Positions 1-64,000 of a stretch of 64,000 bases of DNA are shown piece after piece. Under the pieces are notes generated by a model. That model worked only from the letters and a program-made list of their open reading frames with translations, searched no databases and had not been told where the DNA came from. The DNA is taken from positions 310,001 to 374,000 of the forward strand of contig NZ_PYGC01000002.1 of the NCBI RefSeq assembly GCF_003014495.1, written 5' to 3'. The translations under genes were made by a program, and so were the position numbers. How positions within the stretch are numbered: the first letter of the stretch is position 1; every line of letters begins with the position of its first letter. The stretch comes from Prolixibacter denitrificans (GTDB taxonomy: Bacteria; Bacteroidota; Bacteroidia; Bacteroidales; Prolixibacteraceae).

Positions 1-200
1 GCATTGGGCTCGCATTCGAAAAGCTGTTTCCGTCGCTCGTTATAAAAACGCAGGACAAGTTCTGGATTTCGTTGCCAGGCTTCGGGACTTGCTACTTCGG
101 TCACATCGTACTGCTCCCATAAACCATCCATGTCGCGGAAGGTTTTGAGACCGCTTTCGGCGGAAATGCCAGCACCGGATAGTACTACCAGTCGTTTCAT
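1..200 (-). CDS. Sir2-family NAD-dependent protein deacylase, N-terminal part (cut by window edge)
   Basis: The reverse strand from the ATG at 198-200 reads [20 protein letters not shown] followed by [13 protein letters not shown]. This is the NAD-binding GAGISAxSGxxxFR signature of class III (sirtuin) deacylases of the CobB type. These proteins remove acyl groups from lysines using NAD and release nicotinamide and O-acyl-ADP-ribose. Only about 66 codons are visible. The catalytic histidine and zinc cysteines lie outside the window. The gene is divergent from the YkgJ-type gene, with about 110 bp between the two starts. The family call is firm because the signature is intact; the substrate cannot be told. 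Confidence 0.88.
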
Positions 201-313
201 TGGCCCGATAACTCTTTAGGTTAAATGTTCGTATGAAAATATACGAAGAATGAGTGAAACCATTATATGGATTCATATAATTCGATATCTTGTTGTTGTT
301 CTAATTTTACTGT

Positions 314-1063
314 ATGACACGGGAAAACCATGATCCGTATGCCGAGATTGACCAGGCTTTTTTTGCCGATGGATACCGTTTAGCGGCGAGTAATCTGGAA
401 GATAATTTGACCAGGGATTCGCTTTTGGCACATCTAAAAACGCAATATAGCGTAATCGATAGTCTGTTGGAAGCTTTTCAGCATAGAGTCGAGTCAAGCG
501 GTAGCCATATCGATTGCCGGCGGGGATGCTCATGGTGTTGTCATCAACAGGTTTTGGTGATGCCCGCAGAGATGCTGTTAATTGCTGACTATATCCGGAC
601 GAATTTCGATGATGAAGCGAAGGAATCTATTCTGAGTCGTGCTATAGAAAAGGATGAGAAAGTTCAATCCCTAACGGCTGAAAGGGCCTTGCAGGTAAAA
701 ATTCCGTGTCCGTTACTACAGGACGGGAGTTGTAGCGTTTATGCGGTTCGGCCGATGGCGTGCCGAATTTATTTGTCCTCTGATTTGAATAGCTGTCTTC
801 AGGAATTCCACCAACCCGAAAAACCGGATGTATATCCCCAGTTATTCGATTTTCCGCTGCATGCAGGGCGAATGATGAATAGTGGATTAATTCATTACCT
901 GAAAGAAAAAGGTATTTCGGTACATGAAAACAGGCTGGAAAAAATTCTCAGATTGCTGTTGGAAAATCCCGATAAGGGGAGCAACTGGTTATCGGGTTCC
1001 GATGATTTCGGTGAAGGCCATGAACAAGTTGAGGAAATTGTTCGGCTAAGAGAAAAAGCATAA
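314..1063 (+). CDS. YkgJ-family cysteine-cluster protein
   Basis: This 249-residue protein has a CxxxCxxCC cluster at about residues 68-76 (CRRGCSWCC). Further cysteines follow in PCPLLQDGSCSVYAVRPMAC at about residues 130-150. The pattern is the YkgJ/UPF0153 zinc- or iron-chelating domain. The family is widespread and its biochemical role is poorly known; metal binding is inferred from the cysteines. There is no signal peptide, so it is probably cytosolic. It ends in a bidirectional terminator shared with the convergent RNA-binding protein gene. Confidence 0.85.
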   Translation: MTRENHDPYAEIDQAFFADGYRLAASNLEDNLTRDSLLAHLKTQYSVIDSLLEAFQHRVESSGSHIDCRRGCSWCCHQQVLVMPAEMLLIADYIRTNFDDEAKESILSRAIEKDEKVQSLTAERALQVKIPCPLLQDGSCSVYAVRPMACRIYLSSDLNSCLQEFHQPEKPDVYPQLFDFPLHAGRMMNSGLIHYLKEKGISVHENRLEKILRLLLENPDKGSNWLSGSDDFGEGHEQVEEIVRLREKA

Positions 1064-1094
1064 AAAAAGCGGGCATTGCCCGCTCTCTTTTTTA
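1062..1094. terminator. Bidirectional intrinsic terminator
   Basis: A 7-bp stem AGCGGGC / GCCCGCT (1068-1074 and 1078-1084) closes an ATT loop. An A-run lies on the left and a T-run on the right. It sits exactly between the convergent stop codons of the YkgJ-type gene and the RRM protein gene, so it can serve both. Confidence 0.85.
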
Positions 1095-1502
1095 GTACCT
1101 TCTATCGGAGCGACGGTTGAAATCTCTGTTTCCACCATCCCGGTTAAAATCTCTGTTTCCACCCTCGCGACGGTAACCTCCTTCACGACGATATCCACCA
1201 CCGCCACCACGGTTGCCACCTCCACCACGGAAATCACGACGATCATCACGTCCGCCGCCTTCACGGGGTGCTGATTTCTTAACAACAATTGTGCTGCCCT
1301 GAAGCTCTGATTCGTTCAGTTCACTGATTGCTTCATAAGCTTCCGGTTCATTAGGCATTTCAACAAATCCATATCTTTTGGAGTTCCCGGTTTCCCGGTC
1401 GAAGATAATTTTGGCGTAAGCAACTTCGCCATAGTGTGCAAAAAGATTCTCAAGGTCTTCGCTTGTAGTCTCGGAGCTCAGCTTTGCTACAAAAATGTTC
1501 AT
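1092..1502 (-). CDS. RRM-domain RNA-binding protein with Gly/Arg-rich tail
   Basis: This 136-residue protein has one RNA-recognition motif. RNP2-like IFVAKLS lies at residues 3-9 and RNP1-like KRYGFVEM at about residues 43-50. From about residue 85 the C-terminal tail is rich in Gly, Arg, Asp and Asn, with RGGGGNRGGGGGYRREGGYR-type repeats. Bacteroidota lack obvious Hfq in many members and carry several such single-RRM proteins (Rbp family). From memory, RbpB of Bacteroides thetaiotaomicron binds a family of paralogous small RNAs. This gene lies about 3.4 kb from the small-RNA array described below; a functional link is inference. It is monocistronic, with its own terminator. Confidence 0.88.
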   Translation of the reverse strand: MNIFVAKLSSETTSEDLENLFAHYGEVAYAKIIFDRETGNSKRYGFVEMPNEPEAYEAISELNESELQGSTIVVKKSAPREGGGRDDRRDFRGGGGNRGGGGGYRREGGYRREGGNRDFNRDGGNRDFNRRSDRRY

Positions 1503-1770
1503 GATAAATAAAAATTATTAAATAATTAAAAGGGGTAATGAACGCGGTTAGAAGAGAGACAAGCAAAGCAAGTGTTTTTCAATCGGCTCACAGAACTTAT
1601 TTCTAATCTATAAGTCAAAAGTAACCTAAAAATTTCAGATTGATACCAACCTTTGGTAAAGATTTTTTCAATTAAGTGTTAATTAACAAACCTATAGAAT
1701 AATTTTCAAATCAACTGGATACAAGGACAAGCTGCCGATAGGATCTGTCAATTTTCATTACTTTTGCTTC

Positions 1771-3735
1771 ATGATTGATCAGGGTACGATACAACGCATA
1801 CTGGACAGTTCCGAGATTGTGGATGTCGTTGGTGATTTTGTCACACTCAAACGGCGGGGAACCAATTTCATCGGTTTGTGCCCGTTCCATAACGAGAAGA
1901 CTCCTTCGTTTAATGTGTCGCCTTCCAAAGGAATTTATAAATGCTTTGGTTGCGGAAAAGGAGGAAGTGTTGTCAACTTTGTGATGGAGCATGAGCACCT
2001 CTCGTATGTGGAGGCCCTGAAGTGGTTGGCGAAAAAATACAATATCGAGGTAAACGAACGGGAAGAAACGCCCGAAGATATCCAGGCCCGTAACGATCGC
2101 GAGAGCCAGATGATTGTCACTTCGTTTGCACAGAAATATTTCACCAGCCAGCTTTGGGACAGCAACGAAGGTCGGATTGCTGCATTGGGCTATTTCCGCG
2201 AACGCGGATTACGCGACGACATGGTCCGGAAATTCGAGTTGGGCTATTGTCCTTCCGGGAATGATGTTTTTACCCAGGAAGCCTTGAAAGCGGGATACGA
2301 GATGAAGTTCCTGGAAAAAACCGGACTCACCATTAAACGTGAGGATTGGATTCGCGACCGGTTCAGCGGCCGTGTCATGTTCCCTATTCATGGTGTTTCG
2401 GGGCGGGTAATTGCCTTTGGTGGCCGGACACTTTCGCAGGATAAGAAAATTGCCAAATACCTCAATTCACCGGAGTCGGATATTTATCACAAAAGCCGTG
2501 TTTTATACGGAATCTTCCAGGCAAAACGCAGCGTTATTCAAAATGATAAATGCTACCTGGTGGAAGGATATACCGATGTAATTGCCATGCATCAGTCGGG
2601 AATTGAAAACGTAGTGGCATCGTCGGGTACGTCGCTGACAAGTGACCAGATCAGGTTGATTCGCCGGTTTACCAACAATATTACCATTATTTACGATGGC
2701 GACCAGGCAGGTATCAAAGCCTCTCTGCGCGGAATTGATTTGGTGCTGGAAGAAGGGGTGAACGTTAAAGTGCTTCCGCTTCCGGAAGGCGAAGATCCCG
2801 ATTCGTTTTCACGTTCGATGGGCTCTTCCGAGTTGCAGGAATACATCGACAAAAACGAAACCGATTTCATCAAGTTCAAAACGCAACTGTTGCTGGAAGG
2901 TACCGAAAACGACCCGATTACGCGCGCGCGATTGACGACCGATATCGTTCGTTCAGTTTCGGTTATTCCGGATGGGATTGTACGGGCGGAATACCTGAAA
3001 GAATGCAGCCGTTTGATGAATGTTCGGGAAGAGGTTTTGTACGAAGAGTTGCGGAAGCTGAAGCGCAAGCGCGACGACGAAATGTTTCGTAGAGAACAGC
3101 GGGTGCAGGTGCATCATGAGAATATTCCGGAAGCACCAAATGTTGAAGTCAAGAAAGAGGCCGGACCGGTTAATAATCCGTGTGCCATCGAAGAGAGGGA
3201 AGTGCTTCGTATGATGTTGAAGTATGGCGACCAGAAGCTTTTCGAAGTAGAAAACGATGAAGGTGAAACCGAAGTAATCACCGTCGCGGACTATTTTATA
3301 TCGGAACTGGATGCGGATGGCATCGAATCGGTCGACCCGGTAATTCGGCAGGTTTTTCAGGAATGTGATGAACATTTCGGTGAAGAAGGCTTCGAACCGC
3401 TGCGTTACTTTGTTCAGCATCCCGATTCATCTGTTAGTCAGCTTTGCTCCAATATTTTGTCGGAAAAATATACCGAAAGTCAGTTTTGGAAAAAGCAGGG
3501 AAGTTACGTCGAAGAGGAACACGATATCTTGTACATGCTGGTGCCCCGGTTGTTGCAGGAGTACAAACTCCGGATGGTACGATTCCTCATCAACCAGGCC
3601 ATCGACGAGATGAAAGAGGCAGCTAAAGGCGACGATTTTGATCGAATTGTCGATTTGCAGCGGAATATTCAGAATCTCAAATTGGTAGAAAAGGAGTTGT
3701 CGGATAAACTTGGCAAAAGGACCATTAATTTTTAA
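1771..3735 (+). CDS. dnaG: DNA primase DnaG
   Basis: This 654-residue primase makes RNA primers at the replication fork. The N-terminal CHC2 zinc finger is intact (CPFH at about 37-40 and CFGC at about 58-61). The catalytic core follows, with AFGGRTL and the TOPRIM motifs LVEGYTDVIAMHQSG and DGDQAG at about residues 265-315. The C-terminal part, with an acidic linker and helical region, is the helicase-interacting domain. Length is normal for Bacteroidota. The start is the ATG at 1771, just after a TACTTTTG box (1759-1766) that resembles a Bacteroidota -7 element, so the transcript may be almost leaderless. It stands alone, followed by a terminator-like hairpin. Confidence 0.96.
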   Translation: MIDQGTIQRILDSSEIVDVVGDFVTLKRRGTNFIGLCPFHNEKTPSFNVSPSKGIYKCFGCGKGGSVVNFVMEHEHLSYVEALKWLAKKYNIEVNEREETPEDIQARNDRESQMIVTSFAQKYFTSQLWDSNEGRIAALGYFRERGLRDDMVRKFELGYCPSGNDVFTQEALKAGYEMKFLEKTGLTIKREDWIRDRFSGRVMFPIHGVSGRVIAFGGRTLSQDKKIAKYLNSPESDIYHKSRVLYGIFQAKRSVIQNDKCYLVEGYTDVIAMHQSGIENVVASSGTSLTSDQIRLIRRFTNNITIIYDGDQAGIKASLRGIDLVLEEGVNVKVLPLPEGEDPDSFSRSMGSSELQEYIDKNETDFIKFKTQLLLEGTENDPITRARLTTDIVRSVSVIPDGIVRAEYLKECSRLMNVREEVLYEELRKLKRKRDDEMFRREQRVQVHHENIPEAPNVEVKKEAGPVNNPCAIEEREVLRMMLKYGDQKLFEVENDEGETEVITVADYFISELDADGIESVDPVIRQVFQECDEHFGEEGFEPLRYFVQHPDSSVSQLCSNILSEKYTESQFWKKQGSYVEEEHDILYMLVPRLLQEYKLRMVRFLINQAIDEMKEAAKGDDFDRIVDLQRNIQNLKLVEKELSDKLGKRTINF

Positions 3736-3763
3736 ACCCAAACAGATACTGATTGGTTATCTC

Positions 3764-3797
3764 AAAACCACATATCATCTTTGTGGTTTGTTTCCTT
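3764..3797 (+). terminator. Terminator-like hairpin after dnaG
   Basis: The inverted repeat AAACCACA (about 3766-3773) and TGTGGTTT is followed by a T-rich run. It lies 30-60 bp after the dnaG stop. The same segment contains CATCTTTG with a TTG about 20 bp upstream, so it could also include the promoter of the next gene; the two readings overlap. Confidence 0.5.
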
Positions 3798-3817
3798 TTA
3801 ATCAAAAGAATTAGTTA

Positions 3818-4846
3818 ATGATATATGTAACCGGCGGGACCGGAATGCTGGGGGCGCATCTGCTCCATCGTCTCACAAAAGAAGGCTATCAGGTAAGGGC
3901 CTTGAAACGAGAGACCAGCAAACTGAACCAGATACAAAAAATATTTTCTTACTATAGTTCCGAAGAAGAGGCCAGGCAACTGTTGGCAAAGATTGAGTGG
4001 GTTGACGGTGACTTGCTCGATCGTGATTCGATAAAAGAGCATCTCGTAGGTGTTGATTTTATTATCCATGCAGCGGCAATCGTTTCGTTTAACCGAAAGG
4101 ATCGCAATGCGATGATTCATAGCAACGTTGAGGGAACAGGCAATCTGATTGATTTGGCAAAGGAAGCCGGAATTAATCGCTTTTGCCATGTAAGTTCTAC
4201 TTCGGCTTTGGGAAATCCACCCGAAGGCGTTCCTGCCTCTGAAGAGCACGTTTGGAATAATAGCCGGAAACGGACTGCCTATGGCATGAGTAAATTCCTT
4301 TCCGAGATGGAAGTTTGGCGGGGAATGCACGAAGGCATGGAGGTGCTAATTGTGAATCCCGGTGTGATTATCGGACCGGGAAACTGGGACAATGGAAGTC
4401 CCCAGCTTTTTAAGACCATTTGGAACGGATTCCTGTTCTACACGAAGGGCGGAACCGGTTTTGTCGATGTTCTCGATGTGGTTGAGGCGGTTGTTTCGAC
4501 GATTGATCCGGCGCAGTGGGAGTTGGCGAAAAACGAACGATATGTGTTGGTAGCCCGAAATGTCAGGTTTCGCGAATTCTTTAACCTGGTTGCTGACAAC
4601 CTGGGAAGAAAGCGGCCTGTTATTCCGGCTGGGAAATGGCTTTTGGCAATTGGCTGGCGTGTTGCCTTGTTTGTATCCTGGTTTAGTTCCTCGAGGCCAG
4701 CCATCACCCGCGATAGTGTCAATAGTTCTAACGAGATGAGTCATTACGACGGTTCCCGTATCACCCGGGTTGTTCCGTTTCAGTACACTGCCGTGGAAGA
4801 AAGCGTAGCCAGGGTATCGAAGATTTTTCTGAAAGAGCATAACTAA
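3818..4846 (+). CDS. NAD-dependent epimerase/dehydratase-type SDR oxidoreductase
   Basis: This 342-residue extended short-chain dehydrogenase/reductase starts with the nucleotide-binding TGGTGMLGAHL (residues 4-14). Its catalytic YxxxK is in TAYGMSKFLSEME at about residues 152-164, with an upstream HVSSTSALG serine strand. The fold is that of dihydroflavonol-reductase-like enzymes acting on sugars or small alcohols/ketones, and the substrate is not evident. It is followed by the small-RNA array and has no clear operon partner. Confidence 0.88.
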   Translation: MIYVTGGTGMLGAHLLHRLTKEGYQVRALKRETSKLNQIQKIFSYYSSEEEARQLLAKIEWVDGDLLDRDSIKEHLVGVDFIIHAAAIVSFNRKDRNAMIHSNVEGTGNLIDLAKEAGINRFCHVSSTSALGNPPEGVPASEEHVWNNSRKRTAYGMSKFLSEMEVWRGMHEGMEVLIVNPGVIIGPGNWDNGSPQLFKTIWNGFLFYTKGGTGFVDVLDVVEAVVSTIDPAQWELAKNERYVLVARNVRFREFFNLVADNLGRKRPVIPAGKWLLAIGWRVALFVSWFSSSRPAITRDSVNSSNEMSHYDGSRITRVVPFQYTAVEESVARVSKIFLKEHN

Positions 4847-4933
4847 GCCAATTACAACTACCGGAAACTTGCATTAACGATATTTAAGTAGCGTTGAATT
4901 TACTTAACGGAATATTGTTACACCTTTGTTCTC

Positions 4934-5023
4934 AAGGAAGAGCAAGTTTTTCATTGATATGTTAGAGTTAGTTGGTTTAGTCAGTTAGGTTTTACAAAGC
5001 CGGGTTCCCAGCCCGGCTTTTTT
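4934..5023 (+). ncRNA. Putative small RNA, array copy 1
   Basis: The -7-like box CACCTTTG lies at 4921-4928 and a TTAACGG element about 17 bp upstream. The transcript is predicted to start near 4934 and to end in the hairpin AAGCCGGG / CCCGGCTT (4997-5004 and 5012-5019) plus T-run. It is the most diverged copy: it has GGAAGAGCAAG and a short ATG-initiated nonapeptide frame at about 4959-4988 that the other copies lack, so it is not taken as coding. The ends are estimates. Confidence 0.6.
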
Positions 5024-5100
5024 ATGGTTTGATGTGAGGTTTAACTTTCTTTAATACCTGTTTAAACGGGTTAACAGAAAAAACGGGCACCTTTGTTAAC

Positions 5101-5198
5101 AGGAAAAGCAAGTTTTTTCATAGGAATCTTTAAGTTAGGTTAGTTTGGTTTAGTTAGGTTAGGTTATTAAGAAGTCGGGTTCCCAGCCCGACTTTTTT
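5101..5198 (+). ncRNA. Putative small RNA, array copy 2
   Basis: The -7-like box CACCTTTG lies at 5088-5095, with TTAACAG upstream at about 5071. The body has the conserved 5' block, then the longest G/T-rich segment of the family with four GG doublets. The terminator is AAGTCGGG / CCCGACTT (5172-5179 and 5187-5194) with T-run. No start codon with a usable frame is present. The start is estimated from the promoter. Confidence 0.68.
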
Positions 5199-5330
5199 GT
5201 GTCCTCATATTTCTGAGCTCATTTCAGTGCAGGGCTGTCTTCCCGAATGATTTTCTATTTACTATAAGGTTTAACTTTCTTTAATACCTGTTTGAATGGG
5301 TTAACAGAAAAAACGGGCACCTTTGTCAAC

Positions 5331-5424
5331 AGGAAAAGCAAGTTTTTTTCATAGGAATCTTTAAGTTAGGTTAGTTTGGTTTAGTTAGGTTATTAAGAAG
5401 TCGGGTTCCCAGCCCGACTTTTTT
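5331..5424 (+). ncRNA. Putative small RNA, array copy 3
   Basis: The -7-like box lies at 5318-5325. The body is nearly identical to copy 2 but lacks one GTTAG word in the G/T-rich segment. The terminator stem is 5398-5405 and 5413-5420 with T-run to 5424. Confidence 0.68.
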
Positions 5425-5561
5425 ATGTTGTCATATTTCCTGAGCTCATTTTAGTGCAAGCCTGTCTTCGTCCGAAAGATTCTTTCTATTTACTATAAGG
5501 TTTAACTTTCTTTAATACCTGTTTGGACGGGTTAACAGAAAAAACGGGCACCTTTGTTAAC

Positions 5562-5648
5562 AGGAAAAGCAAGTTTTTTTCATAGGAATCTTTAAGTTAG
5601 GTTAGGTTAGTTTATTAAGAGTTGGGTTCCCAGCCCGACTCTTTTTTT
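5562..5648 (+). ncRNA. Putative small RNA, array copy 4
   Basis: The -7-like box lies at 5549-5556. The G/T-rich segment is shorter than in copies 2 and 3. The terminator stem is longer, AAGAGTTGGG / CCCGACTCTT (5617-5626 and 5634-5643). It keeps pairing through two matched base changes and one G-T wobble relative to copies 2-3, which supports a selected RNA hairpin. Confidence 0.66.
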
Positions 5649-5781
5649 GTCTCCACATTTCGGTTAAATAAATTTTTTGCGATTCGGCCTGTACAGCAAT
5701 CATCCACCGTATCCTTCTCCTTTAACTTTTCTTAGTATCCGTTTTAAGCACTTAACAGAATATTGTTTCATCTTTGGTCTT

Positions 5782-5877
5782 AAGGAAAAGCAAGTTTTTT
5801 CATAGGAATCTTTAAGTTAGTTTGGTTAGGTTAGTTGATGAAAGAGCCGGTTGCCTTTGCAGGTACCGGCTCTTTTT
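5782..5877 (+). ncRNA. Putative small RNA, array copy 5
   Basis: The -7-like box CATCTTTG lies at 5769-5776, with TTAACAG upstream. The conserved 5' block is almost identical to copies 2-4. The terminator is a different sequence, AAGAGCCGGT / ACCGGCTCTT (5842-5851 and 5865-5874). Conservation of the 5' block with a replaced terminator points to the 5' region as the functional part. Confidence 0.64.
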
Positions 5878-6029
5878 ATGTGCGAATCCGTTTTAATGCT
5901 GGTTGATTGGCTCAGGTTGCTGTGAGGCAACTTGATTTTTCCCTCCGGATCCACCATATATGGGCATTGGTTAGTCGAAAATATTTGCTTCAAAACGCGA
6001 AGCGGAAAACCTATTTGCCGTTGTAAAAA

Positions 6030-6064
6030 CAAACACTAAATCCGGATGCCCGGACTTAGTGTTG
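6030..6064 (-). terminator. Strong isolated hairpin, terminator-like on the minus strand
   Basis: A 14-bp stem with one mismatch, AACACTAAATCCGG / CCGGACTTAGTGTT (6032-6045 and 6050-6063), closes a 4-nt loop. On the minus strand it is followed by a T-rich run. It lies in the 5.88-6.34 kb gap, where no convincing protein gene was found. It may end a short minus-strand transcript starting near 6.3 kb; a 67-codon minus-strand frame stops 9 bp before it, but its composition is not protein-like. Confidence 0.4.
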
Positions 6065-6342
6065 CAGACTTTTCAAAAGCAAAACTTGATTAATGAATGC
6101 ATGTACAAAGGCGAATTTGGGTTTTGGTTTCCGTTCGAAAATATGGTAAGTCTGGTATTTTTGCGAAACAAATGGTCAATTCGAATGCACAAAAAGTAAA
6201 ATTCAATATTCAAAAGATAAATACGGAATTGTGTATTGACTGATGTGACTTCATCAATTGAATTATTAAGGACCAAATTGTCAGAAAGATAATAGCTGGG
6301 TTTGCCACATCATATTCAATAATCGATGGTATTCTCTCAGAC

Positions 6343-6377
6343 AAAAAAAGATCGCTCATTTTGGGCGATCTTTTTTT
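6343..6377 (-). terminator. metK terminator
   Basis: AAAAAGATCGC and GCGATCTTTTT form a stem around an 8- to 9-nt loop, with A- and T-runs on both sides. It lies about 25 bp after the metK stop. Confidence 0.85.
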
Positions 6378-6400
6378 GTTTATGTAAGAAATGAGATTTG

Positions 6401-7657
6401 TTAAAGCATAAAATGCTCTCTTATTTTCTCAACATAATCGAGTTTTTCCCAGGTAAAGAGTTCTACTTCGCGTTCTAGCTTGCCCGAATACGGCGATTCA
6501 AAGTTTTTGACGACTGTTCTCGGGGTCCGTCCCATGTGTCCGTAGGCAGCTGTTTCTTCGTAAATCGGATTACGAAGCTTCAACCGTTTTTCGATGGCAA
6601 ACGGACGAAGGTCAAAAATCTCGCTAATCTTTTCCGCAATTTCGCTATCCGAAAGATCGACATTGGCCCGACCGTAAGTGTTAACATAGATGTTTACCGG
6701 TTGGGCTACTCCAATGGCATACGCCAGCTGAACCAATATTTCATCGGCAACGTCGGCGGCTATCAGGTTTTTGGCAATGTGGCGCGCAGCATAAGCAGCC
6801 GAACGGTCTACCTTCGACGGGTCTTTTCCGGAAAATGCTCCTCCACCGTGCGCTCCTTTTCCTCCGTAGGTATCGACAATAATTTTACGACCGGTTAAAC
6901 CTGTGTCGCCGTTAGGACCTCCGATAACGAACTTCCCGGTAGGATTAACGTGCAAAACATATTGGTCGTCGAACAATTTCTTCAGACGCTCAGGCAACTT
7001 GGCAACCGTGCGTGGAATAAGAATCTTGCGGACATCATCTTTGATTTTTGCCAGCATACGTTCGTCGTCGTTGTCGAAATCGTCGTGCTGCGTAGAAACT
7101 ACGATGGTGTGAACCCGCAACGGTTCATTATCGTCATTGTACTCAATCGTTACCTGCGATTTGGAATCAGGACGAAGGTATGTCATTTCCTTTCCTTCGC
7201 GGCGAATTTCAGCCAGCTCTAGCAGCAAACGGTGCGATAATTCCAGCGGAAGCGGCATGTAATCATCGGTTTCTTTACACGCATAACCAAACATCATCCC
7301 CTGGTCACCAGCTCCCTGGTTTTCGCGATCTTCGCGGTCAACACCCCGGTTAATATCCGGCGATTGCTCATGAATGGCTGTGAGGATACCACATGAATCA
7401 CTGTCGAACTGATACTCGGCTTTGGTGTAACCTATGCGGGCAATTACGTCGCGTGCCTCTTTCTGAACGTCGATATACGTCTGGGTCTTTACTTCGCCGG
7501 CAATAATTACCTGCCCTGTGGTTACCAGGGTTTCAATCGCCACTTTCGAGTCCGGATCGTACGCCAGTAAGGCGTCTAACAATGCATCGGATATTTGATC
7601 AGCCACCTTATCGGGATGCCCTTCCGATACCGATTCTGATGTAAACAGAAATCCCAT
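6401..7657 (-). CDS. metK: S-adenosylmethionine synthetase
   Basis: This 418-residue enzyme makes S-adenosylmethionine from methionine and ATP. It shows [20 protein letters not shown] near the N terminus, [12 protein letters not shown] at about residue 120, and the P-loop-like [18 protein letters not shown] at about residue 285. An open frame runs 15 codons further upstream. The ATG at 7657 is chosen because the family starts [15 protein letters not shown] and the extension is not conserved-looking. It is monocistronic, with a structured leader of about 145 nt and its own terminator. Confidence 0.97.
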
Positions 7658-7749
7658 AATTATAATTTTTTGGACGGCACAGGCCGACCATCGATGAAAC
7701 AAAAATAGAACGGGACGTTAAATGGTTGATTGATAATAGACGGGAAGGC

Positions 7750-7800
7750 ACTGCTTTAGCATTTTTTTCCGTGGTTGCAATCAATCAAATCTATCCACAT
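7750..7800 (-). promoter_or_regulatory. Possible SAM-II-like riboswitch in the metK leader
   Basis: In the metK 5' leader, at the very start of the predicted transcript, the minus strand has GUGG (7798-7795) and CCAC (7774-7771) as a possible P1. The loop contains GAUUUG and UUGCAA, and an A-rich linker and GCUAAAGC (7760-7753) follow. The order (P1, GAUUU...UUGCAA loop, A-rich joint, GCUAAA) matches the SAM-II pseudoknot as I remember it, and metK is a natural target. I could not find a full-strength second pseudoknot stem, so this stays tentative. Confidence 0.35.
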
Positions 7801-7808
7801 TCGAGGCA

Positions 7809-7840
7809 CAAATGTACATCGAAAATATTTAAATATGCAA
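7809..7840 (-). promoter_or_regulatory. metK promoter (Bacteroidota type)
   Basis: On the minus strand, TTG (7840-7838) is followed after about 21 bp by TACATTTG (7816-7809). This matches the Bacteroidota -33 TTG / -7 TAnnTTTG pattern. Predicted transcription starts near 7803, leaving a leader of about 145 nt. Confidence 0.6.
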
Positions 7841-7884
7841 AAAGATGGATAAAAATTGAATGACAGGCATTGACCGGTTTCTGC

Positions 7885-8796
7885 TCAGTTCCCGGTTACT
7901 TCGAGGAAGACTTTCTCGAGTGTGGTGGTTTCGCGTTGCAGTGTGAGTAAGACAAATCCATTTTCTGCCGCAAAGCGGAATATAGCCGGCCTGATGTCTT
8001 CGGGCGTAGTTCCGGTCAGAAGCCATTCCGACTCGCCGGTTTTTTCAACCTGTTCTACGCCATCGATCGATCCGAGCATTTCAGCCGTAACCTCACCTTG
8101 TGTTTCAATACGAACAAGCTGAGGTGCGTCGGTTCTGAGTGCGTGAAATTGCGAACGGTCTTTGTCAGCTACAATCCGGCCTTTGTTGATGATAAGTACC
8201 CGGTTGCAAATAGCTTCCACTTCCTGCATAATATGAGTGGACAGCATAACGGTTTTATTTCGGCTTACTTCCTGAATCAAACGTCGGATTTCGATCAGTT
8301 GTGCCGGGTCGAGTCCGGAGGTTGGCTCGTCGAGAATGAGAACGCCCGGATCGTGAATCAGCGCTTGTGCAATGCCCACACGCTGCCGGAATCCTTTTGA
8401 CAGGGAACCGATCTTCTTTCCTAATTCCGGAGTCAGCCCGGTAAGTTCAATCATTTCTTCAACACGGGCTTTCCGGTTTTTGATTGGGTACATTCCGGCA
8501 ACTGATTCAAGGTACTCCCGGATGTACATGTCGGGATACAGGGGGTTGTTCTCGGGCAGGTATCCAATCTGCCGGCGTATGTCGATAGAGTGTTCCCGGA
8601 CAGGCAGGTCATTCACCACTGCGTTGCCCGATGAAGGAGTGAGCAAGCCGGTGATAATCTTCATCATGGTTGATTTTCCAGCACCGTTAGGTCCCAGAAA
8701 ACCAGTCACCTCACCAGTGTGGATGGAAAAAGTAACATCGTCCAGTGCTTTCTGCTCCCCGAATAATTTTGTGATGTTTTCGACCTGTATCGACAT
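7885..8796 (-). CDS. gldA: GldA-type ABC transporter ATP-binding protein
   Basis: This 303-residue ABC ATPase has Walker A GPNGAGKST (about 34-42), signature LSKGFRQRVGIAQALIHDP (about 132-150), Walker B VLILDEPTSGLDP and the H-loop STH. Its C-terminal extension (about residues 220-303) matches the GldA group, named for gliding motility in Flavobacterium but also present in non-gliding Bacteroidota. The permease partners (GldF/GldG) are not next to it in this window. It is divergent from ispG with a 270-bp gap. Confidence 0.82.
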   Translation of the reverse strand: MSIQVENITKLFGEQKALDDVTFSIHTGEVTGFLGPNGAGKSTMMKIITGLLTPSSGNAVVNDLPVREHSIDIRRQIGYLPENNPLYPDMYIREYLESVAGMYPIKNRKARVEEMIELTGLTPELGKKIGSLSKGFRQRVGIAQALIHDPGVLILDEPTSGLDPAQLIEIRRLIQEVSRNKTVMLSTHIMQEVEAICNRVLIINKGRIVADKDRSQFHALRTDAPQLVRIETQGEVTAEMLGSIDGVEQVEKTGESEWLLTGTTPEDIRPAIFRFAAENGFVLLTLQRETTTLEKVFLEVTGN

Positions 8797-9068
8797 AAAC
8801 TCGCTTTTCTACAAAAATAACTTTTCCTTTCATTTGACAAGAAAATCAGCGGCTATGGCCGACAATTTTAACTGTTTTTGCTGACTTTAGGTCTAAATAG
8901 CAATATGCAATGACAATTTTCATATCTCTCTGAAAATCTTTGCTAATTTTGTGGCAGCGAACCATGAAACAACTAATTTCGAGAATTTCGAACAGGCTCT
9001 TTGAATGCCAATTAAAAGTTGTGTAATGAGTCTGTTTTACAGTAAAATGTCCCGGAGCGACGATAACC

Positions 9069-10934
9069 ATGAAGGATCAGAATTTTAATTTTGTGAAGAG
9101 TTTATTCCGGTACGAGCGGCAAGAAACAGCTACCGTACAAGTAGGAGAAGTGAAGGTTGGAGGAGAGTTTCCTATTCGTCTACAGTCGATGACCGACACG
9201 GATACAAAAGATACGGAAGCCACGGTTGAGCAGATCATCCGGATTATCAAGGAGGGTGCTGATTACGTTCGTATGGCGGTACAGGGACTCCGCGAAGCTG
9301 AAAATCTTAAGAATATCCGGGCAGAACTTGATAAGCGCGGATACGCCGCAACACCTCTTGTGGCTGATATTCATTTTTCTCCGCAAGCTGCCGAAACGGC
9401 TATTAAATATGTGAAGAAAGTCCGCATCAATCCCGGCAATTTTTACGATCCTCGGGCCCGATTCCAGAAGGTAGAATATACCGACGATGAATATCGTGAC
9501 GAGTTGGCGAGCATCGAAGAGCGCTTTATTCCGTTTTTGAAAGCTTGTGCAGAACGTGGCACAGCGCTTCGGATTGGAGCCAATCACGGTTCGCTTTCTG
9601 ACCGAATCATGAGCCGTTATGGCGATACGCCGGCGGGAATCGTCGAATCGGTGATGGAATTCCTTCGCATTTGCAAAAAAGTTGACTTTCACAACGTCGT
9701 AATATCCATCAAAGCAAGTAACACGCGGCTGATGGTGTACACCGTCCGGTTGATGAACTACCGGATGCGCCTGGAAGGAATGAATTATCCGTTCCATATT
9801 GGTGTGACGGAAGCGGGCGAAGGCGAAGACGGACGCATAAAATCAGCCGTTGGGTCCGGTGCGTTACTGGCTGACGGAATTGGCGATACAATCCGGGTTT
9901 CCCTGACAGAAGATCCGGCCAACGAAATTGGGTTTGCCCGTAAGCTGGTCGATGCTTTTAAAGGTCGCGAGAATCATGCGCCAATATCTGCTCCGATGAT
10001 TTCACAAACCAACCCGTTCGAGTATGAGCGGAGAAGTAACCGCCCGGTTGGTGATATTGGTGGTAAAAAATCGGTTGTTGTCATTGCGTCGCTAAATAAC
10101 TACACCCTGGAAGAAGTGCGTTCGCTGAATACCGGAACGGAACCGGATTATTATTTCGATGGTAAGCGCATTTTCAATAAAGCTGGTCGAGCATTTCCGA
10201 TACTTTCGCTCGAAGACTATCTCTTCAACGATATGTACACCAACCAGGAGCGGTTTATTCGCGCCAGCAAACCGGAATATGACGCCCTGAAAGCCGAAAA
10301 CCCGGAAATTGTTGAAAAGCTGAAGAACGAGCGGAAAGCGATTATCATTATGGAAAGTGATAATCTGAATAGCTTTGCGGAGTTACGTGCTTTCTTCATG
10401 GAACTTGATGCGCATATCTGCAAAAATCCGGTTATTCTGCATCGTTCCTACCGGGAAGATAATTACGAAGATCTCCTGATAAAGGCTTCAACCGATTTGG
10501 GCGGACTGCTGATTGATGGCTACGGTGATGGTATTTTGTTGTCGAATCAGGGAACCATTGGTTATAACGAGTTGAAGGATCTTTCGTTCGGATTGTTGCA
10601 AGCCAGTCGTATGCGGGTAACACGCACCGAATTTGTTTCCTGTCCGGGTTGTGGTAGAACCCTTTTCGAGCTTCAGGGTACCTTATCCGAAGTGAAAAAA
10701 CACTTCCGTCATCTCAACCACCTGAAAATCGGTGTGATGGGATGTGTCGTTAACGGACCTGGCGAAATGGGCGATGTGGATTACGGCTACGTTGGTTCCG
10801 GCCCGGGACATATCAACCTCTACAAAGGACAGAAGCTTGTGAAACGTCATGTGCCATCAGAAAAGGCTGTGGATGAGCTGAAAAAACTGATGATGGAAAA
10901 TGGTGACTGGCACGAGCCAACGCTTTCCAGGTAG
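9069..10934 (+). CDS. ispG: 4-hydroxy-3-methylbut-2-enyl diphosphate synthase (IspG), long form
   Basis: This 621-residue enzyme catalyses the second-to-last step of the MEP isoprenoid pathway. The N-terminal TIM-barrel part has PIRLQSMTDTDTKDTEATV and the C-terminal iron-sulfur part has SCPGCGRT and GVMGCVVNGPGE, giving three cluster cysteines. The length and the inserted domain between them (about residues 280-520) are typical of Bacteroidota, Chlamydia and plants, in contrast to the ~370-residue proteobacterial enzyme. A TAATTTTG box at 8944-8951 may be its -7 element. Confidence 0.95.
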   Translation: MKDQNFNFVKSLFRYERQETATVQVGEVKVGGEFPIRLQSMTDTDTKDTEATVEQIIRIIKEGADYVRMAVQGLREAENLKNIRAELDKRGYAATPLVADIHFSPQAAETAIKYVKKVRINPGNFYDPRARFQKVEYTDDEYRDELASIEERFIPFLKACAERGTALRIGANHGSLSDRIMSRYGDTPAGIVESVMEFLRICKKVDFHNVVISIKASNTRLMVYTVRLMNYRMRLEGMNYPFHIGVTEAGEGEDGRIKSAVGSGALLADGIGDTIRVSLTEDPANEIGFARKLVDAFKGRENHAPISAPMISQTNPFEYERRSNRPVGDIGGKKSVVVIASLNNYTLEEVRSLNTGTEPDYYFDGKRIFNKAGRAFPILSLEDYLFNDMYTNQERFIRASKPEYDALKAENPEIVEKLKNERKAIIIMESDNLNSFAELRAFFMELDAHICKNPVILHRSYREDNYEDLLIKASTDLGGLLIDGYGDGILLSNQGTIGYNELKDLSFGLLQASRMRVTRTEFVSCPGCGRTLFELQGTLSEVKKHFRHLNHLKIGVMGCVVNGPGEMGDVDYGYVGSGPGHINLYKGQKLVKRHVPSEKAVDELKKLMMENGDWHEPTLSR

Positions 10935-10957
10935 AAAATTTACTCGAAAACTATTTT

Positions 10958-11581
10958 TTATTTGACGAAAAAATCCGGTAATGCTTGTGTTAGTGTTCCC
11001 GGTTCGATATGTAGTGCCTGAATTCCAAGCTCAGATGCAGCCTTGATATTTACCTCGGAATCGTCAATAAATAAAGTCTCTTCAGGTACCAATTCATGGT
11101 TTTCCAGAACTTGCCTGAAAATATCCGGATCGGGTTTTCTCATCCCCATTTGATGTGAGTAATAATCTTGCTCAAATAGTTCAGAAAGCACAAAGCCATA
11201 TGCTGACTCAAAATCCTTGAAATACTGTTGACGATGAATTTCGTTGGTGTTGCTCAAAAGGAAGATCCGGAATTGGCCCCGCAGGCTTTGCAAATACTCA
11301 ACCCGGTCAGCCGGAATATCGAGAATCATGGCACACCAGGCATCATCGATAGCGGAGTCGGGAATGTTCTGGTGGAGCAACCGGCGTACATTGTCCCTAA
11401 ATTCTTCGGGTGACGAAGTACCTTGCTCCAGCAGGTAAAACAAGTCATGATGATAGAACCATCCCCCTTCGCCCAGCGGATTTTCCAGTCCCAGGGCGGC
11501 AAATGCTTCGACGGTTCGCTCCGGTGCGATATTCAGTATGACGCCGCCTAAATCGAAGATGATATTTTTGATGGTACTCAT
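10958..11581 (-). CDS. HAD-superfamily hydrolase, subfamily IA
   Basis: This 207-residue phosphatase-like protein has the HAD motifs in order: DLGGVILN (nucleophile Asp, residues about 11-18), LLSNTN (about 109-114), the Lys in MRKPDPDIF and the acidic pair IDDSEVN (about 172-178). It belongs to the YihX/alpha-D-glucose-1-phosphate phosphatase-like group. The substrate is unknown. It is convergent with ispG with only about 23 bp between stops. Confidence 0.85.
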   Translation of the reverse strand: MSTIKNIIFDLGGVILNIAPERTVEAFAALGLENPLGEGGWFYHHDLFYLLEQGTSSPEEFRDNVRRLLHQNIPDSAIDDAWCAMILDIPADRVEYLQSLRGQFRIFLLSNTNEIHRQQYFKDFESAYGFVLSELFEQDYYSHQMGMRKPDPDIFRQVLENHELVPEETLFIDDSEVNIKAASELGIQALHIEPGTLTQALPDFFVK

Positions 11582-11698
11582 ATCGGGATATTTTGTGGCA
11601 AAAGAGCTTCCTGTAAAAAAGCGCCCGGTAAAGTTAGAATATTATCATGAAAGCATTTACTTTGTCTACATGATAACCTGACTTAAAAACTTTGAAAG

Positions 11699-12517
11699 AT
11701 GAGACGAACCGGGAACCTGTTTCAAAAAGCGACGAACCTTTCTGCCATTTTTGTTTTCCTTTTCCTGCTCTCAGGATGTTACCAACCTAAAAAGGATTTT
11801 TATCGTTTTAACGGAGAAAATGCATTGGAGATGCGCGCTCCAAGTGGTCAGATTAAATTGTTTTTCGAAGCTTTCCCGCAAAAAGGAATCTTATTCAGTA
11901 TCAATTATAAAGGCAGGAATATCCTGGAGCCTTCGCGACTGGGATTAACGAATGCGGAGAACAAGGCCTTTTTGTCTCAGCCGGAGGTTGAAAAGGTGAT
12001 TGGTCGTTCGTACCGCGAGCAGCAAGCCGGCGAAGCAGCCGATGCGCATAATTATAATGAATTGGCCATTTACCTGCGAAGTAAAGAGGTTCCGGATAGG
12101 CGCATGAAGTTGCTGGTGCGGTTGTACGGGAATAACGTGATGGCGTTTCGTTGCGAGGTGCTTTCCGGTTTATCGGAGAATATTGATATCAATGGAGAAT
12201 TGACGGAATTCATTCTTCCGAAAGGAAGACAGAATAATTTCTATAGTGGCCAATTGGGCGATAATCCCATTCAACCTGATACGCATATCGATTTTCCGGT
12301 GTGGTTCAGTTCGCGTAATGCCTGGGTTCGGATCAGCGATATCGAAAAAGTACCGACTGCGTCACTACGAAAGACGGGAGATTTTACGCTCGATGTCATC
12401 AGTGAAACCGGGACCGTTATCAACTTTTTCCCGTTTCCTTTCCCTTGGCGGGAAATAACTATCGCCGATTCGAAAGAAACGATTATGAACACCGAAATCC
12501 CTTCCTCACTGAAATAA
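11699..12517 (+). CDS. Lipoprotein consisting of a lone GH97 N-terminal-like domain
   Basis: This 272-residue protein has a signal peptide with lipobox FLLSGC (Cys about 27). It then shows features of the N-terminal beta-sandwich of glycoside hydrolase family 97: ALEMRAPSGQIKLFFEA, GRNILEPSRLGL, YNELAIYLRS and FPWREITIADS. GH97 enzymes normally continue with a catalytic barrel of about 350 residues. Here the frame stops right after the sandwich, and the following DNA (12518-12585) is a short gap before an unrelated gene. It therefore lacks any catalytic residues seen in the family. It may be a decayed enzyme or a carbohydrate-binding or anchoring protein. Confidence 0.65.
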   Translation: MRRTGNLFQKATNLSAIFVFLFLLSGCYQPKKDFYRFNGENALEMRAPSGQIKLFFEAFPQKGILFSINYKGRNILEPSRLGLTNAENKAFLSQPEVEKVIGRSYREQQAGEAADAHNYNELAIYLRSKEVPDRRMKLLVRLYGNNVMAFRCEVLSGLSENIDINGELTEFILPKGRQNNFYSGQLGDNPIQPDTHIDFPVWFSSRNAWVRISDIEKVPTASLRKTGDFTLDVISETGTVINFFPFPFPWREITIADSKETIMNTEIPSSLK

Positions 12518-12585
12518 CCGGGGCTGTTAACTTATTTGGAGTTCCGGTTGTATGCTGTGAGAGATTAGACTGAAAAGGCAAGCAT

Positions 12586-13551
12586 ATGATTTGGGATAAA
12601 TCTACGATACAGCTCCCCGATGGACGGATTGAAGAAGCTACGACGCCGCTTATTATTTCGGCCAGTCGTCGCACCGATATACCTGCCAATTACAGTGTCT
12701 GGTTCAGGAAACGGCTGAAGGAAGGTTATGTGAGTTGGAAAAATCCCTACAATCAGAAAGTCAGTTATGTCTCCTTCGACAAAGCACGTCTGTTTGTATT
12801 TTGGAGTAAAAATCCGGCTCCGTTTTTTTCGGCTCTTCCGTTGCTCGACGAGCGTCATCTCAATTACTATTTCCAGTTTACACTGAATGATTACGAGTCG
12901 GAGGGACTTGAGCCTTTCATGCCTCCGTTGGCGAAACGGATAGAAACTTTTCAGAGATTGTCTCAGAGAATTGGTCCGGAAAAAGTAATCTGGCGGTTCG
13001 ATCCATTGTTGATTACCCGGGAATTATCGCTGGAGAAGCTGATGCAAAGAGTGGAATCATTGGCCAGTCAGTTGAGTGGTTATACCCGAAAACTGGTTTT
13101 CAGCTTTGCCGATATTTCGGTTTACCGGAAAGTGGAGAGGAATTTGCGCAAAGCCAGTGTCGATTACCGCGAATTTACACCGGAGTTAATGAACGAAGCG
13201 GCAAAAATGCTGGAGGACATTGGGACGCGATACGATCTGGAATTGCGTTCGTGCTGCGAGGCAATCGACCTGAGGGGGTATGGTATTCAGCCAAACAAAT
13301 GCATCGATGACGATTTAATCCGTGAACTATTTTCTGGAGATCCGGATCTGATGAATTTTATTGGCGGGCAGGACACGCTATTTCCCGGTGAGGACAATAG
13401 TCGTTATCTGAAAATCAAAGATAAATCGCAGCGGAATGACTGCGGTTGCATTGCCTCAAAGGATATCGGGGAATATGATACTTGCCCGTTGGGATGCACG
13501 TATTGCTACGCCAACTGTATTCCAGGGAAAACTCATCCCATTGGGCGATAA
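12586..13551 (+). CDS. DUF1848 family protein
   Basis: This 321-residue protein matches DUF1848. It has IISASRRTDIPA at about residues 22-33, FVFWSKNPAPF at about 71-81, and a C-terminal cysteine region with CGCIASKDIGEYDTCPLGC and the following TYCYAN. The CPLGCTYC piece has C-x3-C-x2-C spacing like radical-SAM enzymes, but at the C terminus. The function is not established. It starts 68 bp after the GH97-like gene and may be co-transcribed. Confidence 0.85.
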   Translation: MIWDKSTIQLPDGRIEEATTPLIISASRRTDIPANYSVWFRKRLKEGYVSWKNPYNQKVSYVSFDKARLFVFWSKNPAPFFSALPLLDERHLNYYFQFTLNDYESEGLEPFMPPLAKRIETFQRLSQRIGPEKVIWRFDPLLITRELSLEKLMQRVESLASQLSGYTRKLVFSFADISVYRKVERNLRKASVDYREFTPELMNEAAKMLEDIGTRYDLELRSCCEAIDLRGYGIQPNKCIDDDLIRELFSGDPDLMNFIGGQDTLFPGEDNSRYLKIKDKSQRNDCGCIASKDIGEYDTCPLGCTYCYANCIPGKTHPIGR

Positions 13552-13554
13552 TTA

Positions 13555-14004
13555 TCAGGGAACAATCAGCGAATCTACTTTATCAATCAGGTAAACTTTT
13601 GTTTCGTCAGCCGATACTTTTACCTGGAATTTTCCCGAAAGGGCAAAAACAACCGTATCGCCGCGCGTGACGTTGACCTGTTGATGGTACTGGGCTGACA
13701 GCCCGTCAATAATGGCAAAGTTGTAGCTTTTCAGAATTTTTTCTGATTGATCCATCGACAATTTCCAGTAAGCATCTTTAGCGTAAGGCTCCAATGAACC
13801 TCTGTATTCAGGAGCGTTGACCGCTTGGCAGTCGATGTTTACGGTAACGGGATGAATAGAGTCGGTGACGCTATCGGGTTCGGTATACGAAAAGTTGACT
13901 TCCGTTTGCGCAAAATATTCCGGGGTATTCTGTTTTTTACACGATACCATCAGCAACGTAAAGGTGATCAGTAGAATAACCGGTATATTCAGCTTGCTCT
14001 TCAT
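13555..14004 (-). CDS. Small lipoprotein of unknown function
   Basis: This 149-residue protein has an N-terminal hydrophobic stretch and lipobox LMVSC (Cys about 22). The mature part is about 125 residues and beta-rich by eye, with no motif I recognise. It is convergent with the DUF1848 gene, 3 bp between stops, with no terminator visible. Confidence 0.65.
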   Translation of the reverse strand: MKSKLNIPVILLITFTLLMVSCKKQNTPEYFAQTEVNFSYTEPDSVTDSIHPVTVNIDCQAVNAPEYRGSLEPYAKDAYWKLSMDQSEKILKSYNFAIIDGLSAQYHQQVNVTRGDTVVFALSGKFQVKVSADETKVYLIDKVDSLIVP

Positions 14005-14191
14005 ATTCGTATGGTTTGCTACAAAGTTAAAAGGGATTGGGAAAAGTCAGCGTTTTCAGGAAAAAATAAATGCCAAATTGAATTATGTTAATTTATATAG
14101 ATTTAAACGGACCAAGTTTTCTATTTCTTGCTGATTATATCTGCGACAAAATTCTAACTTTAAATTCGATAATCTAAACTCACCAATATCA

Positions 14192-14986
14192 ATGGAGTCT
14201 CAACATAATGTTATTGAAATCCGTGACCTCTACAAAAGTTTTTGGAGTGGAAGCTCGGAAAATGAGGTGCTCAAAGGAATTAACCTCGATATAAAAAACG
14301 GAAATATCATTGGTTATATAGGTCCGAACGGAGCTGGCAAATCGACTACCGTGAAGATATTATGCGGTTTGATTGACGACTTTGAAGGCGATATCCGGAT
14401 GATGGGAATGAACGTTCGCACTGATGCGATGGAGATAAAAAAGCGGATCGGTTATATTCCTGAAAATGCTTCGCTTTACGATTCGCTTACGCCGATGGAA
14501 TTCCTTTCGTTCCTGGGCGAGATGCGCGGAATAGAACCGGGCCGGGTAACCGAAAGAGCGATGAATCTGTTACGCATTTTTGAGATGCAAAAAAATGCCA
14601 ACCAGCGCATTTCCACGTTTTCCAAGGGTATGCGCCAGAAGGTGCTGATTATTTCGGGAATGATTCATAATCCGGAGATCATCTTCCTCGATGAACCGCT
14701 CTCCGGCCTGGATGCCAATTCAGTTATCATGGTGAAGGAAGTATTGACGCAGCTGGCACGCGACGGCAAAACTATTTTCTACAGTTCACATTTGATGGAT
14801 GTGGTAGAGAAAATTTCCGATCGCATTGTGTTGATTGATAAAGGTAATGTGATTGCCGACGGCACCTTCGATGAGTTGAAAGCTCAGGCCAACGACGAAT
14901 CGCTGGAAAAACTGTTTACGCGACTGACCGGATCTACCGGCCTTTCCGACAGAGCAGAGGAATTCATTCATTCTGTAGAAAAGTAG
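14192..14986 (+). CDS. ABC transporter ATP-binding protein
   Basis: This 264-residue ATPase has Walker A GPNGAGKST, signature FSKGMRQKVLIISGMIHNP, Walker B IIFLDEPLSGLD and an H-loop in YSSHLMD. It resembles ABC-2-type exporter ATPases. Its stop is 6 bp before the ATG of the membrane partner, so the two form one operon and probably one exporter. The substrate is unknown. Confidence 0.88.
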   Translation: MESQHNVIEIRDLYKSFWSGSSENEVLKGINLDIKNGNIIGYIGPNGAGKSTTVKILCGLIDDFEGDIRMMGMNVRTDAMEIKKRIGYIPENASLYDSLTPMEFLSFLGEMRGIEPGRVTERAMNLLRIFEMQKNANQRISTFSKGMRQKVLIISGMIHNPEIIFLDEPLSGLDANSVIMVKEVLTQLARDGKTIFYSSHLMDVVEKISDRIVLIDKGNVIADGTFDELKAQANDESLEKLFTRLTGSTGLSDRAEEFIHSVEK

Positions 14987-14992
14987 TTGGCT

Positions 14993-16657
14993 ATGGTTAA
15001 ATTTATTGTTTCCCTCTTTTGGCCCTTCCGCAGACTGATTGAATGGACCGGCGTTGATTACGGGCAATTCATCACCATATTAAAGCTCAAGCTATTGATG
15101 GATAACCGCCGAAATACGGCCTTTTCATCCAAACGGGGCGGAGAAGCACGGAATATGTTGCTGATGCAAAGCGGGCTGTATGCGTTATTTGGCGCAATTC
15201 TTACCGGTATGCTTCAAGTGATTCAGTCGGCATTTGTGTTTTATTTCGTCATTCACTCCATGGTGATGATTTTCACGGCGATGTTGATTATCTCGGAGTT
15301 CTATGCTATTCTGTTCGCCACTTCCGATAATAGTCTGATCCATTCACTTCCGGTTAATGGGCAAACCGTCAATCTGGCCCGGAATGCACACATATTTGTC
15401 TATCTTTTTCTGCTGGGCTTCAGTTTGTCGCTGGTTCCGATGATTATGGGAGCGTTTCGGTTTGGTATCATCACGCTGGTGGTGTATATCGGTTCGCTGG
15501 CGCTGAATGCGGCCTTTACTTTATTCCTGACGAATATTATGTATCTGGGAATTATGAAGCTGGCATCCGGCGAGAAACTCAAGAACCTGATGATGTATTT
15601 TCAGGTCGCCATTGCTATTTTCTTTATGGCATTTTACCAGTACGGAATCCGTCTCATCGATAATACCGATGTTTTCAACATGTTTGTAACTGTACATTGG
15701 TATACCTTCCTTTTACCACAATCGTGGTTTGCCGGTACCATTGATGCGATTGCGACCTCTAACTGGGATTTGAACCACCTCATTTTTGTGGCGTTGACCA
15801 TTGGCATGCCGCTGGCTGCCGCTATCATCACCGGTAAGTACCTGACGCCCCTTTTCAATAAAAAGCTGGCGGATTTGGAGCAAGGTGACCGTAGTTCTCC
15901 GGTTCGGAAAACCAGCAAGGTGAGTGGAAGATGGAGCCGTACGGCAGCAAAAATCTTCACGCGCAAAGCGGAAGAGCGAGCCTCGTTTACGGTAATGTGG
16001 AAAATGATTGGCCGGGAACGGCAGTTCAAGCTGATGTTGTTGCCTTCCATTGGTTATATTCTGGTACTGCTTCCGCTGATGTTTCAGGGAAAACATATGA
16101 GTTCGCTGGGGACGAGTCAAATGTATCTTGTTTTGTTGTATTTCCCGGTATTGATATCTGCAACATTGGCTAATGCTGTGTTGGTTGGCGAACAGAAAAT
16201 GAGTGGTTGGATATTTCGTTCCAGCCCGATGAATTCGCCGGCCGAGTTGTTTCGGGGCATCATCAAAGCGGGATTTATTCGTTTTTTGCTTCCGGTGTAC
16301 TTTATTGTGTCGGCTGTGGTTCTCTTCTTTTGGGGGCCGTCCAAAATAGATGATATCGCAATTGCGCTTCTTGCCAATTACTTAATGACCATTATTATTT
16401 ATTATTATCAGACGCCCAGATTTCCGTTTTCGATGGAAAAATCGGCTGTCCAGGGTGGCTCCAATGGAATACGGGTGATGCTTTCAATGCTTATTGTCGT
16501 ATTTATTGCGTTACTGCATTGGGGATTATTAAGTATGCCGTTTCATGTCAGCTTACTGCTTATACCCTTGTATTTGACATTGATTTGGTATGTTGATTAC
16601 AGGTGGGTGTACACGAGGATTACCTGGAAAGAGATTGATAAAAATACACGGTATTAA
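14993..16657 (+). CDS. ABC exporter membrane protein
   Basis: This protein of about 554 residues has many hydrophobic segments in two groups (about residues 60-260 and 350-540), separated by a basic cytoplasmic stretch rich in Arg/Lys. This fits the permease half of the exporter whose ATPase is just upstream. A TTG two codons earlier is in frame; the ATG at 14993 is preferred. It ends in a strong terminator. Confidence 0.8.
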   Translation: MVKFIVSLFWPFRRLIEWTGVDYGQFITILKLKLLMDNRRNTAFSSKRGGEARNMLLMQSGLYALFGAILTGMLQVIQSAFVFYFVIHSMVMIFTAMLIISEFYAILFATSDNSLIHSLPVNGQTVNLARNAHIFVYLFLLGFSLSLVPMIMGAFRFGIITLVVYIGSLALNAAFTLFLTNIMYLGIMKLASGEKLKNLMMYFQVAIAIFFMAFYQYGIRLIDNTDVFNMFVTVHWYTFLLPQSWFAGTIDAIATSNWDLNHLIFVALTIGMPLAAAIITGKYLTPLFNKKLADLEQGDRSSPVRKTSKVSGRWSRTAAKIFTRKAEERASFTVMWKMIGRERQFKLMLLPSIGYILVLLPLMFQGKHMSSLGTSQMYLVLLYFPVLISATLANAVLVGEQKMSGWIFRSSPMNSPAELFRGIIKAGFIRFLLPVYFIVSAVVLFFWGPSKIDDIAIALLANYLMTIIIYYYQTPRFPFSMEKSAVQGGSNGIRVMLSMLIVVFIALLHWGLLSMPFHVSLLLIPLYLTLIWYVDYRWVYTRITWKEIDKNTRY

Positions 16658-16660
16658 AAT

Positions 16661-16703
16661 AAAAAGCGTTGAAACCAGTATTGTAACCGTTTCAACGCTT
16701 TTT
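16661..16703. terminator. Bidirectional terminator
   Basis: A perfect 15-bp stem, AAAAAGCGTTGAAAC (16661-16675) and GTTTCAACGCTTTTT (16689-16703), lies between the convergent ABC permease gene and the next minus-strand gene. Confidence 0.9.
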
Positions 16704-16719
16704 CCTTGCTAAATCAGCA

Positions 16720-17385
16720 TTAGGCCTCCTCAATGCGAATAATGTTTTCGATGTAATGATTATCGTCTTCTTCACAAAGTAACGGAACCAGTTCCGATAA
16801 ATCGTTGCACCAGTTCTTCAACTTCTCAAGCTTGGCATTTAGCCGCAACAGCGATTTCGGAAAAACACCATCTTCCGTCAGCATCGCTGCCTGAAGGTTT
16901 TTCAGTTCGTTTAGTTGTTGATAAAGCTGGTTAATTACTTCGTGTGTGTAACCAAATGGTTCGAGCGGTTTTCGCCACATCGGATGTTCGAGTAAGGCCT
17001 CGTAGAATAGTGTCACAAAGTTTTGCCATCGGTCAATTCGTTCCGGAACCATTAGGCCCAAACGCAGTGCCTGCCAGTTGGCCAGGTCCCGACGGAAAAC
17101 GTACTGTGCGATTTTGCGGACCCGCCGGAAATGGAGGTCGGCAATTTCTTTCAATTCCAGATAGGTCCGGATCGTCTTGTCTTTTTCCTCCGACTCACTT
17201 CGTTGCTGATTCAGCAACTCATCCACTTCTTCACAAAGGGCCAGTCCCTTTTGCAAGTGAGCTTCATCGTACCCAAATGGCGCAAGACGGTTGCGGATGC
17301 ACGTGACTTCGGTGGCATTTTTAATGATTTTCCGGTATCCATCCAGAATGGCTTCGTAACGGATGTCAATTTGTTTGTAAATCAT
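16720..17385 (-). CDS. Helical protein of unknown function with an internal duplication
   Basis: This 221-residue protein is predicted to be almost entirely helical and has no signal peptide. Two segments look like copies of one unit: RLAPFGYDEAHLQKGLALCE (about 33-52) and PLEPFGYTHEVINQLYQQLN (about 141-160). Each is followed by a run of leucine- and glutamate-rich helix. I do not recognise the family. It is the last chromosomal gene before the island. Confidence 0.7.
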   Translation of the reverse strand: MIYKQIDIRYEAILDGYRKIIKNATEVTCIRNRLAPFGYDEAHLQKGLALCEEVDELLNQQRSESEEKDKTIRTYLELKEIADLHFRRVRKIAQYVFRRDLANWQALRLGLMVPERIDRWQNFVTLFYEALLEHPMWRKPLEPFGYTHEVINQLYQQLNELKNLQAAMLTEDGVFPKSLLRLNAKLEKLKNWCNDLSELVPLLCEEDDNHYIENIIRIEEA

Positions 17386-17499
17386 AAATTCCCCCCTGTT
17401 GAGTCTTTAGAATATACAAAATTCAACATCCAATGGCAAATTTGCTGCGTTTGAGGAGTATTAAAAATAGTTGAAGATGTGTCAGTTTCCGGAAATAAA

Positions 17500-17527
17500 A
17501 AAGGGAAACAGATGCCTGCTTCCCTTT
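17500..17527 (-). terminator. Original terminator of the tRNA gene, now at the far end of the island
   Basis: AAAGGGAA (17500-17507) and TTCCCTTT (17520-17527) form a stem that on the minus strand is followed by a T-run. It lies 2 bp beyond the left copy of the tRNA 3' end. Before integration it would have directly followed the tRNA-Ile2 gene, so it marks the true chromosome side of the junction. Confidence 0.75.
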
Positions 17528-17529
17528 GG

Positions 17530-17553
17530 TGGTGGGCCCAGCTGGGCTTGAAC
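17530..17553 (-). repeat. attL: 24-bp copy of the tRNA-Ile2 3' end
   Basis: The sequence is identical and in the same orientation as 40061-40084, covering the CCA end, the acceptor strand and part of the T arm. Identity ends exactly at 17553/40084. Confidence 0.88.
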
Positions 17554-17604
17554 GAAATTTGGAATACGCCTGTTTTAGCGGCTTTTAGAAGCCCTTGATT
17601 CACG

Positions 17605-17623
17605 AGGTCTCGATAAAGTCTCG
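17605..17623 (+). repeat. Putative integrase arm site, left end
   Basis: AGGTCTCGATAAAGTCTCG differs at two central positions from 39943-39961 near the right end. Each contains a repeated GTCTCG word. It lies about 50 bp inside the left junction, in an otherwise empty stretch (17554-17804). Confidence 0.6.
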
Positions 17624-17804
17624 CTTCTTTCACATTTACCCGCATCGAAAGCCATGCAATTATGATTTGCCGGATTCGTTAAAAGCTACCCCGAAGGGCA
17701 GCTCTTAAATGGATTTTTCAGTGGTTTTTATTTACAGCGCATTTTTATTCAGGGAAAAAACCATCTCAAAAATTCCGTAAAAATCCAGCATAAAACCTAT
17801 TAGT

Positions 17805-18047
17805 TTAGAGTGTAATTCTGAAGCAGTAATAATAATACCCTCTGTTCTCTACGATATATATATCAATCCACTCAGATGTTACTTTTACTGCCTCAATCGT
17901 GACAATATCACCCCTTTTTAATGGTGATGCATCAATGGTTACAACTGCTTTAAAAGGGCAGTATAATCTATGTAGCTTGCCTTTTGAGTCAATATAAAGT
18001 ATGCTGTTGGTGGATAGTACAGGAGGGGAGTTGTTCGACAGTTTCAT
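17805..18047 (-). CDS. Small protein of unknown function
   Basis: This 80-residue frame has a protein-like composition, with alternating beta-strand-like segments and a C-terminal IVENRGYYYYCFRITL. The ATG at 18047 is preferred over the GTG one codon upstream. I do not recognise it. It is the outermost left gene of the island. Confidence 0.5.
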   Translation of the reverse strand: MKLSNNSPPVLSTNSILYIDSKGKLHRLYCPFKAVVTIDASPLKRGDIVTIEAVKVTSEWIDIYIVENRGYYYYCFRITL

Positions 18048-18176
18048 CACTATTCAATATTCAAATAAACCCCTACGAGGTATTAACGTTGTATTCAATT
18101 GATTCAAAGTATATCGCCAGTCGATATAATTCATACGTTTGACTGGCAGACATTCTTTATTCGCGGTAATGACTAT

Positions 18177-19148
18177 TTACTGTAAATACCAGTTCTCGTT
18201 ATTACCTTGTATGACTGAGAATAGTGTTTCAACAAAATTTAGGCAACCGACTTCTCTTTCAAGAAATGTGTCGATATATGAGCTTTTGTTTGCTCCGGTG
18301 AAAAGATTATACAGTTTCCATAAATCAATGTCTCCATTTTCATTTTTACAAAATGCCTCATCGGTGTAGTAGTCTTTTACTACAGTCGATATTTGGGATT
18401 CGTTTATTGGAACCGGATTGATCTTTTTTTTCTCCGGTGGCGAAAGAAACTGATACATTCGTGCCTTCCCCACCAGGTGTGCAAATTGTTTTTCACTGAT
18501 TGCATAATTGTTCAACGCTGAGAGTTGCATTAGTTGCTTGTCAGCTTTGTAACTGGCAAAAAGCTGTAATGCGGTATCTAACAATTCTGCTGTGGTTCTA
18601 ACCTTTATTGAACTTAAAAATCCATCGGTTGAAATACAAAGATTGGTACACACCTTATTTTGAAAACCGATGAAAATCTTAAATCGTTCTTCCGACTTTT
18701 TGCTGTACAGGTTTTCAAGATTGTAGGCTCTTACTCCACCTACCGTCAGGCTCAATTGATTATTACTAACTGTTTCGCTTATCGTAGGAATTTCGAGAAT
18801 GAAAGCCATCCGTTCATAATAAAGTGTTTTTTCGTGCTCAAGAAGTTCTTTGGCAGGTTTTCCCATCGCTTCGGGTATCCGCCCTTTGATTGGATGGGAT
18901 ACACGTATCGCCGGGCTTAATATTTGCTCGTTGCTAAAGATGCTTGATGCAGCCTGATGGACCACCTCAAGAAATTCAGTATGGCTGATGGTACTCTCAT
19001 TGTCTTTTGCGAACGATGGGATGATACATTGATGAAAGAGCTCCTCCCCATCAATTGCCTGGGTATTGGCACCCATGAAGTTTGCGTTGGTTGATTCATT
19101 TTGGTCTTTAACCAACGTATCATAGTGATTGACTGCTGTTAGCTCCAT
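18177..19148 (-). CDS. DUF3871 family protein
   Basis: This 323-residue protein is of the type found on Bacteroidota plasmids and integrative elements and annotated DUF3871. It has PAIRVSHPIKGRIPEAMGKP at about residues 81-100, LTVGGVRAYNLENLY at about 133-147 and a C-terminal LYNLFTGANKSSYIDTF. The role is unknown. The layout resembles DUF932-type plasmid proteins linked to anti-restriction or replication, but that is analogy. It overlaps the end of the upstream ATPase gene by 29 bp, so the two are co-translated. Confidence 0.75.
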   Translation of the reverse strand: MELTAVNHYDTLVKDQNESTNANFMGANTQAIDGEELFHQCIIPSFAKDNESTISHTEFLEVVHQAASSIFSNEQILSPAIRVSHPIKGRIPEAMGKPAKELLEHEKTLYYERMAFILEIPTISETVSNNQLSLTVGGVRAYNLENLYSKKSEERFKIFIGFQNKVCTNLCISTDGFLSSIKVRTTAELLDTALQLFASYKADKQLMQLSALNNYAISEKQFAHLVGKARMYQFLSPPEKKKINPVPINESQISTVVKDYYTDEAFCKNENGDIDLWKLYNLFTGANKSSYIDTFLEREVGCLNFVETLFSVIQGNNENWYLQ

Positions 19149-19980
19149 GTTCTTCGATTTTAGTGTTTGCTGTTAATTCATTTTTTCTGTAAAGAAATCT
19201 TTCTTCTAATTCTTTCTGGTAGAGCGGGTAAGCCAGGTAAATTTTCCTGAGTTCATCAACGGATTTTGCGGTGTTGATCTGGTTAATGATTTCGTCCTTG
19301 TTCTCTCCCGGATTACACCAATTCATAATCTTTTTACCGGTGTAGTTATTGATCATGAATTGAGGCTTGTCCATAAACAGACCGGTTCTGTCTTTTGATG
19401 CTGTAGCGTGATGTCTGACATCCAAATCAAAGACGATGGTGAATTCGTAATCCAGTCCATCTCGTGTAATTCCCTTTAATCCGACTTTCTCAGGAACATG
19501 TTTGCCATTTTTCTCACTGATGACGTAATCCTGTTTTGTTCTGATGGTTCCAATAATATGAGAAGGGGACTGAAGGATTTTCTGGACAAACGCATTATGC
19601 CTGGGTGTTACTTTGCTCCAATTGGTGAAACTGTTACCTACCATATTCCCATGGATATCCAAAATACCGCCTTGACCTTCCCATTCGTGAGAGATTGAAT
19701 CAATAATGATTACTTCCATACCAGCGTTTTCACACATTGAAATGGCTTCAATATATCGCTCAGGAGAAAAAGGTTTTTCAAGGCTTAGGACATTGTAGTT
19801 CCCTAAATGGGAATACAGATGAGCGGAATGATTCTCTGTATCTACAATAGCTATTTTTCGCCAGTCGCTCAGTAATCCGTTCGCGATTAGAAGTGAGCTG
19901 TAGGTTTTTCCACTTCCGCTGGGGCCTTGCAATGCCATCTTGATAGTGGCTTCGCTTCGTTTTGCTTTTCTTAATTCCAT
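19120..19980 (-). CDS. RecA-like/phage-type AAA ATPase
   Basis: This protein of about 286 residues has Walker A LQGPSGSGKTYSS near residue 16 and a Walker B-like VIIIDSISHEWEG. It resembles phage nucleotide-binding/RecA-like ATPases. The start is set at the ATG at 19980, because the upstream extension of the frame runs through the terminator of the preceding gene. It is probably a single-strand annealing, replication or recombination helper of the element. Confidence 0.75.
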   Translation of the reverse strand: MELRKAKRSEATIKMALQGPSGSGKTYSSLLIANGLLSDWRKIAIVDTENHSAHLYSHLGNYNVLSLEKPFSPERYIEAISMCENAGMEVIIIDSISHEWEGQGGILDIHGNMVGNSFTNWSKVTPRHNAFVQKILQSPSHIIGTIRTKQDYVISEKNGKHVPEKVGLKGITRDGLDYEFTIVFDLDVRHHATASKDRTGLFMDKPQFMINNYTGKKIMNWCNPGENKDEIINQINTAKSVDELRKIYLAYPLYQKELEERFLYRKNELTANTKIEEHGANSSQSL

Positions 19981-19998
19981 AACATCTTTATTTTGGGT

Positions 19999-20034
19999 AA
20001 AAAAAAGAGGAGCAATGAGCTCCCCTCTTTTCAC
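19999..20034 (-). terminator. Terminator after the 119-residue gene
   Basis: On the minus strand, GAGGGGAGC and GCTCCTC form a stem (with a small bulge) followed by eight T. It lies 10 bp after the stop at 20045. Confidence 0.75.
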
Positions 20035-20044
20035 GACAGTTGGT

Positions 20045-20404
20045 TTAAAAAACTCCTGGACTTGGTTGTTGTATATCACCGTCGTAAATTACTTCTTCAA
20101 TCGTATCGCCTTCTTTCACGAAGGTCCAATGAAAGTCCAGTTCGATGAGTTCTCCGGTGTCCGGAATAGCGTATTCATAAGGCTCGCATTTCACTTTCTG
20201 AATCGAACCTGGCATCTGCTCACCAATAAGGTTTTTACAAGTGTTTTCATCGAAGGTAGATGGAATATTGCACTGTCTGGCAGTGGCATAATATCTTCCG
20301 GTTTCATTCGATTTAACCATTTCAACTCCACCTTGTAAAACCAATAGGAAGAACTCTTCACCCTCAGAATTCTTTCTTTTCGAATAATCAATAATTGTTA
20401 CCAT
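20045..20404 (-). CDS. Element-associated protein of unknown function
   Basis: This 119-residue acidic, beta-rich protein reads MVTIIDYSKRKNSEGEEFFL at its start and IELDFHWTFVKEGDTIEEVI near its end. It is the first gene of the left block (this gene, ATPase, DUF3871). The size and order suggest a partner of the ATPase such as a single-strand DNA-binding-like protein; that is inference from context only. Confidence 0.6.
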   Translation of the reverse strand: MVTIIDYSKRKNSEGEEFFLLVLQGGVEMVKSNETGRYYATARQCNIPSTFDENTCKNLIGEQMPGSIQKVKCEPYEYAIPDTGELIELDFHWTFVKEGDTIEEVIYDGDIQQPSPGVF

Positions 20405-20422
20405 GATAAAAAATTTAAATTC

Positions 20423-20465
20423 AACAATTGAAAACTTGCGGGGGGACTTCCCCCATCCAATTGTT
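20423..20465 (-). promoter_or_regulatory. Nested hairpin upstream of the left block
   Basis: AACAATTG (20423-20430) pairs with CAATTGTT (20458-20465). Inside them GGGGGG (20440-20445) pairs with CCCCC (20450-20454). It lies about 20 bp upstream of the start at 20404 on the minus strand, so it would sit in the leader or promoter. The remaining gap (20466-20854) shows no gene. It must hold the promoter of the restriction operon, but no clear box was found. Confidence 0.5.
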
Positions 20466-20854
20466 AGGGCGGGTGCGTGGTATAGTTGGAGGGTTCTCTC
20501 AGAAATAGCTATGTTTTAAAATCTGGGAGGACGGTTTAGTGTAATAAAAGTGTTGATATTTTAGGTATGCCATCAACCGCATGTCCTTTCTCACCATACC
20601 CAAATCCAGCCGAACTTTTGCTTTTCGTTTTGATTATGGTTGAATTCTTATTTAAATGAAGAATTTTTCGTCAAAAAATTGGGGTGAACAGTCATTTTTT
20701 AGTGGCGAACGGTCAGATCTGTTAAGTGAGGGGAAATTATGATAATTATGTGTTGGAGAGATGAGACTCAAATGCTTACTTTTAAAAGATTTTTAAATAC
20801 TTTAATGCACCAAAACGAACCAACAAAATGAAATTGAATTAGGAAAATGATATA

Positions 20855-23386
20855 ATGGCTGAAAAAGAAGCAAAAGCAAGAATAAAGATTAATAAACTAC
20901 TCGAAGAAGCAGGCTGGAATCTTTTAGACGATGGTTCAAAAAAAGCCAATGTTGTATTTGAAAACAATATTAAGATAACAGAACAGGCAATTAATGACCT
21001 GGGAGAAAATTTCGACAAAACCAAAAATGGATTTATTGACTTTTTGCTCTTAGATGAAAAAGGGTATCCATTAATTGTTTTAGAAGCTAAAGCCGAAGGT
21101 AAAAACCCACTGATTGGTAAAGAACAAGCCCGGAAATATGCTAAATCACAAAATTGCCGATTTATTATTCTTTCAAACGGGAATCTGCATTATTTCTGGG
21201 ATTTAGAAAGGGGCAATCCCTATATCATAACCAATTTTCCTAATCCTGATTCGGTTGAAGGGTACAAAATGTTTAAACCAGACAAAAACCGACTTGTTAC
21301 GGAAAATGTTGATGATGATTATATTGCGCTTACACAATACCCCAGCTATGCCACCGACCCTGAATTTCAAAACGAAGCAACAAGGAGCGATTTCTTCTTT
21401 CGCACCAAAGTAAGGTTCTTACGTCATTATCAGAAAAAAGCAGTAAAAGCTATTCAAAAAGCCGTTGCAGAAAAGAAAGACCGTTTTTTGTTTGAAATGG
21501 CTACAGGGACAGGAAAAACATTAACATCAGCAGCCGTTATAAAACTTTTTCTAAGAACTGGAAATACAAGGCGAGTCTTGTTTTTGGTTGACCGGCTGGA
21601 ATTGGAAGACCAGGCAAAAAAAGCTTTTGATGAATATTTACGTAATGACTATAAAACGGTTATTTACAAAGAAAACCGGGACGATTGGCGGAAAGCTGAA
21701 ATTGTAGTGACCACTGTGCAGTCGCTTCTATTCAATAACAAATTCAAGCGTTTATTCGCACCGACCGATTTTGATTTGGTCATTTCTGATGAAGCGCATC
21801 GCTCAATTGGCGGAAATGCCCGTGCTGTTTTTGAATATTTTGTCGGATATAAATTAGGTTTGACAGCAACTCCAAAAGATTATTTAAAGAAGTACGATGA
21901 TACTAAAAAGACAAAAGACCCACGGGAATTTGAAAGAAGATTGCTTTTAGATACCTATCGTACTTTTGGTTGTGAATCTGGCGAACCAACTTTCCGTTAT
22001 TCTTTGCTTGACGGTGTTAAAGATGATTTTCTGAGAAACCCAACAGTAGTTGATGCAAGAACCGAAATAACTACCCAACTACTTTCAGATGAAGGGTATG
22101 CTGTATTAGAAACAAATGAAGAAAATCAAGAGGATGAAACTTCATTCTTCCAACGTGATTTTGAACGTAAATTTTTCTCAGAAAGAACCAATGTAGTTTT
22201 TTGTAAAACCTTTTTAGAAAACGCCTTAAGAGACCCAATTTCAGGAGAAATGGGCAAAACTATTGTATTTACCGTCAGTCAGAACCATGCAGCAAAACTT
22301 ACGCAGATATTGAATGAAATGGCTGATAAGCTTTACCCGGGAAGATACAATTCCGATTTTGCTGTTCAAGTGACTTCTCTTATTTCAGGGGCTCAACAAA
22401 AGACTTTGAATTTTACCGACAAGAGCAATAATTTGAACGGAACAGGAAATTTTAATCCAGTTTATCGCACTTCAAAAACAAGGGTTTGCGTTACGGTTGG
22501 TATGATGACAACAGGTTATGACTGTACCGATATTCTGAATATTTGTCTGATGCGTCCAATATTTTCACCTCAGGATTTCATCCAAATAAAAGGCAGGGGA
22601 ACTAGAAAACACAACTTTTCGGAACAGATTGTTGATGTTGGGTTAAAGGAAGAATTCAAAGATACCGAAAAGAAAACCTTTAAGCTGTTTGATTTCTTTG
22701 CCAATTGTGAGTATTTCGAAGAAAAATTCAATTATGACGAAGTTTTAAAATTACCTGCAAAGCCATCGAAAAAAGGACAAGGTGGAGATGGTCCAACACC
22801 TATTGAAGAATACGAGACTTTTGAGGAAGACAAAGTTTTGACACTTCAGGAAGAACAAATCGGAATGGAAGGAATGCGTATAGACCGCATGTTCTTCAAT
22901 AAGTTTGAGGATGAAATGAAACAAGATGATTTTGTTGCTGAAAATGTGCGTGAAGGTAAATGGGATTTGGTATTGAATTATATCAATGAAGAGATAATGA
23001 ATAAGCCTGAAGAATACTACACCATTGAAAAATTAAGAAAAGCAGCAGAAGTTGACAGGCGTTTAACGCTACGGGAAATTATTGAGAAAATTTTTGGTTT
23101 AATTCCTTACTTCAAATCAAAAGACGAATTACTGGAAGAAGAGTTTGACAAATTTTTAAGCGACTATAAACCACAGGATAAAGATGATGTTATTGCACTG
23201 AAATACTTCTTTAAAGCATATATTACCGATAACAGGGTAAGAGATATCATTGAAAAGAAAAAATTCAATGAATTAAATGTGAATCCTTCTTTTAATATCA
23301 ACGATTACAAATCGGTTGGTAAAAATTGGAGAATGCTAATACCGGAATATGTGAAGGATTATGTTCCGTTAAATAAATTTATGTAG
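20855..23386 (+). CDS. hsdR: Type I restriction endonuclease, HsdR subunit
   Basis: This 843-residue motor/nuclease subunit has an N-terminal nuclease domain with GFIDFLLLD and VLEAKAEG (PD-(D/E)xK-like, about residues 58-82). A superfamily 2 helicase follows, with MATGTGKT (about 215), ISDEAH (DEAH box, about 312) and LTATP. The C-terminal part resembles the EcoEI-type R-subunit domain. The length is on the short side for HsdR but fits this group. The next gene starts 12 bp after its stop with a good ribosome site (AGGAGA). Confidence 0.92.
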   Translation: MAEKEAKARIKINKLLEEAGWNLLDDGSKKANVVFENNIKITEQAINDLGENFDKTKNGFIDFLLLDEKGYPLIVLEAKAEGKNPLIGKEQARKYAKSQNCRFIILSNGNLHYFWDLERGNPYIITNFPNPDSVEGYKMFKPDKNRLVTENVDDDYIALTQYPSYATDPEFQNEATRSDFFFRTKVRFLRHYQKKAVKAIQKAVAEKKDRFLFEMATGTGKTLTSAAVIKLFLRTGNTRRVLFLVDRLELEDQAKKAFDEYLRNDYKTVIYKENRDDWRKAEIVVTTVQSLLFNNKFKRLFAPTDFDLVISDEAHRSIGGNARAVFEYFVGYKLGLTATPKDYLKKYDDTKKTKDPREFERRLLLDTYRTFGCESGEPTFRYSLLDGVKDDFLRNPTVVDARTEITTQLLSDEGYAVLETNEENQEDETSFFQRDFERKFFSERTNVVFCKTFLENALRDPISGEMGKTIVFTVSQNHAAKLTQILNEMADKLYPGRYNSDFAVQVTSLISGAQQKTLNFTDKSNNLNGTGNFNPVYRTSKTRVCVTVGMMTTGYDCTDILNICLMRPIFSPQDFIQIKGRGTRKHNFSEQIVDVGLKEEFKDTEKKTFKLFDFFANCEYFEEKFNYDEVLKLPAKPSKKGQGGDGPTPIEEYETFEEDKVLTLQEEQIGMEGMRIDRMFFNKFEDEMKQDDFVAENVREGKWDLVLNYINEEIMNKPEEYYTIEKLRKAAEVDRRLTLREIIEKIFGLIPYFKSKDELLEEEFDKFLSDYKPQDKDDVIALKYFFKAYITDNRVRDIIEKKKFNELNVNPSFNINDYKSVGKNWRMLIPEYVKDYVPLNKFM

Positions 23387-23397
23387 GAGAATTATAA

Positions 23398-25965
23398 ATG
23401 TTAGATACAACAACAAAACGAAGAATAGATACAGCCCGTGATATTTTAGTGGGAAAAGTCCCTGACCCAAAAAGTCAGGTGGAGCAGATTACCATTGCAT
23501 TGATTTACAAATTCATGGACGACATGGATTTAGATTCGGAAGAATTAGGCGGTGAACCAACGTTTTTTAGCGGAGAATATGAAAAATACGGTTGGAGAAA
23601 GATATTTAATCCTTCACTCGGTGGTTTTGAAATGCTGAACTTGTATAGTGAAGCTATTTTAAAAATGGGTCAAAACCCCAATTTGCCTCAATTATTTCGT
23701 GATATTTTCAAAAATGCCTATTTGCCTTACCGTGACCCTGAAACGTTGAAAAGTTTCCTGAAAATAATCAATGACTTTTCCTACGACCACAGCGAAAGAT
23801 TGGGTGATGCTTTTGAATATCTTTTGTCGGTTCTGGGAAGCCAGGGCGATGCCGGGCAGTTTCGTACCCCACGCCATGTGATTGACTTTATGACAGCCCT
23901 TATTGCACCAAAGAAAAACGAAACCGTGCTTGACCCTGCATGCGGAACAGCAGGATTTTTAATTTCGGCGTACAAGCATATTTTAAAAGAAAATTCGAGT
24001 AACTACGATAAAACAGACCCTTACACCTTTGAGCAGAATAATGTTAAGCTGGCAGAAATTACCGTAAATGGCAAGCATTACAAAGGCGACAAATTAAGTC
24101 CAGATGACCGGGCACGAATCATCCAAAATATAAAAGGCTACGACATTTCGCCTGATATGGTGCGTTTAAGTTTGGTAAATCTTTATTTGCATGGTTTTAC
24201 AGACCCGCATATTCACGAATACGATACTTTGACCAGTGAAGAACGCTGGAATGAGTTTTTCGATATTATTCTCGCCAATCCGCCTTTCATGTCTCCGAAA
24301 GGTGGCATACGCCCACATAAGCGTTTTGCTGTACAAAGTAAGCGTAGCGAAGTGCTGTTCGTGGATTATATGGCTGAACATCTTACGCCAACCGGAAAAG
24401 CAGCCATTATTGTTCCTGAAGGCATCATTTTTCAAAGTGGCACAGCCTATAAAAGCCTGCGTAAGATGTTGGTAGAAGACAATTATCTGGTGGGTGTTAT
24501 TTCTCTGCCGGCAGGAGTTTTCAATCCATACAGCGGTGTAAAAACATCCATATTGTGGTTGGATAAAAGTCTGGCTAAAAAAACCGACAAAATACTCTTT
24601 GCCAAAATAGAAAACGATGGTTTTGATTTGGGGGCTCAAAGAAGACCAATAAAGCAAAATGATTTACCCGAAGTATTCCGAAAATTAACAGAATACCGGG
24701 ATAAATTGATGCTTGGTGAGGATGTTGATTTTGAAAATGAAGTTTTGGTTTCGTTGGTTGAAAAAGAGAAAATTGAGGAGAATGGGGAATTCAATTTGAG
24801 TGGAGAGAGGTACAAGCAGCAAATAACTACCACATCTCAATTTCCTTATGTTGAACTTAAAGAAATTGTGGATTTCCAAGGTGGTTCACAGCCACCAAAG
24901 GAAACATTCATTTATGAACCTAAAAACGATTACGTTCGGCTAATACAAATAAGAGATTTTGGGAAAAATCCTATACCCACATTTATTCCTGAATCTTCTA
25001 AAAATAAACTTTGTAAGAAGGATGATGTATTTATTGCTCGATACGGAGCATCATTAGGCAGAATTTGTAGAGGTCAAGAAGGGGCTTACAATGTAGCTCT
25101 TCTAAAAACCATTCCGGATGAAAAGAAAATCACAAAAGACTTTTTATTTTTAATTCTTCAATCTGATTTTATTCAAAACAAGATAATTGAATTAGGTAAC
25201 CGGGCAGCACAAGCAGGAGTAAGACCATCAGATTTAGGTGAAGTTCCAATCCCCCTTCCCCCCTTATCCGTTCAGGAAGAAATTGTAGCCGAAATAGAAA
25301 GCTACCAAAAAATAATTGATGGAGCCCGCCAGGTTGTTGAAAACTACAAACCGAAAATTGATATTGACCCGGAATGGGAAATGGTGGAGTTGGGTGAGCA
25401 TTGTAAAATTAAGGGAGGCAACGCCTTTAAAAGTAGTGATTATGTAGATAAAGGTATTCAACTTATAAGAATGGGGAATGTCAAACAAATGTTCTTTGAC
25501 AAAGAAAATTCACCTTCCTATTTACCACAAGATTATTTGAATATTTATTCGGACTATGTTCTTGTGAAAGGCGATTTATTAATCTCAATGACAGGAACTG
25601 TCGGTAAAGAAGACTACGGAAATGTTTGCCAAATTGATGTTGACCAACAATTCCTACTTAATCAACGAGTTGGCAAGTTTGAAATTCAAACTGAGCAATT
25701 AGATGGTCAATACCTATATTTCATTGCTCAAACTGACAATTTCAGAAAACAACTCTTTTCAAATTCATCAGGTGGTGTTAGACAAGCTAATATTAGCAAT
25801 AAAGGAATTGAGAGTATTTCTATTCCCTTGCCCGACATTGATACCCAACACCAAATCGTAGCTCAAATTGAAAAAGAGCAAAAATTGGTGAATGCCAACA
25901 AGCAACTCATAGAAATATTCGAGCAAAAAATAAAAGACCGCATAGCAAAAGTTTGGGGAGAATAA
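23398..25965 (+). CDS. Type I modification methyltransferase fused to specificity subunit (HsdM-HsdS)
   Basis: This 855-residue fusion has an HsdM N-terminal helical part, then an N6-adenine methyltransferase with AdoMet motif DPACGTAGFLIS (about 181-192) and catalytic NPPF (about 299). From about residue 485 there are two target-recognition domains in tandem (VELKEIVDFQGGSQPP... and VELGEHCKIKGGNAF...), each closed by a coiled-coil with PLP...Q.EIVAEIE / HQIVAQIEKE. One polypeptide therefore supplies both modification and DNA recognition. The stop overlaps the ATG of the next gene (TAATG). Confidence 0.92.
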   Translation: MLDTTTKRRIDTARDILVGKVPDPKSQVEQITIALIYKFMDDMDLDSEELGGEPTFFSGEYEKYGWRKIFNPSLGGFEMLNLYSEAILKMGQNPNLPQLFRDIFKNAYLPYRDPETLKSFLKIINDFSYDHSERLGDAFEYLLSVLGSQGDAGQFRTPRHVIDFMTALIAPKKNETVLDPACGTAGFLISAYKHILKENSSNYDKTDPYTFEQNNVKLAEITVNGKHYKGDKLSPDDRARIIQNIKGYDISPDMVRLSLVNLYLHGFTDPHIHEYDTLTSEERWNEFFDIILANPPFMSPKGGIRPHKRFAVQSKRSEVLFVDYMAEHLTPTGKAAIIVPEGIIFQSGTAYKSLRKMLVEDNYLVGVISLPAGVFNPYSGVKTSILWLDKSLAKKTDKILFAKIENDGFDLGAQRRPIKQNDLPEVFRKLTEYRDKLMLGEDVDFENEVLVSLVEKEKIEENGEFNLSGERYKQQITTTSQFPYVELKEIVDFQGGSQPPKETFIYEPKNDYVRLIQIRDFGKNPIPTFIPESSKNKLCKKDDVFIARYGASLGRICRGQEGAYNVALLKTIPDEKKITKDFLFLILQSDFIQNKIIELGNRAAQAGVRPSDLGEVPIPLPPLSVQEEIVAEIESYQKIIDGARQVVENYKPKIDIDPEWEMVELGEHCKIKGGNAFKSSDYVDKGIQLIRMGNVKQMFFDKENSPSYLPQDYLNIYSDYVLVKGDLLISMTGTVGKEDYGNVCQIDVDQQFLLNQRVGKFEIQTEQLDGQYLYFIAQTDNFRKQLFSNSSGGVRQANISNKGIESISIPLPDIDTQHQIVAQIEKEQKLVNANKQLIEIFEQKIKDRIAKVWGE

Positions 25966-26696
25966 TGGAAGAAGCCTATCAAATATTACAATATTTGCCT
26001 AATCGTTTTAAACAAAGAGACGAACAGGAATACATTGAATTCTTGTGGGATGCTTTTGAAAGCAATTACCAAAACGAGAAGTTTCAATTTGCCTTTATTG
26101 CTTACCACATGCTTTTTATGAGTTTTGTGTATTTTACCATTTGGCAAATTAAATCAGTCAGGGCAGATGATTTTGACAAGATTAAACTTGGATTTCATAA
26201 TAATTTAGGCAATGCACAAAATCCGTTTGGTTTTAGCATAGAAAATGAAAGCAAAGTATTTAATCTGTTAAAATATTTATGTAATTCTCACTCAGATGTC
26301 GAATCTCTTATTGGGCAATACAAAAGACTGGTAAAAGAACGGAACGATATTGCACATGCCAGCGGAAACATGCCATTTCGTACTGAAAGCTATTTGCAAA
26401 GCCGCTTGAATGATATTATACGATACGTGGCAGAAATACAGGAATTCAGTAAACCAGTAATTGAAGAATGTTTTACAAAGTTCCTTATTGAGAGCCAAGA
26501 CGAAGAAGAAAGGCAATATTCAATAATTGAAGAACAGATAAAGGAAGTTTTAATCCACGAGCATTACCTATCACAAAAAGATTTAGAAATATGCATGGAC
26601 TATGATATTACTTCACTTTCAGACCAGGAGAAATACCCTGAGATTGAAAGGATATTTGAAACATTAAGAAATGAATATGCCGAACAAACAGCCTGA
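25965..26696 (+). CDS. HEPN-like protein coupled to the type I system
   Basis: This protein of 243 residues starts at an ATG that overlaps the HsdM-HsdS stop, so it is translationally coupled. It contains LVKERNDIAHASGN at about residues 122-135, an R-x4-H motif as in HEPN domains, which are often RNases or scaffolds in defence and toxin-antitoxin loci. The rest is helical. An HEPN partner is not a standard type I subunit. It could act as an abortive effector when restriction fails, or as a structural partner. The HEPN call rests on the motif and helical content only. Confidence 0.65.
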   Translation: MEEAYQILQYLPNRFKQRDEQEYIEFLWDAFESNYQNEKFQFAFIAYHMLFMSFVYFTIWQIKSVRADDFDKIKLGFHNNLGNAQNPFGFSIENESKVFNLLKYLCNSHSDVESLIGQYKRLVKERNDIAHASGNMPFRTESYLQSRLNDIIRYVAEIQEFSKPVIEECFTKFLIESQDEEERQYSIIEEQIKEVLIHEHYLSQKDLEICMDYDITSLSDQEKYPEIERIFETLRNEYAEQTA

Positions 26697-26814
26697 CCCT
26701 TCGCATCCATACACAATTGCCAAGACGCTCAAGGCAACCGCTCAAACCGAAAATTGTTAAAGAGTATGGTTGCAACAACGCTGACAAGAAAAAAAATGAA
26801 AAAGCACGGGGATA

Positions 26815-26946
26815 CAACATTGGCTATACATAATGCGGGTGAAAGTGCTAAAAAGGAAGTAGTTACATTAAATGAACTTATTGGTATTCGGACAACGAAG
26901 TGCCTTGAAACCCCGCACTAAGCATAGCAGAGACCGTTATTTCGTT
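26815..26946. repeat. Long imperfect inverted repeat (attC-like layout)
   Basis: GCTATACATAATGCGGG (26823-26839) pairs with CCCGCACTAAGCATAGC (26912-26928) at 14 of 17 positions. Outside these arms lie ATACAAC and GTTATTT, roughly placed like the R'' and R' boxes of integron attC sites. The boxes do not match the attC consensus fully and no integron integrase is in the window. It sits between the restriction operon and the next cargo gene. Confidence 0.5.
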
Positions 26947-26960
26947 TAATCAAAAGGACG

Positions 26961-27587
26961 ATGAAATATAGAATACCAAGGTTTTTGTACCGAGGTGACA
27001 ATGACCACAAAAACAAGAGAGAGCTAAAAAATACTTTGAGCTATTATCAACTTCAATCAAATCTCATTAATGGTGGCGTTGGAAGAGAAATTATTGAAAA
27101 GCCACTGTTTGATTTAATAAATAAACACGTTGATACCGGATGGTCCGAAACTCATTTCCTTTCCTTTTCCGAGAGTGAGGATATTGCTCTTCGATTAGGA
27201 TTACATTGTGAACTCGACAAAGTGGTGAGAAATTTCATGGATTACCAAGAATACTTTGAAAATGACAAGGATTGGGATTTTGCATTAATAGCATTGGATA
27301 CTGATAAAATGTCGTTGGTTCAAGTTGGTCAAGGTGTGTATGAAGGATTTTACAGTCCAAGTCTCAAAGAGTTTGAATTTCAACTCAAATACCGGATAGT
27401 TCTGATTGATGTAGTAAGGTGTTTAGATAATCAGAAAGGTTATGAAGAAGCCAAGAAAAATTCCGAGAGAGATAGAGAATGGCTTGTATTACCTGCAACG
27501 GTTAAACAACTTAATTTTGGTGTTGAAAATTCTGGAATTTTAGATGGAGCCTGCATTCATGAAATAAAAAAATACAAGAGATATTGA
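26961..27587 (+). CDS. Cargo protein with ADP-ribosyltransferase-like motifs
   Basis: I do not recognise this 208-residue family. In order it shows FLYRGD (Arg at about residue 11), THFLSFSESEDIALRL (about 64-79, like the S-T-S strand) and KEFEFQ (about 136-141, an E-x-E). The R / S / E-x-E order and spacing resemble arginine-type mono-ADP-ribosyltransferases. If so, it would be an NAD-using toxin or effector. No signal peptide and no obvious antitoxin lie beside it. It stands alone between the restriction genes and the ubiquitin-like operon. Confidence 0.55.
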   Translation: MKYRIPRFLYRGDNDHKNKRELKNTLSYYQLQSNLINGGVGREIIEKPLFDLINKHVDTGWSETHFLSFSESEDIALRLGLHCELDKVVRNFMDYQEYFENDKDWDFALIALDTDKMSLVQVGQGVYEGFYSPSLKEFEFQLKYRIVLIDVVRCLDNQKGYEEAKKNSERDREWLVLPATVKQLNFGVENSGILDGACIHEIKKYKRY

Positions 27588-27626
27588 CACTGCCTGATAT
27601 TTTTTTGTGTCATCGTGATAAAAATT

Positions 27627-27929
27627 CTAAACCCATTTTATTCTGCCTTTTTTGATGAAGAAGTGACTTTTACATTCTATTCGTCTATTTATTGAAGGTG
27701 AAACTGTAGGTTTTTTAAACCAACCCAGTTTTATTTTCCATCTGGGGCGAGTTGTTGGTATCAGATTTAGGTAAATAATCTCGTTGCAACCACAAGGACA
27801 AATAAATGCAGCAGTCCATCTGTGCTTTTGATTTCCTTCGACATATAGAGTATTGGTGTGCAACAATTGTGGAATCTCATTTACAAATTGGTATTTATAT
27901 CTGAGTCTTTTAGCTTTCCATTTCCACAT
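27627..27929 (-). CDS. DUF6527-like protein of the ubiquitin-like operon
   Basis: This 100-residue protein has FICPCGCNEIIYLNL at about residues 42-56 and CKSHFFIKKGRIKW at about 86-99. This is the pattern of DUF6527 proteins often found at the end of bacterial ubiquitin-like operons. I recall that a serine-protease-like activity has been proposed for a small protein of such operons; whether this one qualifies is inference. Its conserved Ser-His (SHF) and nearby Lys are candidates. It starts 1 nt after the E1-JAMM stop, so it is the last gene of the operon. Confidence 0.7.
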   Translation of the reverse strand: MWKWKAKRLRYKYQFVNEIPQLLHTNTLYVEGNQKHRWTAAFICPCGCNEIIYLNLIPTTRPRWKIKLGWFKKPTVSPSINRRIECKSHFFIKKGRIKWV

Positions 27930-27930
27930 A

Positions 27931-29316
27931 TCAACTGAGTTCTGGTAATCCTAAAAGAGGTGAAATATCACCTTTCCCAATGGTTTTTATAAAGAGTTTG
28001 TCTTCTTCAACTTCCTCTGCAAGATACATTGGATCTGATAAGACAAATCGTTGTATGGAATACTTGTTATTCGGCTCTATTCTAAAAGGGTGTATTCTTG
28101 CTAAGAAATCGTTCACAGCAAGGCTCGCGTAAAACATGTTGACACTTATTACAGCAGGGGAATCGGTCTTTGCTTTTTTCAGATATTTCTCTTTTTCTAG
28201 ATTTGCGTAATGCTCGGGATTTTTCCGTAATTCTCCTGCTGAAAGCAGATCCTCGGGGGTATAAAGACCTCTTTTAAGTAATGAGGCTCGACCTGGGGTT
28301 ACGTAGTTAACGGTACCGTGGATCGATTCGATACCACCTTTTCCATCAGCATCTAATCTTACACCAATGTCGAGTAAAGGGGTCAAATAGTAGTTCGATA
28401 TTAAGTTTAACAAGTGTCTGCCATCAACGGTGTCAACACAGCCAAATATGAAATCGCACGATGCAACTGTTTTGATTGCTTCCATATTGTTATAAAGATT
28501 GTCAGAATATGTAGTCACCTCAGTACCAAATCCAAATGACATTATCGCATTTTTAAGTACTTCCACTTTGTGCCTTCGCTTAACGGCGTCCTCCTGCGTT
28601 GCGTTGATTATCCTATTCAGATTCTTTTCTTCAACTACATCAGGGTCGACTAAAACTAGTTTACCTATTCCTAATCTTGCCAATTGTTCAATAACAGGAC
28701 TACCAGTTCCCGAACATCCAATAACAGCTACGGACATTTTCTTCAGAATTTGGTATGTTCCCTCTCCAAAAGCTTGAATATTTCTGATATCGACCTCTCT
28801 TTTTTGGAGACCTTCGTCATTATTTTGCTCAAACCTTTTTATGTCATCAGAGATAATAGATACTGAACTTATGGCATGGAAAGTGAGCTTGTCGTCAATT
28901 ATTCTTCCAAGAATTCTCCCATCAGGTACCATAATGGCTGAAAGATGGTTTTTAGTATTTAATGTCCATCCGAAAACTGATTCGAATAGCTTTAGATCAG
29001 AATCGTCATCTGTATTGGAAAAATTAGAGTAACCTGAAGGGTGAGAATGTATTTTGAGTACTGAATAGCCGTTTTTTTCTGCTTCAACAAGTATTGGTTG
29101 AATACGATCGGTTTTCCAATCAAGGAATAGTTCCTCTCTAACAATACAATCTGAATAAGGGATTGGAAAGATCTTGTGAACCGTAAATATTGTCTCGTCT
29201 TTCAGCGTTAATCTGCCACATAATCCTATAGCAATAGCTTCTTTTCCGTCACCAGGATACAAATACTGCTTCAATTCGCGGTAATGAATTCCGCTTATTC
29301 TTAGTTTACAACTCAT
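27931..29316 (-). CDS. JAMM peptidase-E1 (ThiF-like) fusion of a ubiquitin-like system
   Basis: This 461-residue protein has two domains. The N-terminal JAB/MPN metallopeptidase has Glu26 and HSHPSGYSNFSNTD (His90, His92, Ser100, Asp103), matching E...HxH-x7-S-x2-D exactly. The C-terminal E1/ThiF adenylation domain (about 193-440) has VIGCSGTGSP (nucleotide loop), VLVDPDVVEEKNLNR (Asp and Arg finger) and FGCVDTVDGR. E1 activates the C terminus of a ubiquitin-like protein with ATP; JAMM enzymes remove or trim such proteins. The start is the ATG at 29316, which overlaps the E2-like stop (ATGA). A longer frame starts seven codons upstream but lacks this coupling. Confidence 0.92.
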   Translation of the reverse strand: MSCKLRISGIHYRELKQYLYPGDGKEAIAIGLCGRLTLKDETIFTVHKIFPIPYSDCIVREELFLDWKTDRIQPILVEAEKNGYSVLKIHSHPSGYSNFSNTDDDSDLKLFESVFGWTLNTKNHLSAIMVPDGRILGRIIDDKLTFHAISSVSIISDDIKRFEQNNDEGLQKREVDIRNIQAFGEGTYQILKKMSVAVIGCSGTGSPVIEQLARLGIGKLVLVDPDVVEEKNLNRIINATQEDAVKRRHKVEVLKNAIMSFGFGTEVTTYSDNLYNNMEAIKTVASCDFIFGCVDTVDGRHLLNLISNYYLTPLLDIGVRLDADGKGGIESIHGTVNYVTPGRASLLKRGLYTPEDLLSAGELRKNPEHYANLEKEKYLKKAKTDSPAVISVNMFYASLAVNDFLARIHPFRIEPNNKYSIQRFVLSDPMYLAEEVEEDKLFIKTIGKGDISPLLGLPELS

Positions 29317-29708
29317 TGAAATTCCCTTTCTAGCCAATATTTAATTGAAATAAAATGAGTGATGATGCTGTCAACGCCTGGTTCCCAGGCATTGGTGCCT
29401 GTCCTATGTCTAGACCAACGTTGCCATGATTTCTCATCTAAAGCTTGTACACAATTGGTGGCATTTATTTGTTTGCCATCTAATCTTTGTAACGCAGGAT
29501 GAAAATATGCCATATCAAGAGGTGCTATGGGATAGCCTGAGGGAATTTTAATTGCAACGTCCACACAGGTTATTGAATATCCTTTTGGCACAGGGTAATC
29601 ATAAACAATCAACCACTCTGAATTAGATTCTTTAAGGGTCTCCCAATTGAGACCCAAAGAATCCAAAAACGAAGTGTCTTCAGGGGGTAATAAAAATTGT
29701 TTTCTCAT
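29313..29708 (-). CDS. E2-like conjugating protein (prokaryotic E2 family E type)
   Basis: This 131-residue protein matches the bacterial E2-like proteins of Prok-E2_E type. Features are WLIVYDYPVPKGY, VAIKIPSGYPIAPLDMAYF (the proline-rich E2 beta-meander), then LDGKQINATNCVQALDEKSW and RWSRHR. The two cysteines are Cys48 and Cys86. Cys86 sits where an E2 catalytic cysteine would be plausible, but related systems may not use an E2 thioester, so the chemistry is open. It overlaps both neighbours by ATGA, which implies tight translational coupling. Confidence 0.85.
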   Translation of the reverse strand: MRKQFLLPPEDTSFLDSLGLNWETLKESNSEWLIVYDYPVPKGYSITCVDVAIKIPSGYPIAPLDMAYFHPALQRLDGKQINATNCVQALDEKSWQRWSRHRTGTNAWEPGVDSIITHFISIKYWLEREFQ

Positions 29709-30004
29709 CTAGAGCCCTCCTGTTGCTGTAATGGAATTGTCATGAATCTTTCTATGCCGGGCTCAGTAAAATCAACCAATTCTTCATAGTTGATTTTTCT
29801 CACTGTTCCACTTCTTAGCTTCTGATTCAATTGGTAGTGGTTGTATGGATTCTTATTGGCCAATTCGAGGATTTCTTTTCCAGTCATAGCATCGACATCA
29901 ACAACATACTTGTTCCGGTCAACACGAATTTGATACGTCTTCCCTTTTTCAGGTTTTCCTAAGGGATTTTTTTCTGAGAATTCTTCTAAATCAATGATTT
30001 CCAT
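29705..30004 (-). CDS. Ubiquitin-like protein (multiubiquitin-domain family, single domain)
   Basis: This 99-residue protein has the multiubiquitin/beta-grasp pattern: YQIRVDRNKYVVDVDAMTGK (strands 1-2 and loop), EILELANKNPYNHYQL (helix), and ELVDFTEPGIERFMTIP near the end. There is only one beta-grasp unit. The C terminus reads QQEGSR, so a glycine lies two residues from the end and would need trimming to become the conjugated terminus. A JAMM domain and a DUF6527 protein are encoded in the same operon and could do this. It is the presumed modifier of the system. Confidence 0.85.
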   Translation of the reverse strand: MEIIDLEEFSEKNPLGKPEKGKTYQIRVDRNKYVVDVDAMTGKEILELANKNPYNHYQLNQKLRSGTVRKINYEELVDFTEPGIERFMTIPLQQQEGSR

Positions 30005-30034
30005 TGTGTAAATGTTTAAAGGGTTAAATACTAG

Positions 30035-30208
30035 TTATTTTTCTTTTCTAACACCCTTAAAGGGTTTGTTATCAGACTTCTGATCCATGAATTTACCTGA
30101 TTCGGTATCTCTTTTTGTCCAACGGTCAATTTTTGGATTATAAGTTTGAGATCTTTGTTTTACGGCACCTTCTCGGTGTCCATCGTTGGGTTTTCCGTTT
30201 TTAGCCAT
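30035..30208 (-). CDS. Small charged protein at the head of the ubiquitin-like operon
   Basis: This 57-residue, strongly basic and hydrophilic protein starts MAKNGKPNDGHREGAVKQRS, then NPKIDRWTKRDTESGKFMD and KPFKGVRKEK. The ATG at 30208 is chosen over a longer frame because it is preceded by GGAG at good spacing. I have seen similar short proteins near defence and restriction loci, but no function is known to me. As the first gene of the operon, it could be a modification substrate, an adaptor, or a stability switch. Confidence 0.72.
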   Translation of the reverse strand: MAKNGKPNDGHREGAVKQRSQTYNPKIDRWTKRDTESGKFMDQKSDNKPFKGVRKEK

Positions 30209-30304
30209 AATAGGACTCCTTTCTTTTTTTATATTTGTTAATTGAAATCGCGGATTAAGGCAATTCCTCATAAAAAATACTTCAAAGCGTTACCAACGGT
30301 TTTA

Positions 30305-30319
30305 GGTATATATAATACC
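30305..30319. promoter_or_regulatory. Palindrome between the divergent ubiquitin-like and sigma-like transcripts
   Basis: GGTATATATAATACC, with arms GGTAT and ATACC, lies 9 bp before the sigma-like start in the 119-bp divergent region. It is a candidate operator or promoter part for one or both directions. Confidence 0.35.
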
Positions 30320-30327
30320 AGTCAAGA

Positions 30328-30990
30328 ATGATAGATTGGAGAAATTATAAGGAAACTCCGACAACTGAACTTATTGAGCTTATAAAGTCAAAGGACGGTC
30401 TTGGAAATCTTGATATAGCTAAAGCAGCGTTTCGTGCTTTTTATTTTAGATTTTGGCCTGTAATTGCAAAGACGGCCGAACGTATAAGCCTAAACAACAA
30501 CTTTGACAAAGAATTTGCAGTAGAAATTCTTGAAAGAACCTTTAAGCGGTTCTGGAAATATCCAAATTTTAGGCTTGAAAAAATGAAAGCCTCTACTCCT
30601 GATAAAGGGGTAGAATTGTACCTTCTACGAATTGCACAAAATTCATTTTATGATTTACTCAATGAGCGAAAAGGAATAAATGTCTCTCCATATGATGGTA
30701 GTGAGGAAATCGTTTATGATGTTGAAATTCCTGATGAATTATTGAATGTCAGAAGTGAAAAACTCATTATTCTCAAAAAGGTGTTGGAGACATTTTCTTG
30801 GAAGCACAAAGTTATTTACTTGACCTACCTTAAGTATGAAATGCAGGGACATAAATTACCTAGGAAGCTTTTAACTGAATTGCGTGAAAAGCTTGATATC
30901 TCTCAAGATACGATACGCTATTACAGATATGAGGTAATTAGGAAAATAAACGAATACACCGAGTTATGGCAACAAAGGGACGAAGTTTAG
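30328..30990 (+). CDS. Sigma-70-like (ECF-like) RNA polymerase sigma factor
   Basis: This 220-residue protein has the layout of a small sigma factor. A region 2-like segment FRAFYFRFWPVIAKTAERIS (about 35-54) continues to a helix ending LYLLRIAQNSFYDLLNERK. The C-terminal region 4-like helix-turn-helix reads LREKLDISQDTIRYYRYEVI (about 190-209). It is divergent from the ubiquitin-like operon with 119 bp between the starts, and overlaps the next gene by 25 bp. It may drive the operon or respond to it; this is inferred from position. Confidence 0.7.
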   Translation: MIDWRNYKETPTTELIELIKSKDGLGNLDIAKAAFRAFYFRFWPVIAKTAERISLNNNFDKEFAVEILERTFKRFWKYPNFRLEKMKASTPDKGVELYLLRIAQNSFYDLLNERKGINVSPYDGSEEIVYDVEIPDELLNVRSEKLIILKKVLETFSWKHKVIYLTYLKYEMQGHKLPRKLLTELREKLDISQDTIRYYRYEVIRKINEYTELWQQRDEV

Positions 30991-31757
30991 ATCAAAGCAA
31001 AGTAGATCATATATTGGCTTCAACAGGTTTTATTTTTCCTCGAACTGAACATGAACTGGATTATTTTAATAACCTGTATGCCGACTGGGACTCTGAATTG
31101 AAAAATTGCCTGGGAGATCCCGATAAAATATTTGCAGAGGAAGAAAAGAAAATGAATACGAATTTACCTCTGGCAAAGAATGGAAGGAACAAAAACACCT
31201 ATTTCAAAAGAGCTGTTCTCGCAGCTGAAATAACATCTCAGTTATATGAAGAACCAACTTTTGGTCATGTAAAGCTTCAAAAACTCATGTTTTTGTGTGA
31301 AAACATAGAAGGAATGAACATCAGAAATCATTATTCTAAGCAGGTTGCCGGCCCTTACGATAATAAGTTCATGCATAGTATTGATCATGAATTTAAAAAG
31401 CAAGGATGGTTTAATGTAAAGAGAGAAAAGAGAGGGGTGATTACGAGGTATTTGTACGCTCCTTCTAACAATTATGGTTCGCATAGAAGATATTACAATA
31501 GATATTTTAGTAGCAGTAAGGGGCGGATACAATGGTTTATTGATGTATTTAAAAAGGCTCCGTTTCATAAAGTTGAGCTTGTTGCTACTCTTTATGGTTG
31601 TTGGTTAGAATTAATTGAAAAGAATCAGCTTGTTAACGATGAAAGTCTCATAAAGCTTCTATATGATTGGTCAGAGCAGAAGAAAAAATTTGCCTGGGAA
31701 GATGCCCAAAAAGCAATTAGGTGGATGATAGAAAATGGTGTTACTCCAGCAGGTTAG
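30966..31757 (+). CDS. Panacea-like (DUF4065-related) domain protein
   Basis: This 263-residue protein has a central block HVKLQKLMFLCENIEGMN followed by SKQVAGPYDNKFMHSIDHE and KKQGWFNV. It resembles the KLQKLLY...GP pattern of Panacea/SocA-type domains, which serve as antitoxin or proteolysis-adaptor modules. The N-terminal about 90 residues have no match I can name. It overlaps the sigma-like gene and is therefore coupled to it. Confidence 0.6.
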   Translation: MATKGRSLDQSKVDHILASTGFIFPRTEHELDYFNNLYADWDSELKNCLGDPDKIFAEEEKKMNTNLPLAKNGRNKNTYFKRAVLAAEITSQLYEEPTFGHVKLQKLMFLCENIEGMNIRNHYSKQVAGPYDNKFMHSIDHEFKKQGWFNVKREKRGVITRYLYAPSNNYGSHRRYYNRYFSSSKGRIQWFIDVFKKAPFHKVELVATLYGCWLELIEKNQLVNDESLIKLLYDWSEQKKKFAWEDAQKAIRWMIENGVTPAG

Positions 31758-31928
31758 TTGTTGATATTTTCAGGGGTCTGAGATTCACAACACTATTTAA
31801 AAAATGTGTAAAAAAGAAAAGCCTGGGCTAGACCTCTTTTATAGCCAGCCGAACCTTCTTGGTTTCAAATATGATTCGAACTGAATCAGAGTGATTTCCC
31901 AATTGCCTTTGAGGTTTTTTTTTCATCG

Positions 31929-31980
31929 CTTTCCTCGAGGACAAAAATGCCTTTTCGTTATTGTTGTGTATCGAGGAAAG
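31929..31980. repeat. Spaced 10-bp inverted repeat
   Basis: CTTTCCTCGA (31929-31938) and TCGAGGAAAG (31971-31980) are perfect arms 32 bp apart in the 235-bp gap between two cargo blocks. No T-run follows on either strand, so it is not a normal terminator. The role is unknown. Confidence 0.4.
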
Positions 31981-31992
31981 AGAGATTACGGA

Positions 31993-32295
31993 CTAACTCA
32001 CCTTTTCAGCTTTCTTTAGCGTAAATGATTTTACCAAAAACAAGACTGCTGCGATGATATCAATGGGCATCCAAGCAGATTTGTCGTCCAGGTAAATCGG
32101 TAGCAGCGGATTAAACAGAATGGCGATTATTGCGAATGCTACCACCCAGAAATTGATTCCATTGTCAATCTCACTAATAATTGCCGCAACTGCTCCGATT
32201 GTTACTGCAATGCGAAGGAGAATGTAAAATCCGCTGGGTAAGGCTGCCAGTGAGAGTAACAATAAGGCTGCGCTTAGTAAAAGTACAAATCTCAT
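31993..32295 (-). CDS. Small integral membrane protein
   Basis: This 100-residue protein has about four hydrophobic segments and a charged end KSFTLKKAEKVS. It resembles small DUF6804-type membrane proteins. The function is unknown. It is the first of several minus-strand cargo genes that are spaced rather than overlapping. Confidence 0.65.
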   Translation of the reverse strand: MRFVLLLSAALLLLSLAALPSGFYILLRIAVTIGAVAAIISEIDNGINFWVVAFAIIAILFNPLLPIYLDDKSAWMPIDIIAAVLFLVKSFTLKKAEKVS

Positions 32296-32432
32296 TATAT
32301 AAATAAATTTAGTTATGTTGTTATTTGGTGGTAAGATATTGAAATTTGTTCAAGGAAAAAGCATCTTAATCTTTATTGTTGGATTTGACAACAGTAATAG
32401 CGTTTAACGGACGAAGCCACCCTTTGACGTGC

Positions 32433-32804
32433 CTATCTTAACAAATCCTTTTTCAACGCATTATATTCTTCATCGGTAATCGCTCCGCTATTTTTTAGAT
32501 CTGCCAATTTTTGTAGTTGATCAATTTTATTTTGTCTGTCAGTTGATTTGAGGTTTGTTCTACCCAGGTCGATTGCTTTAATCTTTTTGTAAGTTCCTTT
32601 AGCGGAATCTTTTGCCAATTCTCCGACTCCTTTAAATGTATCAATCATCATATCCCAATCTTCTGGGTCGGCGATCTTACTGCCGAATCTACCTCTCACA
32701 CGAACATTAAATAGTTTTGAAAAACCCGCCATTATTGCACCTAAGAAAATCATTAGAAATATCAAAAGGCCAATGACAAGTAAAATGGTGCCGATAGTAT
32801 CCAT
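32433..32804 (-). CDS. Membrane-anchored SHOCT-domain protein
   Basis: This 123-residue protein has one N-terminal transmembrane helix (about residues 6-28), a basic middle part, and a C-terminal SHOCT motif (LQKLADLKNSGAITDEEYNA). SHOCT is a short oligomerisation motif found in many membrane-linked proteins. The role is unknown. Confidence 0.75.
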   Translation of the reverse strand: MDTIGTILLVIGLLIFLMIFLGAIMAGFSKLFNVRVRGRFGSKIADPEDWDMMIDTFKGVGELAKDSAKGTYKKIKAIDLGRTNLKSTDRQNKIDQLQKLADLKNSGAITDEEYNALKKDLLR

Positions 32805-32879
32805 GATTAAGAAATTAAATTGTTGTTGTTTCTGATTTACTTAATTGTGATTTTAAGTTATTAGGAAATATTCTAAAGG

Positions 32880-33503
32880 TTACTCCCAAATATTGTCGAT
32901 TACGATACTATTGAACATCTGTCCAAATAGCGGCTTGATCGCATCATACCTATTCTTAACACTGCTCTCGGATTCACCGATTTTATTCGTAACCATAAAA
33001 GTCAGAGTAAAAATATAATCCTGGTAAATAACAATATATGCCGATGAATAAGAAAAGAATACTCGATTCATTCTTTTACCGGTCATTGTATAATTAACCA
33101 ATCCAGCTCTTTGGCCTTCAATTTGGATATTACTATTACTCGAAATATATGATCCATTGGGAGGTACAAACATGTTTAACCCTTCTTTGGACAATAGGTG
33201 GCTTATTTCGGGTTTCGTAAAAATGTCATTGCTTTTTCTAACCATGAGCAGTGCATTCACATAATTTCCGGGCTGAACAAGGTCGACCAGAACATGTGGA
33301 TGACGGCCTTCAAGAGACTTCCATGATTGCGGGTACTTTAAATGTATTTTTAAACCTTGTGATTTACCTTGCCCATTCGAAAAATATTCAATGGTTTTAC
33401 CAGCATTGAATTCACTAATCGAATTCTTCTCTATGGATGTTTGAGCATGCATGGAGGTTGTTAGCAAACAAAGCAGGGAAATGTATAATAGTTTGTAAAT
33501 CAT
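32880..33503 (-). CDS. Secreted protein of unknown function
   Basis: This 207-residue protein has a clear signal peptide (hydrophobic core, then MHAQ cleavage at about residue 20). The mature part reads LKIHLKYPQSWKSLEGRHPH and later FFSYSSAYIVIYQDYIFTLT. It resembles small PsbP/DUF1795-like periplasmic folds by layout, but this is weak. Confidence 0.6.
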   Translation of the reverse strand: MIYKLLYISLLCLLTTSMHAQTSIEKNSISEFNAGKTIEYFSNGQGKSQGLKIHLKYPQSWKSLEGRHPHVLVDLVQPGNYVNALLMVRKSNDIFTKPEISHLLSKEGLNMFVPPNGSYISSNSNIQIEGQRAGLVNYTMTGKRMNRVFFSYSSAYIVIYQDYIFTLTFMVTNKIGESESSVKNRYDAIKPLFGQMFNSIVIDNIWE

Positions 33504-33536
33504 ATCGATGTACTATTTGAAGGGGGTTTGCGTTAA

Positions 33537-33956
33537 TTATTCAATTTTCTTGGTCCTCATCAGTTGACTGCACTTGGGGCAAATTGGATTCTCTTTCGTC
33601 CATTTAATGCCTTGAGTATTTCCACAGCGAAGGCATTTGGATTCTGGTCTTTCATCATGGTCTGCATAAAGAGCCGGTTCAATAGATTGATCTCCTTCGA
33701 TTTCTTTGGGTAAGTCCAGATTGAAGTCTGGAAATACTTCTTTCATTTCGAAGAAAAGAGGCAAAGTTTTGTGCAGCGTAATTTCCGTAACAATGCTTTC
33801 GTAAAGAATTTGGCAATCCGGGCATACAAATGTTTCCATGTAGTTGTTGCAGCCTTTATCGAGATACCGTTCTCCTGCCACTTGTGCCTCATATCCGCAA
33901 TGGTCACAATGAAATACTCTTTTGTAAGGTGGATTTCCTTCGCTCATTTCAGTCAT
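33537..33956 (-). CDS. Double zinc-ribbon protein
   Basis: This 139-residue soluble protein has four CxxC pairs: CDHC and CPDC in the first half, CLRC and CPKC in the second. They should form two zinc ribbons around an acidic middle segment. It could bind nucleic acid or protein; there is no family name I can support. Confidence 0.65.
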   Translation of the reverse strand: MTEMSEGNPPYKRVFHCDHCGYEAQVAGERYLDKGCNNYMETFVCPDCQILYESIVTEITLHKTLPLFFEMKEVFPDFNLDLPKEIEGDQSIEPALYADHDERPESKCLRCGNTQGIKWTKENPICPKCSQLMRTKKIE

Positions 33957-33997
33957 TTTTGAAAAACAGGGTTTTATTCGTTAGAGGATCAAAAGGC

Positions 33998-34798
33998 CTA
34001 ATTCCTCCAGCTATTTTTCAATTGGTAGATAAGTAGGATCAACATTAAGCCAATGAGAACTGCAACAATTGGAATGATGGCTTTGAACGTCTCCTCTCTT
34101 TTCTTGGCTTTTGCTTTCTCTAAGGCCTTATCCAGATCTGGGTATATGTCAAGCGTGCTTCCTAAATCCTTTTCATATTTGGAAACATCTACATTAGAAG
34201 GAATAGGTTCCAAAGACTGTCCGGCCTTAACTTCATGTATATCAAATTTTCCAGGGTCTAAGAAAGATAATGGGTCTTCCTCTGTATTAGTTTTATCTGA
34301 TTGCCAGTTAGTGGAATTGGAAAAGGAATAAAACTGCTTGATCTCCGAAAACAAGAAATTCTGGGGCTTCAATATGAAGTTGATATTTTTTGAAGGGAGT
34401 TGTGCTTTTATTCCTTTCAAGGATGCCAAAGCATCGAAATATATTATGAACCTGGCGTTGCTGTTTCGGCTATTGTACGCTGTCAATGTGATTGGATTCG
34501 CGTTAGTATTTACAGAGCGTATATTGAACCGTTCGCGGTAGTCTGCAGAGCGAATCGTAATATGTGATTTCTCCAGTATTATTTCCCCGTCTTCGTTTGT
34601 TTGCCCACTCTTACCGTTTACAAAATAGGTTGATGACGAATAAGGTAGTGTGAGGGATGATTGACCGGAGCCATATTGTTTGGGCGGACTTGGATTGGCG
34701 ACAATCGTAACTGAGGTACAAAGCACAGTACTGATAATTGTTATCAGTTGAAATTTGAAATACCTACGTTGGGGAAAGGTTTTGAATAAAGGTCGCAT
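33998..34798 (-). CDS. Exported single-pass membrane protein of unknown function
   Basis: This 266-residue protein has an N-terminal signal-like helix, a mature domain of about 180 residues rich in beta-strand-like and Ser/Asn residues, and a C-terminal transmembrane helix (IIPIVAVLIGLMLILLIYQL) after a charged helical stretch. It is probably anchored in the inner membrane with the domain outside. No family recognised. Confidence 0.6.
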   Translation of the reverse strand: MRPLFKTFPQRRYFKFQLITIISTVLCTSVTIVANPSPPKQYGSGQSSLTLPYSSSTYFVNGKSGQTNEDGEIILEKSHITIRSADYRERFNIRSVNTNANPITLTAYNSRNSNARFIIYFDALASLKGIKAQLPSKNINFILKPQNFLFSEIKQFYSFSNSTNWQSDKTNTEEDPLSFLDPGKFDIHEVKAGQSLEPIPSNVDVSKYEKDLGSTLDIYPDLDKALEKAKAKKREETFKAIIPIVAVLIGLMLILLIYQLKNSWRN

Positions 34799-34849
34799 GG
34801 CAAATATAGGTTAATTTAGATTGACTATTTGAAATATGGCACCAAGCGA

Positions 34850-35308
34850 TTAACCGAGCATTTCCGCGAACAGCATGCTTTTTTTAAGTGTGTTATCGAC
34901 TCGTTCCGGCGTAATACCCATGTTTTCGAAGTAGGCTGCGGCGGTCATTAATTCTTCGGCTAATGTCTTACCATCTGCATGAATCATACCCATGGCAGTG
35001 ATAATGTACCAGTCCTTTTGTGAGCTTGTTAAGCTATTTAGTGTTGCCAGTACTTCCTCTCTGTCCATATCCATTAATTCAAGTACAGCGATATTAATAT
35101 CGTCATCCAATGGGTAATCCAGCATCATAGCAGTCTCTTCCAGACACCTTGCTTCGCTTCTGTCATAATCTCCATCAGCCATTGCAATTACAATCAGACT
35201 GCCGATTATTGCTTTCTTTTGCCTTAATGTGAAGTCACTGTTGAAGTCCTGGAAGTGTTGTTTTACAGATTCCTTTTGGTTGTTTTTTCTGAATAGATTA
35301 AAAAGCAT
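34850..35308 (-). CDS. TerB-like protein
   Basis: This 152-residue helical protein has the TerB-like pattern ADGDYDRSEARCLEE (about 44-58) and a second MIHADGKTLAEEL (about 108-120), each with acidic residues suited to metal binding. TerB-like domains occur in stress and phage-defence clusters. It is divergent from the XRE regulator, whose operators lie in the shared 152-bp region. Confidence 0.72.
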   Translation of the reverse strand: MLFNLFRKNNQKESVKQHFQDFNSDFTLRQKKAIIGSLIVIAMADGDYDRSEARCLEETAMMLDYPLDDDINIAVLELMDMDREEVLATLNSLTSSQKDWYIITAMGMIHADGKTLAEELMTAAAYFENMGITPERVDNTLKKSMLFAEMLG

Positions 35309-35394
35309 AATAAGGTATTTTTAAGGTTAAATAATGATTTGCGTGCTGTTGGTTGGTGCATGTTTTATGTGAATGTAGTATATCTCAAAGTGGT

Positions 35395-35461
35395 GTTATC
35401 ATTTATGATAACCTCATTTCAAATTTAAAACAAAAAATTAGTTGTCAGAAATGATAACTAA
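35395..35461 (+). promoter_or_regulatory. Paired operator palindromes of the XRE regulator
   Basis: GTTATCAT-TT-ATGATAAC (35395-35412) is a perfect palindrome with a 2-bp centre. A second copy, TTAGTTGTCA-GAAA-TGATAACTAA (35438-35461), has one mismatch and overlaps the start codon of the regulator. The shared half-site is TGATAAC. This fits self-repression and control of the divergent TerB-like gene. Confidence 0.75.
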
Positions 35462-35682
35462 TGGAAATCGGTCAACTTCAGCAAAAAATTGGAGCGCGCG
35501 TCAGAACGTTGCGGGAATCTAAGGGGATTTCTCAACAGAATCTGGCTGCCATCTGCAATTTTGAGAAGGCCAATCTTTCCAGGCTCGAAGCTGGTCGAAC
35601 CAATCCTACTGTTTCCACTTTGTACAAGATTTCTCAGGCACTTGAAATTCCGCTGTCGGATATCGTCGATATTGACGATTAG
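35461..35682 (+). CDS. XRE-family helix-turn-helix regulator
   Basis: This 73-residue protein is one Cro/C1-type HTH domain: IGARVRTLRESKGISQQNLA, then SRLEAGRTNPTVSTLYKIS. It is the size of a minimal repressor or antitoxin. Two palindromes sit directly upstream. It probably controls the right half of the island cargo. Confidence 0.9.
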   Translation: MEIGQLQQKIGARVRTLRESKGISQQNLAAICNFEKANLSRLEAGRTNPTVSTLYKISQALEIPLSDIVDIDD

Positions 35683-35794
35683 GAGCTATTCCTGATTGGC
35701 GAAAGTAGGTGCATTTTGTTTGGTGTATTTATTTAGTCAACTTATTGTTAACGAAATAGAAAAGTGATTATTGCCTGAACGTTTAGTGAAAAAG

Positions 35795-35825
35795 AAAAGC
35801 CCACCGTGTTGGTGAGCTTTCTTGT
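35795..35825 (-). terminator. Terminator of the right-end operon
   Basis: AAAGC and CACC pair with GGTG and GCTTT (one mismatch in the stem) around GTGTT at about 35796-35820. It lies after the RepA-like gene on the minus strand. Confidence 0.55.
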
Positions 35826-35876
35826 TCATCCATCCATCCTTTTCTCTTAATGGTATTAGATGGATGGACGGTGACC

Positions 35877-36896
35877 TTATTTTGCTTCTCTTCTCTCTGC
35901 CTCCTTGTAGTAATTGTGAGCTGTGCTTTTTGAAATATTTAAACCCTCCTTGTTCATTTGAGCCGCTATTTCTTCAAAGGACATGTCCTTATCCTTCAAC
36001 TCGACTACTCTCGCTAATTTTTTTTCTTTTATTCTCTGTTTTTCATCAGGATTGACCACCAAATCATCAAAATCGGCCCTTTCGTCTGTCATTTCGAATT
36101 GGCGGTCCTTAAAAAGGAGTTTGTAGCTGTATGTTTTTAAGTCGTCTTCGACGTAATTTCCCTTTACAATGCACAGATGACGAAAACTTGAATCGTATGG
36201 GTCACGTCTGAGCTCGATTACCAGTCGTGCTTTTCCTTCAATACCCTGTGAACCCAAAAGGTTGTTCTTGCTAGGTGGATTTTCTTCCGTTCGTTTACCG
36301 GTATGATGAAGAAAAATCACCAGGCAATTGTGTCTGTTCACGAGTTCAAAGAAAGGTTTCATGAATGTGCGAACTTTATTTGCCTGGTTCATTTCTCCAG
36401 GGAATAAATCGGAAAAAGCGTCAATGATTATACAATCGGCCGGGTATTCACTCAGTATGGCATCTAATTCATCAAATGGATTGTCCAAGCTGAAGAGATA
36501 CTTCAGGTTTTCGAGTTTTTGAATGTCCCCATTCCCATCAATTGTTTGGTTTAGTAAATGGGAAATGGCAATCTTGTCATCCTCGGTCGAAACATAGATT
36601 ACCCGGTTGTGTTCTGCTTTAATTGTCCACCCTAAAAACTTTTCATCTCCTCGCGCAATGGCGATTGCCATCTGCCTCAGGAAAGTGCTTTTGCCGGTGT
36701 CACTTGAACCCGCGAGTACGGTCAAGCCCGCTTTGGGAAAAATCGGGTCCAATAACATTGGAAATTCTGTAATGCCCATTTCGAAAAGCTCCAATGCTGT
36801 AAATACTTTCTGTTCTTCATTCTCCTCTCGATGTTCGCTTAGATTGCGTGCCACCTTTTTAGCAGGCCGTTGGTTCGATGCTTGATTTAATTCCAT
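35877..36896 (-). CDS. RepA-like AAA ATPase with C-terminal HTH
   Basis: This 339-residue protein has Walker A AGSSDTGKSTF (about 61-71), Walker B-like CIIIDAFSDLF, and LVIFLHHTGK. It matches RepA/DnaB-like hexameric ATPases common on Bacteroidota elements. The last about 45 residues (EIAAQMNKEGLNISKSTAHN) form an HTH. It is probably the replication or excision-maintenance ATPase of the island. It is preceded by AAGGAGGAG and follows the HTH genes in one operon. Confidence 0.82.
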   Translation of the reverse strand: MELNQASNQRPAKKVARNLSEHREENEEQKVFTALELFEMGITEFPMLLDPIFPKAGLTVLAGSSDTGKSTFLRQMAIAIARGDEKFLGWTIKAEHNRVIYVSTEDDKIAISHLLNQTIDGNGDIQKLENLKYLFSLDNPFDELDAILSEYPADCIIIDAFSDLFPGEMNQANKVRTFMKPFFELVNRHNCLVIFLHHTGKRTEENPPSKNNLLGSQGIEGKARLVIELRRDPYDSSFRHLCIVKGNYVEDDLKTYSYKLLFKDRQFEMTDERADFDDLVVNPDEKQRIKEKKLARVVELKDKDMSFEEIAAQMNKEGLNISKSTAHNYYKEAERREAK

Positions 36897-37186
36897 GGCT
36901 CCTCCTTTTTTCTGGTTTCGCCCGGAACTTCATGTTGATCGAGAAATGCTTTACGTGCCTCCTGAGGGTACCAGATTTTATTGCCTACCTGTACGTACCT
37001 AATCTTTTTCTCTGCTCGCCAGGACGCCAAGGTTCGGGGAGAAATTTTCCAATGCCGGATTACATCGGAGCTATCCCACATCTCGTCGTCCAGTTGTTTT
37101 TGTTTTAGGGTTTTGATTTCATCCCCAAGCTGCTTGACCGTTTGTTTAAGCTGCTTTAATTCAAATGCCAGATCATTACTTTTCAT
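36887..37186 (-). CDS. Excisionase-like HTH protein
   Basis: This 99-residue protein has an N-terminal coiled-coil (LKQLKQTVKQLGDEIKTLKQ) followed by an excisionase/MerR-like HTH (MWDSSDVIRHWKISPRTLAS, then KKIRYVQVGNKIWYP). The ATG at 37186 is chosen because AAAGGAGG lies at good spacing. It overlaps both neighbours by about 10 bp. Confidence 0.8.
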   Translation of the reverse strand: MKSNDLAFELKQLKQTVKQLGDEIKTLKQKQLDDEMWDSSDVIRHWKISPRTLASWRAEKKIRYVQVGNKIWYPQEARKAFLDQHEVPGETRKKEEPWN

Positions 37187-37454
37187 GATCGGCCTCCTTT
37201 CTGTGCTGCCTACCAGCTTCAAGTGCGGCAACAATTTCGTCGTGTTTGTAAAACCACGTAGTACCGAGTTTGTAAGCCGGTAGTGTACCATTAATTCGTA
37301 AATTCTGTAAGGTCGAATCGCTGATGTTCAACATTTCCCTTACCTGAGAGGATCTCAACCACGTAGGTTGAGGGGTGACGGCATTTCGAAGCTCCTCCCG
37401 AATAGTATTCGCGATCTCACTTCTGAAATGCTCTGGAAATAATGCATCATGCAT
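37176..37454 (-). CDS. Excisionase-like HTH protein
   Basis: This 92-residue protein has the HTH WLRSSQVREMLNISDSTLQN and wing LPAYKLGTTWFYKHDEI, as in HTH_17/excisionase families. The ATG at 37454 follows GGAGG at good spacing. It is paired with a second HTH protein, a usual layout in Bacteroidota integrative elements. Confidence 0.8.
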   Translation of the reverse strand: MHDALFPEHFRSEIANTIREELRNAVTPQPTWLRSSQVREMLNISDSTLQNLRINGTLPAYKLGTTWFYKHDEIVAALEAGRQHRKEADHEK

Positions 37455-37604
37455 GTTACCTCCAATTTTTAATTTTGGAGCAATATCGCTCGCCACAAAC
37501 GTAAGGAGGGATTAACTCGGAGATTGACAAAGTTCGAGTTGTGATAGTCCTTAGACTAGCAATTACAGGGGAAAAAATTTTGGGGTTCCGAGTAAAAATT
37601 CGAA

Positions 37605-38525
37605 TTAATCTTCAGGCGGGTCATTAAATTCGGCGATGAAAGCATTGACTGAATCAAGATTTTCGTTTGTCCCTTTTGATGGATGTTTTAATTGGTCCGG
37701 CGTTAGCTGATCGTGTTTCGATGTACAAAAAATATCAGAAACAATCTCCCATTTACCTCGTCCCAATTTGGGTAATGCATAGCCTTCAATCTGCTTAATG
37801 AATCTCGCTAGGGAATAAGTTGTTCCGATCCATTGAATTTTATTTTTTGGATTCCAGCCGGAGAATGCATCAATGAAATCATCACTGGATGTTTCCGTAG
37901 AGATAAGCTCTAAACTAATTCCTGTATCAAATACTGACTTTAACTGTGCCTCGTTTAGGTTTGATTTAAATATTGTAAAATGTTTTTTGCTCTTTAAAAC
38001 GCTTTTCTTCCCGGTCATGTATTCCTTCATCTTCAAGAATTGGGGGTCATTGGGGAAAAACTCTTTATATGATTTGGCGGTATATGTAGCAACCTGTTTC
38101 AACGCTTTTTTGATCTCATCTTTGAAATCAACGTCATTATTGTCAAGGAATAACAATTTCTCATGAATGGAAGAAAGGACTTTTTCGTAAAACCAGTTGT
38201 GCTGGTCTTTGCCGTTACTGGGGTTTTCGTGGAAATTATTTATGAGTTTTTTTAATCGATTCGTCTCGCACCGGATTTTTTCCAAGACATACTCTTCGTA
38301 GGTTATTTCTCCTTCCTCGACATCGAATTGTTGTTCGTATTCATTTTTTGCATCATCTACCGGAAATTGCCTTTGGTATTCAATAACGTCTTTTTGTTTA
38401 TTGTAGCAATATTCAGGATCATTTTGACCTTCAAATTCTTTCCTGAAAAAGCTCGTTTCCTCTGTCTCATATATGAGCTTACTGAAAAAATTGAATTCAT
38501 TCTCAATGTTGATGGATTCTGACAT
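37605..38525 (-). CDS. Integrase-linked protein of unknown function
   Basis: This 306-residue, acidic and helical protein has IQWIGTTYSLARFIKQIE at about residues 226-243, a block that resembles C-terminal parts of RteC-like proteins of Bacteroidota elements. It lies directly after the integrase gene, and its start codon abuts a 12-bp inverted repeat. It is probably a regulator of excision; the evidence is position and the one block. Confidence 0.6.
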   Translation of the reverse strand: MSESINIENEFNFFSKLIYETEETSFFRKEFEGQNDPEYCYNKQKDVIEYQRQFPVDDAKNEYEQQFDVEEGEITYEEYVLEKIRCETNRLKKLINNFHENPSNGKDQHNWFYEKVLSSIHEKLLFLDNNDVDFKDEIKKALKQVATYTAKSYKEFFPNDPQFLKMKEYMTGKKSVLKSKKHFTIFKSNLNEAQLKSVFDTGISLELISTETSSDDFIDAFSGWNPKNKIQWIGTTYSLARFIKQIEGYALPKLGRGKWEIVSDIFCTSKHDQLTPDQLKHPSKGTNENLDSVNAFIAEFNDPPED

Positions 38526-38562
38526 AGCTTAGGTCAATTGATATATTAACTGACCTAAGCTA
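38525..38562. promoter_or_regulatory. Perfect 12-bp inverted repeat at a start codon
   Basis: TAGCTTAGGTCA (38525-38536) and TGACCTAAGCTA (38551-38562) are separated by 14 bp. It lies between the integrase stop and the next start codon, touching the ATG. As DNA it looks like an operator; as RNA it would be a hairpin covering the ribosome-binding region. Confidence 0.7.
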
Positions 38563-38570
38563 CTAAATAT

Positions 38571-39794
38571 TTATTTTTTGCGAGCGACTTTCTTTCTTAA
38601 ACGCCCCATGTCATTGGCAATTTTGCTGTCGACAACTCTGCTGTAAATCTGGGTTGTCGAAAGATTTTTGTGACCCAGCATTTTTTGTACTGTTTCAATG
38701 GGCACATCATTTGACAGTGTTACGGTCGTTGCGAAAGTATGCCGCCCCAGGTGCATGGTGATGTGCTTGTTTATTTCGCACAGTTCAGCAATTTCAGACA
38801 AATAAGCATTGAGCTTCTGATTGCTTCGAATGGGCAGTATTTTGTTATCAGCAGCGCAAACAGGATGTTCCTGATACTTTTTCAGTATTTCTAGAGCCTG
38901 AGGTAATAGTGGGATACGCGACTGAACCCCTGTCTTTTCTCGATTCTTGATGATCCATAATTTATCGTCACTACCTTTCACAATGTGTTCTGGAGAAAGT
39001 TTCCTTAGGTCTGAATAGCTTAAGCCTGTGTAGCAAACAAATATGAATATATCTTTTGTTTCCTCCAGCCTTGTTACTCGGAAGCTTTTTTCTTCAATTG
39101 TCCTTAATTCTTCGGTTGTCAAAAAGCCCCTGTCAACATCTTTATATGCTGTCTTGTAAGCGGAGAATGGATCTCTATCAATGTATTCATACAGCATTGC
39201 GCGATGAATAACCTTTTTAAGATGCTTAATATATTTCATCGCTGTATTATGGGAACAACCGTAGGTTTTACGTAGGAAAAGGTCGTACTCACGTGCGAAG
39301 TTGTAGTCCAGATCGGTCAACGGGATATCTTCCAAATGATGTATCTCATTGATGTAAGCCCTAAGCCTCTCGATGGAAATCTTGTACCGCTTTACTGTAT
39401 CGATGGAGTAATTTATATCCAGCTCGGCCTCCACTGTTTTTATCACTTCGTCGAAGACTTTCAACAGTAGTTTATGTGGTTTGTCCTGTCCTTTGAGAAA
39501 ACGTTTGAATTTATCTGCTGTTACGTATTCTTCTGTTTCCTGATAGCGATAAAACTTTCGTTGCACTTCCGTCTGAATATTATTCAAGTATTCGTTGGTT
39601 TGCCTGGCTTCCTCCTTGCGGCCTTTGATTCGCTGTGAAGCTTCGTCCCATTGGGTAGTCGTGACAAAGATTTTGGTTGACATTTCAAAGCGGACGCCGT
39701 TAATCGTCACTCGCAAATAAATAGGAGCTTTCCCATTCTCATGATTTGTTTTTGAGCGTTTTAAGATGAAGTTTAATACCAATGTATTATTCAT
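38571..39794 (-). CDS. Tyrosine-type integrase of the island
   Basis: This 407-residue protein is a Bacteroidota-type site-specific recombinase. It has an N-terminal arm-binding region, a SAM-like core-binding domain (about 105-200), and a catalytic domain with CYTGLSYSDLRKL (first Arg region is DLRKL), HLGRHTFATTV (H-x-x-R) and LGHKNLSTTQIYSRV (catalytic Tyr). It is about 270 bp from the tRNA and transcribed away from it, with likely arm sites on both flanks. The start has a good AAAGGA site. Confidence 0.93.
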   Translation of the reverse strand: MNNTLVLNFILKRSKTNHENGKAPIYLRVTINGVRFEMSTKIFVTTTQWDEASQRIKGRKEEARQTNEYLNNIQTEVQRKFYRYQETEEYVTADKFKRFLKGQDKPHKLLLKVFDEVIKTVEAELDINYSIDTVKRYKISIERLRAYINEIHHLEDIPLTDLDYNFAREYDLFLRKTYGCSHNTAMKYIKHLKKVIHRAMLYEYIDRDPFSAYKTAYKDVDRGFLTTEELRTIEEKSFRVTRLEETKDIFIFVCYTGLSYSDLRKLSPEHIVKGSDDKLWIIKNREKTGVQSRIPLLPQALEILKKYQEHPVCAADNKILPIRSNQKLNAYLSEIAELCEINKHITMHLGRHTFATTVTLSNDVPIETVQKMLGHKNLSTTQIYSRVVDSKIANDMGRLRKKVARKK

Positions 39795-39942
39795 ATTTTT
39801 TCCTTTCTTTTATTTCAAGGTCTCTTTTGGCTACAAAATTACGCTGAAATAGGGTAGGCAATAATTGCAAAGGAGTGCATTTAACTGCAATCACATCAGT
39901 ATTTTATGTGATTTGCCGAGACCTTTTGAGAGAAGTGGATTT

Positions 39943-39961
39943 AGGTCTCGATTTAGTCTCG
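39943..39961 (+). repeat. Putative integrase arm site, right end
   Basis: AGGTCTCGATTTAGTCTCG matches 17605-17623 except at two central bases. The gap between the integrase start and the tRNA (39795-40060) also holds AAGGTCTC (39821-39828) and, inverted, GAGACCTT (39918-39925), so several GGTCTC words cluster here. Confidence 0.6.
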
Positions 39962-40003
39962 TTAATTCCGGGAATAAATGTGAATTTTGGTGGGGCGTAA
40001 AAA

Positions 40004-40036
40004 GAAAAAACGCCTGAAATGGTTAATTTCAAGCGT
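40004..40036 (-). terminator. Terminator supplied by the island behind the tRNA
   Basis: ACGCCTGAAAT (40010-40020) and ATTTCAAGCGT (40026-40036) form an 11-bp stem with one wobble. On the minus strand a T-run follows. It replaces the original tRNA terminator now displaced to 17.5 kb. Confidence 0.78.
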
Positions 40037-40060
40037 CTTTGTGAGTTTTACTTAACTAAA

Positions 40061-40084
40061 TGGTGGGCCCAGCTGGGCTTGAAC
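40061..40084 (-). repeat. attR: 24-bp 3' end of the intact tRNA
   Basis: Identical to 17530-17553. It rebuilds the tRNA so that integration does not inactivate it. Confidence 0.88.
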
Positions 40085-40137
40085 CAGCGACCTAATGATT
40101 ATGAGTCATCCGCTCTAACCAACTGAGCTATGGGCCC
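40061..40137 (-). tRNA. tRNA-Ile2 (anticodon CAU, read as lysidine-modified LAU)
   Basis: This 77-nt tRNA includes the encoded CCA. The acceptor stem is GGGCCCA / TGGGCCC with discriminator A, the D-loop is in AGCTCAGTTGGTTAGAGC, the anticodon loop is CTCATAA, and the T arm is GCTGGTTCAAGCCCAGC. The CAU anticodon could mean Met. The CTCATAATC...TAGGTCGCTGGTTCAAG core is like Escherichia coli ileX, so the tRNA-Ile2 that reads AUA is preferred. Integration site of the island. Confidence 0.9.
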
Positions 40138-40209
40138 GGAAATTCGCTTAGAATTTCGGATTGCAATTTTACGGATTTGTCCCGTATTTCACAAGCATTT
40201 TGTATGTTT

Positions 40210-40956
40210 TTAGATTAACCCGATGGCTTTCGTTAAAAGGCTTGTGACATTCTCAACGTTCTGATTGAATACCTTCAGAATCTCTTCCCAGGAAACCGGA
40301 GCTTCATCGGTTTTCCAACTATCGTAATCGGTTGCCATGGCAACGGTAGCATAAGGAATTCCTAATTCGTTGGCCAGGATAGCTTCGGGTGCGGTCGACA
40401 TGTTGACAATATCGGCGCCCCACATCTGAAACATCCGGGATTCTGCGCGGGTCGAAAAACGGGGTCCCTCAATGGTTATCACCGTTCCTCCATCATGCGC
40501 TTTGATGTTGAGCTTGCCGGCGCTTTGCAATAACCGGGCGCGCAAACTTTCTTCAAACGGATCGGCCATGGGAGTGTGTTTCATTTTGCCGGGTTTGAAT
40601 TTGTCGAAGAAGGTAACGGGCCGTCTCCGGGTAAAATCGATGAACTGATCGGGAACCACCAACTCGCCTCTTTTGATGTCTTCTTTCAGACTTCCACACG
40701 CTGTAGTCGACAGTATGTGGGTGCAGCCCAATTCTTTGATGGCCCATATGTTGGCCCGGTTATTCACCTGGGTAGGAGGAATGGTGTGTTCGCGTCCGTG
40801 TCGCGACAAGATAACAACATCGACTCCGTTAATTTTCCCCGTGAGAAAATCGGAACTCGGTTCACCGTAAGGCGTTTCCACATCAATTCGTTTCGAGTCT
40901 TCCAGGATATCAGGATTTTCCAGCCCTGAACCACCAATGATGGCAATGTACTTCAT
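40210..40956 (-). CDS. mtnP: S-methyl-5'-thioadenosine phosphorylase
   Basis: This 248-residue purine-phosphorylase-family enzyme splits methylthioadenosine to adenine and methylthioribose-1-phosphate. It has IIGGSGLENP at the N terminus, LSRHGREHTIPPTQVNNRAN, TIEGPRFSTRAESRMF and NMSTAPEAILANELG. It is the last gene of an operon with a class II aldolase and MtnA, which supports the MTA (rather than purine nucleoside) assignment. Confidence 0.88.
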   Translation of the reverse strand: MKYIAIIGGSGLENPDILEDSKRIDVETPYGEPSSDFLTGKINGVDVVILSRHGREHTIPPTQVNNRANIWAIKELGCTHILSTTACGSLKEDIKRGELVVPDQFIDFTRRRPVTFFDKFKPGKMKHTPMADPFEESLRARLLQSAGKLNIKAHDGGTVITIEGPRFSTRAESRMFQMWGADIVNMSTAPEAILANELGIPYATVAMATDYDSWKTDEAPVSWEEILKVFNQNVENVTSLLTKAIGLI

Positions 40957-40993
40957 CTGTTTGCTTCCGTTTTTTTATTTCAGTTTTATAAAG

Positions 40994-41593
40994 TTATTCA
41001 AGAGAAAGGAGAATTCCACAGGCCTCTTCCAGAGATTTTCCAAAGGCCAGCATTCCTTCCCGGTGTCCACCCATGATGAGTATCCCTTTTTCACGGTTAC
41101 CCGGAATAGATAGAAGCCGGGCGATTTCCGTCGCCATTTCAGGTGTTCCGTATGCTGTGGCTTCATCGGTTGTGGGAAGCACGTTTTTCCATTTCTCCCA
41201 TCGTTTCAAATCGTGTACATGAACAACGCCATTTACTTCCGGCAGTGTTTTGTATACGATGGCATGTGACAAGGATTCGCTGGAAGCCTTGACTTGTCCG
41301 GTACACCAAACTTCATTGGTTGCTATTTTGAACGCATCGACCCGGGCATAATGTTCCGGACCTGTTTCCGAAAATTGGCCGGTGGCCGAACCTGTAACGA
41401 TGAATTGGTTCTCGTTGTTTAGCCGGATGGAAATATTGCCAAATCCAATTCCGTCCGGATAGACGCCAATCAGTTGTTGTTGGTATAGTTGGCTTCTCCA
41501 TCGGTTCAATTTGTCTATCGCCATTGACGGAAAATTCACTGTTTTCTGATTCCAGTGACAGTTGAATTTGATATATCCTTCTTCCTGTAACAT
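40994..41593 (-). CDS. Class II aldolase/adducin family protein (MTA salvage)
   Basis: This 199-residue protein has the zinc-binding pattern of class II aldolases: VVHVHD at about residues 121-126 and GGHREGM at about 172-178. GNISIRL and KASSESLSHAIVYK also fit. It sits between mtnA and mtnP. It could be MtnB (methylthioribulose-1-phosphate dehydratase) or the aldolase of the DHAP shunt, which cleaves the same sugar phosphate. MtnC, MtnD and MtnE are absent next to it, which favours the shunt. Confidence 0.75.
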   Translation of the reverse strand: MLQEEGYIKFNCHWNQKTVNFPSMAIDKLNRWRSQLYQQQLIGVYPDGIGFGNISIRLNNENQFIVTGSATGQFSETGPEHYARVDAFKIATNEVWCTGQVKASSESLSHAIVYKTLPEVNGVVHVHDLKRWEKWKNVLPTTDEATAYGTPEMATEIARLLSIPGNREKGILIMGGHREGMLAFGKSLEEACGILLSLE

Positions 41594-41600
41594 TCAGTAA

Positions 41601-42704
41601 CTATTTCTGAAATAGAGAAGATATGCTTTCGCGGTTTGCTTTACAAATACCCCTTTCGGTGATTAGGCCGGTGACCAGTCGGGCGGGTGTAACATCGAAG
41701 CCGTAATTGGCTACCGGGCTTCCTTCCGGCATAATACGCACGGTCTGAATTTCTCCTTCCGGTGAAATGCCTTCCATCTGATTGACCTCTGCAGCATCTC
41801 GTTGCTCGATGGGAATTTCCTGAATGCCATCACTCAGGTTAAAATCGAACGTGCTGGATGGCAAGGCTACATAAAAAGGTATCTGATTATCGTGTGCAGC
41901 CAGTGCTTTCAGGTAAGTGCCGATTTTATTGGCTACGTCGCCGGTGCCGGTCGTTCGGTCGCTGCCCACAATGCAAATATCGACCATGCCGTGTTGCATG
42001 AGGTGGCCTCCCGTATTGTCCGGAATCACGGTGTGTGGAACGCCTTCTTGTCCCAGTTCCCATGCAGTCAGTCTGGCTCCCTGGTTTCGAGGCCGGGTCT
42101 CGTCGACCCAAACATGTACCGGAATGCCTTTCAGAAAGGCTTTGTAGATAGGAGCTGTGGCCGTTCCCCAGTCGATGCAGGCCAGCCAGCCAGCATTGCA
42201 GTGGGTAAGAATGTTGACAGGCGCACCATTCTTCTTTTTGCTAATCTCTTCAATGAGCTCACAGCCGTATTCGCCAATTTGCTCCGACCACGATATTTCA
42301 CGGTTTTTCAGCTCATCTGCTTTGTTTAAAGCTTTCTTTACAGCCGTTTCCTTTTCTGCGCAATCGTTTAACGCATCGACCATTTCATCAATCAAAATGG
42401 CCAGGTTGACAGCCGTCGGTCGGGCTGTTTTCAGGAATGCCGCTTTCTCATCCAGGTATTCCCGCAAGGAAATCTCTTCATCGAAATGTAAAAGAGCCAG
42501 GTAAATTCCATAGGCACCCGTCACGCCGATGAGTGGCGCCCCGCGGACCGTCATGTTGCGGATAGCTTCAAAGGCGTCGTTCTCGTTTTTTAAATGTACC
42601 GTCTCAAAGGAAAAGGGCAAACGACGTTGATCGATAACTTCGATTATGGTTGCATCGTTTTCGTTTACCCAAATGGTATGATAATGCTGATTGTTGACTT
42701 TCAC
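41601..42704 (-). CDS. mtnA: S-methyl-5-thioribose-1-phosphate isomerase
   Basis: This 367-residue eIF2B-like isomerase makes methylthioribulose-1-phosphate. It has MTVRGAPLIGVTGAYGI, NILTHCNAGWLACIDWGTA (catalytic Cys region), DETRPRNQGARLTAWEL and the Asp in IVGSDRTTGTGDVANKIGT. The start is a GTG at 42704. The aldolase gene begins 7 bp after its stop, so mtnA, aldolase and mtnP form an operon. Confidence 0.93.
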   Translation of the reverse strand: MKVNNQHYHTIWVNENDATIIEVIDQRRLPFSFETVHLKNENDAFEAIRNMTVRGAPLIGVTGAYGIYLALLHFDEEISLREYLDEKAAFLKTARPTAVNLAILIDEMVDALNDCAEKETAVKKALNKADELKNREISWSEQIGEYGCELIEEISKKKNGAPVNILTHCNAGWLACIDWGTATAPIYKAFLKGIPVHVWVDETRPRNQGARLTAWELGQEGVPHTVIPDNTGGHLMQHGMVDICIVGSDRTTGTGDVANKIGTYLKALAAHDNQIPFYVALPSSTFDFNLSDGIQEIPIEQRDAAEVNQMEGISPEGEIQTVRIMPEGSPVANYGFDVTPARLVTGLITERGICKANRESISSLFQK

Positions 42705-42815
42705 TGGTGCAGGTTTTGCTTTTTTTTAAAGAGAATTTCTCCGGCTAAAAGTAAGAAGGCTTTGTGAAAGCACCACCGAACTTCGTCATATTCCTAAAAA
42801 ATGATTCAGCGTATA

Positions 42816-42845
42816 AAAAACGCCCCGAAAACTTCGGAGCGTTTT
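42816..42845 (-). terminator. Terminator after the membrane protein gene
   Basis: AAAACGC and CCGAA pair with TTCGG and GCGTTTT with one mismatch. On the minus strand a T-run follows. It lies about 25 bp after the stop at 42871. Confidence 0.75.
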
Positions 42846-42870
42846 GAACTGGATAATTGATATTGTGTGT

Positions 42871-43542
42871 TTAATGCGCTGGCTGAGCTTCCGGAGTGCC
42901 TTCCATCTCGTTCAGGACTGATTGGTAAAGGCTTGCGAATGATGATTTGACCCATATTCTTGCGGGAATGATTCCAACAACTAACATGATTAAGCCTGCA
43001 AGGAAGATGAAGAAGGATACGATGGCCATCCAGAAAATACGCCACCCATGCCCACGAGTCATTCGCCAACTTTCTTCTACGGCTGAAATCGGATCAAGGT
43101 GTTTGTCCATCACCAGGTATGATACGAACGCCAGTCGGCAGGCAAAAATGATTCCCGGAAGAATAATAGCTACAAATCCAAGTCCGACAATAGCCGCGGT
43201 TAGAAGATGTGCCAGAATGATGTTCAGGTAATTTTTGAATCCAACAAGAATGGTTTCTACTTCGATTTTTTCACCCCTAACTGCCTGAATGAACATCAAG
43301 TCGGTCGCATATTTAATGATTGGAAGAAACAGGAAATAGTAGGCCAGCCCAAAAATACTCGAAAGAAAAATGGCCCATCCCATGTTACCGTCGTGCTCCA
43401 TTATTTTCATTGGAAATTCCAAAATGGACAAAACCATCACCACCAGGAACAGGTGGAGAAAATAGGTTTTCATGACCTCCCAGCCAAAGCCAAAGGCTTT
43501 TCCGGCTCCGGGTTTCAGTTGTTTGTAATCAATGGCTTTCAT
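42871..43542 (-). CDS. Multi-pass membrane protein (YciC/DUF975-like)
   Basis: This 223-residue protein has about five hydrophobic segments and the block FVSYLVMDKHLDPISAVEES followed by WRMTRGHGWRIFWMAI. This block is typical of the YciC/DUF975-type glycerophosphoryl-like membrane family. The function is unknown. Confidence 0.72.
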   Translation of the reverse strand: MKAIDYKQLKPGAGKAFGFGWEVMKTYFLHLFLVVMVLSILEFPMKIMEHDGNMGWAIFLSSIFGLAYYFLFLPIIKYATDLMFIQAVRGEKIEVETILVGFKNYLNIILAHLLTAAIVGLGFVAIILPGIIFACRLAFVSYLVMDKHLDPISAVEESWRMTRGHGWRIFWMAIVSFFIFLAGLIMLVVGIIPARIWVKSSFASLYQSVLNEMEGTPEAQPAH

Positions 43543-43616
43543 GGCGTATGTTTTTTCGTTTGTTTGACAGATATTATAATGATGTAAAACTATGCATCCC
43601 TTTATTTACAGGCTAA

Positions 43617-43628
43617 CTACCAAAGTAG
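43617..43628. promoter_or_regulatory. CTAC-N4-GTAG palindrome
   Basis: CTAC-CAAA-GTAG lies just after the stop of the small membrane protein gene. It is the same motif as the two copies upstream of the LuxR regulator. Confidence 0.45.
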
Positions 43629-43644
43629 TGTTTTGCCGTTTTCG

Positions 43645-43860
43645 TTACTTTAATGTGCATTTTCCTACCAGGATAGAGACTACCTGTGGTGAGGAGTGAT
43701 GCTGTACCTCGTGCGATTGTTTTTGCTGAGGTGCGGCGACCAAAACAGTTAACGCGACAGCCAGGAGTATAAATACTAAGTGATTCATGACCCAATCTTT
43801 TCCTTCGGTTAATATCCGGTTCACCTGATTTCCTGATTTAATATTTGTTGTTGCTTTCAT
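43645..43860 (-). CDS. Small membrane protein of unknown function
   Basis: This 71-residue frame has one transmembrane helix (WVMNHLVFILLAVALTVLVA, about residues 23-42). It is divergent from the membrane LuxR regulator, with the CTAC-N4-GTAG palindromes between them and after it. This makes it a plausible target of that regulator. It has no strong ribosome site. Confidence 0.5.
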   Translation of the reverse strand: MKATTNIKSGNQVNRILTEGKDWVMNHLVFILLAVALTVLVAAPQQKQSHEVQHHSSPQVVSILVGKCTLK

Positions 43861-43949
43861 GGCCCAATCGTTTTTGATTGAATTTCTAATCCAAAATTAC
43901 GACGCGGTAGAGCCGGATTTTAGCGACGGAAGTAGTGTTCGAACTTTTT

Positions 43950-43983
43950 CCTACTTTGGTAGGTAGCAACACTACTTTAGTAG
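43950..43983. promoter_or_regulatory. Two CTAC-N4-GTAG palindromes upstream of the LuxR regulator
   Basis: CCTAC-TTTG-GTAGG (43950-43963) and CTAC-TTTA-GTAG (43972-43983) lie in the divergent promoter region about 50-80 bp before the regulator start. Dyad spacing and length fit LuxR/FixJ-type binding sites. Confidence 0.6.
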
Positions 43984-44031
43984 GGCAACTATTATTTAAC
44001 GCGTTACGATAAAAATGTGTATTTTTATGTT

Positions 44032-44967
44032 ATGCTAATTTATCTGCTGCTCGTCATATTTGCATTTAGTTCTGCACTTACAGCTGGTGGTGTAATGTTG
44101 TCGCAACGGTTGAGAAATCGTTTCGAGACACGTTTCCTCACATCGGTTCAATACTTTCAAATATTTACGTATGCCTTTGGTTTCTACGGGATTTGGGGGA
44201 GTGTGCTTCTTCGGACATTTATTTCTTCCTTCGTGCAAACAGATTTGACAGAGCGGATTACCGGCATTATGACATTTATCGGAATTCCCTTTTTAGTGGC
44301 TTCCTGGTACATGTTGGTGAGATCTTCTATCGAAATGTCGGGGCGTTCAACACGGCGCTCATTTATCATATTTTTCCTGCTTTTTAATTTAGTTGGTCTG
44401 GCGATTTTAGGGGGAGCGATTTACCGATATCCCGATATGGAGGTCAGGATACTACTAAAGTATTACTACATTTCTTTCAATTCACTCTTCTTTTTGCTAT
44501 CTGCTATCCTGATTTTGATGGATGGGAAGAAGCAAAGTTTGAATTTTTCCGACCGTTTATGGGTGGCAGTAGGATTTGTGATTGTCGCCGTCGTTCAGGG
44601 CATTTTTCTGGAGTTTTACCGAGATAATCATTACATCGGTGCCATATTCATCCTGTTCTATTTTCTCGGGAATGCCTTTTTGCCCATTTTCCTTACTTAT
44701 TTTGCCGATTTTTCGATGATGGAATCAGAAGGAACTGGCACAGGCAATATGTCTTTCAAGTCTTTCTGCCGGAAATACGAAATTTCTCCGCGTGAAGCGG
44801 AAATTATTCTTGAAATCTGCAAAGGGCTAACCAATCAAGACATTGCGGATAAACTGTTTATTAGTCTGCAAACCGTAAAAGATCACAGCCATCGCATCTA
44901 TCTCAAGACGTTTGTGAAAAACCGCACGCAGCTGGCGAATCTCATCAAAGAGAAAACAGATCTCTAG
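44032..44967 (+). CDS. Membrane-anchored LuxR-family regulator
   Basis: This protein of about 311 residues has seven hydrophobic segments in its first 235 residues. A cytosolic LuxR-type HTH follows: YEISPREAEIILEICKGLTN, QDIADKLFISLQTVKDHSHR. It thus joins a membrane sensor to a DNA-binding output without a kinase. The ATG at 44032 is preferred to an in-frame GTG at 44017. Palindromes upstream are likely its own sites. Its stop overlaps that of the convergent dehydrogenase gene by 4 bp. Confidence 0.85.
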   Translation: MLIYLLLVIFAFSSALTAGGVMLSQRLRNRFETRFLTSVQYFQIFTYAFGFYGIWGSVLLRTFISSFVQTDLTERITGIMTFIGIPFLVASWYMLVRSSIEMSGRSTRRSFIIFFLLFNLVGLAILGGAIYRYPDMEVRILLKYYYISFNSLFFLLSAILILMDGKKQSLNFSDRLWVAVGFVIVAVVQGIFLEFYRDNHYIGAIFILFYFLGNAFLPIFLTYFADFSMMESEGTGTGNMSFKSFCRKYEISPREAEIILEICKGLTNQDIADKLFISLQTVKDHSHRIYLKTFVKNRTQLANLIKEKTDL

Positions 44968-46004
44968 CTTTGGGGGTTAAATACAACCTCGTTTAACAGC
45001 TCGTTATTTTCCAAGAAAGCCCGGATATTTCCCATCGTGGTTCCCGCAATGTTAAACATAGCCTCGCGGGTGAAGAAAGCCTGGTGCGACGTAATGATAA
45101 CATTGTTGAAGGTGAGTAAACGGGCCAGCGTATCGTCGAACAACACGCGGTCTGAAAGGTCTTCGAAGAAATATTCGCTCTCTTCTTCGTATACATCCAA
45201 GCCGGCGGAGCCAACCTGCCCCGATTTCAAACCATCAATCAGATCAGAAGTTTTGATCAACTTCCCACGTCCGGTGTTGATGATCATCACGCCCGGTTTC
45301 ATCATGTCGATGGCATCCTTGTCAATCAGCCATTTGGTTTCCCGCGTCAGCGGACAGTTGAGCGATATGATGTCCGACGTTTGCATCAGTGTGTCCAGAT
45401 CGACGTAGCGGAATCCTTCTTTCTTCGCATATTCCTTATCAGGAAACGGGTCGTAAGCAAGTACTTCCATGTCGAAACCACGCAGAATTTTCACCAGTGC
45501 TCTCCCGATTTTTCCGGTCCCGATGACCCCGGCAGTTTTTCCCTGCATGGTAAATCCCATCAGGCCGTTGAGGGTAAAGTTGGAATCGCGGGTACGGAAA
45601 TAGGCGCGGTGAATTTTCCGGTTCAGCGTCATCATCAGCGCGACGGTGTGCTCGGCAATGGCGTTGGGTGAATAAGCCGGGACACGCACAATCGGAATCT
45701 TCCCTTTGGCGTATTTCAAATCGACGTTGTTGAAGCCCGAGCAACGTAGGGCAATCAGCTTTACGCCGAATCCTGTCAACTGGTCAATCACTTCTTTTGA
45801 AATAATGTCGTTGACAAACACAACGACCACATCGGCATCTTTTGCCAAAATGCAGTTGTCGGGGGTAATGTGGTACTGAAAGTACTTTATTTTGTAGCCG
45901 TATTCGCTGTTCAGTTGATCGAAAACTTCCTTGTCGTAGGGTTTCGTATCGAAAAGGGCGATCAGTGGCTGTTTTTTCTCTTCGGTCATCCTCGGTTTTT
46001 TCAT
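44964..46004 (-). CDS. 2-hydroxyacid dehydrogenase, D-lactate dehydrogenase-like
   Basis: This protein of about 346 residues has the D-2-hydroxyacid dehydrogenase pattern: IALRCSGFNNVDL (catalytic Arg is later), AEHTVALMM, the NAD loop GVIGTGKIGRALVKI, NTGRGKLIKTSDLIDGL, and SHQAFFTREA with the catalytic His. Sequence layout fits LdhA, reducing pyruvate to D-lactate with NADH. The start is uncertain: ATG at 46004 or at 45989; longer frames upstream are unlikely. Confidence 0.87.
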   Translation of the reverse strand: MKKPRMTEEKKQPLIALFDTKPYDKEVFDQLNSEYGYKIKYFQYHITPDNCILAKDADVVVVFVNDIISKEVIDQLTGFGVKLIALRCSGFNNVDLKYAKGKIPIVRVPAYSPNAIAEHTVALMMTLNRKIHRAYFRTRDSNFTLNGLMGFTMQGKTAGVIGTGKIGRALVKILRGFDMEVLAYDPFPDKEYAKKEGFRYVDLDTLMQTSDIISLNCPLTRETKWLIDKDAIDMMKPGVMIINTGRGKLIKTSDLIDGLKSGQVGSAGLDVYEEESEYFFEDLSDRVLFDDTLARLLTFNNVIITSHQAFFTREAMFNIAGTTMGNIRAFLENNELLNEVVFNPQS

Positions 46005-46314
46005 TACATTGTACAATTCATAAGGAAAACAGTTGGGTGAATCAAAGGTTCGCAGGGCTTTTTTCTTCCCGATATCTTGATATCCCAATTGAAAACCTGT
46101 TTGGCGTCATGAAATTTAGGATGAAGGAAACGGGAATCTGTTTAGCGTCATGAAATTCTGGCTGAACCTCATCCGATATCCACGATGTTGGCAACTACTG
46201 GCGCTTGCTCATTCAGAGTTTGGATACCTATTGGATGTGATGCGGTATTTACACCCGATTTTCTTACCTTGAAAATCGCCCAATGAAGGGAAAACTTTGA
46301 AAATTTACGGACTT

Positions 46315-46797
46315 ATGTCGATAGCACTTTAACCCATAGGAACCATTTTCACTCCTTTTAAAAGCAAAGAGGGAATGCCCATTCAGTCGCGTTTAGCGAA
46401 AGGGATTAAGGGGCGGATTGAATTGAAAGAGGAATTTGTTCCCGGCTTGCTCGATTTGGACGGTTTTTCCCACATTTTCCTTGTGTATTACTTTCATGAA
46501 TCGAACGGTTTTGAGTTGCAGGTGAAGCCATTTCTGGATGATAACAAGCACGGCGTTTTCGCGACCCGGGCCCCGAAGAGGCCCAATGGCATCGGCATGT
46601 CAGTCGTTAAACTGCTGCATGTTGATAAGAATATTCTGGAAGTGGAAAATGTGGACATGCTGGATGGCACGCCGCTGCTGGATATTAAGCCATACATCCC
46701 GCAGTTTGATGATCATCAGGTAGAAAAATGGGGCTGGGTCGAGGACAAGGAGAACCGGATGAAAGATATTCAATCGGATGATCGGTTTGATAAGTAA
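46315..46797 (+). pseudogene. trmO: TrmO-like tRNA methyltransferase gene with an early in-frame stop
   Basis: TrmO (TsaA family) methylates the t6A37 base of tRNA with SAM. The frame from the ATG at 46315 reads MSIAL, then TAA (46330-46332), then PIGTIFTPFKSKEGMPIQS, which is the conserved start of the family. The rest is intact, including GVFATRAPKRPNGIGMS and NVDMLDGTPLLDIKPYIPQF. The only in-frame ATG after the stop is at 46375, inside the conserved block, and would give 140 residues lacking PIGTIFTPF. This is either a recent nonsense mutation or a sequencing error. Confidence 0.72.
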
Positions 46798-46962
46798 TTA
46801 TCAATAGTGCCAGAGAGCGAATGCATAATTATTCACCCCCTGGCAATACTAAATTTATTTCTTTGGGACTTTTCCGCATTTATCTTACCAGGGACCTTCA
46901 CTCGATACTTGAGCCCGATAATCAAATTCAAATTTTACGATGATATCCGTTGGTTGGGGTGA

Positions 46963-47424
46963 CTACTTCCTGGAGTTTATCGGTAATTGTCCATCAATAC
47001 TGGCTTTGCCTCCGCCGGCAATCAGCACGATGATGGCTAGTCCAAATAGCAAAATGAAATATTCCAGCCCCTCTGTTTTATGCGCTTGTCCGTACCAGTT
47101 CATGAAAAAGCCGGCGTGAATATGGACACTGAGTACAACTCCTATAAAGTTTGCTATGATTCCGAAGGCTGCTACTCTTGTCAGGAATCCAAAGAAAACA
47201 AACAGTGAACCAAAAAATTCGATGATGATGACCAGTACCCCAATTACATAAGGCAAGCCAATTGTGCCTGTCAAAAAACCCATGGTTCCTTCAAAACCAC
47301 CGCCTCCGAACCAGCCCAACAGTTTTTGGGCTCCGTGTGGGAAAATCACGATGGCCAGGGCCAATCTGGCGATCAGTGCCAGAACGTTTGAAGTGTCAGT
47401 AATAAGCAGATCTTTTAATTTCAT
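46963..47424 (-). CDS. DoxX family membrane protein
   Basis: This 153-residue protein has four transmembrane helices and the DoxX pattern LALAIVIFPHGAQKLLGWF, IIEFFGSLFVFFGFLTR. The family is linked to quinone or thiol redox in some bacteria. It is monocistronic. Confidence 0.88.
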   Translation of the reverse strand: MKLKDLLITDTSNVLALIARLALAIVIFPHGAQKLLGWFGGGGFEGTMGFLTGTIGLPYVIGVLVIIIEFFGSLFVFFGFLTRVAAFGIIANFIGVVLSVHIHAGFFMNWYGQAHKTEGLEYFILLFGLAIIVLIAGGGKASIDGQLPINSRK

Positions 47425-47744
47425 TTTTTATAATTTAAATGATACTTGGTTTTCAAAAACACCACGATTAAGGTCATTAGGGAACTTCAAGTAATCTTAG
47501 ACTCTTATTGAAAGTGAATGTTTTAGCAACATCTCTCATAAAAAGGGAATAGATAGTAAATCCCTTCTTTACACTGGTATGCATAGAAAGCAGAGATTTT
47601 TTTGGGTGTATACGCTTTTGCCTTTGGTAAGTTCCATTAGGGTATTTTCAGCAAGCGTTACTGTCATTCTGAATAAGACTGCGTACAAAATAAAAGGCTG
47701 CATCTGTGAAGGGTAGCCAATCGTTTGTGTATTCTGATTTGTCA
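47425..47744. other. Gene-free stretch
   Basis: No protein or RNA gene is seen. AAGGGA (47543-47548) and TCCCTT (47561-47566) form a short hairpin with T-runs on both strands, which may be a weak terminator for the minus-strand beta-propeller gene. Confidence 0.4.
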
Positions 47745-48914
47745 TCAATTCTTCACCCTAAACACGACTAGAACGGGATTGTCGTCTGCTTTTATTTCCG
47801 AGTTGATTTTTTTTAAAGTTGAATAATTACTGCCTAACTGTTCCGGGACGTCAAGTTTTGGATTTTCCATGTTTGATTTCAGTAAATAAGGTTGTAATAC
47901 CCCGACTATACATTCATTATTTTTAAACAGAGGCAGAACACTTCCCAGCGGATCAAAGGATTCATCCCGGATTACCATGCGAACCTGCTTGTTATTGTTC
48001 TTATAGATTATATTCGTGTTCCGCTTGCGCCCGGTAACGTAACTAATCACGTAGCAGTTACTAAACTCGTTGAATGATACGAGGCTGTTGTATTCGTTTC
48101 GCTGCCGGTAATTTACAAGCGTGTGGGTATCACCCTTGAATTTGATTAGGTCAGACTCGGTGATATTTCTGGAGTCGAATTTTATTTTGTAGGTCGGATT
48201 TAGCTTATTATTTGCGGTTATTCGGTAGATGATGGGATCAAATTCAATCCATGCATATTGGCGGTTCTGATATTTCGGAAAATATGAAAAGCTCAAAAAT
48301 CCATAGCCCGAGGTTTCCTCCTCAAACGGGATATGGCCGGAAATTTCTTTTCCCGAATCGTCTGAGAGATAAATCGAGTAGTTCCCCTGGGACTGTGGGG
48401 TGAATTGCGAATTATAAATAAAAGCCCCTGTATCGGTGCGTTCAAAATTCGTGATTCGCTTGATTGCCGGGCGGAAAGTCTTCACAATCTCTCCATTTAA
48501 ACTATAAAAGAACATGGAACTCTTTACATTGTCCCAGATTGCGATGTCTTGACTTTTTGGGATAATGGCAAAGTCAGAAGGAAGAATCATCTCATTCGGG
48601 CCTCGGCCTAGTGTCCCAATTGTGTTTATATATTTTCCGGTCGGGGAAAATACGAACACCCGTTTCTTCGAGAAAATAAAGATGGTATCGTTCCTGAATT
48701 TTATAGACCAAATTCTTCCCAAAAGGCTTTCTGAATTCGTCTCGAGCGGAATGTATTTTTCGACTTTCAGGTTATCGGTCAGGTATCGCGTCGGCTGGAT
48801 TTTGGTTTTGACGAGAATCTCTTTTGGTTGCTGAGCTTCTGCTTTCGGTAAGGATAAGGAGAATAGTAAGACTAATAAGAGAACAGTGGACGAAGAAGAA
48901 GTTATTCTTTTCAT
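47745..48914 (-). CDS. 6-bladed beta-propeller protein, exported
   Basis: This 389-residue protein has a signal peptide (cleavage after PKAEAQ, about residue 27). Propeller-type strands follow: VEKYIPLETNSESLLGRIWS, FRNDTIFIFSKKRVFVFSPT, then GKYINTIGTLGRGPNEM. This is the Bacteroidota 6-bladed beta-propeller family, whose members are usually periplasmic or outer-membrane-linked and of unknown role. The ATG at 48914 is chosen over an in-frame TTG. Confidence 0.8.
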   Translation of the reverse strand: MKRITSSSSTVLLLVLLFSLSLPKAEAQQPKEILVKTKIQPTRYLTDNLKVEKYIPLETNSESLLGRIWSIKFRNDTIFIFSKKRVFVFSPTGKYINTIGTLGRGPNEMILPSDFAIIPKSQDIAIWDNVKSSMFFYSLNGEIVKTFRPAIKRITNFERTDTGAFIYNSQFTPQSQGNYSIYLSDDSGKEISGHIPFEEETSGYGFLSFSYFPKYQNRQYAWIEFDPIIYRITANNKLNPTYKIKFDSRNITESDLIKFKGDTHTLVNYRQRNEYNSLVSFNEFSNCYVISYVTGRKRNTNIIYKNNNKQVRMVIRDESFDPLGSVLPLFKNNECIVGVLQPYLLKSNMENPKLDVPEQLGSNYSTLKKINSEIKADDNPVLVVFRVKN

Positions 48915-49031
48915 GTGCAATGGTTAGGTCATTTGAGGTTGATAATGACTGTTGTTGGTCCGTTTAAAATTTGTAAAACATTTAGTTAAAAGCAAGGAAT
49001 GAAGGCGATTTATAGAATGGAGAGGAAATAA

Positions 49032-49062
49032 AAAGGCTGCCCCCTGAATGGAAGCAGCCTTT
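49032..49062 (-). terminator. Terminator of the beta-mannosidase gene
   Basis: AAAGGCTGC (49032-49040) and GCAGCCTTT (49054-49062) form a 9-bp stem with a T-run on the minus strand, about 30 bp after the stop. Confidence 0.82.
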
Positions 49063-49089
49063 GTTGTATGTTGAAATAATATCTCGTTA

Positions 49090-51666
49090 TCAATAGGTAT
49101 CGGCAAGCGTCTGGATTTTTAGCTTATCAGCCAGGTTCGGAACACTTTTCCCGTTGGTATAACATTCGATGGTTACCTTCTCGTTAGGCAGCAGATCGAA
49201 GTAGTTGTCCGTAAAGAACAGGTCGGCATCGGTGTCTGCGCTCAGATAAACATTTTTGGCCAGCTTATCGGTCGAAAGTGTGATGCTGTATCCATTGGGC
49301 AGTTCAAACAGTTCCGCTTTGACGTGCGCTTTCGGCAGTGGCAGATATTTGATGTCGTGGAAATATAAATGGTTCGTTGAAAGCGTCTTGCCGTTTTCTG
49401 ATACCGTGCAGACCAACAACGAATGATGTGTGTCGATGGGCTTCAAAACATTGTCTCTCCGGAAATCGACATACGATTCGGAAGCGTTGGGTTTGATAGT
49501 AGTTTCCACATCTTTTTGCCATAAGACATTTCCGTCGAAATCGACAATTTGCAGGTGAATCTGCCCTTCAAATGCCTTCAGGCGGTCGCTCACCACATAC
49601 ACTTTGATGAACTTCCTCGTTTCGATAGGCGAAATAAGCACCGGAGAAAATGTCTTTTTCGCGAAATACTGCAGTGCTTTCCAGCGTTGGTAGTAGTCAG
49701 TGCTCGACCACGATGCAACCGGCCAGCAGTCGTTGAGTTGCCAGTAGAGCGAGCCCATTACATACGGCATGGCCCGGCGGTGTGCCTCCATCGCCTCTTT
49801 CACGCCTTCAGCCTGCAATACCTGACCAACGTAGAGGAACGACTCAAAGTCTTTCGGTTTCCGGTAGTGACGATTCATGTATTCCACGATGGTACCGTTA
49901 CCAATGGATGAGCGTTGGTGCGATTTCATCACATCGGAATAAATGTTGAAATCCTTCGGCTCGGCATACTGTTTAACCGTTTTCAGTTCCGGGAAACTCT
50001 GGAAGCCGTATTCGCTCATAAAACGGGCCAGATGGGTGTCGTAGCTGCTGAATGGCTCTTTTCCCCACCAAACGCCCCAGTAGTGTTCGTCTCCGCTAAC
50101 CAGGTCGGGAACAACCCCGGGACCTGATGATGGACTGGAACTCCAGTAAGCGCGCGAAGGATCGTATTTTTTGACTACTGAAGGCAAAATATCGTGGAAG
50201 ATGGTGGTGTATGATTTCCAGATAGAATCGGCGTCCGCTTTGTTTTTTGCTTCCTCTTTCTGTTGCCAGCCCCACTGTTTCCAGGCAACCAAACATTCGT
50301 TATTTCCACACCATAAAGCGATGGACGGATGGTTACGCAATCGCTTCACGTTGTCGATAGCTTCCTGTTTTACATTGTCCAGGAAAGCCTTGTCGCCCGG
50401 GTACATGGCACAGGCAAACATGAAATCCTGCCAAACCAGAATACCAGCTTCATCACAAAGATTGTAGAAGATGTTGTTCTCGTAAATACCGCCGCCCCAA
50501 ACACGCAGCATGTTGAAGTTCGATTCTTTAGCCGTTTCAATGACCTTCTTATAATTTGCATCGGTTACCCTTGACGGGAAAATATCGTTAGGAATATAAT
50601 TCGCACCCTTCATAAAGACAGGCACGCCATTCAATTCGAAGTAGAAGGTGCGGCCTTTATCGTCTTTCTTACGAACCAATTTGAGTGTCCGGATACCGAT
50701 GCGTACTGAACGGGTAGCTGTAGTCACATCGTTTTTTACCTCACCGTTGATGGTATACATATTCTGCGGGCCGAGCCCGTTAGTCCACCAGAGTTTGGGA
50801 TTTTGGATGGAGAATTTAACCGGATAGGTTTGGGTTCCCTTTTGCAGGTTGACATTGGCCGTTGCCAGAACCTTACCATCATTGCTGACGGTCAGTTGTG
50901 CCGGACCATTTTTCTCTGCATCGATTTCGAACACGGCGGTCATTTCTGCCTGTGCTTTGGAAACGCTGTCCTGAACAATGTGCAGATCTGCAATCCTGTC
51001 CGAATCCCAGGCTTTCAGGTACACCGGACGCCAAATACCGCTGGAAACCAATCGGGGGCCCCAGTCCCAGCCAAAATCGTATCCCGCTTTGCGGGTGTAA
51101 ACCGAAACTTTTTTGTCGCCGGGAACTTTTCCCATTTCTGCCAGGTCGTTGTCCGAAACAGGAATGACGTAACCGTTGGCGTCGTATTTTTTGATGCCTT
51201 CTTTAATTGGTGAACGGAAGACAATGCGCAGATTGTTCTGCCCTTTTTTCACTGCGTCCTTCACATCGACCTGCCACTCGCGGAACATATTGTCGGCCGA
51301 AAGTACTTGTTCATCATTGACAAATACGTCGGCATAAGTATCTAAACCTTTAAAGTCGAGTGCAATCCTGTCATGACGCATCATGGCGGATGTTACCTGA
51401 AATGTAGTTTTGTATTCCCAGTTAACTTTATCAATCCACTGCACATCATGCTCGTTCAACCGATAGAACGGATCTTCTATTTTTCCGTTTTTCATCAGGT
51501 CGGTATGGACACAACCTGGTACATTTGCCGGCAACCAATCATTTTTATCAGCCTGACTGAACTGCCAGCCGTCTTTCAGTTCCACTTTAATGGCTTGGTG
51601 AGATGCACCGCTGCAGCCCATCAGCGCAATAAGTCCTGTCAATGCCAGTGCTTTAAGTTTGTTCAT
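49090..51666 (-). CDS. Beta-mannosidase, glycoside hydrolase family 2, lipoprotein
   Basis: This 858-residue enzyme has a lipobox LMGCS (Cys about 18), so it is anchored to a membrane facing the periplasm or outside. It has the GH2 sandwich (VPGCVHTDLMKNGKIEDPFY), barrel motifs FNMLRVWGGGIYE and ALWCGNNECLVAW (acid/base Glu), and SEYGFQSFPELKT (nucleophile Glu). The whole fits GH2 beta-mannosidases that release mannose from oligosaccharide ends. The TIM-barrel and oxidoreductase genes upstream on the same strand may share a sugar-use role. Confidence 0.92.
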   Translation of the reverse strand: MNKLKALALTGLIALMGCSGASHQAIKVELKDGWQFSQADKNDWLPANVPGCVHTDLMKNGKIEDPFYRLNEHDVQWIDKVNWEYKTTFQVTSAMMRHDRIALDFKGLDTYADVFVNDEQVLSADNMFREWQVDVKDAVKKGQNNLRIVFRSPIKEGIKKYDANGYVIPVSDNDLAEMGKVPGDKKVSVYTRKAGYDFGWDWGPRLVSSGIWRPVYLKAWDSDRIADLHIVQDSVSKAQAEMTAVFEIDAEKNGPAQLTVSNDGKVLATANVNLQKGTQTYPVKFSIQNPKLWWTNGLGPQNMYTINGEVKNDVTTATRSVRIGIRTLKLVRKKDDKGRTFYFELNGVPVFMKGANYIPNDIFPSRVTDANYKKVIETAKESNFNMLRVWGGGIYENNIFYNLCDEAGILVWQDFMFACAMYPGDKAFLDNVKQEAIDNVKRLRNHPSIALWCGNNECLVAWKQWGWQQKEEAKNKADADSIWKSYTTIFHDILPSVVKKYDPSRAYWSSSPSSGPGVVPDLVSGDEHYWGVWWGKEPFSSYDTHLARFMSEYGFQSFPELKTVKQYAEPKDFNIYSDVMKSHQRSSIGNGTIVEYMNRHYRKPKDFESFLYVGQVLQAEGVKEAMEAHRRAMPYVMGSLYWQLNDCWPVASWSSTDYYQRWKALQYFAKKTFSPVLISPIETRKFIKVYVVSDRLKAFEGQIHLQIVDFDGNVLWQKDVETTIKPNASESYVDFRRDNVLKPIDTHHSLLVCTVSENGKTLSTNHLYFHDIKYLPLPKAHVKAELFELPNGYSITLSTDKLAKNVYLSADTDADLFFTDNYFDLLPNEKVTIECYTNGKSVPNLADKLKIQTLADTY

Positions 51667-51926
51667 GTACTTCTGTTTGGTAATTGGTTCTTCGTTTTAC
51701 ATGTTGCCATTACTGAAAATGGTCAGCCTGATCTTCTATTCCCAATAACGGTTAGTTGTTCGGAGTTATTATGTATAATTAAGCTTTCATATTGCGAGCA
51801 GCCCCAAGATATAAATTATGTTTTAACATGAAGTCGGAAAGCCTGTTTTACTCTTTCTGAATAACGGGATTAAGCGTCATAAAACACTTCTGCCTACTTC
51901 TCCGGAATTTTTAATGCTGCTAATGA

Positions 51927-52922
51927 TTAGTCATTTTTCATGACTGAATCGAAAGCCTGGCCGCTGGGTGAGAAGTCAATCCGTTTACAAAATTCACATG
52001 ATTCCATTGCTCCCATTTCGCGATCCATGCCGCTGTCTTCCCATTCTACCGAAAGCGGCCCGGTATAACCGATATCATTTAGCGCACGGATGATGCGTTC
52101 AAAATCGATACGGCCGCGGCCAACACTGCGGAAGTTCCAGAATCGCCGGTTATCGCCGAAAGGCAAATGTCCGCCAAATACACCGGAAGTTCCGGGGACG
52201 TCATTCCATGTTACATCTTTCATATGCACATGAAAAATACGATCACTGAATTCGTAAATGAATTTGACGTAGTCGACCCCTTGGTAGCCTAGATGACTGG
52301 GGTCGTAATTGAAACCAAATGCCGGATGATAATCAACTGCATCCAGGGCTCGTTTGGCGGTCTCGATGTCAAAAGCTATTTCCGTTGGGTGAACTTCCAA
52401 CGCATATTTCACACCCAGTTTCTGATACTCATCCAGAATCGGTTTCCATCGTTTTCTGAAATCTTCGTATCCTTCTGCAATCATCTCCTCGGAAACGGCT
52501 GGAAAAGAATATAGCAAATGCCAGATAGAGCTTCCGGTAAATCCCACCACCGTATCGATACCCAGTCGTTTGGCTGCTCTCCCGGTTTGAATGATTTCTT
52601 CCGCAGCCCTCTGGCGAACGCCTTCCGGGTCCCCGTCACCCCAAATATAGTCGGGCAAAATGGCTTTATGGCGCTGGTCTGGACGATCGCAAACAGCTTG
52701 CCCGACCAAGTGTGTGGAGATGGTGAATAATTTTAACTGATGTTTTTTTAATACCTTTCGTTTCGCGTCGCAATAGGCCTGATCTGCTTTGTCGATTTCC
52801 ATATGGTCGCCCCAGCAGCCCAGTTCCACACCATCGTACCCAAAGGCTTTGGCTTTTTTCAACATGGTTTCAAAAGGCAGGTCGGCCCACTGCCCGGTAA
52901 AAAGTGTGACAGGTCGTTTCAT
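51927..52922 (-). CDS. Sugar phosphate isomerase/epimerase-type TIM-barrel protein
   Basis: This 331-residue protein is an AP-endonuclease-2/xylose-isomerase-like barrel: [55 protein letters not shown] and [10 protein letters not shown] supply the metal-binding Glu/Asp/His set. The substrate is unknown. It starts 14 bp after the Gfo/Idh/MocA gene, and such pairs often act together in sugar or inositol breakdown. Confidence 0.87.
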
Positions 52923-52935
52923 ATGAATGGTTTAG

Positions 52936-54108
52936 TTATTTGTTTGGTTCGTCTGGAAATTTCACCCATTTGGTTTCTTCATCATACCCGGCCTTTACGA
53001 TTGTATCGATGAACTGCATGCCACGGATGCCATCGTTGACATCGGGAAAATCGAGCCATTCCGGCTGTGGTTCCTGATCTTCCAACCGTGCGCCGATGGT
53101 AAGTGCAACGTTGCGGTAGATGTTGGCAAAAGCCTCTAGATAACCTTCGGGATGTCCTCCGGGAGTGCGGGTGTTATGCGCGGCGATACCGCTCATATAA
53201 CCCAGTCCGGTCCGGACGATTTCAGAGGGATAGTCGTTCCATTTTAAAATCAAGGTATTGGGTTCCTGTTGTGACCATTCCAGTCCACCTCTTTCGCCAT
53301 AAACCCGTATTTTGAGAGCGTTTTCTTCGCCTGCAGCAATTTGCGACGCCATTAATACACCGCTGGCACCGTTGTTAAAACGAAGCAAGGCTGCACCATC
53401 ATCGTCAAGTTGCCGGCCATCTACAAACGTGTCGAGTTCAGCACATAATTGGGTTGTTTTCAGGCCGGAAATATACTCAGCTAATTGCAGGGCATGTGTC
53501 CCGATATCGCCCATACAACCTGCTTTCCCCGATCGTTTGGGGTCGACCCGCCATGATGCTTGAAGATTTCCTGAATTTTCAACTTTTTCTGAGAGCCATC
53601 CCTGCGGATATTCCACATAGATTTTCCTGATTCTCCCGAAATCACCATCGGAAACTCTTTTCCTGGCTTCTTTTACGGCCGGGTATCCCGAATAGGTGTG
53701 GGTCAGTGCGAGAATCAGTCCGGTTTCTTCCACTTTCTGCTTAAGCAAAAGAGCCTCTTCCAGGTTATAAGTAATTGGTTTGTCGAGTACCACGTGAAAG
53801 CCATGCTCAAGCGCCATTATGGCTGGTTCAAAATGGAGGTGATTAGGAGTTACAATGGATACGAGATCCATTCTTTCGTTTTCCGGCAACCGTGATTCTT
53901 GCTCAAACATTTCCTTGTAGGAATCATAAATTCGGCTATCAGAAAGAAAAAGAGAACGTCCGGAGCGTAAAGAGACATTGGGATTGGAACTGAAGCAGCC
54001 GCAAACCAGTTCCATTTGTCCGTCCATTTGAGCTGCGATGCGGTGAATAGCCCCGATAAAAGCTCCTTCGCCTCCACCGACCATGCCCATGCGTAGTTTT
54101 CGTTTCAT
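52936..54108 (-). CDS. Gfo/Idh/MocA family oxidoreductase
   Basis: This 390-residue NAD(P)-dependent enzyme starts KRKLRMGMVGGGEGAFIGAI (Rossmann loop), with LDKPITYNLEEALLL (catalytic Lys of the KP motif) and GDIGTHALQLAEYISGL (His in the substrate site). It is first gene of a two-gene operon with the TIM-barrel protein. Confidence 0.9.
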   Translation of the reverse strand: MKRKLRMGMVGGGEGAFIGAIHRIAAQMDGQMELVCGCFSSNPNVSLRSGRSLFLSDSRIYDSYKEMFEQESRLPENERMDLVSIVTPNHLHFEPAIMALEHGFHVVLDKPITYNLEEALLLKQKVEETGLILALTHTYSGYPAVKEARKRVSDGDFGRIRKIYVEYPQGWLSEKVENSGNLQASWRVDPKRSGKAGCMGDIGTHALQLAEYISGLKTTQLCAELDTFVDGRQLDDDGAALLRFNNGASGVLMASQIAAGEENALKIRVYGERGGLEWSQQEPNTLILKWNDYPSEIVRTGLGYMSGIAAHNTRTPGGHPEGYLEAFANIYRNVALTIGARLEDQEPQPEWLDFPDVNDGIRGMQFIDTIVKAGYDEETKWVKFPDEPNK

Positions 54109-54256
54109 TCGTCAGGTTTAAATTGTTTGATAGTTAGGCTGGTTGGGTTTAAATATACGAAAACTAACGTGAAAGGAAGAGATGAAAACAGAATGCAAAA
54201 AAAGAAGAGCCAACTGCTTGACTCTTCTTGTACATATCTGATGATGTTCTTTTTTG

Positions 54257-54709
54257 TTATTTGGCTTCTGAATTATCCGTCGTTGCCTGTTCTCCAACTG
54301 GCTCGGCATCGCGTTTTTCGGCAGATAACTTTTTCCGTTTGAAGAAATCCTGGTAAAATTTCCAGCCAATGGCTACCACTTTATTATTATCCAAAACGAT
54401 GGGGGTCAGTTCGGCCTGATTGACGATACCGTCGGCATATACCTGGTCGGTATAATACCACAGAACCTCTACCGTATCGTCGGGATTTACCTCGAACATT
54501 TCGTAGTGGTACGGATTAACCTGCAGTTTACCGAACTCATCGGGTTTGGTTTCTACGCCACCCATGATGCTGATAACGTCGGATTTTGACATCCCCGGTT
54601 CAATTTGCAACATGTTGTTTTTGTTGGTCGTACGGATTTTCCCCGGCGATACGCAGGAGGTTATAATGAACATAAATCCGGTCAGGCTAAATAGCAATAA
54701 CTTTTTCAT
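54257..54709 (-). CDS. SmpA/BamE-like lipoprotein
   Basis: This protein of about 150 residues has a signal peptide and lipobox FIITSC (Cys about 19). It carries the SmpA/OmlA-like block IEPGMSKSDVISIMGGVETK. The start is the ATG at 54709; the longer frame lacks a ribosome site. The fold suggests an outer-membrane-linked role. Confidence 0.75.
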   Translation of the reverse strand: MKKLLLFSLTGFMFIITSCVSPGKIRTTNKNNMLQIEPGMSKSDVISIMGGVETKPDEFGKLQVNPYHYEMFEVNPDDTVEVLWYYTDQVYADGIVNQAELTPIVLDNNKVVAIGWKFYQDFFKRKKLSAEKRDAEPVGEQATTDNSEAK

Positions 54710-54856
54710 TGCAGTGGGTTCAGGTTGAATATCAATTATTATCGAAAATAACAAAAAAGGCTGTAATCATGGCTATCCAAAGGAAAAAATAATGTTATAG
54801 CCAGTGATATTATTTGATGTGATTTTGATAATTGGAGTAGAAAGCGGTGGAAACGA

Positions 54857-55591
54857 TTAACGCCCGAAACCGCTCTTCAATCCCATGATACATACCTGGG
54901 GAGGACGGATAAAACCGTGTTTGGAAATATTTTCTTTAACTGCTTCTGCCCGTTCTTCGAACTCTTTCCCCCGGTCGTGACCGGTAAATTCACTTACCCG
55001 TTCGTCGAGCATCCGGAAAAAGCGCCACATCCGTTCGCTGGAGTTCAACATCGGCTTTTTGTCGAAAGACAGAAAAACTTTGTCTACAACCATCGGGAGA
55101 TCTTCTACCAGGTTCACCACTTCATCCTGTGTAAAGGTATGGCGGTGAAAATGCCCGGCGGTCATATCCATATCGGCTTTAAGGTGATGATAAGTGAGGT
55201 GTGCCTCTTGCGCAGGTGTTAAATCTTCGCATATCAACTCGCTAATCAGCAGCAATCCTCCGGGAGCGAGCACCCGGGTCATCTCCTTTAATGCCTTTCG
55301 GGGATTAGGAAAATGGTGCAGCGAGTTTGAAATGCTAACCGTGTCGAAATACTCATCTTCAAAGTCCAGTTGTTCGGCATTTCCTTCTACCAGTGTAATT
55401 GTGGCTTGCGAAAGCTTTTCTCCGGCCACTTTCAGATTGGCGGGATTCATATCCAATCCCGTACCCGATTCATACAAGGCAAATGCATCCAACAGGAAAG
55501 CCAGAAAGTCACCTTCACCTGTGGCGACGTCGAGCAGGTGCCCGGCGTTGCGGTTTTTTAGCTGTTTTTTCAGTTCGGGAAGATGATACAT
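54857..55591 (-). CDS. Class I SAM-dependent methyltransferase
   Basis: This protein of about 244 residues has motif I LLDVATGEGDF, the acidic GLDMNP and SNSLHHFPNPRKALKEMTRV (UbiE/Methyltransf_11 type). The ATG at 55591, with GGAG 6 bp upstream, is preferred over an in-frame TTG at 55618. The substrate is unknown. It follows the coiled-coil protein gene closely on the same strand. Confidence 0.85.
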   Translation of the reverse strand: MYHLPELKKQLKNRNAGHLLDVATGEGDFLAFLLDAFALYESGTGLDMNPANLKVAGEKLSQATITLVEGNAEQLDFEDEYFDTVSISNSLHHFPNPRKALKEMTRVLAPGGLLLISELICEDLTPAQEAHLTYHHLKADMDMTAGHFHRHTFTQDEVVNLVEDLPMVVDKVFLSFDKKPMLNSSERMWRFFRMLDERVSEFTGHDRGKEFEERAEAVKENISKHGFIRPPQVCIMGLKSGFGR

Positions 55592-55624
55592 GGACTGCTC
55601 CGGCTTTCGGTATTTCAATTACGA

Positions 55625-56518
55625 TTATTTCACTTCGAAGGTGGTGGTCCCGATATTAAAACCGTCAGCAAACACATCAACGGTGTAGGTACCGTCCATC
55701 AGCTGCGGTTCATCGGTATTGTCCCAGTAAATATTCACAGGAAGCTGGGCGCCCTCGTATTCCACGGTACGCATAGCAGAATAAGGAATTTTCAAGTCTT
55801 CGAATTTGAAAACATTGTCCTTCGATTTGACCAACAGTAGCTGATCGGGGCGCTGAATGCGGACGTAAATATTCTTGGAGCCACGCTTGGCGGTTACGTT
55901 TTTGCTGAGCGTGAAACTCACTTTTATTTTTTCGATTTTTCTCGACTTGGGTGTGTCATTTCCTTTCCGGTTGATGCCTGTCGCGGTGAGGTTCAATGCA
56001 TCGAGCTGAGCTGCGAGGGAAACCTTTTGTTGCAGCTTTTTCTTTTGCTCTTCCAGCTGTTTGTTTTGGGTTTGCACCTCGGTATACTGTTGCTTCACCT
56101 GTTTGTTTTCGGCCATCAGGATTTTGTTCCGCGTGTTGAGCGAATCAATCTGAACGATGTAATTCCGCATAATCCCCCGCAATGTGTTTACCTCATCACG
56201 GTAGTTGGAAATCTGCGAATAACTGGCTTTTTTCAGTTGTTCTATTTCCGTTAGCAGATTCTGAACGCGTGTACGGGCCATATCGATGTGCGTGCTTAGT
56301 GTGTCATTCTCGGTATGTAGTGAGTCATAAGAGACGACCATCCTGGAAAGCTCAGCTTGAATTGAATCTTTCTCCACATTTAGTTGTTGCACCATCTGTT
56401 GGTTATTCCTCCGTTGAAAGAAGAAGAGGACTCCGACAACAACTAACAAAACAGCCAAAACGATAACAATAATGTTGTTCCGTTTGTCGGCTGATGATTT
56501 ATTTTCCTGATTTGCCAT
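55625..56518 (-). CDS. Membrane-anchored coiled-coil protein
   Basis: This protein of about 297 residues has one N-terminal transmembrane helix (IIVIVLAVLLVVVGVLFFF), then a coiled-coil of about 130 residues (LNVEKDSIQAELSRMVVSYD through QLEEQKKKLQQKVSL), then a beta-rich C-terminal domain. It is probably periplasmic, anchored in the inner membrane. The layout is common in Bacteroidota; the role is unknown. The ATG at 56518 is chosen over a start nine codons upstream. Confidence 0.72.
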   Translation of the reverse strand: MANQENKSSADKRNNIIVIVLAVLLVVVGVLFFFQRRNNQQMVQQLNVEKDSIQAELSRMVVSYDSLHTENDTLSTHIDMARTRVQNLLTEIEQLKKASYSQISNYRDEVNTLRGIMRNYIVQIDSLNTRNKILMAENKQVKQQYTEVQTQNKQLEEQKKKLQQKVSLAAQLDALNLTATGINRKGNDTPKSRKIEKIKVSFTLSKNVTAKRGSKNIYVRIQRPDQLLLVKSKDNVFKFEDLKIPYSAMRTVEYEGAQLPVNIYWDNTDEPQLMDGTYTVDVFADGFNIGTTTFEVK

Positions 56519-56775
56519 GTTTTCCCTGTATTGCAAAGGTTTCAACCCAATTAGAGTACGTACAAAAGTAATATTATTTTAGTCCTGATCAAACGTCTTT
56601 GGAGGGGGGAGAATCGCAAAAAAAGTTCTTCTTTTTAGGGGATGATATTCCGATATTGGACAACAAAATATGTTGAAGCATTGTTTTAAGACTCACGATG
56701 CCGTAACCGGAAAACCTTTGCAGAATCGTTTTTTCCGGTTAATGTAACAAGTGATGATAAACCGAAACAGGCGTA

Positions 56776-57411
56776 ATGAATCTATCCGAGGTACGAAGAG
56801 AGTATCAGTTAAAACAGCTCGATCCTAAAGAAGTAAACAACGATCCGATTAGGCAATTCGAGATATGGATGAATGAGGCGCTCGATGCCAAAACTTCCGA
56901 CCCCACAGCAATGACATTGGCTACCGCTTCCGCGGAAGGAAAACCGTCGGCGAGGATTGTACTACTGAAATATTTCAGCCACGATGGTTTCTTCTTTTTC
57001 ACAAATTACCAAAGCCGAAAAGGGACAGAACTGGAAGCGAACGACCAGGCAGCACTTCTCTTCTTCTGGCCCGAGCTGGAACGTCAGGTCCGGGTAGAAG
57101 GGCATGTAGTAAAAGCCAGTCCGGAGTTATCGGATTCCTATTTTGCGTCGCGTCCTGCCGAAAGCCAACTGAGTGCGGCCATTTCTCCCCAGAGTAAAGA
57201 AGTGAAGGACCGCTCTTCATTGGAAGAACTGTGGAAAAAGAAGCAGGAAGAGCTTGGCGATGAAGCTATCCAACGGCCCGATTTCTGGGGCGGTTACCGG
57301 TTGCTTCCCGACAAAATTGAGTTCTGGCAGGGAAGGGCCAACCGTCTGCACGATCGCGTTTTATACAGCCGTGACGGAGATAGCTGGAAATTGGTTCGCC
57401 TGGCTCCCTGA
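56776..57411 (+). CDS. pdxH: Pyridoxamine 5'-phosphate oxidase
   Basis: This 211-residue FMN enzyme makes pyridoxal 5'-phosphate, the last step of vitamin B6 synthesis and salvage. It has AMTLATASAEGKPSARIVLL, FTNYQSRKGTEL, ERQVRVEGHV, SRPAESQLSAAISPQS and the C-terminal IEFWQGRANRLHDR. It is full length and is convergent with the amidohydrolase gene, 1 bp between stops. Confidence 0.95.
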   Translation: MNLSEVRREYQLKQLDPKEVNNDPIRQFEIWMNEALDAKTSDPTAMTLATASAEGKPSARIVLLKYFSHDGFFFFTNYQSRKGTELEANDQAALLFFWPELERQVRVEGHVVKASPELSDSYFASRPAESQLSAAISPQSKEVKDRSSLEELWKKKQEELGDEAIQRPDFWGGYRLLPDKIEFWQGRANRLHDRVLYSRDGDSWKLVRLAP

Positions 57412-57412
57412 T

Positions 57413-59041
57413 TCATTCCTTCCGGTAAACCACTTCTCCGTTGGAAACAGTCATCAGCACTTTCGAATCGACAAGTTGATCTTCTTTGGCTTCCATCAGG
57501 TCGGTGTCGAGCATGACGAAATCGGCCAGTTTCCCCGGCTCGATGGAACCTTTTTCGTTTTCTTCGAAAGCCGCTTTGGCCGCCCAGATGGTCATGGCTC
57601 GTAACGCTTCTTTTCGACTGATCGCATTCTCGGGCTGGAAACGTTCAGGAGGCCAGCCAGCCGGATCTTTTCGCACCACTCCGGCATAGAAACCCAGAAT
57701 CGGATTGATCTCTTCAATCGGAAAATCACTACCGTTGGGCAGCCAGCCATTCTCATCCAGCAATTGCTTGTAGGCGTATGCGTACTTGATTCGTTCCCCG
57801 ATTCTGTCACCGGCCCAGTACATATCGCTGGTGCAATGTGTGGTTTGCACGGATGGGATTACACTGTATTCGCGAAAGCGGGCGAAATCTTCCGGTGCCA
57901 CAATTTGGGCGTGTTCGATCCGCCAGCGACGGTCGTTCGGTCCGCCGAGAATTTCCTGGTAAATATCGAGCATTCGTTTCACCGCAGCATCGCCGATGCA
58001 GTGGGTGTTGATTTGGAATCCGGCCTCGTAAGCCTTCCGGCAGATGCTTGTCAGATAATCTTTTTCATTCACAAAAATCCCTGACGTTTCCGGAGCATCG
58101 GAATAAGGCGCTAACAGTTTCGCTCCTCTCGAGCCAAGAGCGCCGTCGGCATAAAGCTTGATGGATGCCACATGCAACCGGGGCTTGACGATAGGTCCTT
58201 TGGCCAGTTGTGCCATGTTTTTCTCGTCAGGAGACATCATGCTGTAAATGCGCATTTTCAAATCGCCTTTCTCCTGGAGTGAATCGATTAAGGCAATATC
58301 ATCATGCGGGAGGCCCGCATCGTGTACCGAGGTGAGGCCAACAGCGAAGCAATTGCGTTGAGCCTTCATCAGCGCTGTTTCTTTTCCTTTCCGGGAAACC
58401 GGAGGAATCGCTTTCTTAAGTGCATCGGCGGCATTTTCCAAAAAAATGCCGGTCATCTTTCCGTTTTCACGGATAATTTCACTTTCCTCAAAATCATTTG
58501 CCCGAATGCCTGAAGCTTGAATCGCCGCTTTGTTGGCCAGCACGGCGTGTCCGTCGATACGTGTGAGAACAACCGGTATATTGGGGTAAAGCTCATTCAG
58601 TTTTCGGTTATCCGGAAATTCTTTCACCGGCCAGTCGTTGTGATCCCAGCCAGTTCCTTCGAGCCAGCCTTCCGGATTTTCCCGGTGGTGTCTCTTTAGA
58701 ATTTCGAGTATTTCTTCAAATGATTTCGTGTCCCGCAAATTGGCTTTCTGCAACGTTTGACCGTACATCAAAAAGTGGCAATGTGCATCGATGAAACCGG
58801 GATAGATGGTTTTTCCGCCAGCATCGATGATATTGTCGCTGGTATACTTTTTCAGTATCTCTTCATCGGAACCAACGCCGATAAATAGACCGTCTTTTAC
58901 CGCCAATGCTTCGGCCGCTGAAAATTCCGGATCGACGGTATATATTTTGGCGTTTTTAATGATGAGGTCGGCCTTCTGTCCCTGGGCCGGCATGGTGAAC
59001 AAAATGGTGGAAGCTATCATAACGAGTGCATATTTAATCAT
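57413..59041 (-). CDS. Exported amidohydrolase (Amidohydro_3 / YtcJ-like)
   Basis: This protein of about 542 residues has a signal peptide ending in MPAQGQ. It carries the metal-binding FIDAHCHFLMYG, WDHNDWP and a later INTHCIGDAAV, IEHAQIV and GSDFPIEEINP, as in YtcJ-type amidohydrolases. The ATG at 59041 is chosen because the 38 codons upstream are not signal-like and overlap the divergent gene. The substrate is unknown. Confidence 0.85.
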   Translation of the reverse strand: MIKYALVMIASTILFTMPAQGQKADLIIKNAKIYTVDPEFSAAEALAVKDGLFIGVGSDEEILKKYTSDNIIDAGGKTIYPGFIDAHCHFLMYGQTLQKANLRDTKSFEEILEILKRHHRENPEGWLEGTGWDHNDWPVKEFPDNRKLNELYPNIPVVLTRIDGHAVLANKAAIQASGIRANDFEESEIIRENGKMTGIFLENAADALKKAIPPVSRKGKETALMKAQRNCFAVGLTSVHDAGLPHDDIALIDSLQEKGDLKMRIYSMMSPDEKNMAQLAKGPIVKPRLHVASIKLYADGALGSRGAKLLAPYSDAPETSGIFVNEKDYLTSICRKAYEAGFQINTHCIGDAAVKRMLDIYQEILGGPNDRRWRIEHAQIVAPEDFARFREYSVIPSVQTTHCTSDMYWAGDRIGERIKYAYAYKQLLDENGWLPNGSDFPIEEINPILGFYAGVVRKDPAGWPPERFQPENAISRKEALRAMTIWAAKAAFEENEKGSIEPGKLADFVMLDTDLMEAKEDQLVDSKVLMTVSNGEVVYRKE

Positions 59042-59141
59042 GTCAGGAAAGTGTTTGATTCTTGCTAAGATAACGAATTTCATCCGGCTCCCGGTTTCCG
59101 AAAAAGTGCATGGTTGTTTATTTTTGCAGAAAACAGACCGG

Positions 59142-59531
59142 ATGGCGAAACGCAAAGTAGAAATCGAACTTTACAGTTTCGGTGAATATGCCGAATGGGA
59201 CAGGCAGAGTAAATCGATTCCGAGGTTGGTGGCGATTACGGAAACGGTTGGCGCGGAAATCGGAACCGAGTTTGGTTATGTGTTGAAAATACGGCATGGA
59301 AAAGGTAAGAAACTGGATTTCCGTATCGACCATCCTTCGTTTCCCGATAAGGAAGGGAAAGTAGCGCCGCCATTTACCGGGGAACAATACATTCGAAGCA
59401 ACGATTACGAATTTTTCCTGGGCGACTGCATCTGGGAACCTCTCGAAGATAAGTTGGGCAACTGGACCATGACCACCTGGCTGGATGGAAAAATTGTTGC
59501 CCAAAAAACATTGCGCCTGGTTGCCAAATAA
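59142..59531 (+). CDS. DUF3859 family protein
   Basis: This 129-residue protein starts at the ATG 59142 (MAKRKVEIELYSFGEYAEWD). It has the beta-rich pattern IGTEFGYVLKIRHGKGKKLD and WTMTTWLDGKIVAQKTL, typical of DUF3859. The role is unknown. The frame is open for another 110 codons upstream, but that part is antisense to the amidohydrolase gene and is not used. Confidence 0.78.
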   Translation: MAKRKVEIELYSFGEYAEWDRQSKSIPRLVAITETVGAEIGTEFGYVLKIRHGKGKKLDFRIDHPSFPDKEGKVAPPFTGEQYIRSNDYEFFLGDCIWEPLEDKLGNWTMTTWLDGKIVAQKTLRLVAK

Positions 59532-59563
59532 AAAAGGAACCAGCCTCTCGGTGATTCCTTTCC
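59531..59563. terminator. Bidirectional terminator
   Basis: AAAGGAA (59533-59539) and TTCCTTT (59555-59561), with further pairing inside, lie between the convergent DUF3859 gene and the next small gene. Confidence 0.65.
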
Positions 59564-59583
59564 TGTTTTTCCGCCGAAGCGGT

Positions 59584-59871
59584 TTATTCTTTTACGAGCT
59601 TTTCGAGTTCGGCGTAAGCTTCATCAATTCCCTTCACAAAATCTTCCTGCAGTTTGTTATAATGGGCTTTCACCAGTTTGGGATTGTCTTTCCCGTCGGG
59701 GTGATTGGCTCTGTCTATGGCTTCGTTGTGCATTTTTACCGCATCGCTGATGATGGCGACGGCTTTTTCTTCGTCTGCATTATCGAAGTATTCAACGTAG
59801 TCGATGCAATCGCCGATAAGTTGCGCTGTCAGCTCAACGATGTCTTTTTTTAATCTTCTGACACTTGCCAT
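59584..59871 (-). CDS. Small helical protein of unknown function
   Basis: This 95-residue, acidic and helical protein reads SVRRLKKDIVELTAQLIGDC at its start and FVKGIDEAYAELEKLVKE at its end. It looks like a conserved Bacteroidota protein. No motif. Confidence 0.7.
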   Translation of the reverse strand: MASVRRLKKDIVELTAQLIGDCIDYVEYFDNADEEKAVAIISDAVKMHNEAIDRANHPDGKDNPKLVKAHYNKLQEDFVKGIDEAYAELEKLVKE

Positions 59872-60016
59872 AATGGTCGGTTTTCTGTAGTCAACGGCAT
59901 CAATTTCTTCAGGCGAACCGCTGACGCCGCATAAGCAGTTCGGTGTTTGTAAAACAGGAGCGGCTGGTTGTTTTTAGCCCAAAGCAAGATACAAATCGGT
60001 TTGCTTTTAACCAAGA

Positions 60017-61882
60017 TTAAAAAGCCTTGCTGTTACGTTCCTTTTTCTTCCGTTTTGCTTCCTCTTCCTGTTTTTCTTTATCGACAATGTCTTTTTTGAA
60101 AACTTCCTGGGTCGACAGTTGCCAGGTCGGATTCATTGTCCAGTTGGAACGTAACTTCAGTACCTCGGGATAATAGAATACCTCCTCGGGCTGGACATGC
60201 GCTTCCAGGTTTCCGGTGTCCCATTTTCCGTTGTCGTTTCGGTCGAAGATAGCCTTCACCTTGTACTTTTGTGGTTCCAGGTAAGGAAATTCAACCGTGC
60301 CATCTTTGTAAATGGTTTTGGACCGGACAACTTCTTCTTTATCGTCATTTTTCAGTAACTGAATAATGGTCGGCCCGGTTACATTCTGTATGGCAAAATT
60401 AATTGTGCCGTAATGCTCTTCTTCCTGCGTAACAAAGGTATTTTCCACACTGTCGGACACGGCTCCATAAATAGTCGTCACTGCTGCCGAATCGATTTTC
60501 AATCGGTAGGCCGTTTTGTAATCCCACGGATAGTGGATAAAGAACCTTCGTTTGTTGATGGAATCGGGCAGTATTTTAAAATCGATCGGATTAAACACCG
60601 TATCCTGCTTCACAAACAGATGGATCATGGAAGTGTCCATACTTTTTACAGGCTCCGGCGATTCCACTGACACGTTCTTGTAAACATCAAAACCATTGGA
60701 ACGCGTGTTCAGACTAAGCGATACATTGACATCTTTCTTTTCAATCTTTCTGCGATCTCTCCTTCCCCGTTTTTTGTCGGTAGGGGCATCGCTGAAATAC
60801 AAATTGATGGTGTCGTTGTAAGCGTATTTCACTCCGGTCGAATCTTGCTGTTCGTAGGTAACCCGGAACTTGAGTGTATCTTTTTTATACACCATCGAAT
60901 CGGTCAACCAAACGCGAAGCGAGTCATCGTTGGCCGAATGTTCAATATATTTCCAATTACCTTTCGGTTCGTAGTTTAATAGCTGAATATCGAAGGTGTC
61001 CTTCACCGATTGTGTGAACGTCAGATCAACATATTTCCGGGTAGGCCTTGTTTCGTTGTCCAGCCGCAGGTCGAAGAAGGGTTGTTCGAATTGCAGCAAG
61101 TACAGCGGATTTGGATAAAAACGGGTTTTTCCAAAAACCAGCAAGGTATCCATCCCCACAACGGCTGTGTCCTGCTTTGGGAAATATTTGGCTGAAGGCG
61201 TCACCGTTGAATCGAGAAATGCGACTGGTTCCGCCGTCGATGTCAGCATCATGTTGTTGTCGTTGTCGGTAACCGCATAGACATTGTAGGTTGCTTTGGG
61301 CAGATTCGTCACGGCAAAGAAGCCGTTGTCATCGGTCTTGGCAACGTAATCGGGTTTGGTCGTCAGGACAGCGGTATCCGATAAATTTTTGTACAGCATG
61401 ACATATGTGCCCGCCGACGGCTCCAGGTTGAACGAATTCAATACAAAGCCAACAACGCGAAGCGTATCAAGATCGGGGCCCGTTGAAAATGCCAACCGGT
61501 AATTCTTTAGCGGGTTTTTCTCGTTGTTGTCGACAATAGCGTCTTTGAAGTCGAGCGAATAGGTGGTACTATCTTTCAGTTTTGCCCCGTTTAAATCGAC
61601 AATCAGCGATTTTCCTTTGGTCCGGAAAATGGGACGTTTGTCGATTGGCGGAGAAATCACAAATTTTTCGTTCAATTTCTCAGGCACTACAAATTCGTCG
61701 AAATATAATCTGACTTCATCACCTTTGTAATTGGTTTGATTCGCCTGCGGAATGCTTCGAATAACGACCGGTGGAATGGTATCCTTGGCACCTCCCGACG
61801 GCATACCCATGTTGGCGCACGAGGTATACAATGCTAATGAGCCAAATACAAGGATGATTAGATAAGGAAATTTCTTGTCCAA
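60017..61882 (-). CDS. Lipoprotein with N-terminal Ig-like (SbsA/Big_5) domain
   Basis: This 621-residue protein has a lipobox (LYTSC, Cys about 22). A Big_5-type Ig-like domain follows: IPPVVIRSIPQANQTNYKGD, EVRLYFDEFVVPEKLNEKFV. Several beta-rich repeats come next, one with a carboxypeptidase-like regulatory pattern (AKTDDNGFFAVTNLPKATYN). The C terminus is highly charged (KEKQEEEAKRKKKERNSKAF). It is a surface or periplasmic structural lipoprotein by layout. Confidence 0.8.
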   Translation of the reverse strand: MDKKFPYLIILVFGSLALYTSCANMGMPSGGAKDTIPPVVIRSIPQANQTNYKGDEVRLYFDEFVVPEKLNEKFVISPPIDKRPIFRTKGKSLIVDLNGAKLKDSTTYSLDFKDAIVDNNEKNPLKNYRLAFSTGPDLDTLRVVGFVLNSFNLEPSAGTYVMLYKNLSDTAVLTTKPDYVAKTDDNGFFAVTNLPKATYNVYAVTDNDNNMMLTSTAEPVAFLDSTVTPSAKYFPKQDTAVVGMDTLLVFGKTRFYPNPLYLLQFEQPFFDLRLDNETRPTRKYVDLTFTQSVKDTFDIQLLNYEPKGNWKYIEHSANDDSLRVWLTDSMVYKKDTLKFRVTYEQQDSTGVKYAYNDTINLYFSDAPTDKKRGRRDRRKIEKKDVNVSLSLNTRSNGFDVYKNVSVESPEPVKSMDTSMIHLFVKQDTVFNPIDFKILPDSINKRRFFIHYPWDYKTAYRLKIDSAAVTTIYGAVSDSVENTFVTQEEEHYGTINFAIQNVTGPTIIQLLKNDDKEEVVRSKTIYKDGTVEFPYLEPQKYKVKAIFDRNDNGKWDTGNLEAHVQPEEVFYYPEVLKLRSNWTMNPTWQLSTQEVFKKDIVDKEKQEEEAKRKKKERNSKAF

Positions 61883-62013
61883 ACTGTTGATATTATGGAT
61901 TTACAAACGCTACAAACTTACGAAAACTGGCCTAAAGAGGTTTTACCCGTCATTCTTTTTTTCGGTAAAACCGGTAACTTGGTCCGATATTCACAGTAAG
62001 GAAGGAAAAATAG

Positions 62014-63246
62014 ATGAAGAAAGCCCCGTCTGCAAGGATTTTTAACGATTTGAATGAAACGGATTTTGATGTTGTTTTCCTGGGAGTGAACCTTCCCGGA
62101 GTTTTGATTGCTTACCAATTGGCTTCCGCAGGAAAAAAGGTGGCTTTGTTTATTGAGGGTGATTTTGAGAGGCAGGATGATTTCCGGTTTACCCGCATGT
62201 TTCCAGAAACCATGAAGGAGCTTTCCGGTGTTGGATCACGACTGGATTATGCTGCACAAATGCAGCAATCTGCCCCGCACCTTTTTCTGCAGCAGCGAAT
62301 GGTCTGGCTGCGGGGAAATGCACTCAGCAATCAATTAATAACCCGGTCATATAACCAACTAGCTGTAAGGAATCACTCGGAGAAAGCCGGAACTTTAAAG
62401 TTAGGTGACTACCCTGAATTCTCTTTCTTCAGACAAAGTGGTTATACGCATGGAATTCTTTGTCGTGAATACCGGTACAATCATTCCCGCTTGATGCTCG
62501 AGTGGCTGAAAACTGCTTCCCGCGAAGGTGCACTGGTTGGAAACTTTATTAAAGCGACTGACCGGGATGGACGAGTTTTGCAGCTGGAAGACCTGATTTC
62601 AAAGGAGAAGAAAAAGATTAAGGCAGAACGCGTCATTCAGCTGACTGCTGACTCCCGGCTTTTCCAGTTCGAAGTTCGTTTGCCTGACACAGAGTGGAAA
62701 AATCCGGTTCGTATTTCCGGTGAATTCGCGGACTATATTCTTTCACGGGGAAAAGAAAGTGTGCGTGCTACCGCTTTCGCAGAAGATACTGTAAACGACG
62801 AAAAGCAAATTATCGATGAGTTAAAACAGCTTTTTTCGCTCAGTCACGAAGATATTCTACCTGTCGAAAACCGGAAACAAACTTCTGCCATTCCAGTAAA
62901 GCCGGATTTGACCATCCCTGATTTTCTCGCTGAGGAAATGAGTGAGAAATTGGCGAACCTTTTTCCTGGAATTACCGAATGGAAGATTCCGGACAGCTGG
63001 TTCTCTGGGGAAGATGACCGTCACATCAGCCAGGTGTTTGAGCTCGCACAGCGGAAGTTTTATGAGGCGAAGCAAACCGGCATCGATGAGGCATGGTTCA
63101 TGGAGCTGTTCTACCGCTTTGGCCCCGCCATTAACGATTTGACAGAATTGGCTTATGACGCAATGAGCGAAACGCGCGATCCTTTGTTGCTATGGGAGCA
63201 GGCGATCAGTCGATACGAGCAAGCAAATGAATGGCGAATTTCATAA
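62014..63246 (+). CDS. Degenerate GlpD-like flavoprotein
   Basis: This 410-residue protein begins DFDVVFLGVNLPGVLIAYQL, then ASAGKKVALFIEGDF. This aligns by eye with the N terminus of glycerol-3-phosphate dehydrogenases, but the GxGxxG dinucleotide loop reads GVNLPG and the FAD-binding SRSTKLIHGG-type block is missing. The C terminus (LFYRFGPAINDLTELAYDAM) also recalls GlpD. It probably no longer binds FAD normally. Function unknown. Confidence 0.55.
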   Translation: MKKAPSARIFNDLNETDFDVVFLGVNLPGVLIAYQLASAGKKVALFIEGDFERQDDFRFTRMFPETMKELSGVGSRLDYAAQMQQSAPHLFLQQRMVWLRGNALSNQLITRSYNQLAVRNHSEKAGTLKLGDYPEFSFFRQSGYTHGILCREYRYNHSRLMLEWLKTASREGALVGNFIKATDRDGRVLQLEDLISKEKKKIKAERVIQLTADSRLFQFEVRLPDTEWKNPVRISGEFADYILSRGKESVRATAFAEDTVNDEKQIIDELKQLFSLSHEDILPVENRKQTSAIPVKPDLTIPDFLAEEMSEKLANLFPGITEWKIPDSWFSGEDDRHISQVFELAQRKFYEAKQTGIDEAWFMELFYRFGPAINDLTELAYDAMSETRDPLLLWEQAISRYEQANEWRIS

Positions 63247-63281
63247 AAAAGCCGGCGAAGGTTTGACTCTTGCCGGCTTTG
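63247..63281. terminator. Bidirectional terminator
   Basis: AAAGCCGGC (63248-63256) and GCCGGCTTT (63272-63280) form a 9-bp stem between the convergent flavoprotein and glmS genes. Confidence 0.85.
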
Positions 63282-63298
63282 CTGATATCTTTTTTCGT

Positions 63299-64000
63299 TT
63301 ATTCTACTGTCACCGATTTGGCCAGGTTCCGGGGCTGGTCTACATCGGTACCGCGCAGTATCGCTACATAATAGGCAAATAACTGTAGCGGGATGATGGT
63401 AAGCAATGGCGCTACGGCCGGGTGCGAACGAGGAATCTCGAAAATGTCGTCGCACATTTTGTCAAGTTGCGTATCACCTTCCGAAACCACCGCGATGATG
63501 TTTCCCTTCCGCGCTTTTACTTCCTGAATATTGGAAACCACTTTTTCGTAGTAACGGTCTTTGGCGGCAACTACTACAACGGGAAGGTTGTCATCGACCA
63601 ATGCGATCGGACCGTGTTTCATTTCCGCGGCAGCGTAACCTTCGGCATGCAGGTAAGAAACCTCTTTCAGTTTCAACGCACCTTCCAGAGCAACGGGGAA
63701 CAACGCTCCACGTCCCAGGTATAATGCGTTAACAGCGTCTTTGTATTTGTCGGCTACTTTCCGGATGTGGTCAGTGCTTTGCAAGATGGTTTTGATCTTC
63801 TCAGGCACTTCTGAAAGTTCCTGAATAATGACGCGATAATCTTCCACGCTCAGCCGGCCTTTTTCTTTACCAAGAAGAGCTGCCATCATGGTCAGGATGG
63901 TGACCTGAGCCGTAAATGCTTTGGTCGAAGCTACACCGATTTCCACACCAGCGTGAATGTATACACCACCATCTGTTTCGCGTGGAATGGATGAACCTAC
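63299..64000 (-). CDS. glmS: Glucosamine-6-phosphate synthase, C-terminal part (cut by window edge)
   Basis: 234 codons of the isomerase half are visible. From the right edge the reverse strand reads VGSSIPRETDGGVYIHAGVE, then IGVASTKAFTAQ, and ends DQPRNLAKSVTVE, the standard GlmS C terminus. KEVSYLHAEGYAAAEMKHGP is also present. It makes glucosamine-6-phosphate for cell wall and lipopolysaccharide. The glutaminase half lies outside the window. Confidence 0.96.
   Translation of the reverse strand, partial: VGSSIPRETDGGVYIHAGVEIGVASTKAFTAQVTILTMMAALLGKEKGRLSVEDYRVIIQELSEVPEKIKTILQSTDHIRKVADKYKDAVNALYLGRGALFPVALEGALKLKEVSYLHAEGYAAAEMKHGPIALVDDNLPVVVVAAKDRYYEKVVSNIQEVKARKGNIIAVVSEGDTQLDKMCDDIFEIPRSHPAVAPLLTIIPLQLFAYYVAILRGTDVDQPRNLAKSVTVE

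Follow-up and report, generated by a model that had tools for sequence, protein, structure and literature searches.

A compact Bub operon on a tRNA-Met island of Prolixibacter denitrificans and a divergent sigma-70-like gene pair that looks like its controller

Five minus-strand genes of Prolixibacter denitrificans, located at 27627-30208 of the window (the whole 64,000-nucleotide stretch analyzed here), make up, as judged by sequence comparison, an operon of the Bub (bacterial ubiquitination-like) type, carried by an island at a tRNA-Met gene. The core of this operon is already known, and the Bub pathway has recently been named; reportedly, it was described for Citrobacter BubA, BubB, and BubCD by Ye et al. 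in 2026. The new part is a pair of divergent neighbors (30328-31757), a sigma-70-like gene and a gene for a partner with a DarG-like domain, which was missed by the original prediction, is seemingly undescribed, and looks like the controller of the operon. We regard as probable the whole explanation that combines a Bub operon, a non-cysteine relay of its ubiquitin-like protein (Ubl) after JAMM trimming, and control by the divergent sigma-like pair.

Gene content and family assignment

An ORF check placed all five genes where the original prediction had put them. They encode (i) a 57-aa PDC-S38 protein (the lead gene, 30038-30208), (ii) a BubA-like Ubl of 99 aa with one Multi_ubiq domain and the C-terminus ...QQQEGSR (29705-30004), (iii) a BubB-like E2 (Prok-E2_E) of 131 aa without a conserved cysteine (29313-29708), (iv) a BubCD-like JAMM deconjugase fused to a ThiF-type E1 (27931-29316), and (v) a 100-aa DUF6527 protein predicted to bind metal (27627-27929). 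The junctions are tight, as had been claimed: ATGA overlaps link the Ubl gene to the E2 gene and the E2 gene to the JAMM-E1 gene, and the latter is separated from the DUF6527 gene by 1 nt; the gap between the PDC-S38 and Ubl genes is 30 nt. The ATGA overlap sets the start of the JAMM-E1 gene at ATG 29316 (461 aa) and not at an upstream TTG (468 aa), from which residues of this protein are numbered below.

We recognized Bub operons by a BubCD homolog, a BubB-type E2 without a catalytic cysteine, a BubA-type multi-ubiquitin Ubl, and, as a marker of our own, a DUF6527 neighbor, and all four were found. In searches against Pfam, PADLOC, and solved structures, the E2 and the JAMM-E1 match Bub proteins, and thus the suggestion that the locus may belong to Bub proved correct. 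The full-length best match of the JAMM-E1 is Citrobacter BubCD 9ea4 (E 5.8e-75, residues 19-467 of 468); in Pfam, it matches ThiF (4e-31) and, under the Pfam cut-off, Prok-JAB (5e-4). The JAMM motif (E33, H97-x-H99-x7-S107-x2-D110) and the E1 nucleotide loop are intact, as predicted, and the JAMM residues are retained in 26/26 loci. The E2 is assigned to Prok-E2_E (4e-39) and matches Citrobacter BubB 9eae (1.4e-30). The Ubl matches PF14452 (3e-12) and the solved multi-ubiquitin-domain protein 9cd2 (1.5e-5), with an E-value of only 0.14 for the Citrobacter BubA chain. Homology to solved structures speaks against the absence of a beta-grasp fold in the 99-aa protein or of an E2 fold in the 131-aa protein.

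The DUF6527 protein was identified by Pfam (4e-23). Its putative metal ligands, C44-x-C46-x-C48 and C86-x2-H89, are conserved in an alignment of 25 rows, and its predicted model is all-beta (pLDDT 89), with no PDB match at E <= 1. By phmmer, DUF6527 adjoins 23/26 of the Bub loci fetched, window included; it would be a metal-binding accessory. The small basic protein of the original prediction is present, but its membership in the PADLOC family PDC-S38 (hmmscan, 1e-30) had been overlooked. The lead gene most likely starts at ATG 30208, behind the ribosome-binding site AAAGGAG; a longer frame is open to 30271 (78 aa), and the PADLOC family match begins only at its residue 22. PDC-S38 adjoins cyclase or E1-type operons in 12/19 phylum loci examined, a count that leaves out two of the 21 matches (G359 and G105), which were not extended. 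A literature search of limited coverage found no papers on either PDC-S38 or DUF6527.

Chance occurrence is excluded by the family E-values and by the recurrence of this gene order in other phyla. Records that show the order include those of Pontibacter, Abditibacteriota, Planctomycetes, Neotabrizicola, and Enterobacter. A search of the genome contigs with BubCD gave a single weak locus (L012), and the 208-aa gene at 26961 had no relative among the loci searched.

Divergent sigma-70-like gene and its partner

The first divergent gene (30328-30990, plus strand) encodes a 220-aa sigma-70-like protein, and the second (30966-31757, plus strand) encodes a 263-aa partner with an N-domain and a domain similar to the C-terminus of DarG. 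The former matches the sigma70-ECF family TIGR02937 (2e-8) with 34.1 bits against a curated cut-off of 42.9; its relatives also score under the curated cut-off. The relative in L202 is annotated as 'sigma-70 family'. Fourteen strong loci of this family were found in 395 genomes, five of them having built the search profile. In nine of the 14, the operon opposite is of the CBASS, Bub, E1-type, or Bil-like kind, and an M78 peptidase is present in 12, versus 0/14 for both features among the next-ranked sigma loci, a control in which 9/14 queries were drawn from the strong loci. The family layout outside the window type is sigma, small protein, M78 peptidase. The peptidase is lacking in two loci, the window and L063; these are also the only ones to carry the DarG-like fusion, and both are Bub loci. 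On a separate named plasmid, a sigma-70 gene, a 116-aa gene, and an ImmA/IrrE gene lie opposite a Pycsar operon. The divergent first genes of L102, L184, L104, and L158 appeared sigma-like by eye, had no hhalign support, and were not counted; L103, the only one of these divergent-pair candidates with a Sigma70_r2 match, was not counted either.

According to the alignment, the N-domain of the partner is common to the small partners of the sigma/M78 modules. Its C-domain matches PADLOC DarG (2e-10) and the HsdM C-terminus (1e-37), and a Foldseek search with the predicted model of the partner (mean pLDDT 72.5, N-domain poor) matched DarG in PDB entry 7yk3 (prob 1.00, E 3.8e-3). The predicted fold of the C-domain is thus similar to that of the DarG antitoxin, whereas the partner has no macrodomain match and its N-domain is different. 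An assignment of the C-domain by eye as a Panacea domain was dropped, since Pfam gave no match and both Foldseek and PADLOC pointed to DarG.

The region between the operon and the sigma-like gene contains an imperfect palindrome (30284-30307, unstranded), a putative operator or promoter. It matches the L075 palindrome at 20/24 positions, the best place in the window, and in an approximate search for motifs of 14-24 bases the score exceeded 15/15 shuffles (15 resamples from a first-order Markov model at each width; L142, nearly identical to L141, was dropped, and only the first ~150 bases of the L141 region were used). Matches were poor in L146 (15/24), L141 (14/24), and L063 (13/24), and exact counts of 6-8-mers and dyads in the divergent intergenic regions were not clearly above shuffles. 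A repeat search of the intergenic region returned only an unrelated 8-nt pair, and the palindrome therefore rests on the cross-locus comparison.

The pair could also be a separate toxin-antitoxin-like or defense unit lying beside the operon, as would fit the resemblance of the partner C-domain to the DarG antitoxin and to HsdS/HsdM C-termini, the weak sigma scores, and the five of 14 sigma loci that show no defense operon (L143-L145, L147, and L148). We consider this unlikely, because the divergent orientation and the intergenic palindrome are common to unrelated cargo and because, according to the available text of PMC13373217, CapW, CapH+CapP, or CapK+CapS hold the same place in other Bub operons. 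Judging from annotation or Pfam, the loci L066, L106, and L152 would fit such controllers. CapH+CapP (an HTH repressor and an M78 peptidase) was not found beside the operon, where the sigma-like protein and its DarG-like-domain partner stand, and no M78 peptidase matched within 23301-37300.

If the pair is the controller, the partner would hold the sigma-like protein and release it upon a stress cue, most likely phage or DNA damage, and the freed sigma-like protein would transcribe the operon from the palindrome-bearing region. In the relatives, cleavage of the partner would fall to the separate M78 peptidase; in the window, the fused DarG-like domain would take the place of the peptidase. M78 proteases are described as ssDNA-activated in Deinococcus and CBASS in the available text of PMC10904395 and PMC13373217.

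The described controllers (PMC13373217, available text) are likewise found beside CBASS, Bub, and Bil operons and share the M78 peptidase with relatives of the window module; in contrast, where they have an HTH, WYL, or STAS-wHTH repressor, the window has a sigma-70-like protein, and it swaps the peptidase for a fused DarG-like domain. The same text counts 219 of 544 Bub operons with CapW or CapH+CapP and 59 with CapK+CapS; provided that no operon belongs to both groups, a named controller is lacking at this place in about half of them. A description of a sigma-type controller was not found in the literature searched, of limited coverage and including the available portions of PMC13373217 and PMC12839542. 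We tentatively propose, at somewhat less than even confidence, that immune operons have a fourth, seemingly undescribed class of controller, in which a sigma-70-like factor is paired with a dedicated anti-sigma partner, acting through M78 proteolysis or a DarG-like domain on one palindrome for Bub, CBASS, Pycsar, and Bil-like operons, often with a PDC-S38 lead gene.

Proposed relay of the ubiquitin-like protein

The window Ubl ends in ...EGSR, whereas ...QTEG is the C-terminus of the Ubl proteins in L150 and L151, and fused Ubl forms run past ...EG into the E2. From the comparison with the two relatives ending in EG, we infer JAMM trimming: the JAMM domain would trim the Ubl tail at EG|SR, and the E1 domain would adenylate the exposed glycine. 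The next carrier of the Ubl would be a hydroxyl residue, rather than a cysteine, of the E1 (Ser352) and/or of the E2 (in the region of Ser99); from there the Ubl would be passed to target proteins, from which the JAMM domain may also remove it. Among 26 sequences, the E1 crossover residue is Ser in 18 and Thr in 5 (Ser/Thr in 23/26), while Asp, Gly, and Cys occur once each, in L062, L109, and L066, respectively. Since this position varies, Ser352 need not be the acceptor.

In the alignment of 28 E2 sequences, Cys occurs in at most four at any column and is nowhere conserved. In view of the missing cysteine, Iyer et al. 2006 judged E2 proteins of this type to be probably devoid of catalytic activity (PMC1779556, available text), and the E2-fold protein might accordingly be a scaffold only, with the E1 handing the Ubl to targets directly. 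We find such a dead E2 rather improbable: Ser99 and His101 of WSRH are invariant (28/28), and BubCD and BubB occur together in PDB entries 9eae and 9eav, which suggests a working complex.

Island and relation to described operons

The location inside a tRNA island was confirmed: a tyrosine integrase gene (38571-39794, PF00589) adjoins tRNA-Met (40061-40137), and the first 24 bp of this tRNA as read on the plus strand (the tRNA 3' end) are repeated exactly at 17530, bounding an island of 22.5 kb (17530-40084, unstranded) by direct repeats. Such a mobile context would suit a decayed or silent passenger, which is very improbable given the five intact ORFs, the intact JAMM and nucleotide-binding motifs, the conserved start/stop overlaps, and the ribosome-binding site.

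The operon was correctly set apart from Bil, which has separate Ubl, E2, JAB, and E1 genes, by the single ORF for JAB and E1, and from type II CBASS by the lack of a CD-NTase among the five genes and the neighbors scanned against Pfam and PADLOC (the remaining window ORFs were looked over by eye). Although the ThiF-family E1 matches PADLOC E1-E2 and NCBIfam ThiF/MoeB models and the Ubl matches the solved BilA 8u38 (1.5e-4), we rejected Bil, type II CBASS, and a sulfur-carrier (ThiS/MoaD) pathway as hardly credible on gene content and scores, the NCBIfam matches shown being far under curated cut-offs, the full-length best match being BubCD, and thiamine/MoCo operons being reported without JAB in the available text of PMC1779556.

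The JAMM-E1 fusion and DUF6527 had been offered as distinguishing novelties. Neither is new: BubCD of Citrobacter, whose structure has been solved, is fused in the same way, DUF6527 is a regular Bub neighbor, and polyUbl type 6e, described in 2006, already comprised the four-gene core of a polyUbl, a Cys-less E2/RWD protein, a JAB-E1 fusion, and a metal-binding protein Y; one species was noted to carry a solo Ubl (PMC1779556, available text). The signature given there for Y is C-x3-C-x35-38-H-x2-C, and that of the window protein is C44-x3-C48-x37-C86-x2-H89; as the last two residues are swapped, Y is only presumptively DUF6527. In its available text, that source mentions neither PDC-S38 nor a regulator for type 6e.

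The Citrobacter Bub proteins (PDB 9ea4, 9ea5, 9ea8, 9eae, and 9eav) resemble those of the window in the JAMM-E1 from end to end, the E2 without conserved Cys, and the multi-ubiquitin-type Ubl, and DUF6527 is a neighbor in the Citrobacter koseri and Enterobacter roggenkampii plasmid records. In contrast to these two records, which have what looks to be CapK/CapS and one long multiubiquitin gene whose product also matches the E2, the window has a single, separate Ubl, a PDC-S38 lead gene, and the sigma-type divergent pair.

Implications

The operon broadens the known pathway by a compact version with a single, separately encoded Ubl, which is useful for studying the mechanism of the Cys-less E1/E2 relay and the role of DUF6527. 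According to the available text of PMC13373217, protection against phage has not been demonstrated for Bub. Of greater importance is the neighborhood, since the sigma-like pair may be an on-switch for Bub and other antiviral operons. If so, the sigma module, which recurs next to operons of the CBASS, Pycsar, Bub, and Bil-like kinds, would be a controller for unassigned Bub operons and would make the turn-on signal of these pathways directly testable.

Identity, location and spread of the Bub operon

The five tightly packed genes on the minus strand of the window (27627-30208) have a core operon that, on sequence grounds, is a further case of the known Bub type. Family scans back each name in the original prediction of a small lead protein, a Ubl, an E2-like protein, a JAMM-E1 fusion and a DUF6527 protein: the 57-aa lead gene product belongs to PDC-S38 (PADLOC, 1e-30; start 30208, ribosome-binding site AAAGGAG), and it is followed by a 99-aa Ubl (Multi_ubiq, 3e-12), a 131-aa E2-like protein (Prok-E2_E, 4e-39), a 461-aa JAMM-E1 fusion (ATG at 29316; ThiF, 4e-31, and a sub-threshold JAB match, 5e-4) and a 100-aa DUF6527 protein (4e-23). 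An in-frame TTG upstream of the JAMM-E1 ATG would give 468 aa. Neighboring genes overlap or nearly touch, as had been described, with ATGA at the Ubl/E2 and E2/JAMM-E1 junctions and a 1-nt gap between JAMM-E1 and DUF6527. The guess that the locus belongs to Bub also held: JAMM-E1 matches Citrobacter BubCD (9ea4; E 5.8e-75 across residues 19-467), and for the E2 the match is Citrobacter BubB (9eae; 1.4e-30). The Ubl matches the solved multi-ubiquitin-domain protein 9cd2 at 1.5e-5 but Citrobacter BubA at only 0.14. The only strong match to JAMM-E1 in its own genome is JAMM-E1 itself; a second, weak match (1.4e-7) is of ThiF type and lies at another place.

Bub was reportedly defined by Ye et al. 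2026 and Gong et al. 2025. Both papers are cited in the available excerpts of PMC13373217 and PMC12687455, and the excerpted text of PMC1779556 indicates that a 2006 listing already has the Bub-type gene set, as type 6e.

The operon lies inside a tRNA island, as predicted: a tyrosine integrase gene (38571-39794) adjoins tRNA-Met (40061-40137), the 3' end of which recurs exactly, over 24 bp, at 17530. The 22.5-kb island (17530-40084) marked by these repeats and the integrase also contains type I restriction genes (20855-25965; HsdR-like at 20855, fused HsdM-S-like at 23398) and encodes a weakly HEPN-like protein (25953-26696, match below the cut-off). DUF3871 and Sig70_bacteroi1 are among the family matches in the window and suggest that the DNA comes from a Bacteroidota. 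Convergent to the operon, a plus-strand gene (26961-27587) encodes a 208-aa protein, ADP-ribosyltransferase-like by eye. Scans of Pfam, NCBIfam and PADLOC gave it no significant hit (lowest Pfam E 0.05), and no relative was found beside the Bub loci searched.

The same gene order, inspected in 19 records, occurs on plasmids of Pontibacter, an abditibacterium, planctomycetes, Neotabrizicola, Methylocystis, rhizobia and Enterobacteriaceae. Among 72,556 plasmid records, tblastn with JAMM-E1 gave a match in 189, and in 109 the match spans at least 80% of the query; in the 395-genome phylum sample, the E2 family is present in 9 genomes and DUF6527 in 25. Of the 26 Bub loci, which include the window, 23 have DUF6527 as a neighbor; it was not found beside Bub in L064, L067 and L153 (L-numbers denote relative loci in phylum genomes or plasmid records). 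L068 and L069, with related but cysteine-bearing E1s, were not taken as Bub. Separate single-Ubl forms are also found in L103, L109, L150 and L151.

A divergent sigma-like module and its proposed role

Divergent from the operon are a sigma-70-like gene (30328-30990), whose sigma-70/ECF score is below the cut-off (TIGR02937, 2e-8), and its partner (30966-31757). A sigma profile made from five relatives yielded 14 strong places in the 395 genomes (E <= 5e-13), all five relatives among them, followed by a gap to generic sigma factors (3e-7). An M78 (IrrE/CapP-type) peptidase gene adjoins the sigma-like gene in 12 of the 14 strong loci, and in ten of these 12 the ORF listing has a 113-140-aa ORF between the two (none in L144 and L148). 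The module is divergent to a defence-type operon in nine of the 14, facing Bub in the window and L063, an E1-type operon in L075 (with DUF6527) and L140 (with a Ubl), CBASS in L087, L093, L141 and L142, and a Bil-like operon in L146 (BilD, 5e-15). Among the next 14 ranked sigma loci, M78 and a facing defence operon were each seen in 0/14; nine of the 14 control queries came from strong loci and two stretches were shorter than 14 kb, and therefore this set is a control for background rather than for discovery.

The window and L063 are the only strong loci without the M78 peptidase, and in both the N-domain of the small protein is fused to a DarG-C-terminus-like domain. The window partner model (mean pLDDT 72.5, N-domain poor) matches DarG 7yk3 (Foldseek probability 1.00, E 3.8e-3). 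In L184 (6865-10738), a partner with the DarG-like domain faces a CBASS operon that encodes a cyclase, an E2-like protein and the NucC nuclease; the first gene of that divergent pair was not confirmed as sigma. Longer proteins in L163 (223-2109) and L165 (1477-3513), type I specificity subunit-like by eye, end in the same domain.

The sigma-like protein is found in 2 of 72,556 plasmid records. On a Chryseobacterium plasmid, sigma-70, a 116-aa protein and ImmA/IrrE face a Pycsar operon; a Segatella plasmid has the sigma/small protein/peptidase trio, but no defence-type operon is named. In L143, L144, L145, L147 and L148, the sigma-like and M78 genes stand amid ordinary-looking genes (small in-between ORF in L143, L145 and L147), and no defence operon was seen at the locus. 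The sigma/M78 pair without a defence operon is perhaps an ancestral stress module.

An approximate-match search across eight divergent regions, with 15 Markov resamples per width, picked the palindrome AAACCGTTACTAACGGTTTTAGTA from L075. The total score was 119 at width 24 (resample mean 105.5, maximum 112) and 96 at width 18 (mean 85.4, maximum 90). Matching bases, of 24, number 20 in the window and L087, 19 in L093 and 18 in L140, and are near background in L146 (15), L141 (14) and L063 (13). The window copy (30284-30307) is the best place in the 64 kb, and L202, outside the training set, matches at 18/24. An element of this symmetry would fit either a dimeric repressor or two back-to-back sigma promoters. 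According to the available excerpts, M78 proteases that ssDNA activates are known (PMC10904395), and CapH+CapP, CapW and CapK+CapS have a known role beside Bub and CBASS (PMC13373217). Because of these analogies and the neighborhood, the sigma module may be a stress switch that turns the operon on.

The PDC-S38 lead gene

PDC-S38 is not confined to Bub, occurring in 20 of the 395 genomes at 21 places. A nucleotide-cyclase or E1-type operon adjoins it in 12 of the 19 places examined at length (window, L066, L071, L072, L082, L084, L087-L091, L093), and no such operon was seen in the other seven (L074, L083, L085, L086, L092, L094, L095). In L089, a gene (6038-7006) that by eye resembles an IS110-type transposase separates PDC-S38 from a 2TM-cyclase-E2-like operon. 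On the Neotabrizicola plasmid L150, PDC-S38 is directly behind the Bub operon (E 3e-11); on the 5.5-kb ColRNAI Klebsiella plasmid L203 it is located at 1539-1709, divergent from a WYL regulator and with a DUF1883 gene adjoining, and similar records were also listed. In Phocaeicola it is found among TIR/SIR2 genes, and in Streptococcus and Spirosoma plasmids carrying it no cyclase/E1-type operon is named in the annotation. We infer that PDC-S38 is a shared accessory of defence operons. The putative controller and this lead gene are what makes the locus a variant.

Predicted chemistry and DUF6527

Oxyester (non-cysteine) chemistry has been proposed for Bub. Among 28 aligned E2s, Cys occurs in at most four rows of any column, and every one of the 28 keeps the Ser and His of WSRH. 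In the 26 Bub loci, the E1 crossover position is Ser in 18, Thr in five, and Asp, Gly and Cys in one each; it is Cys in L066, L068 and L069, and L066, the sole Cys among the 26, may represent a different subtype. The JAMM motif is intact, as originally stated, the five residues checked being kept in 26/26 loci. Because the Ubl ends in ...QTEG in L150 and L151 and ...QQQEGSR in the window, and Ubl-E2 fusions continue from ...EG straight into E2, the JAMM domain would trim the Ubl after EG. By homology, the Ubl would be adenylated and transferred to hydroxyl residues, and its conjugation would be reversed by JAMM. According to PMC13373217, protection against phage by Bub is still to be demonstrated.

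In 25 aligned DUF6527 rows, C44, C48, W64, P78, S79 and C86 are invariant and C46 and H89 nearly so; the protein probably carries a metal site. Its predicted model is all-beta and confident (pLDDT 89), with no PDB match at E <= 1. DUF6527 also stands beside a 383-398-aa E1-like protein in 12 loci (L070-L073, L076-L080, L096, L098, L099), where the E1-like protein has no Prok-E2_E match; L071 and L072 have a 93-105-aa gene upstream of the pair. These loci may represent a second system of the phylum linked to DUF6527. In the rhizobial Bub loci L155 and L156, DUF6527 is followed by a gene annotated as an ATP-dependent Clp protease proteolytic subunit, which may tie Bub tagging to degradation.
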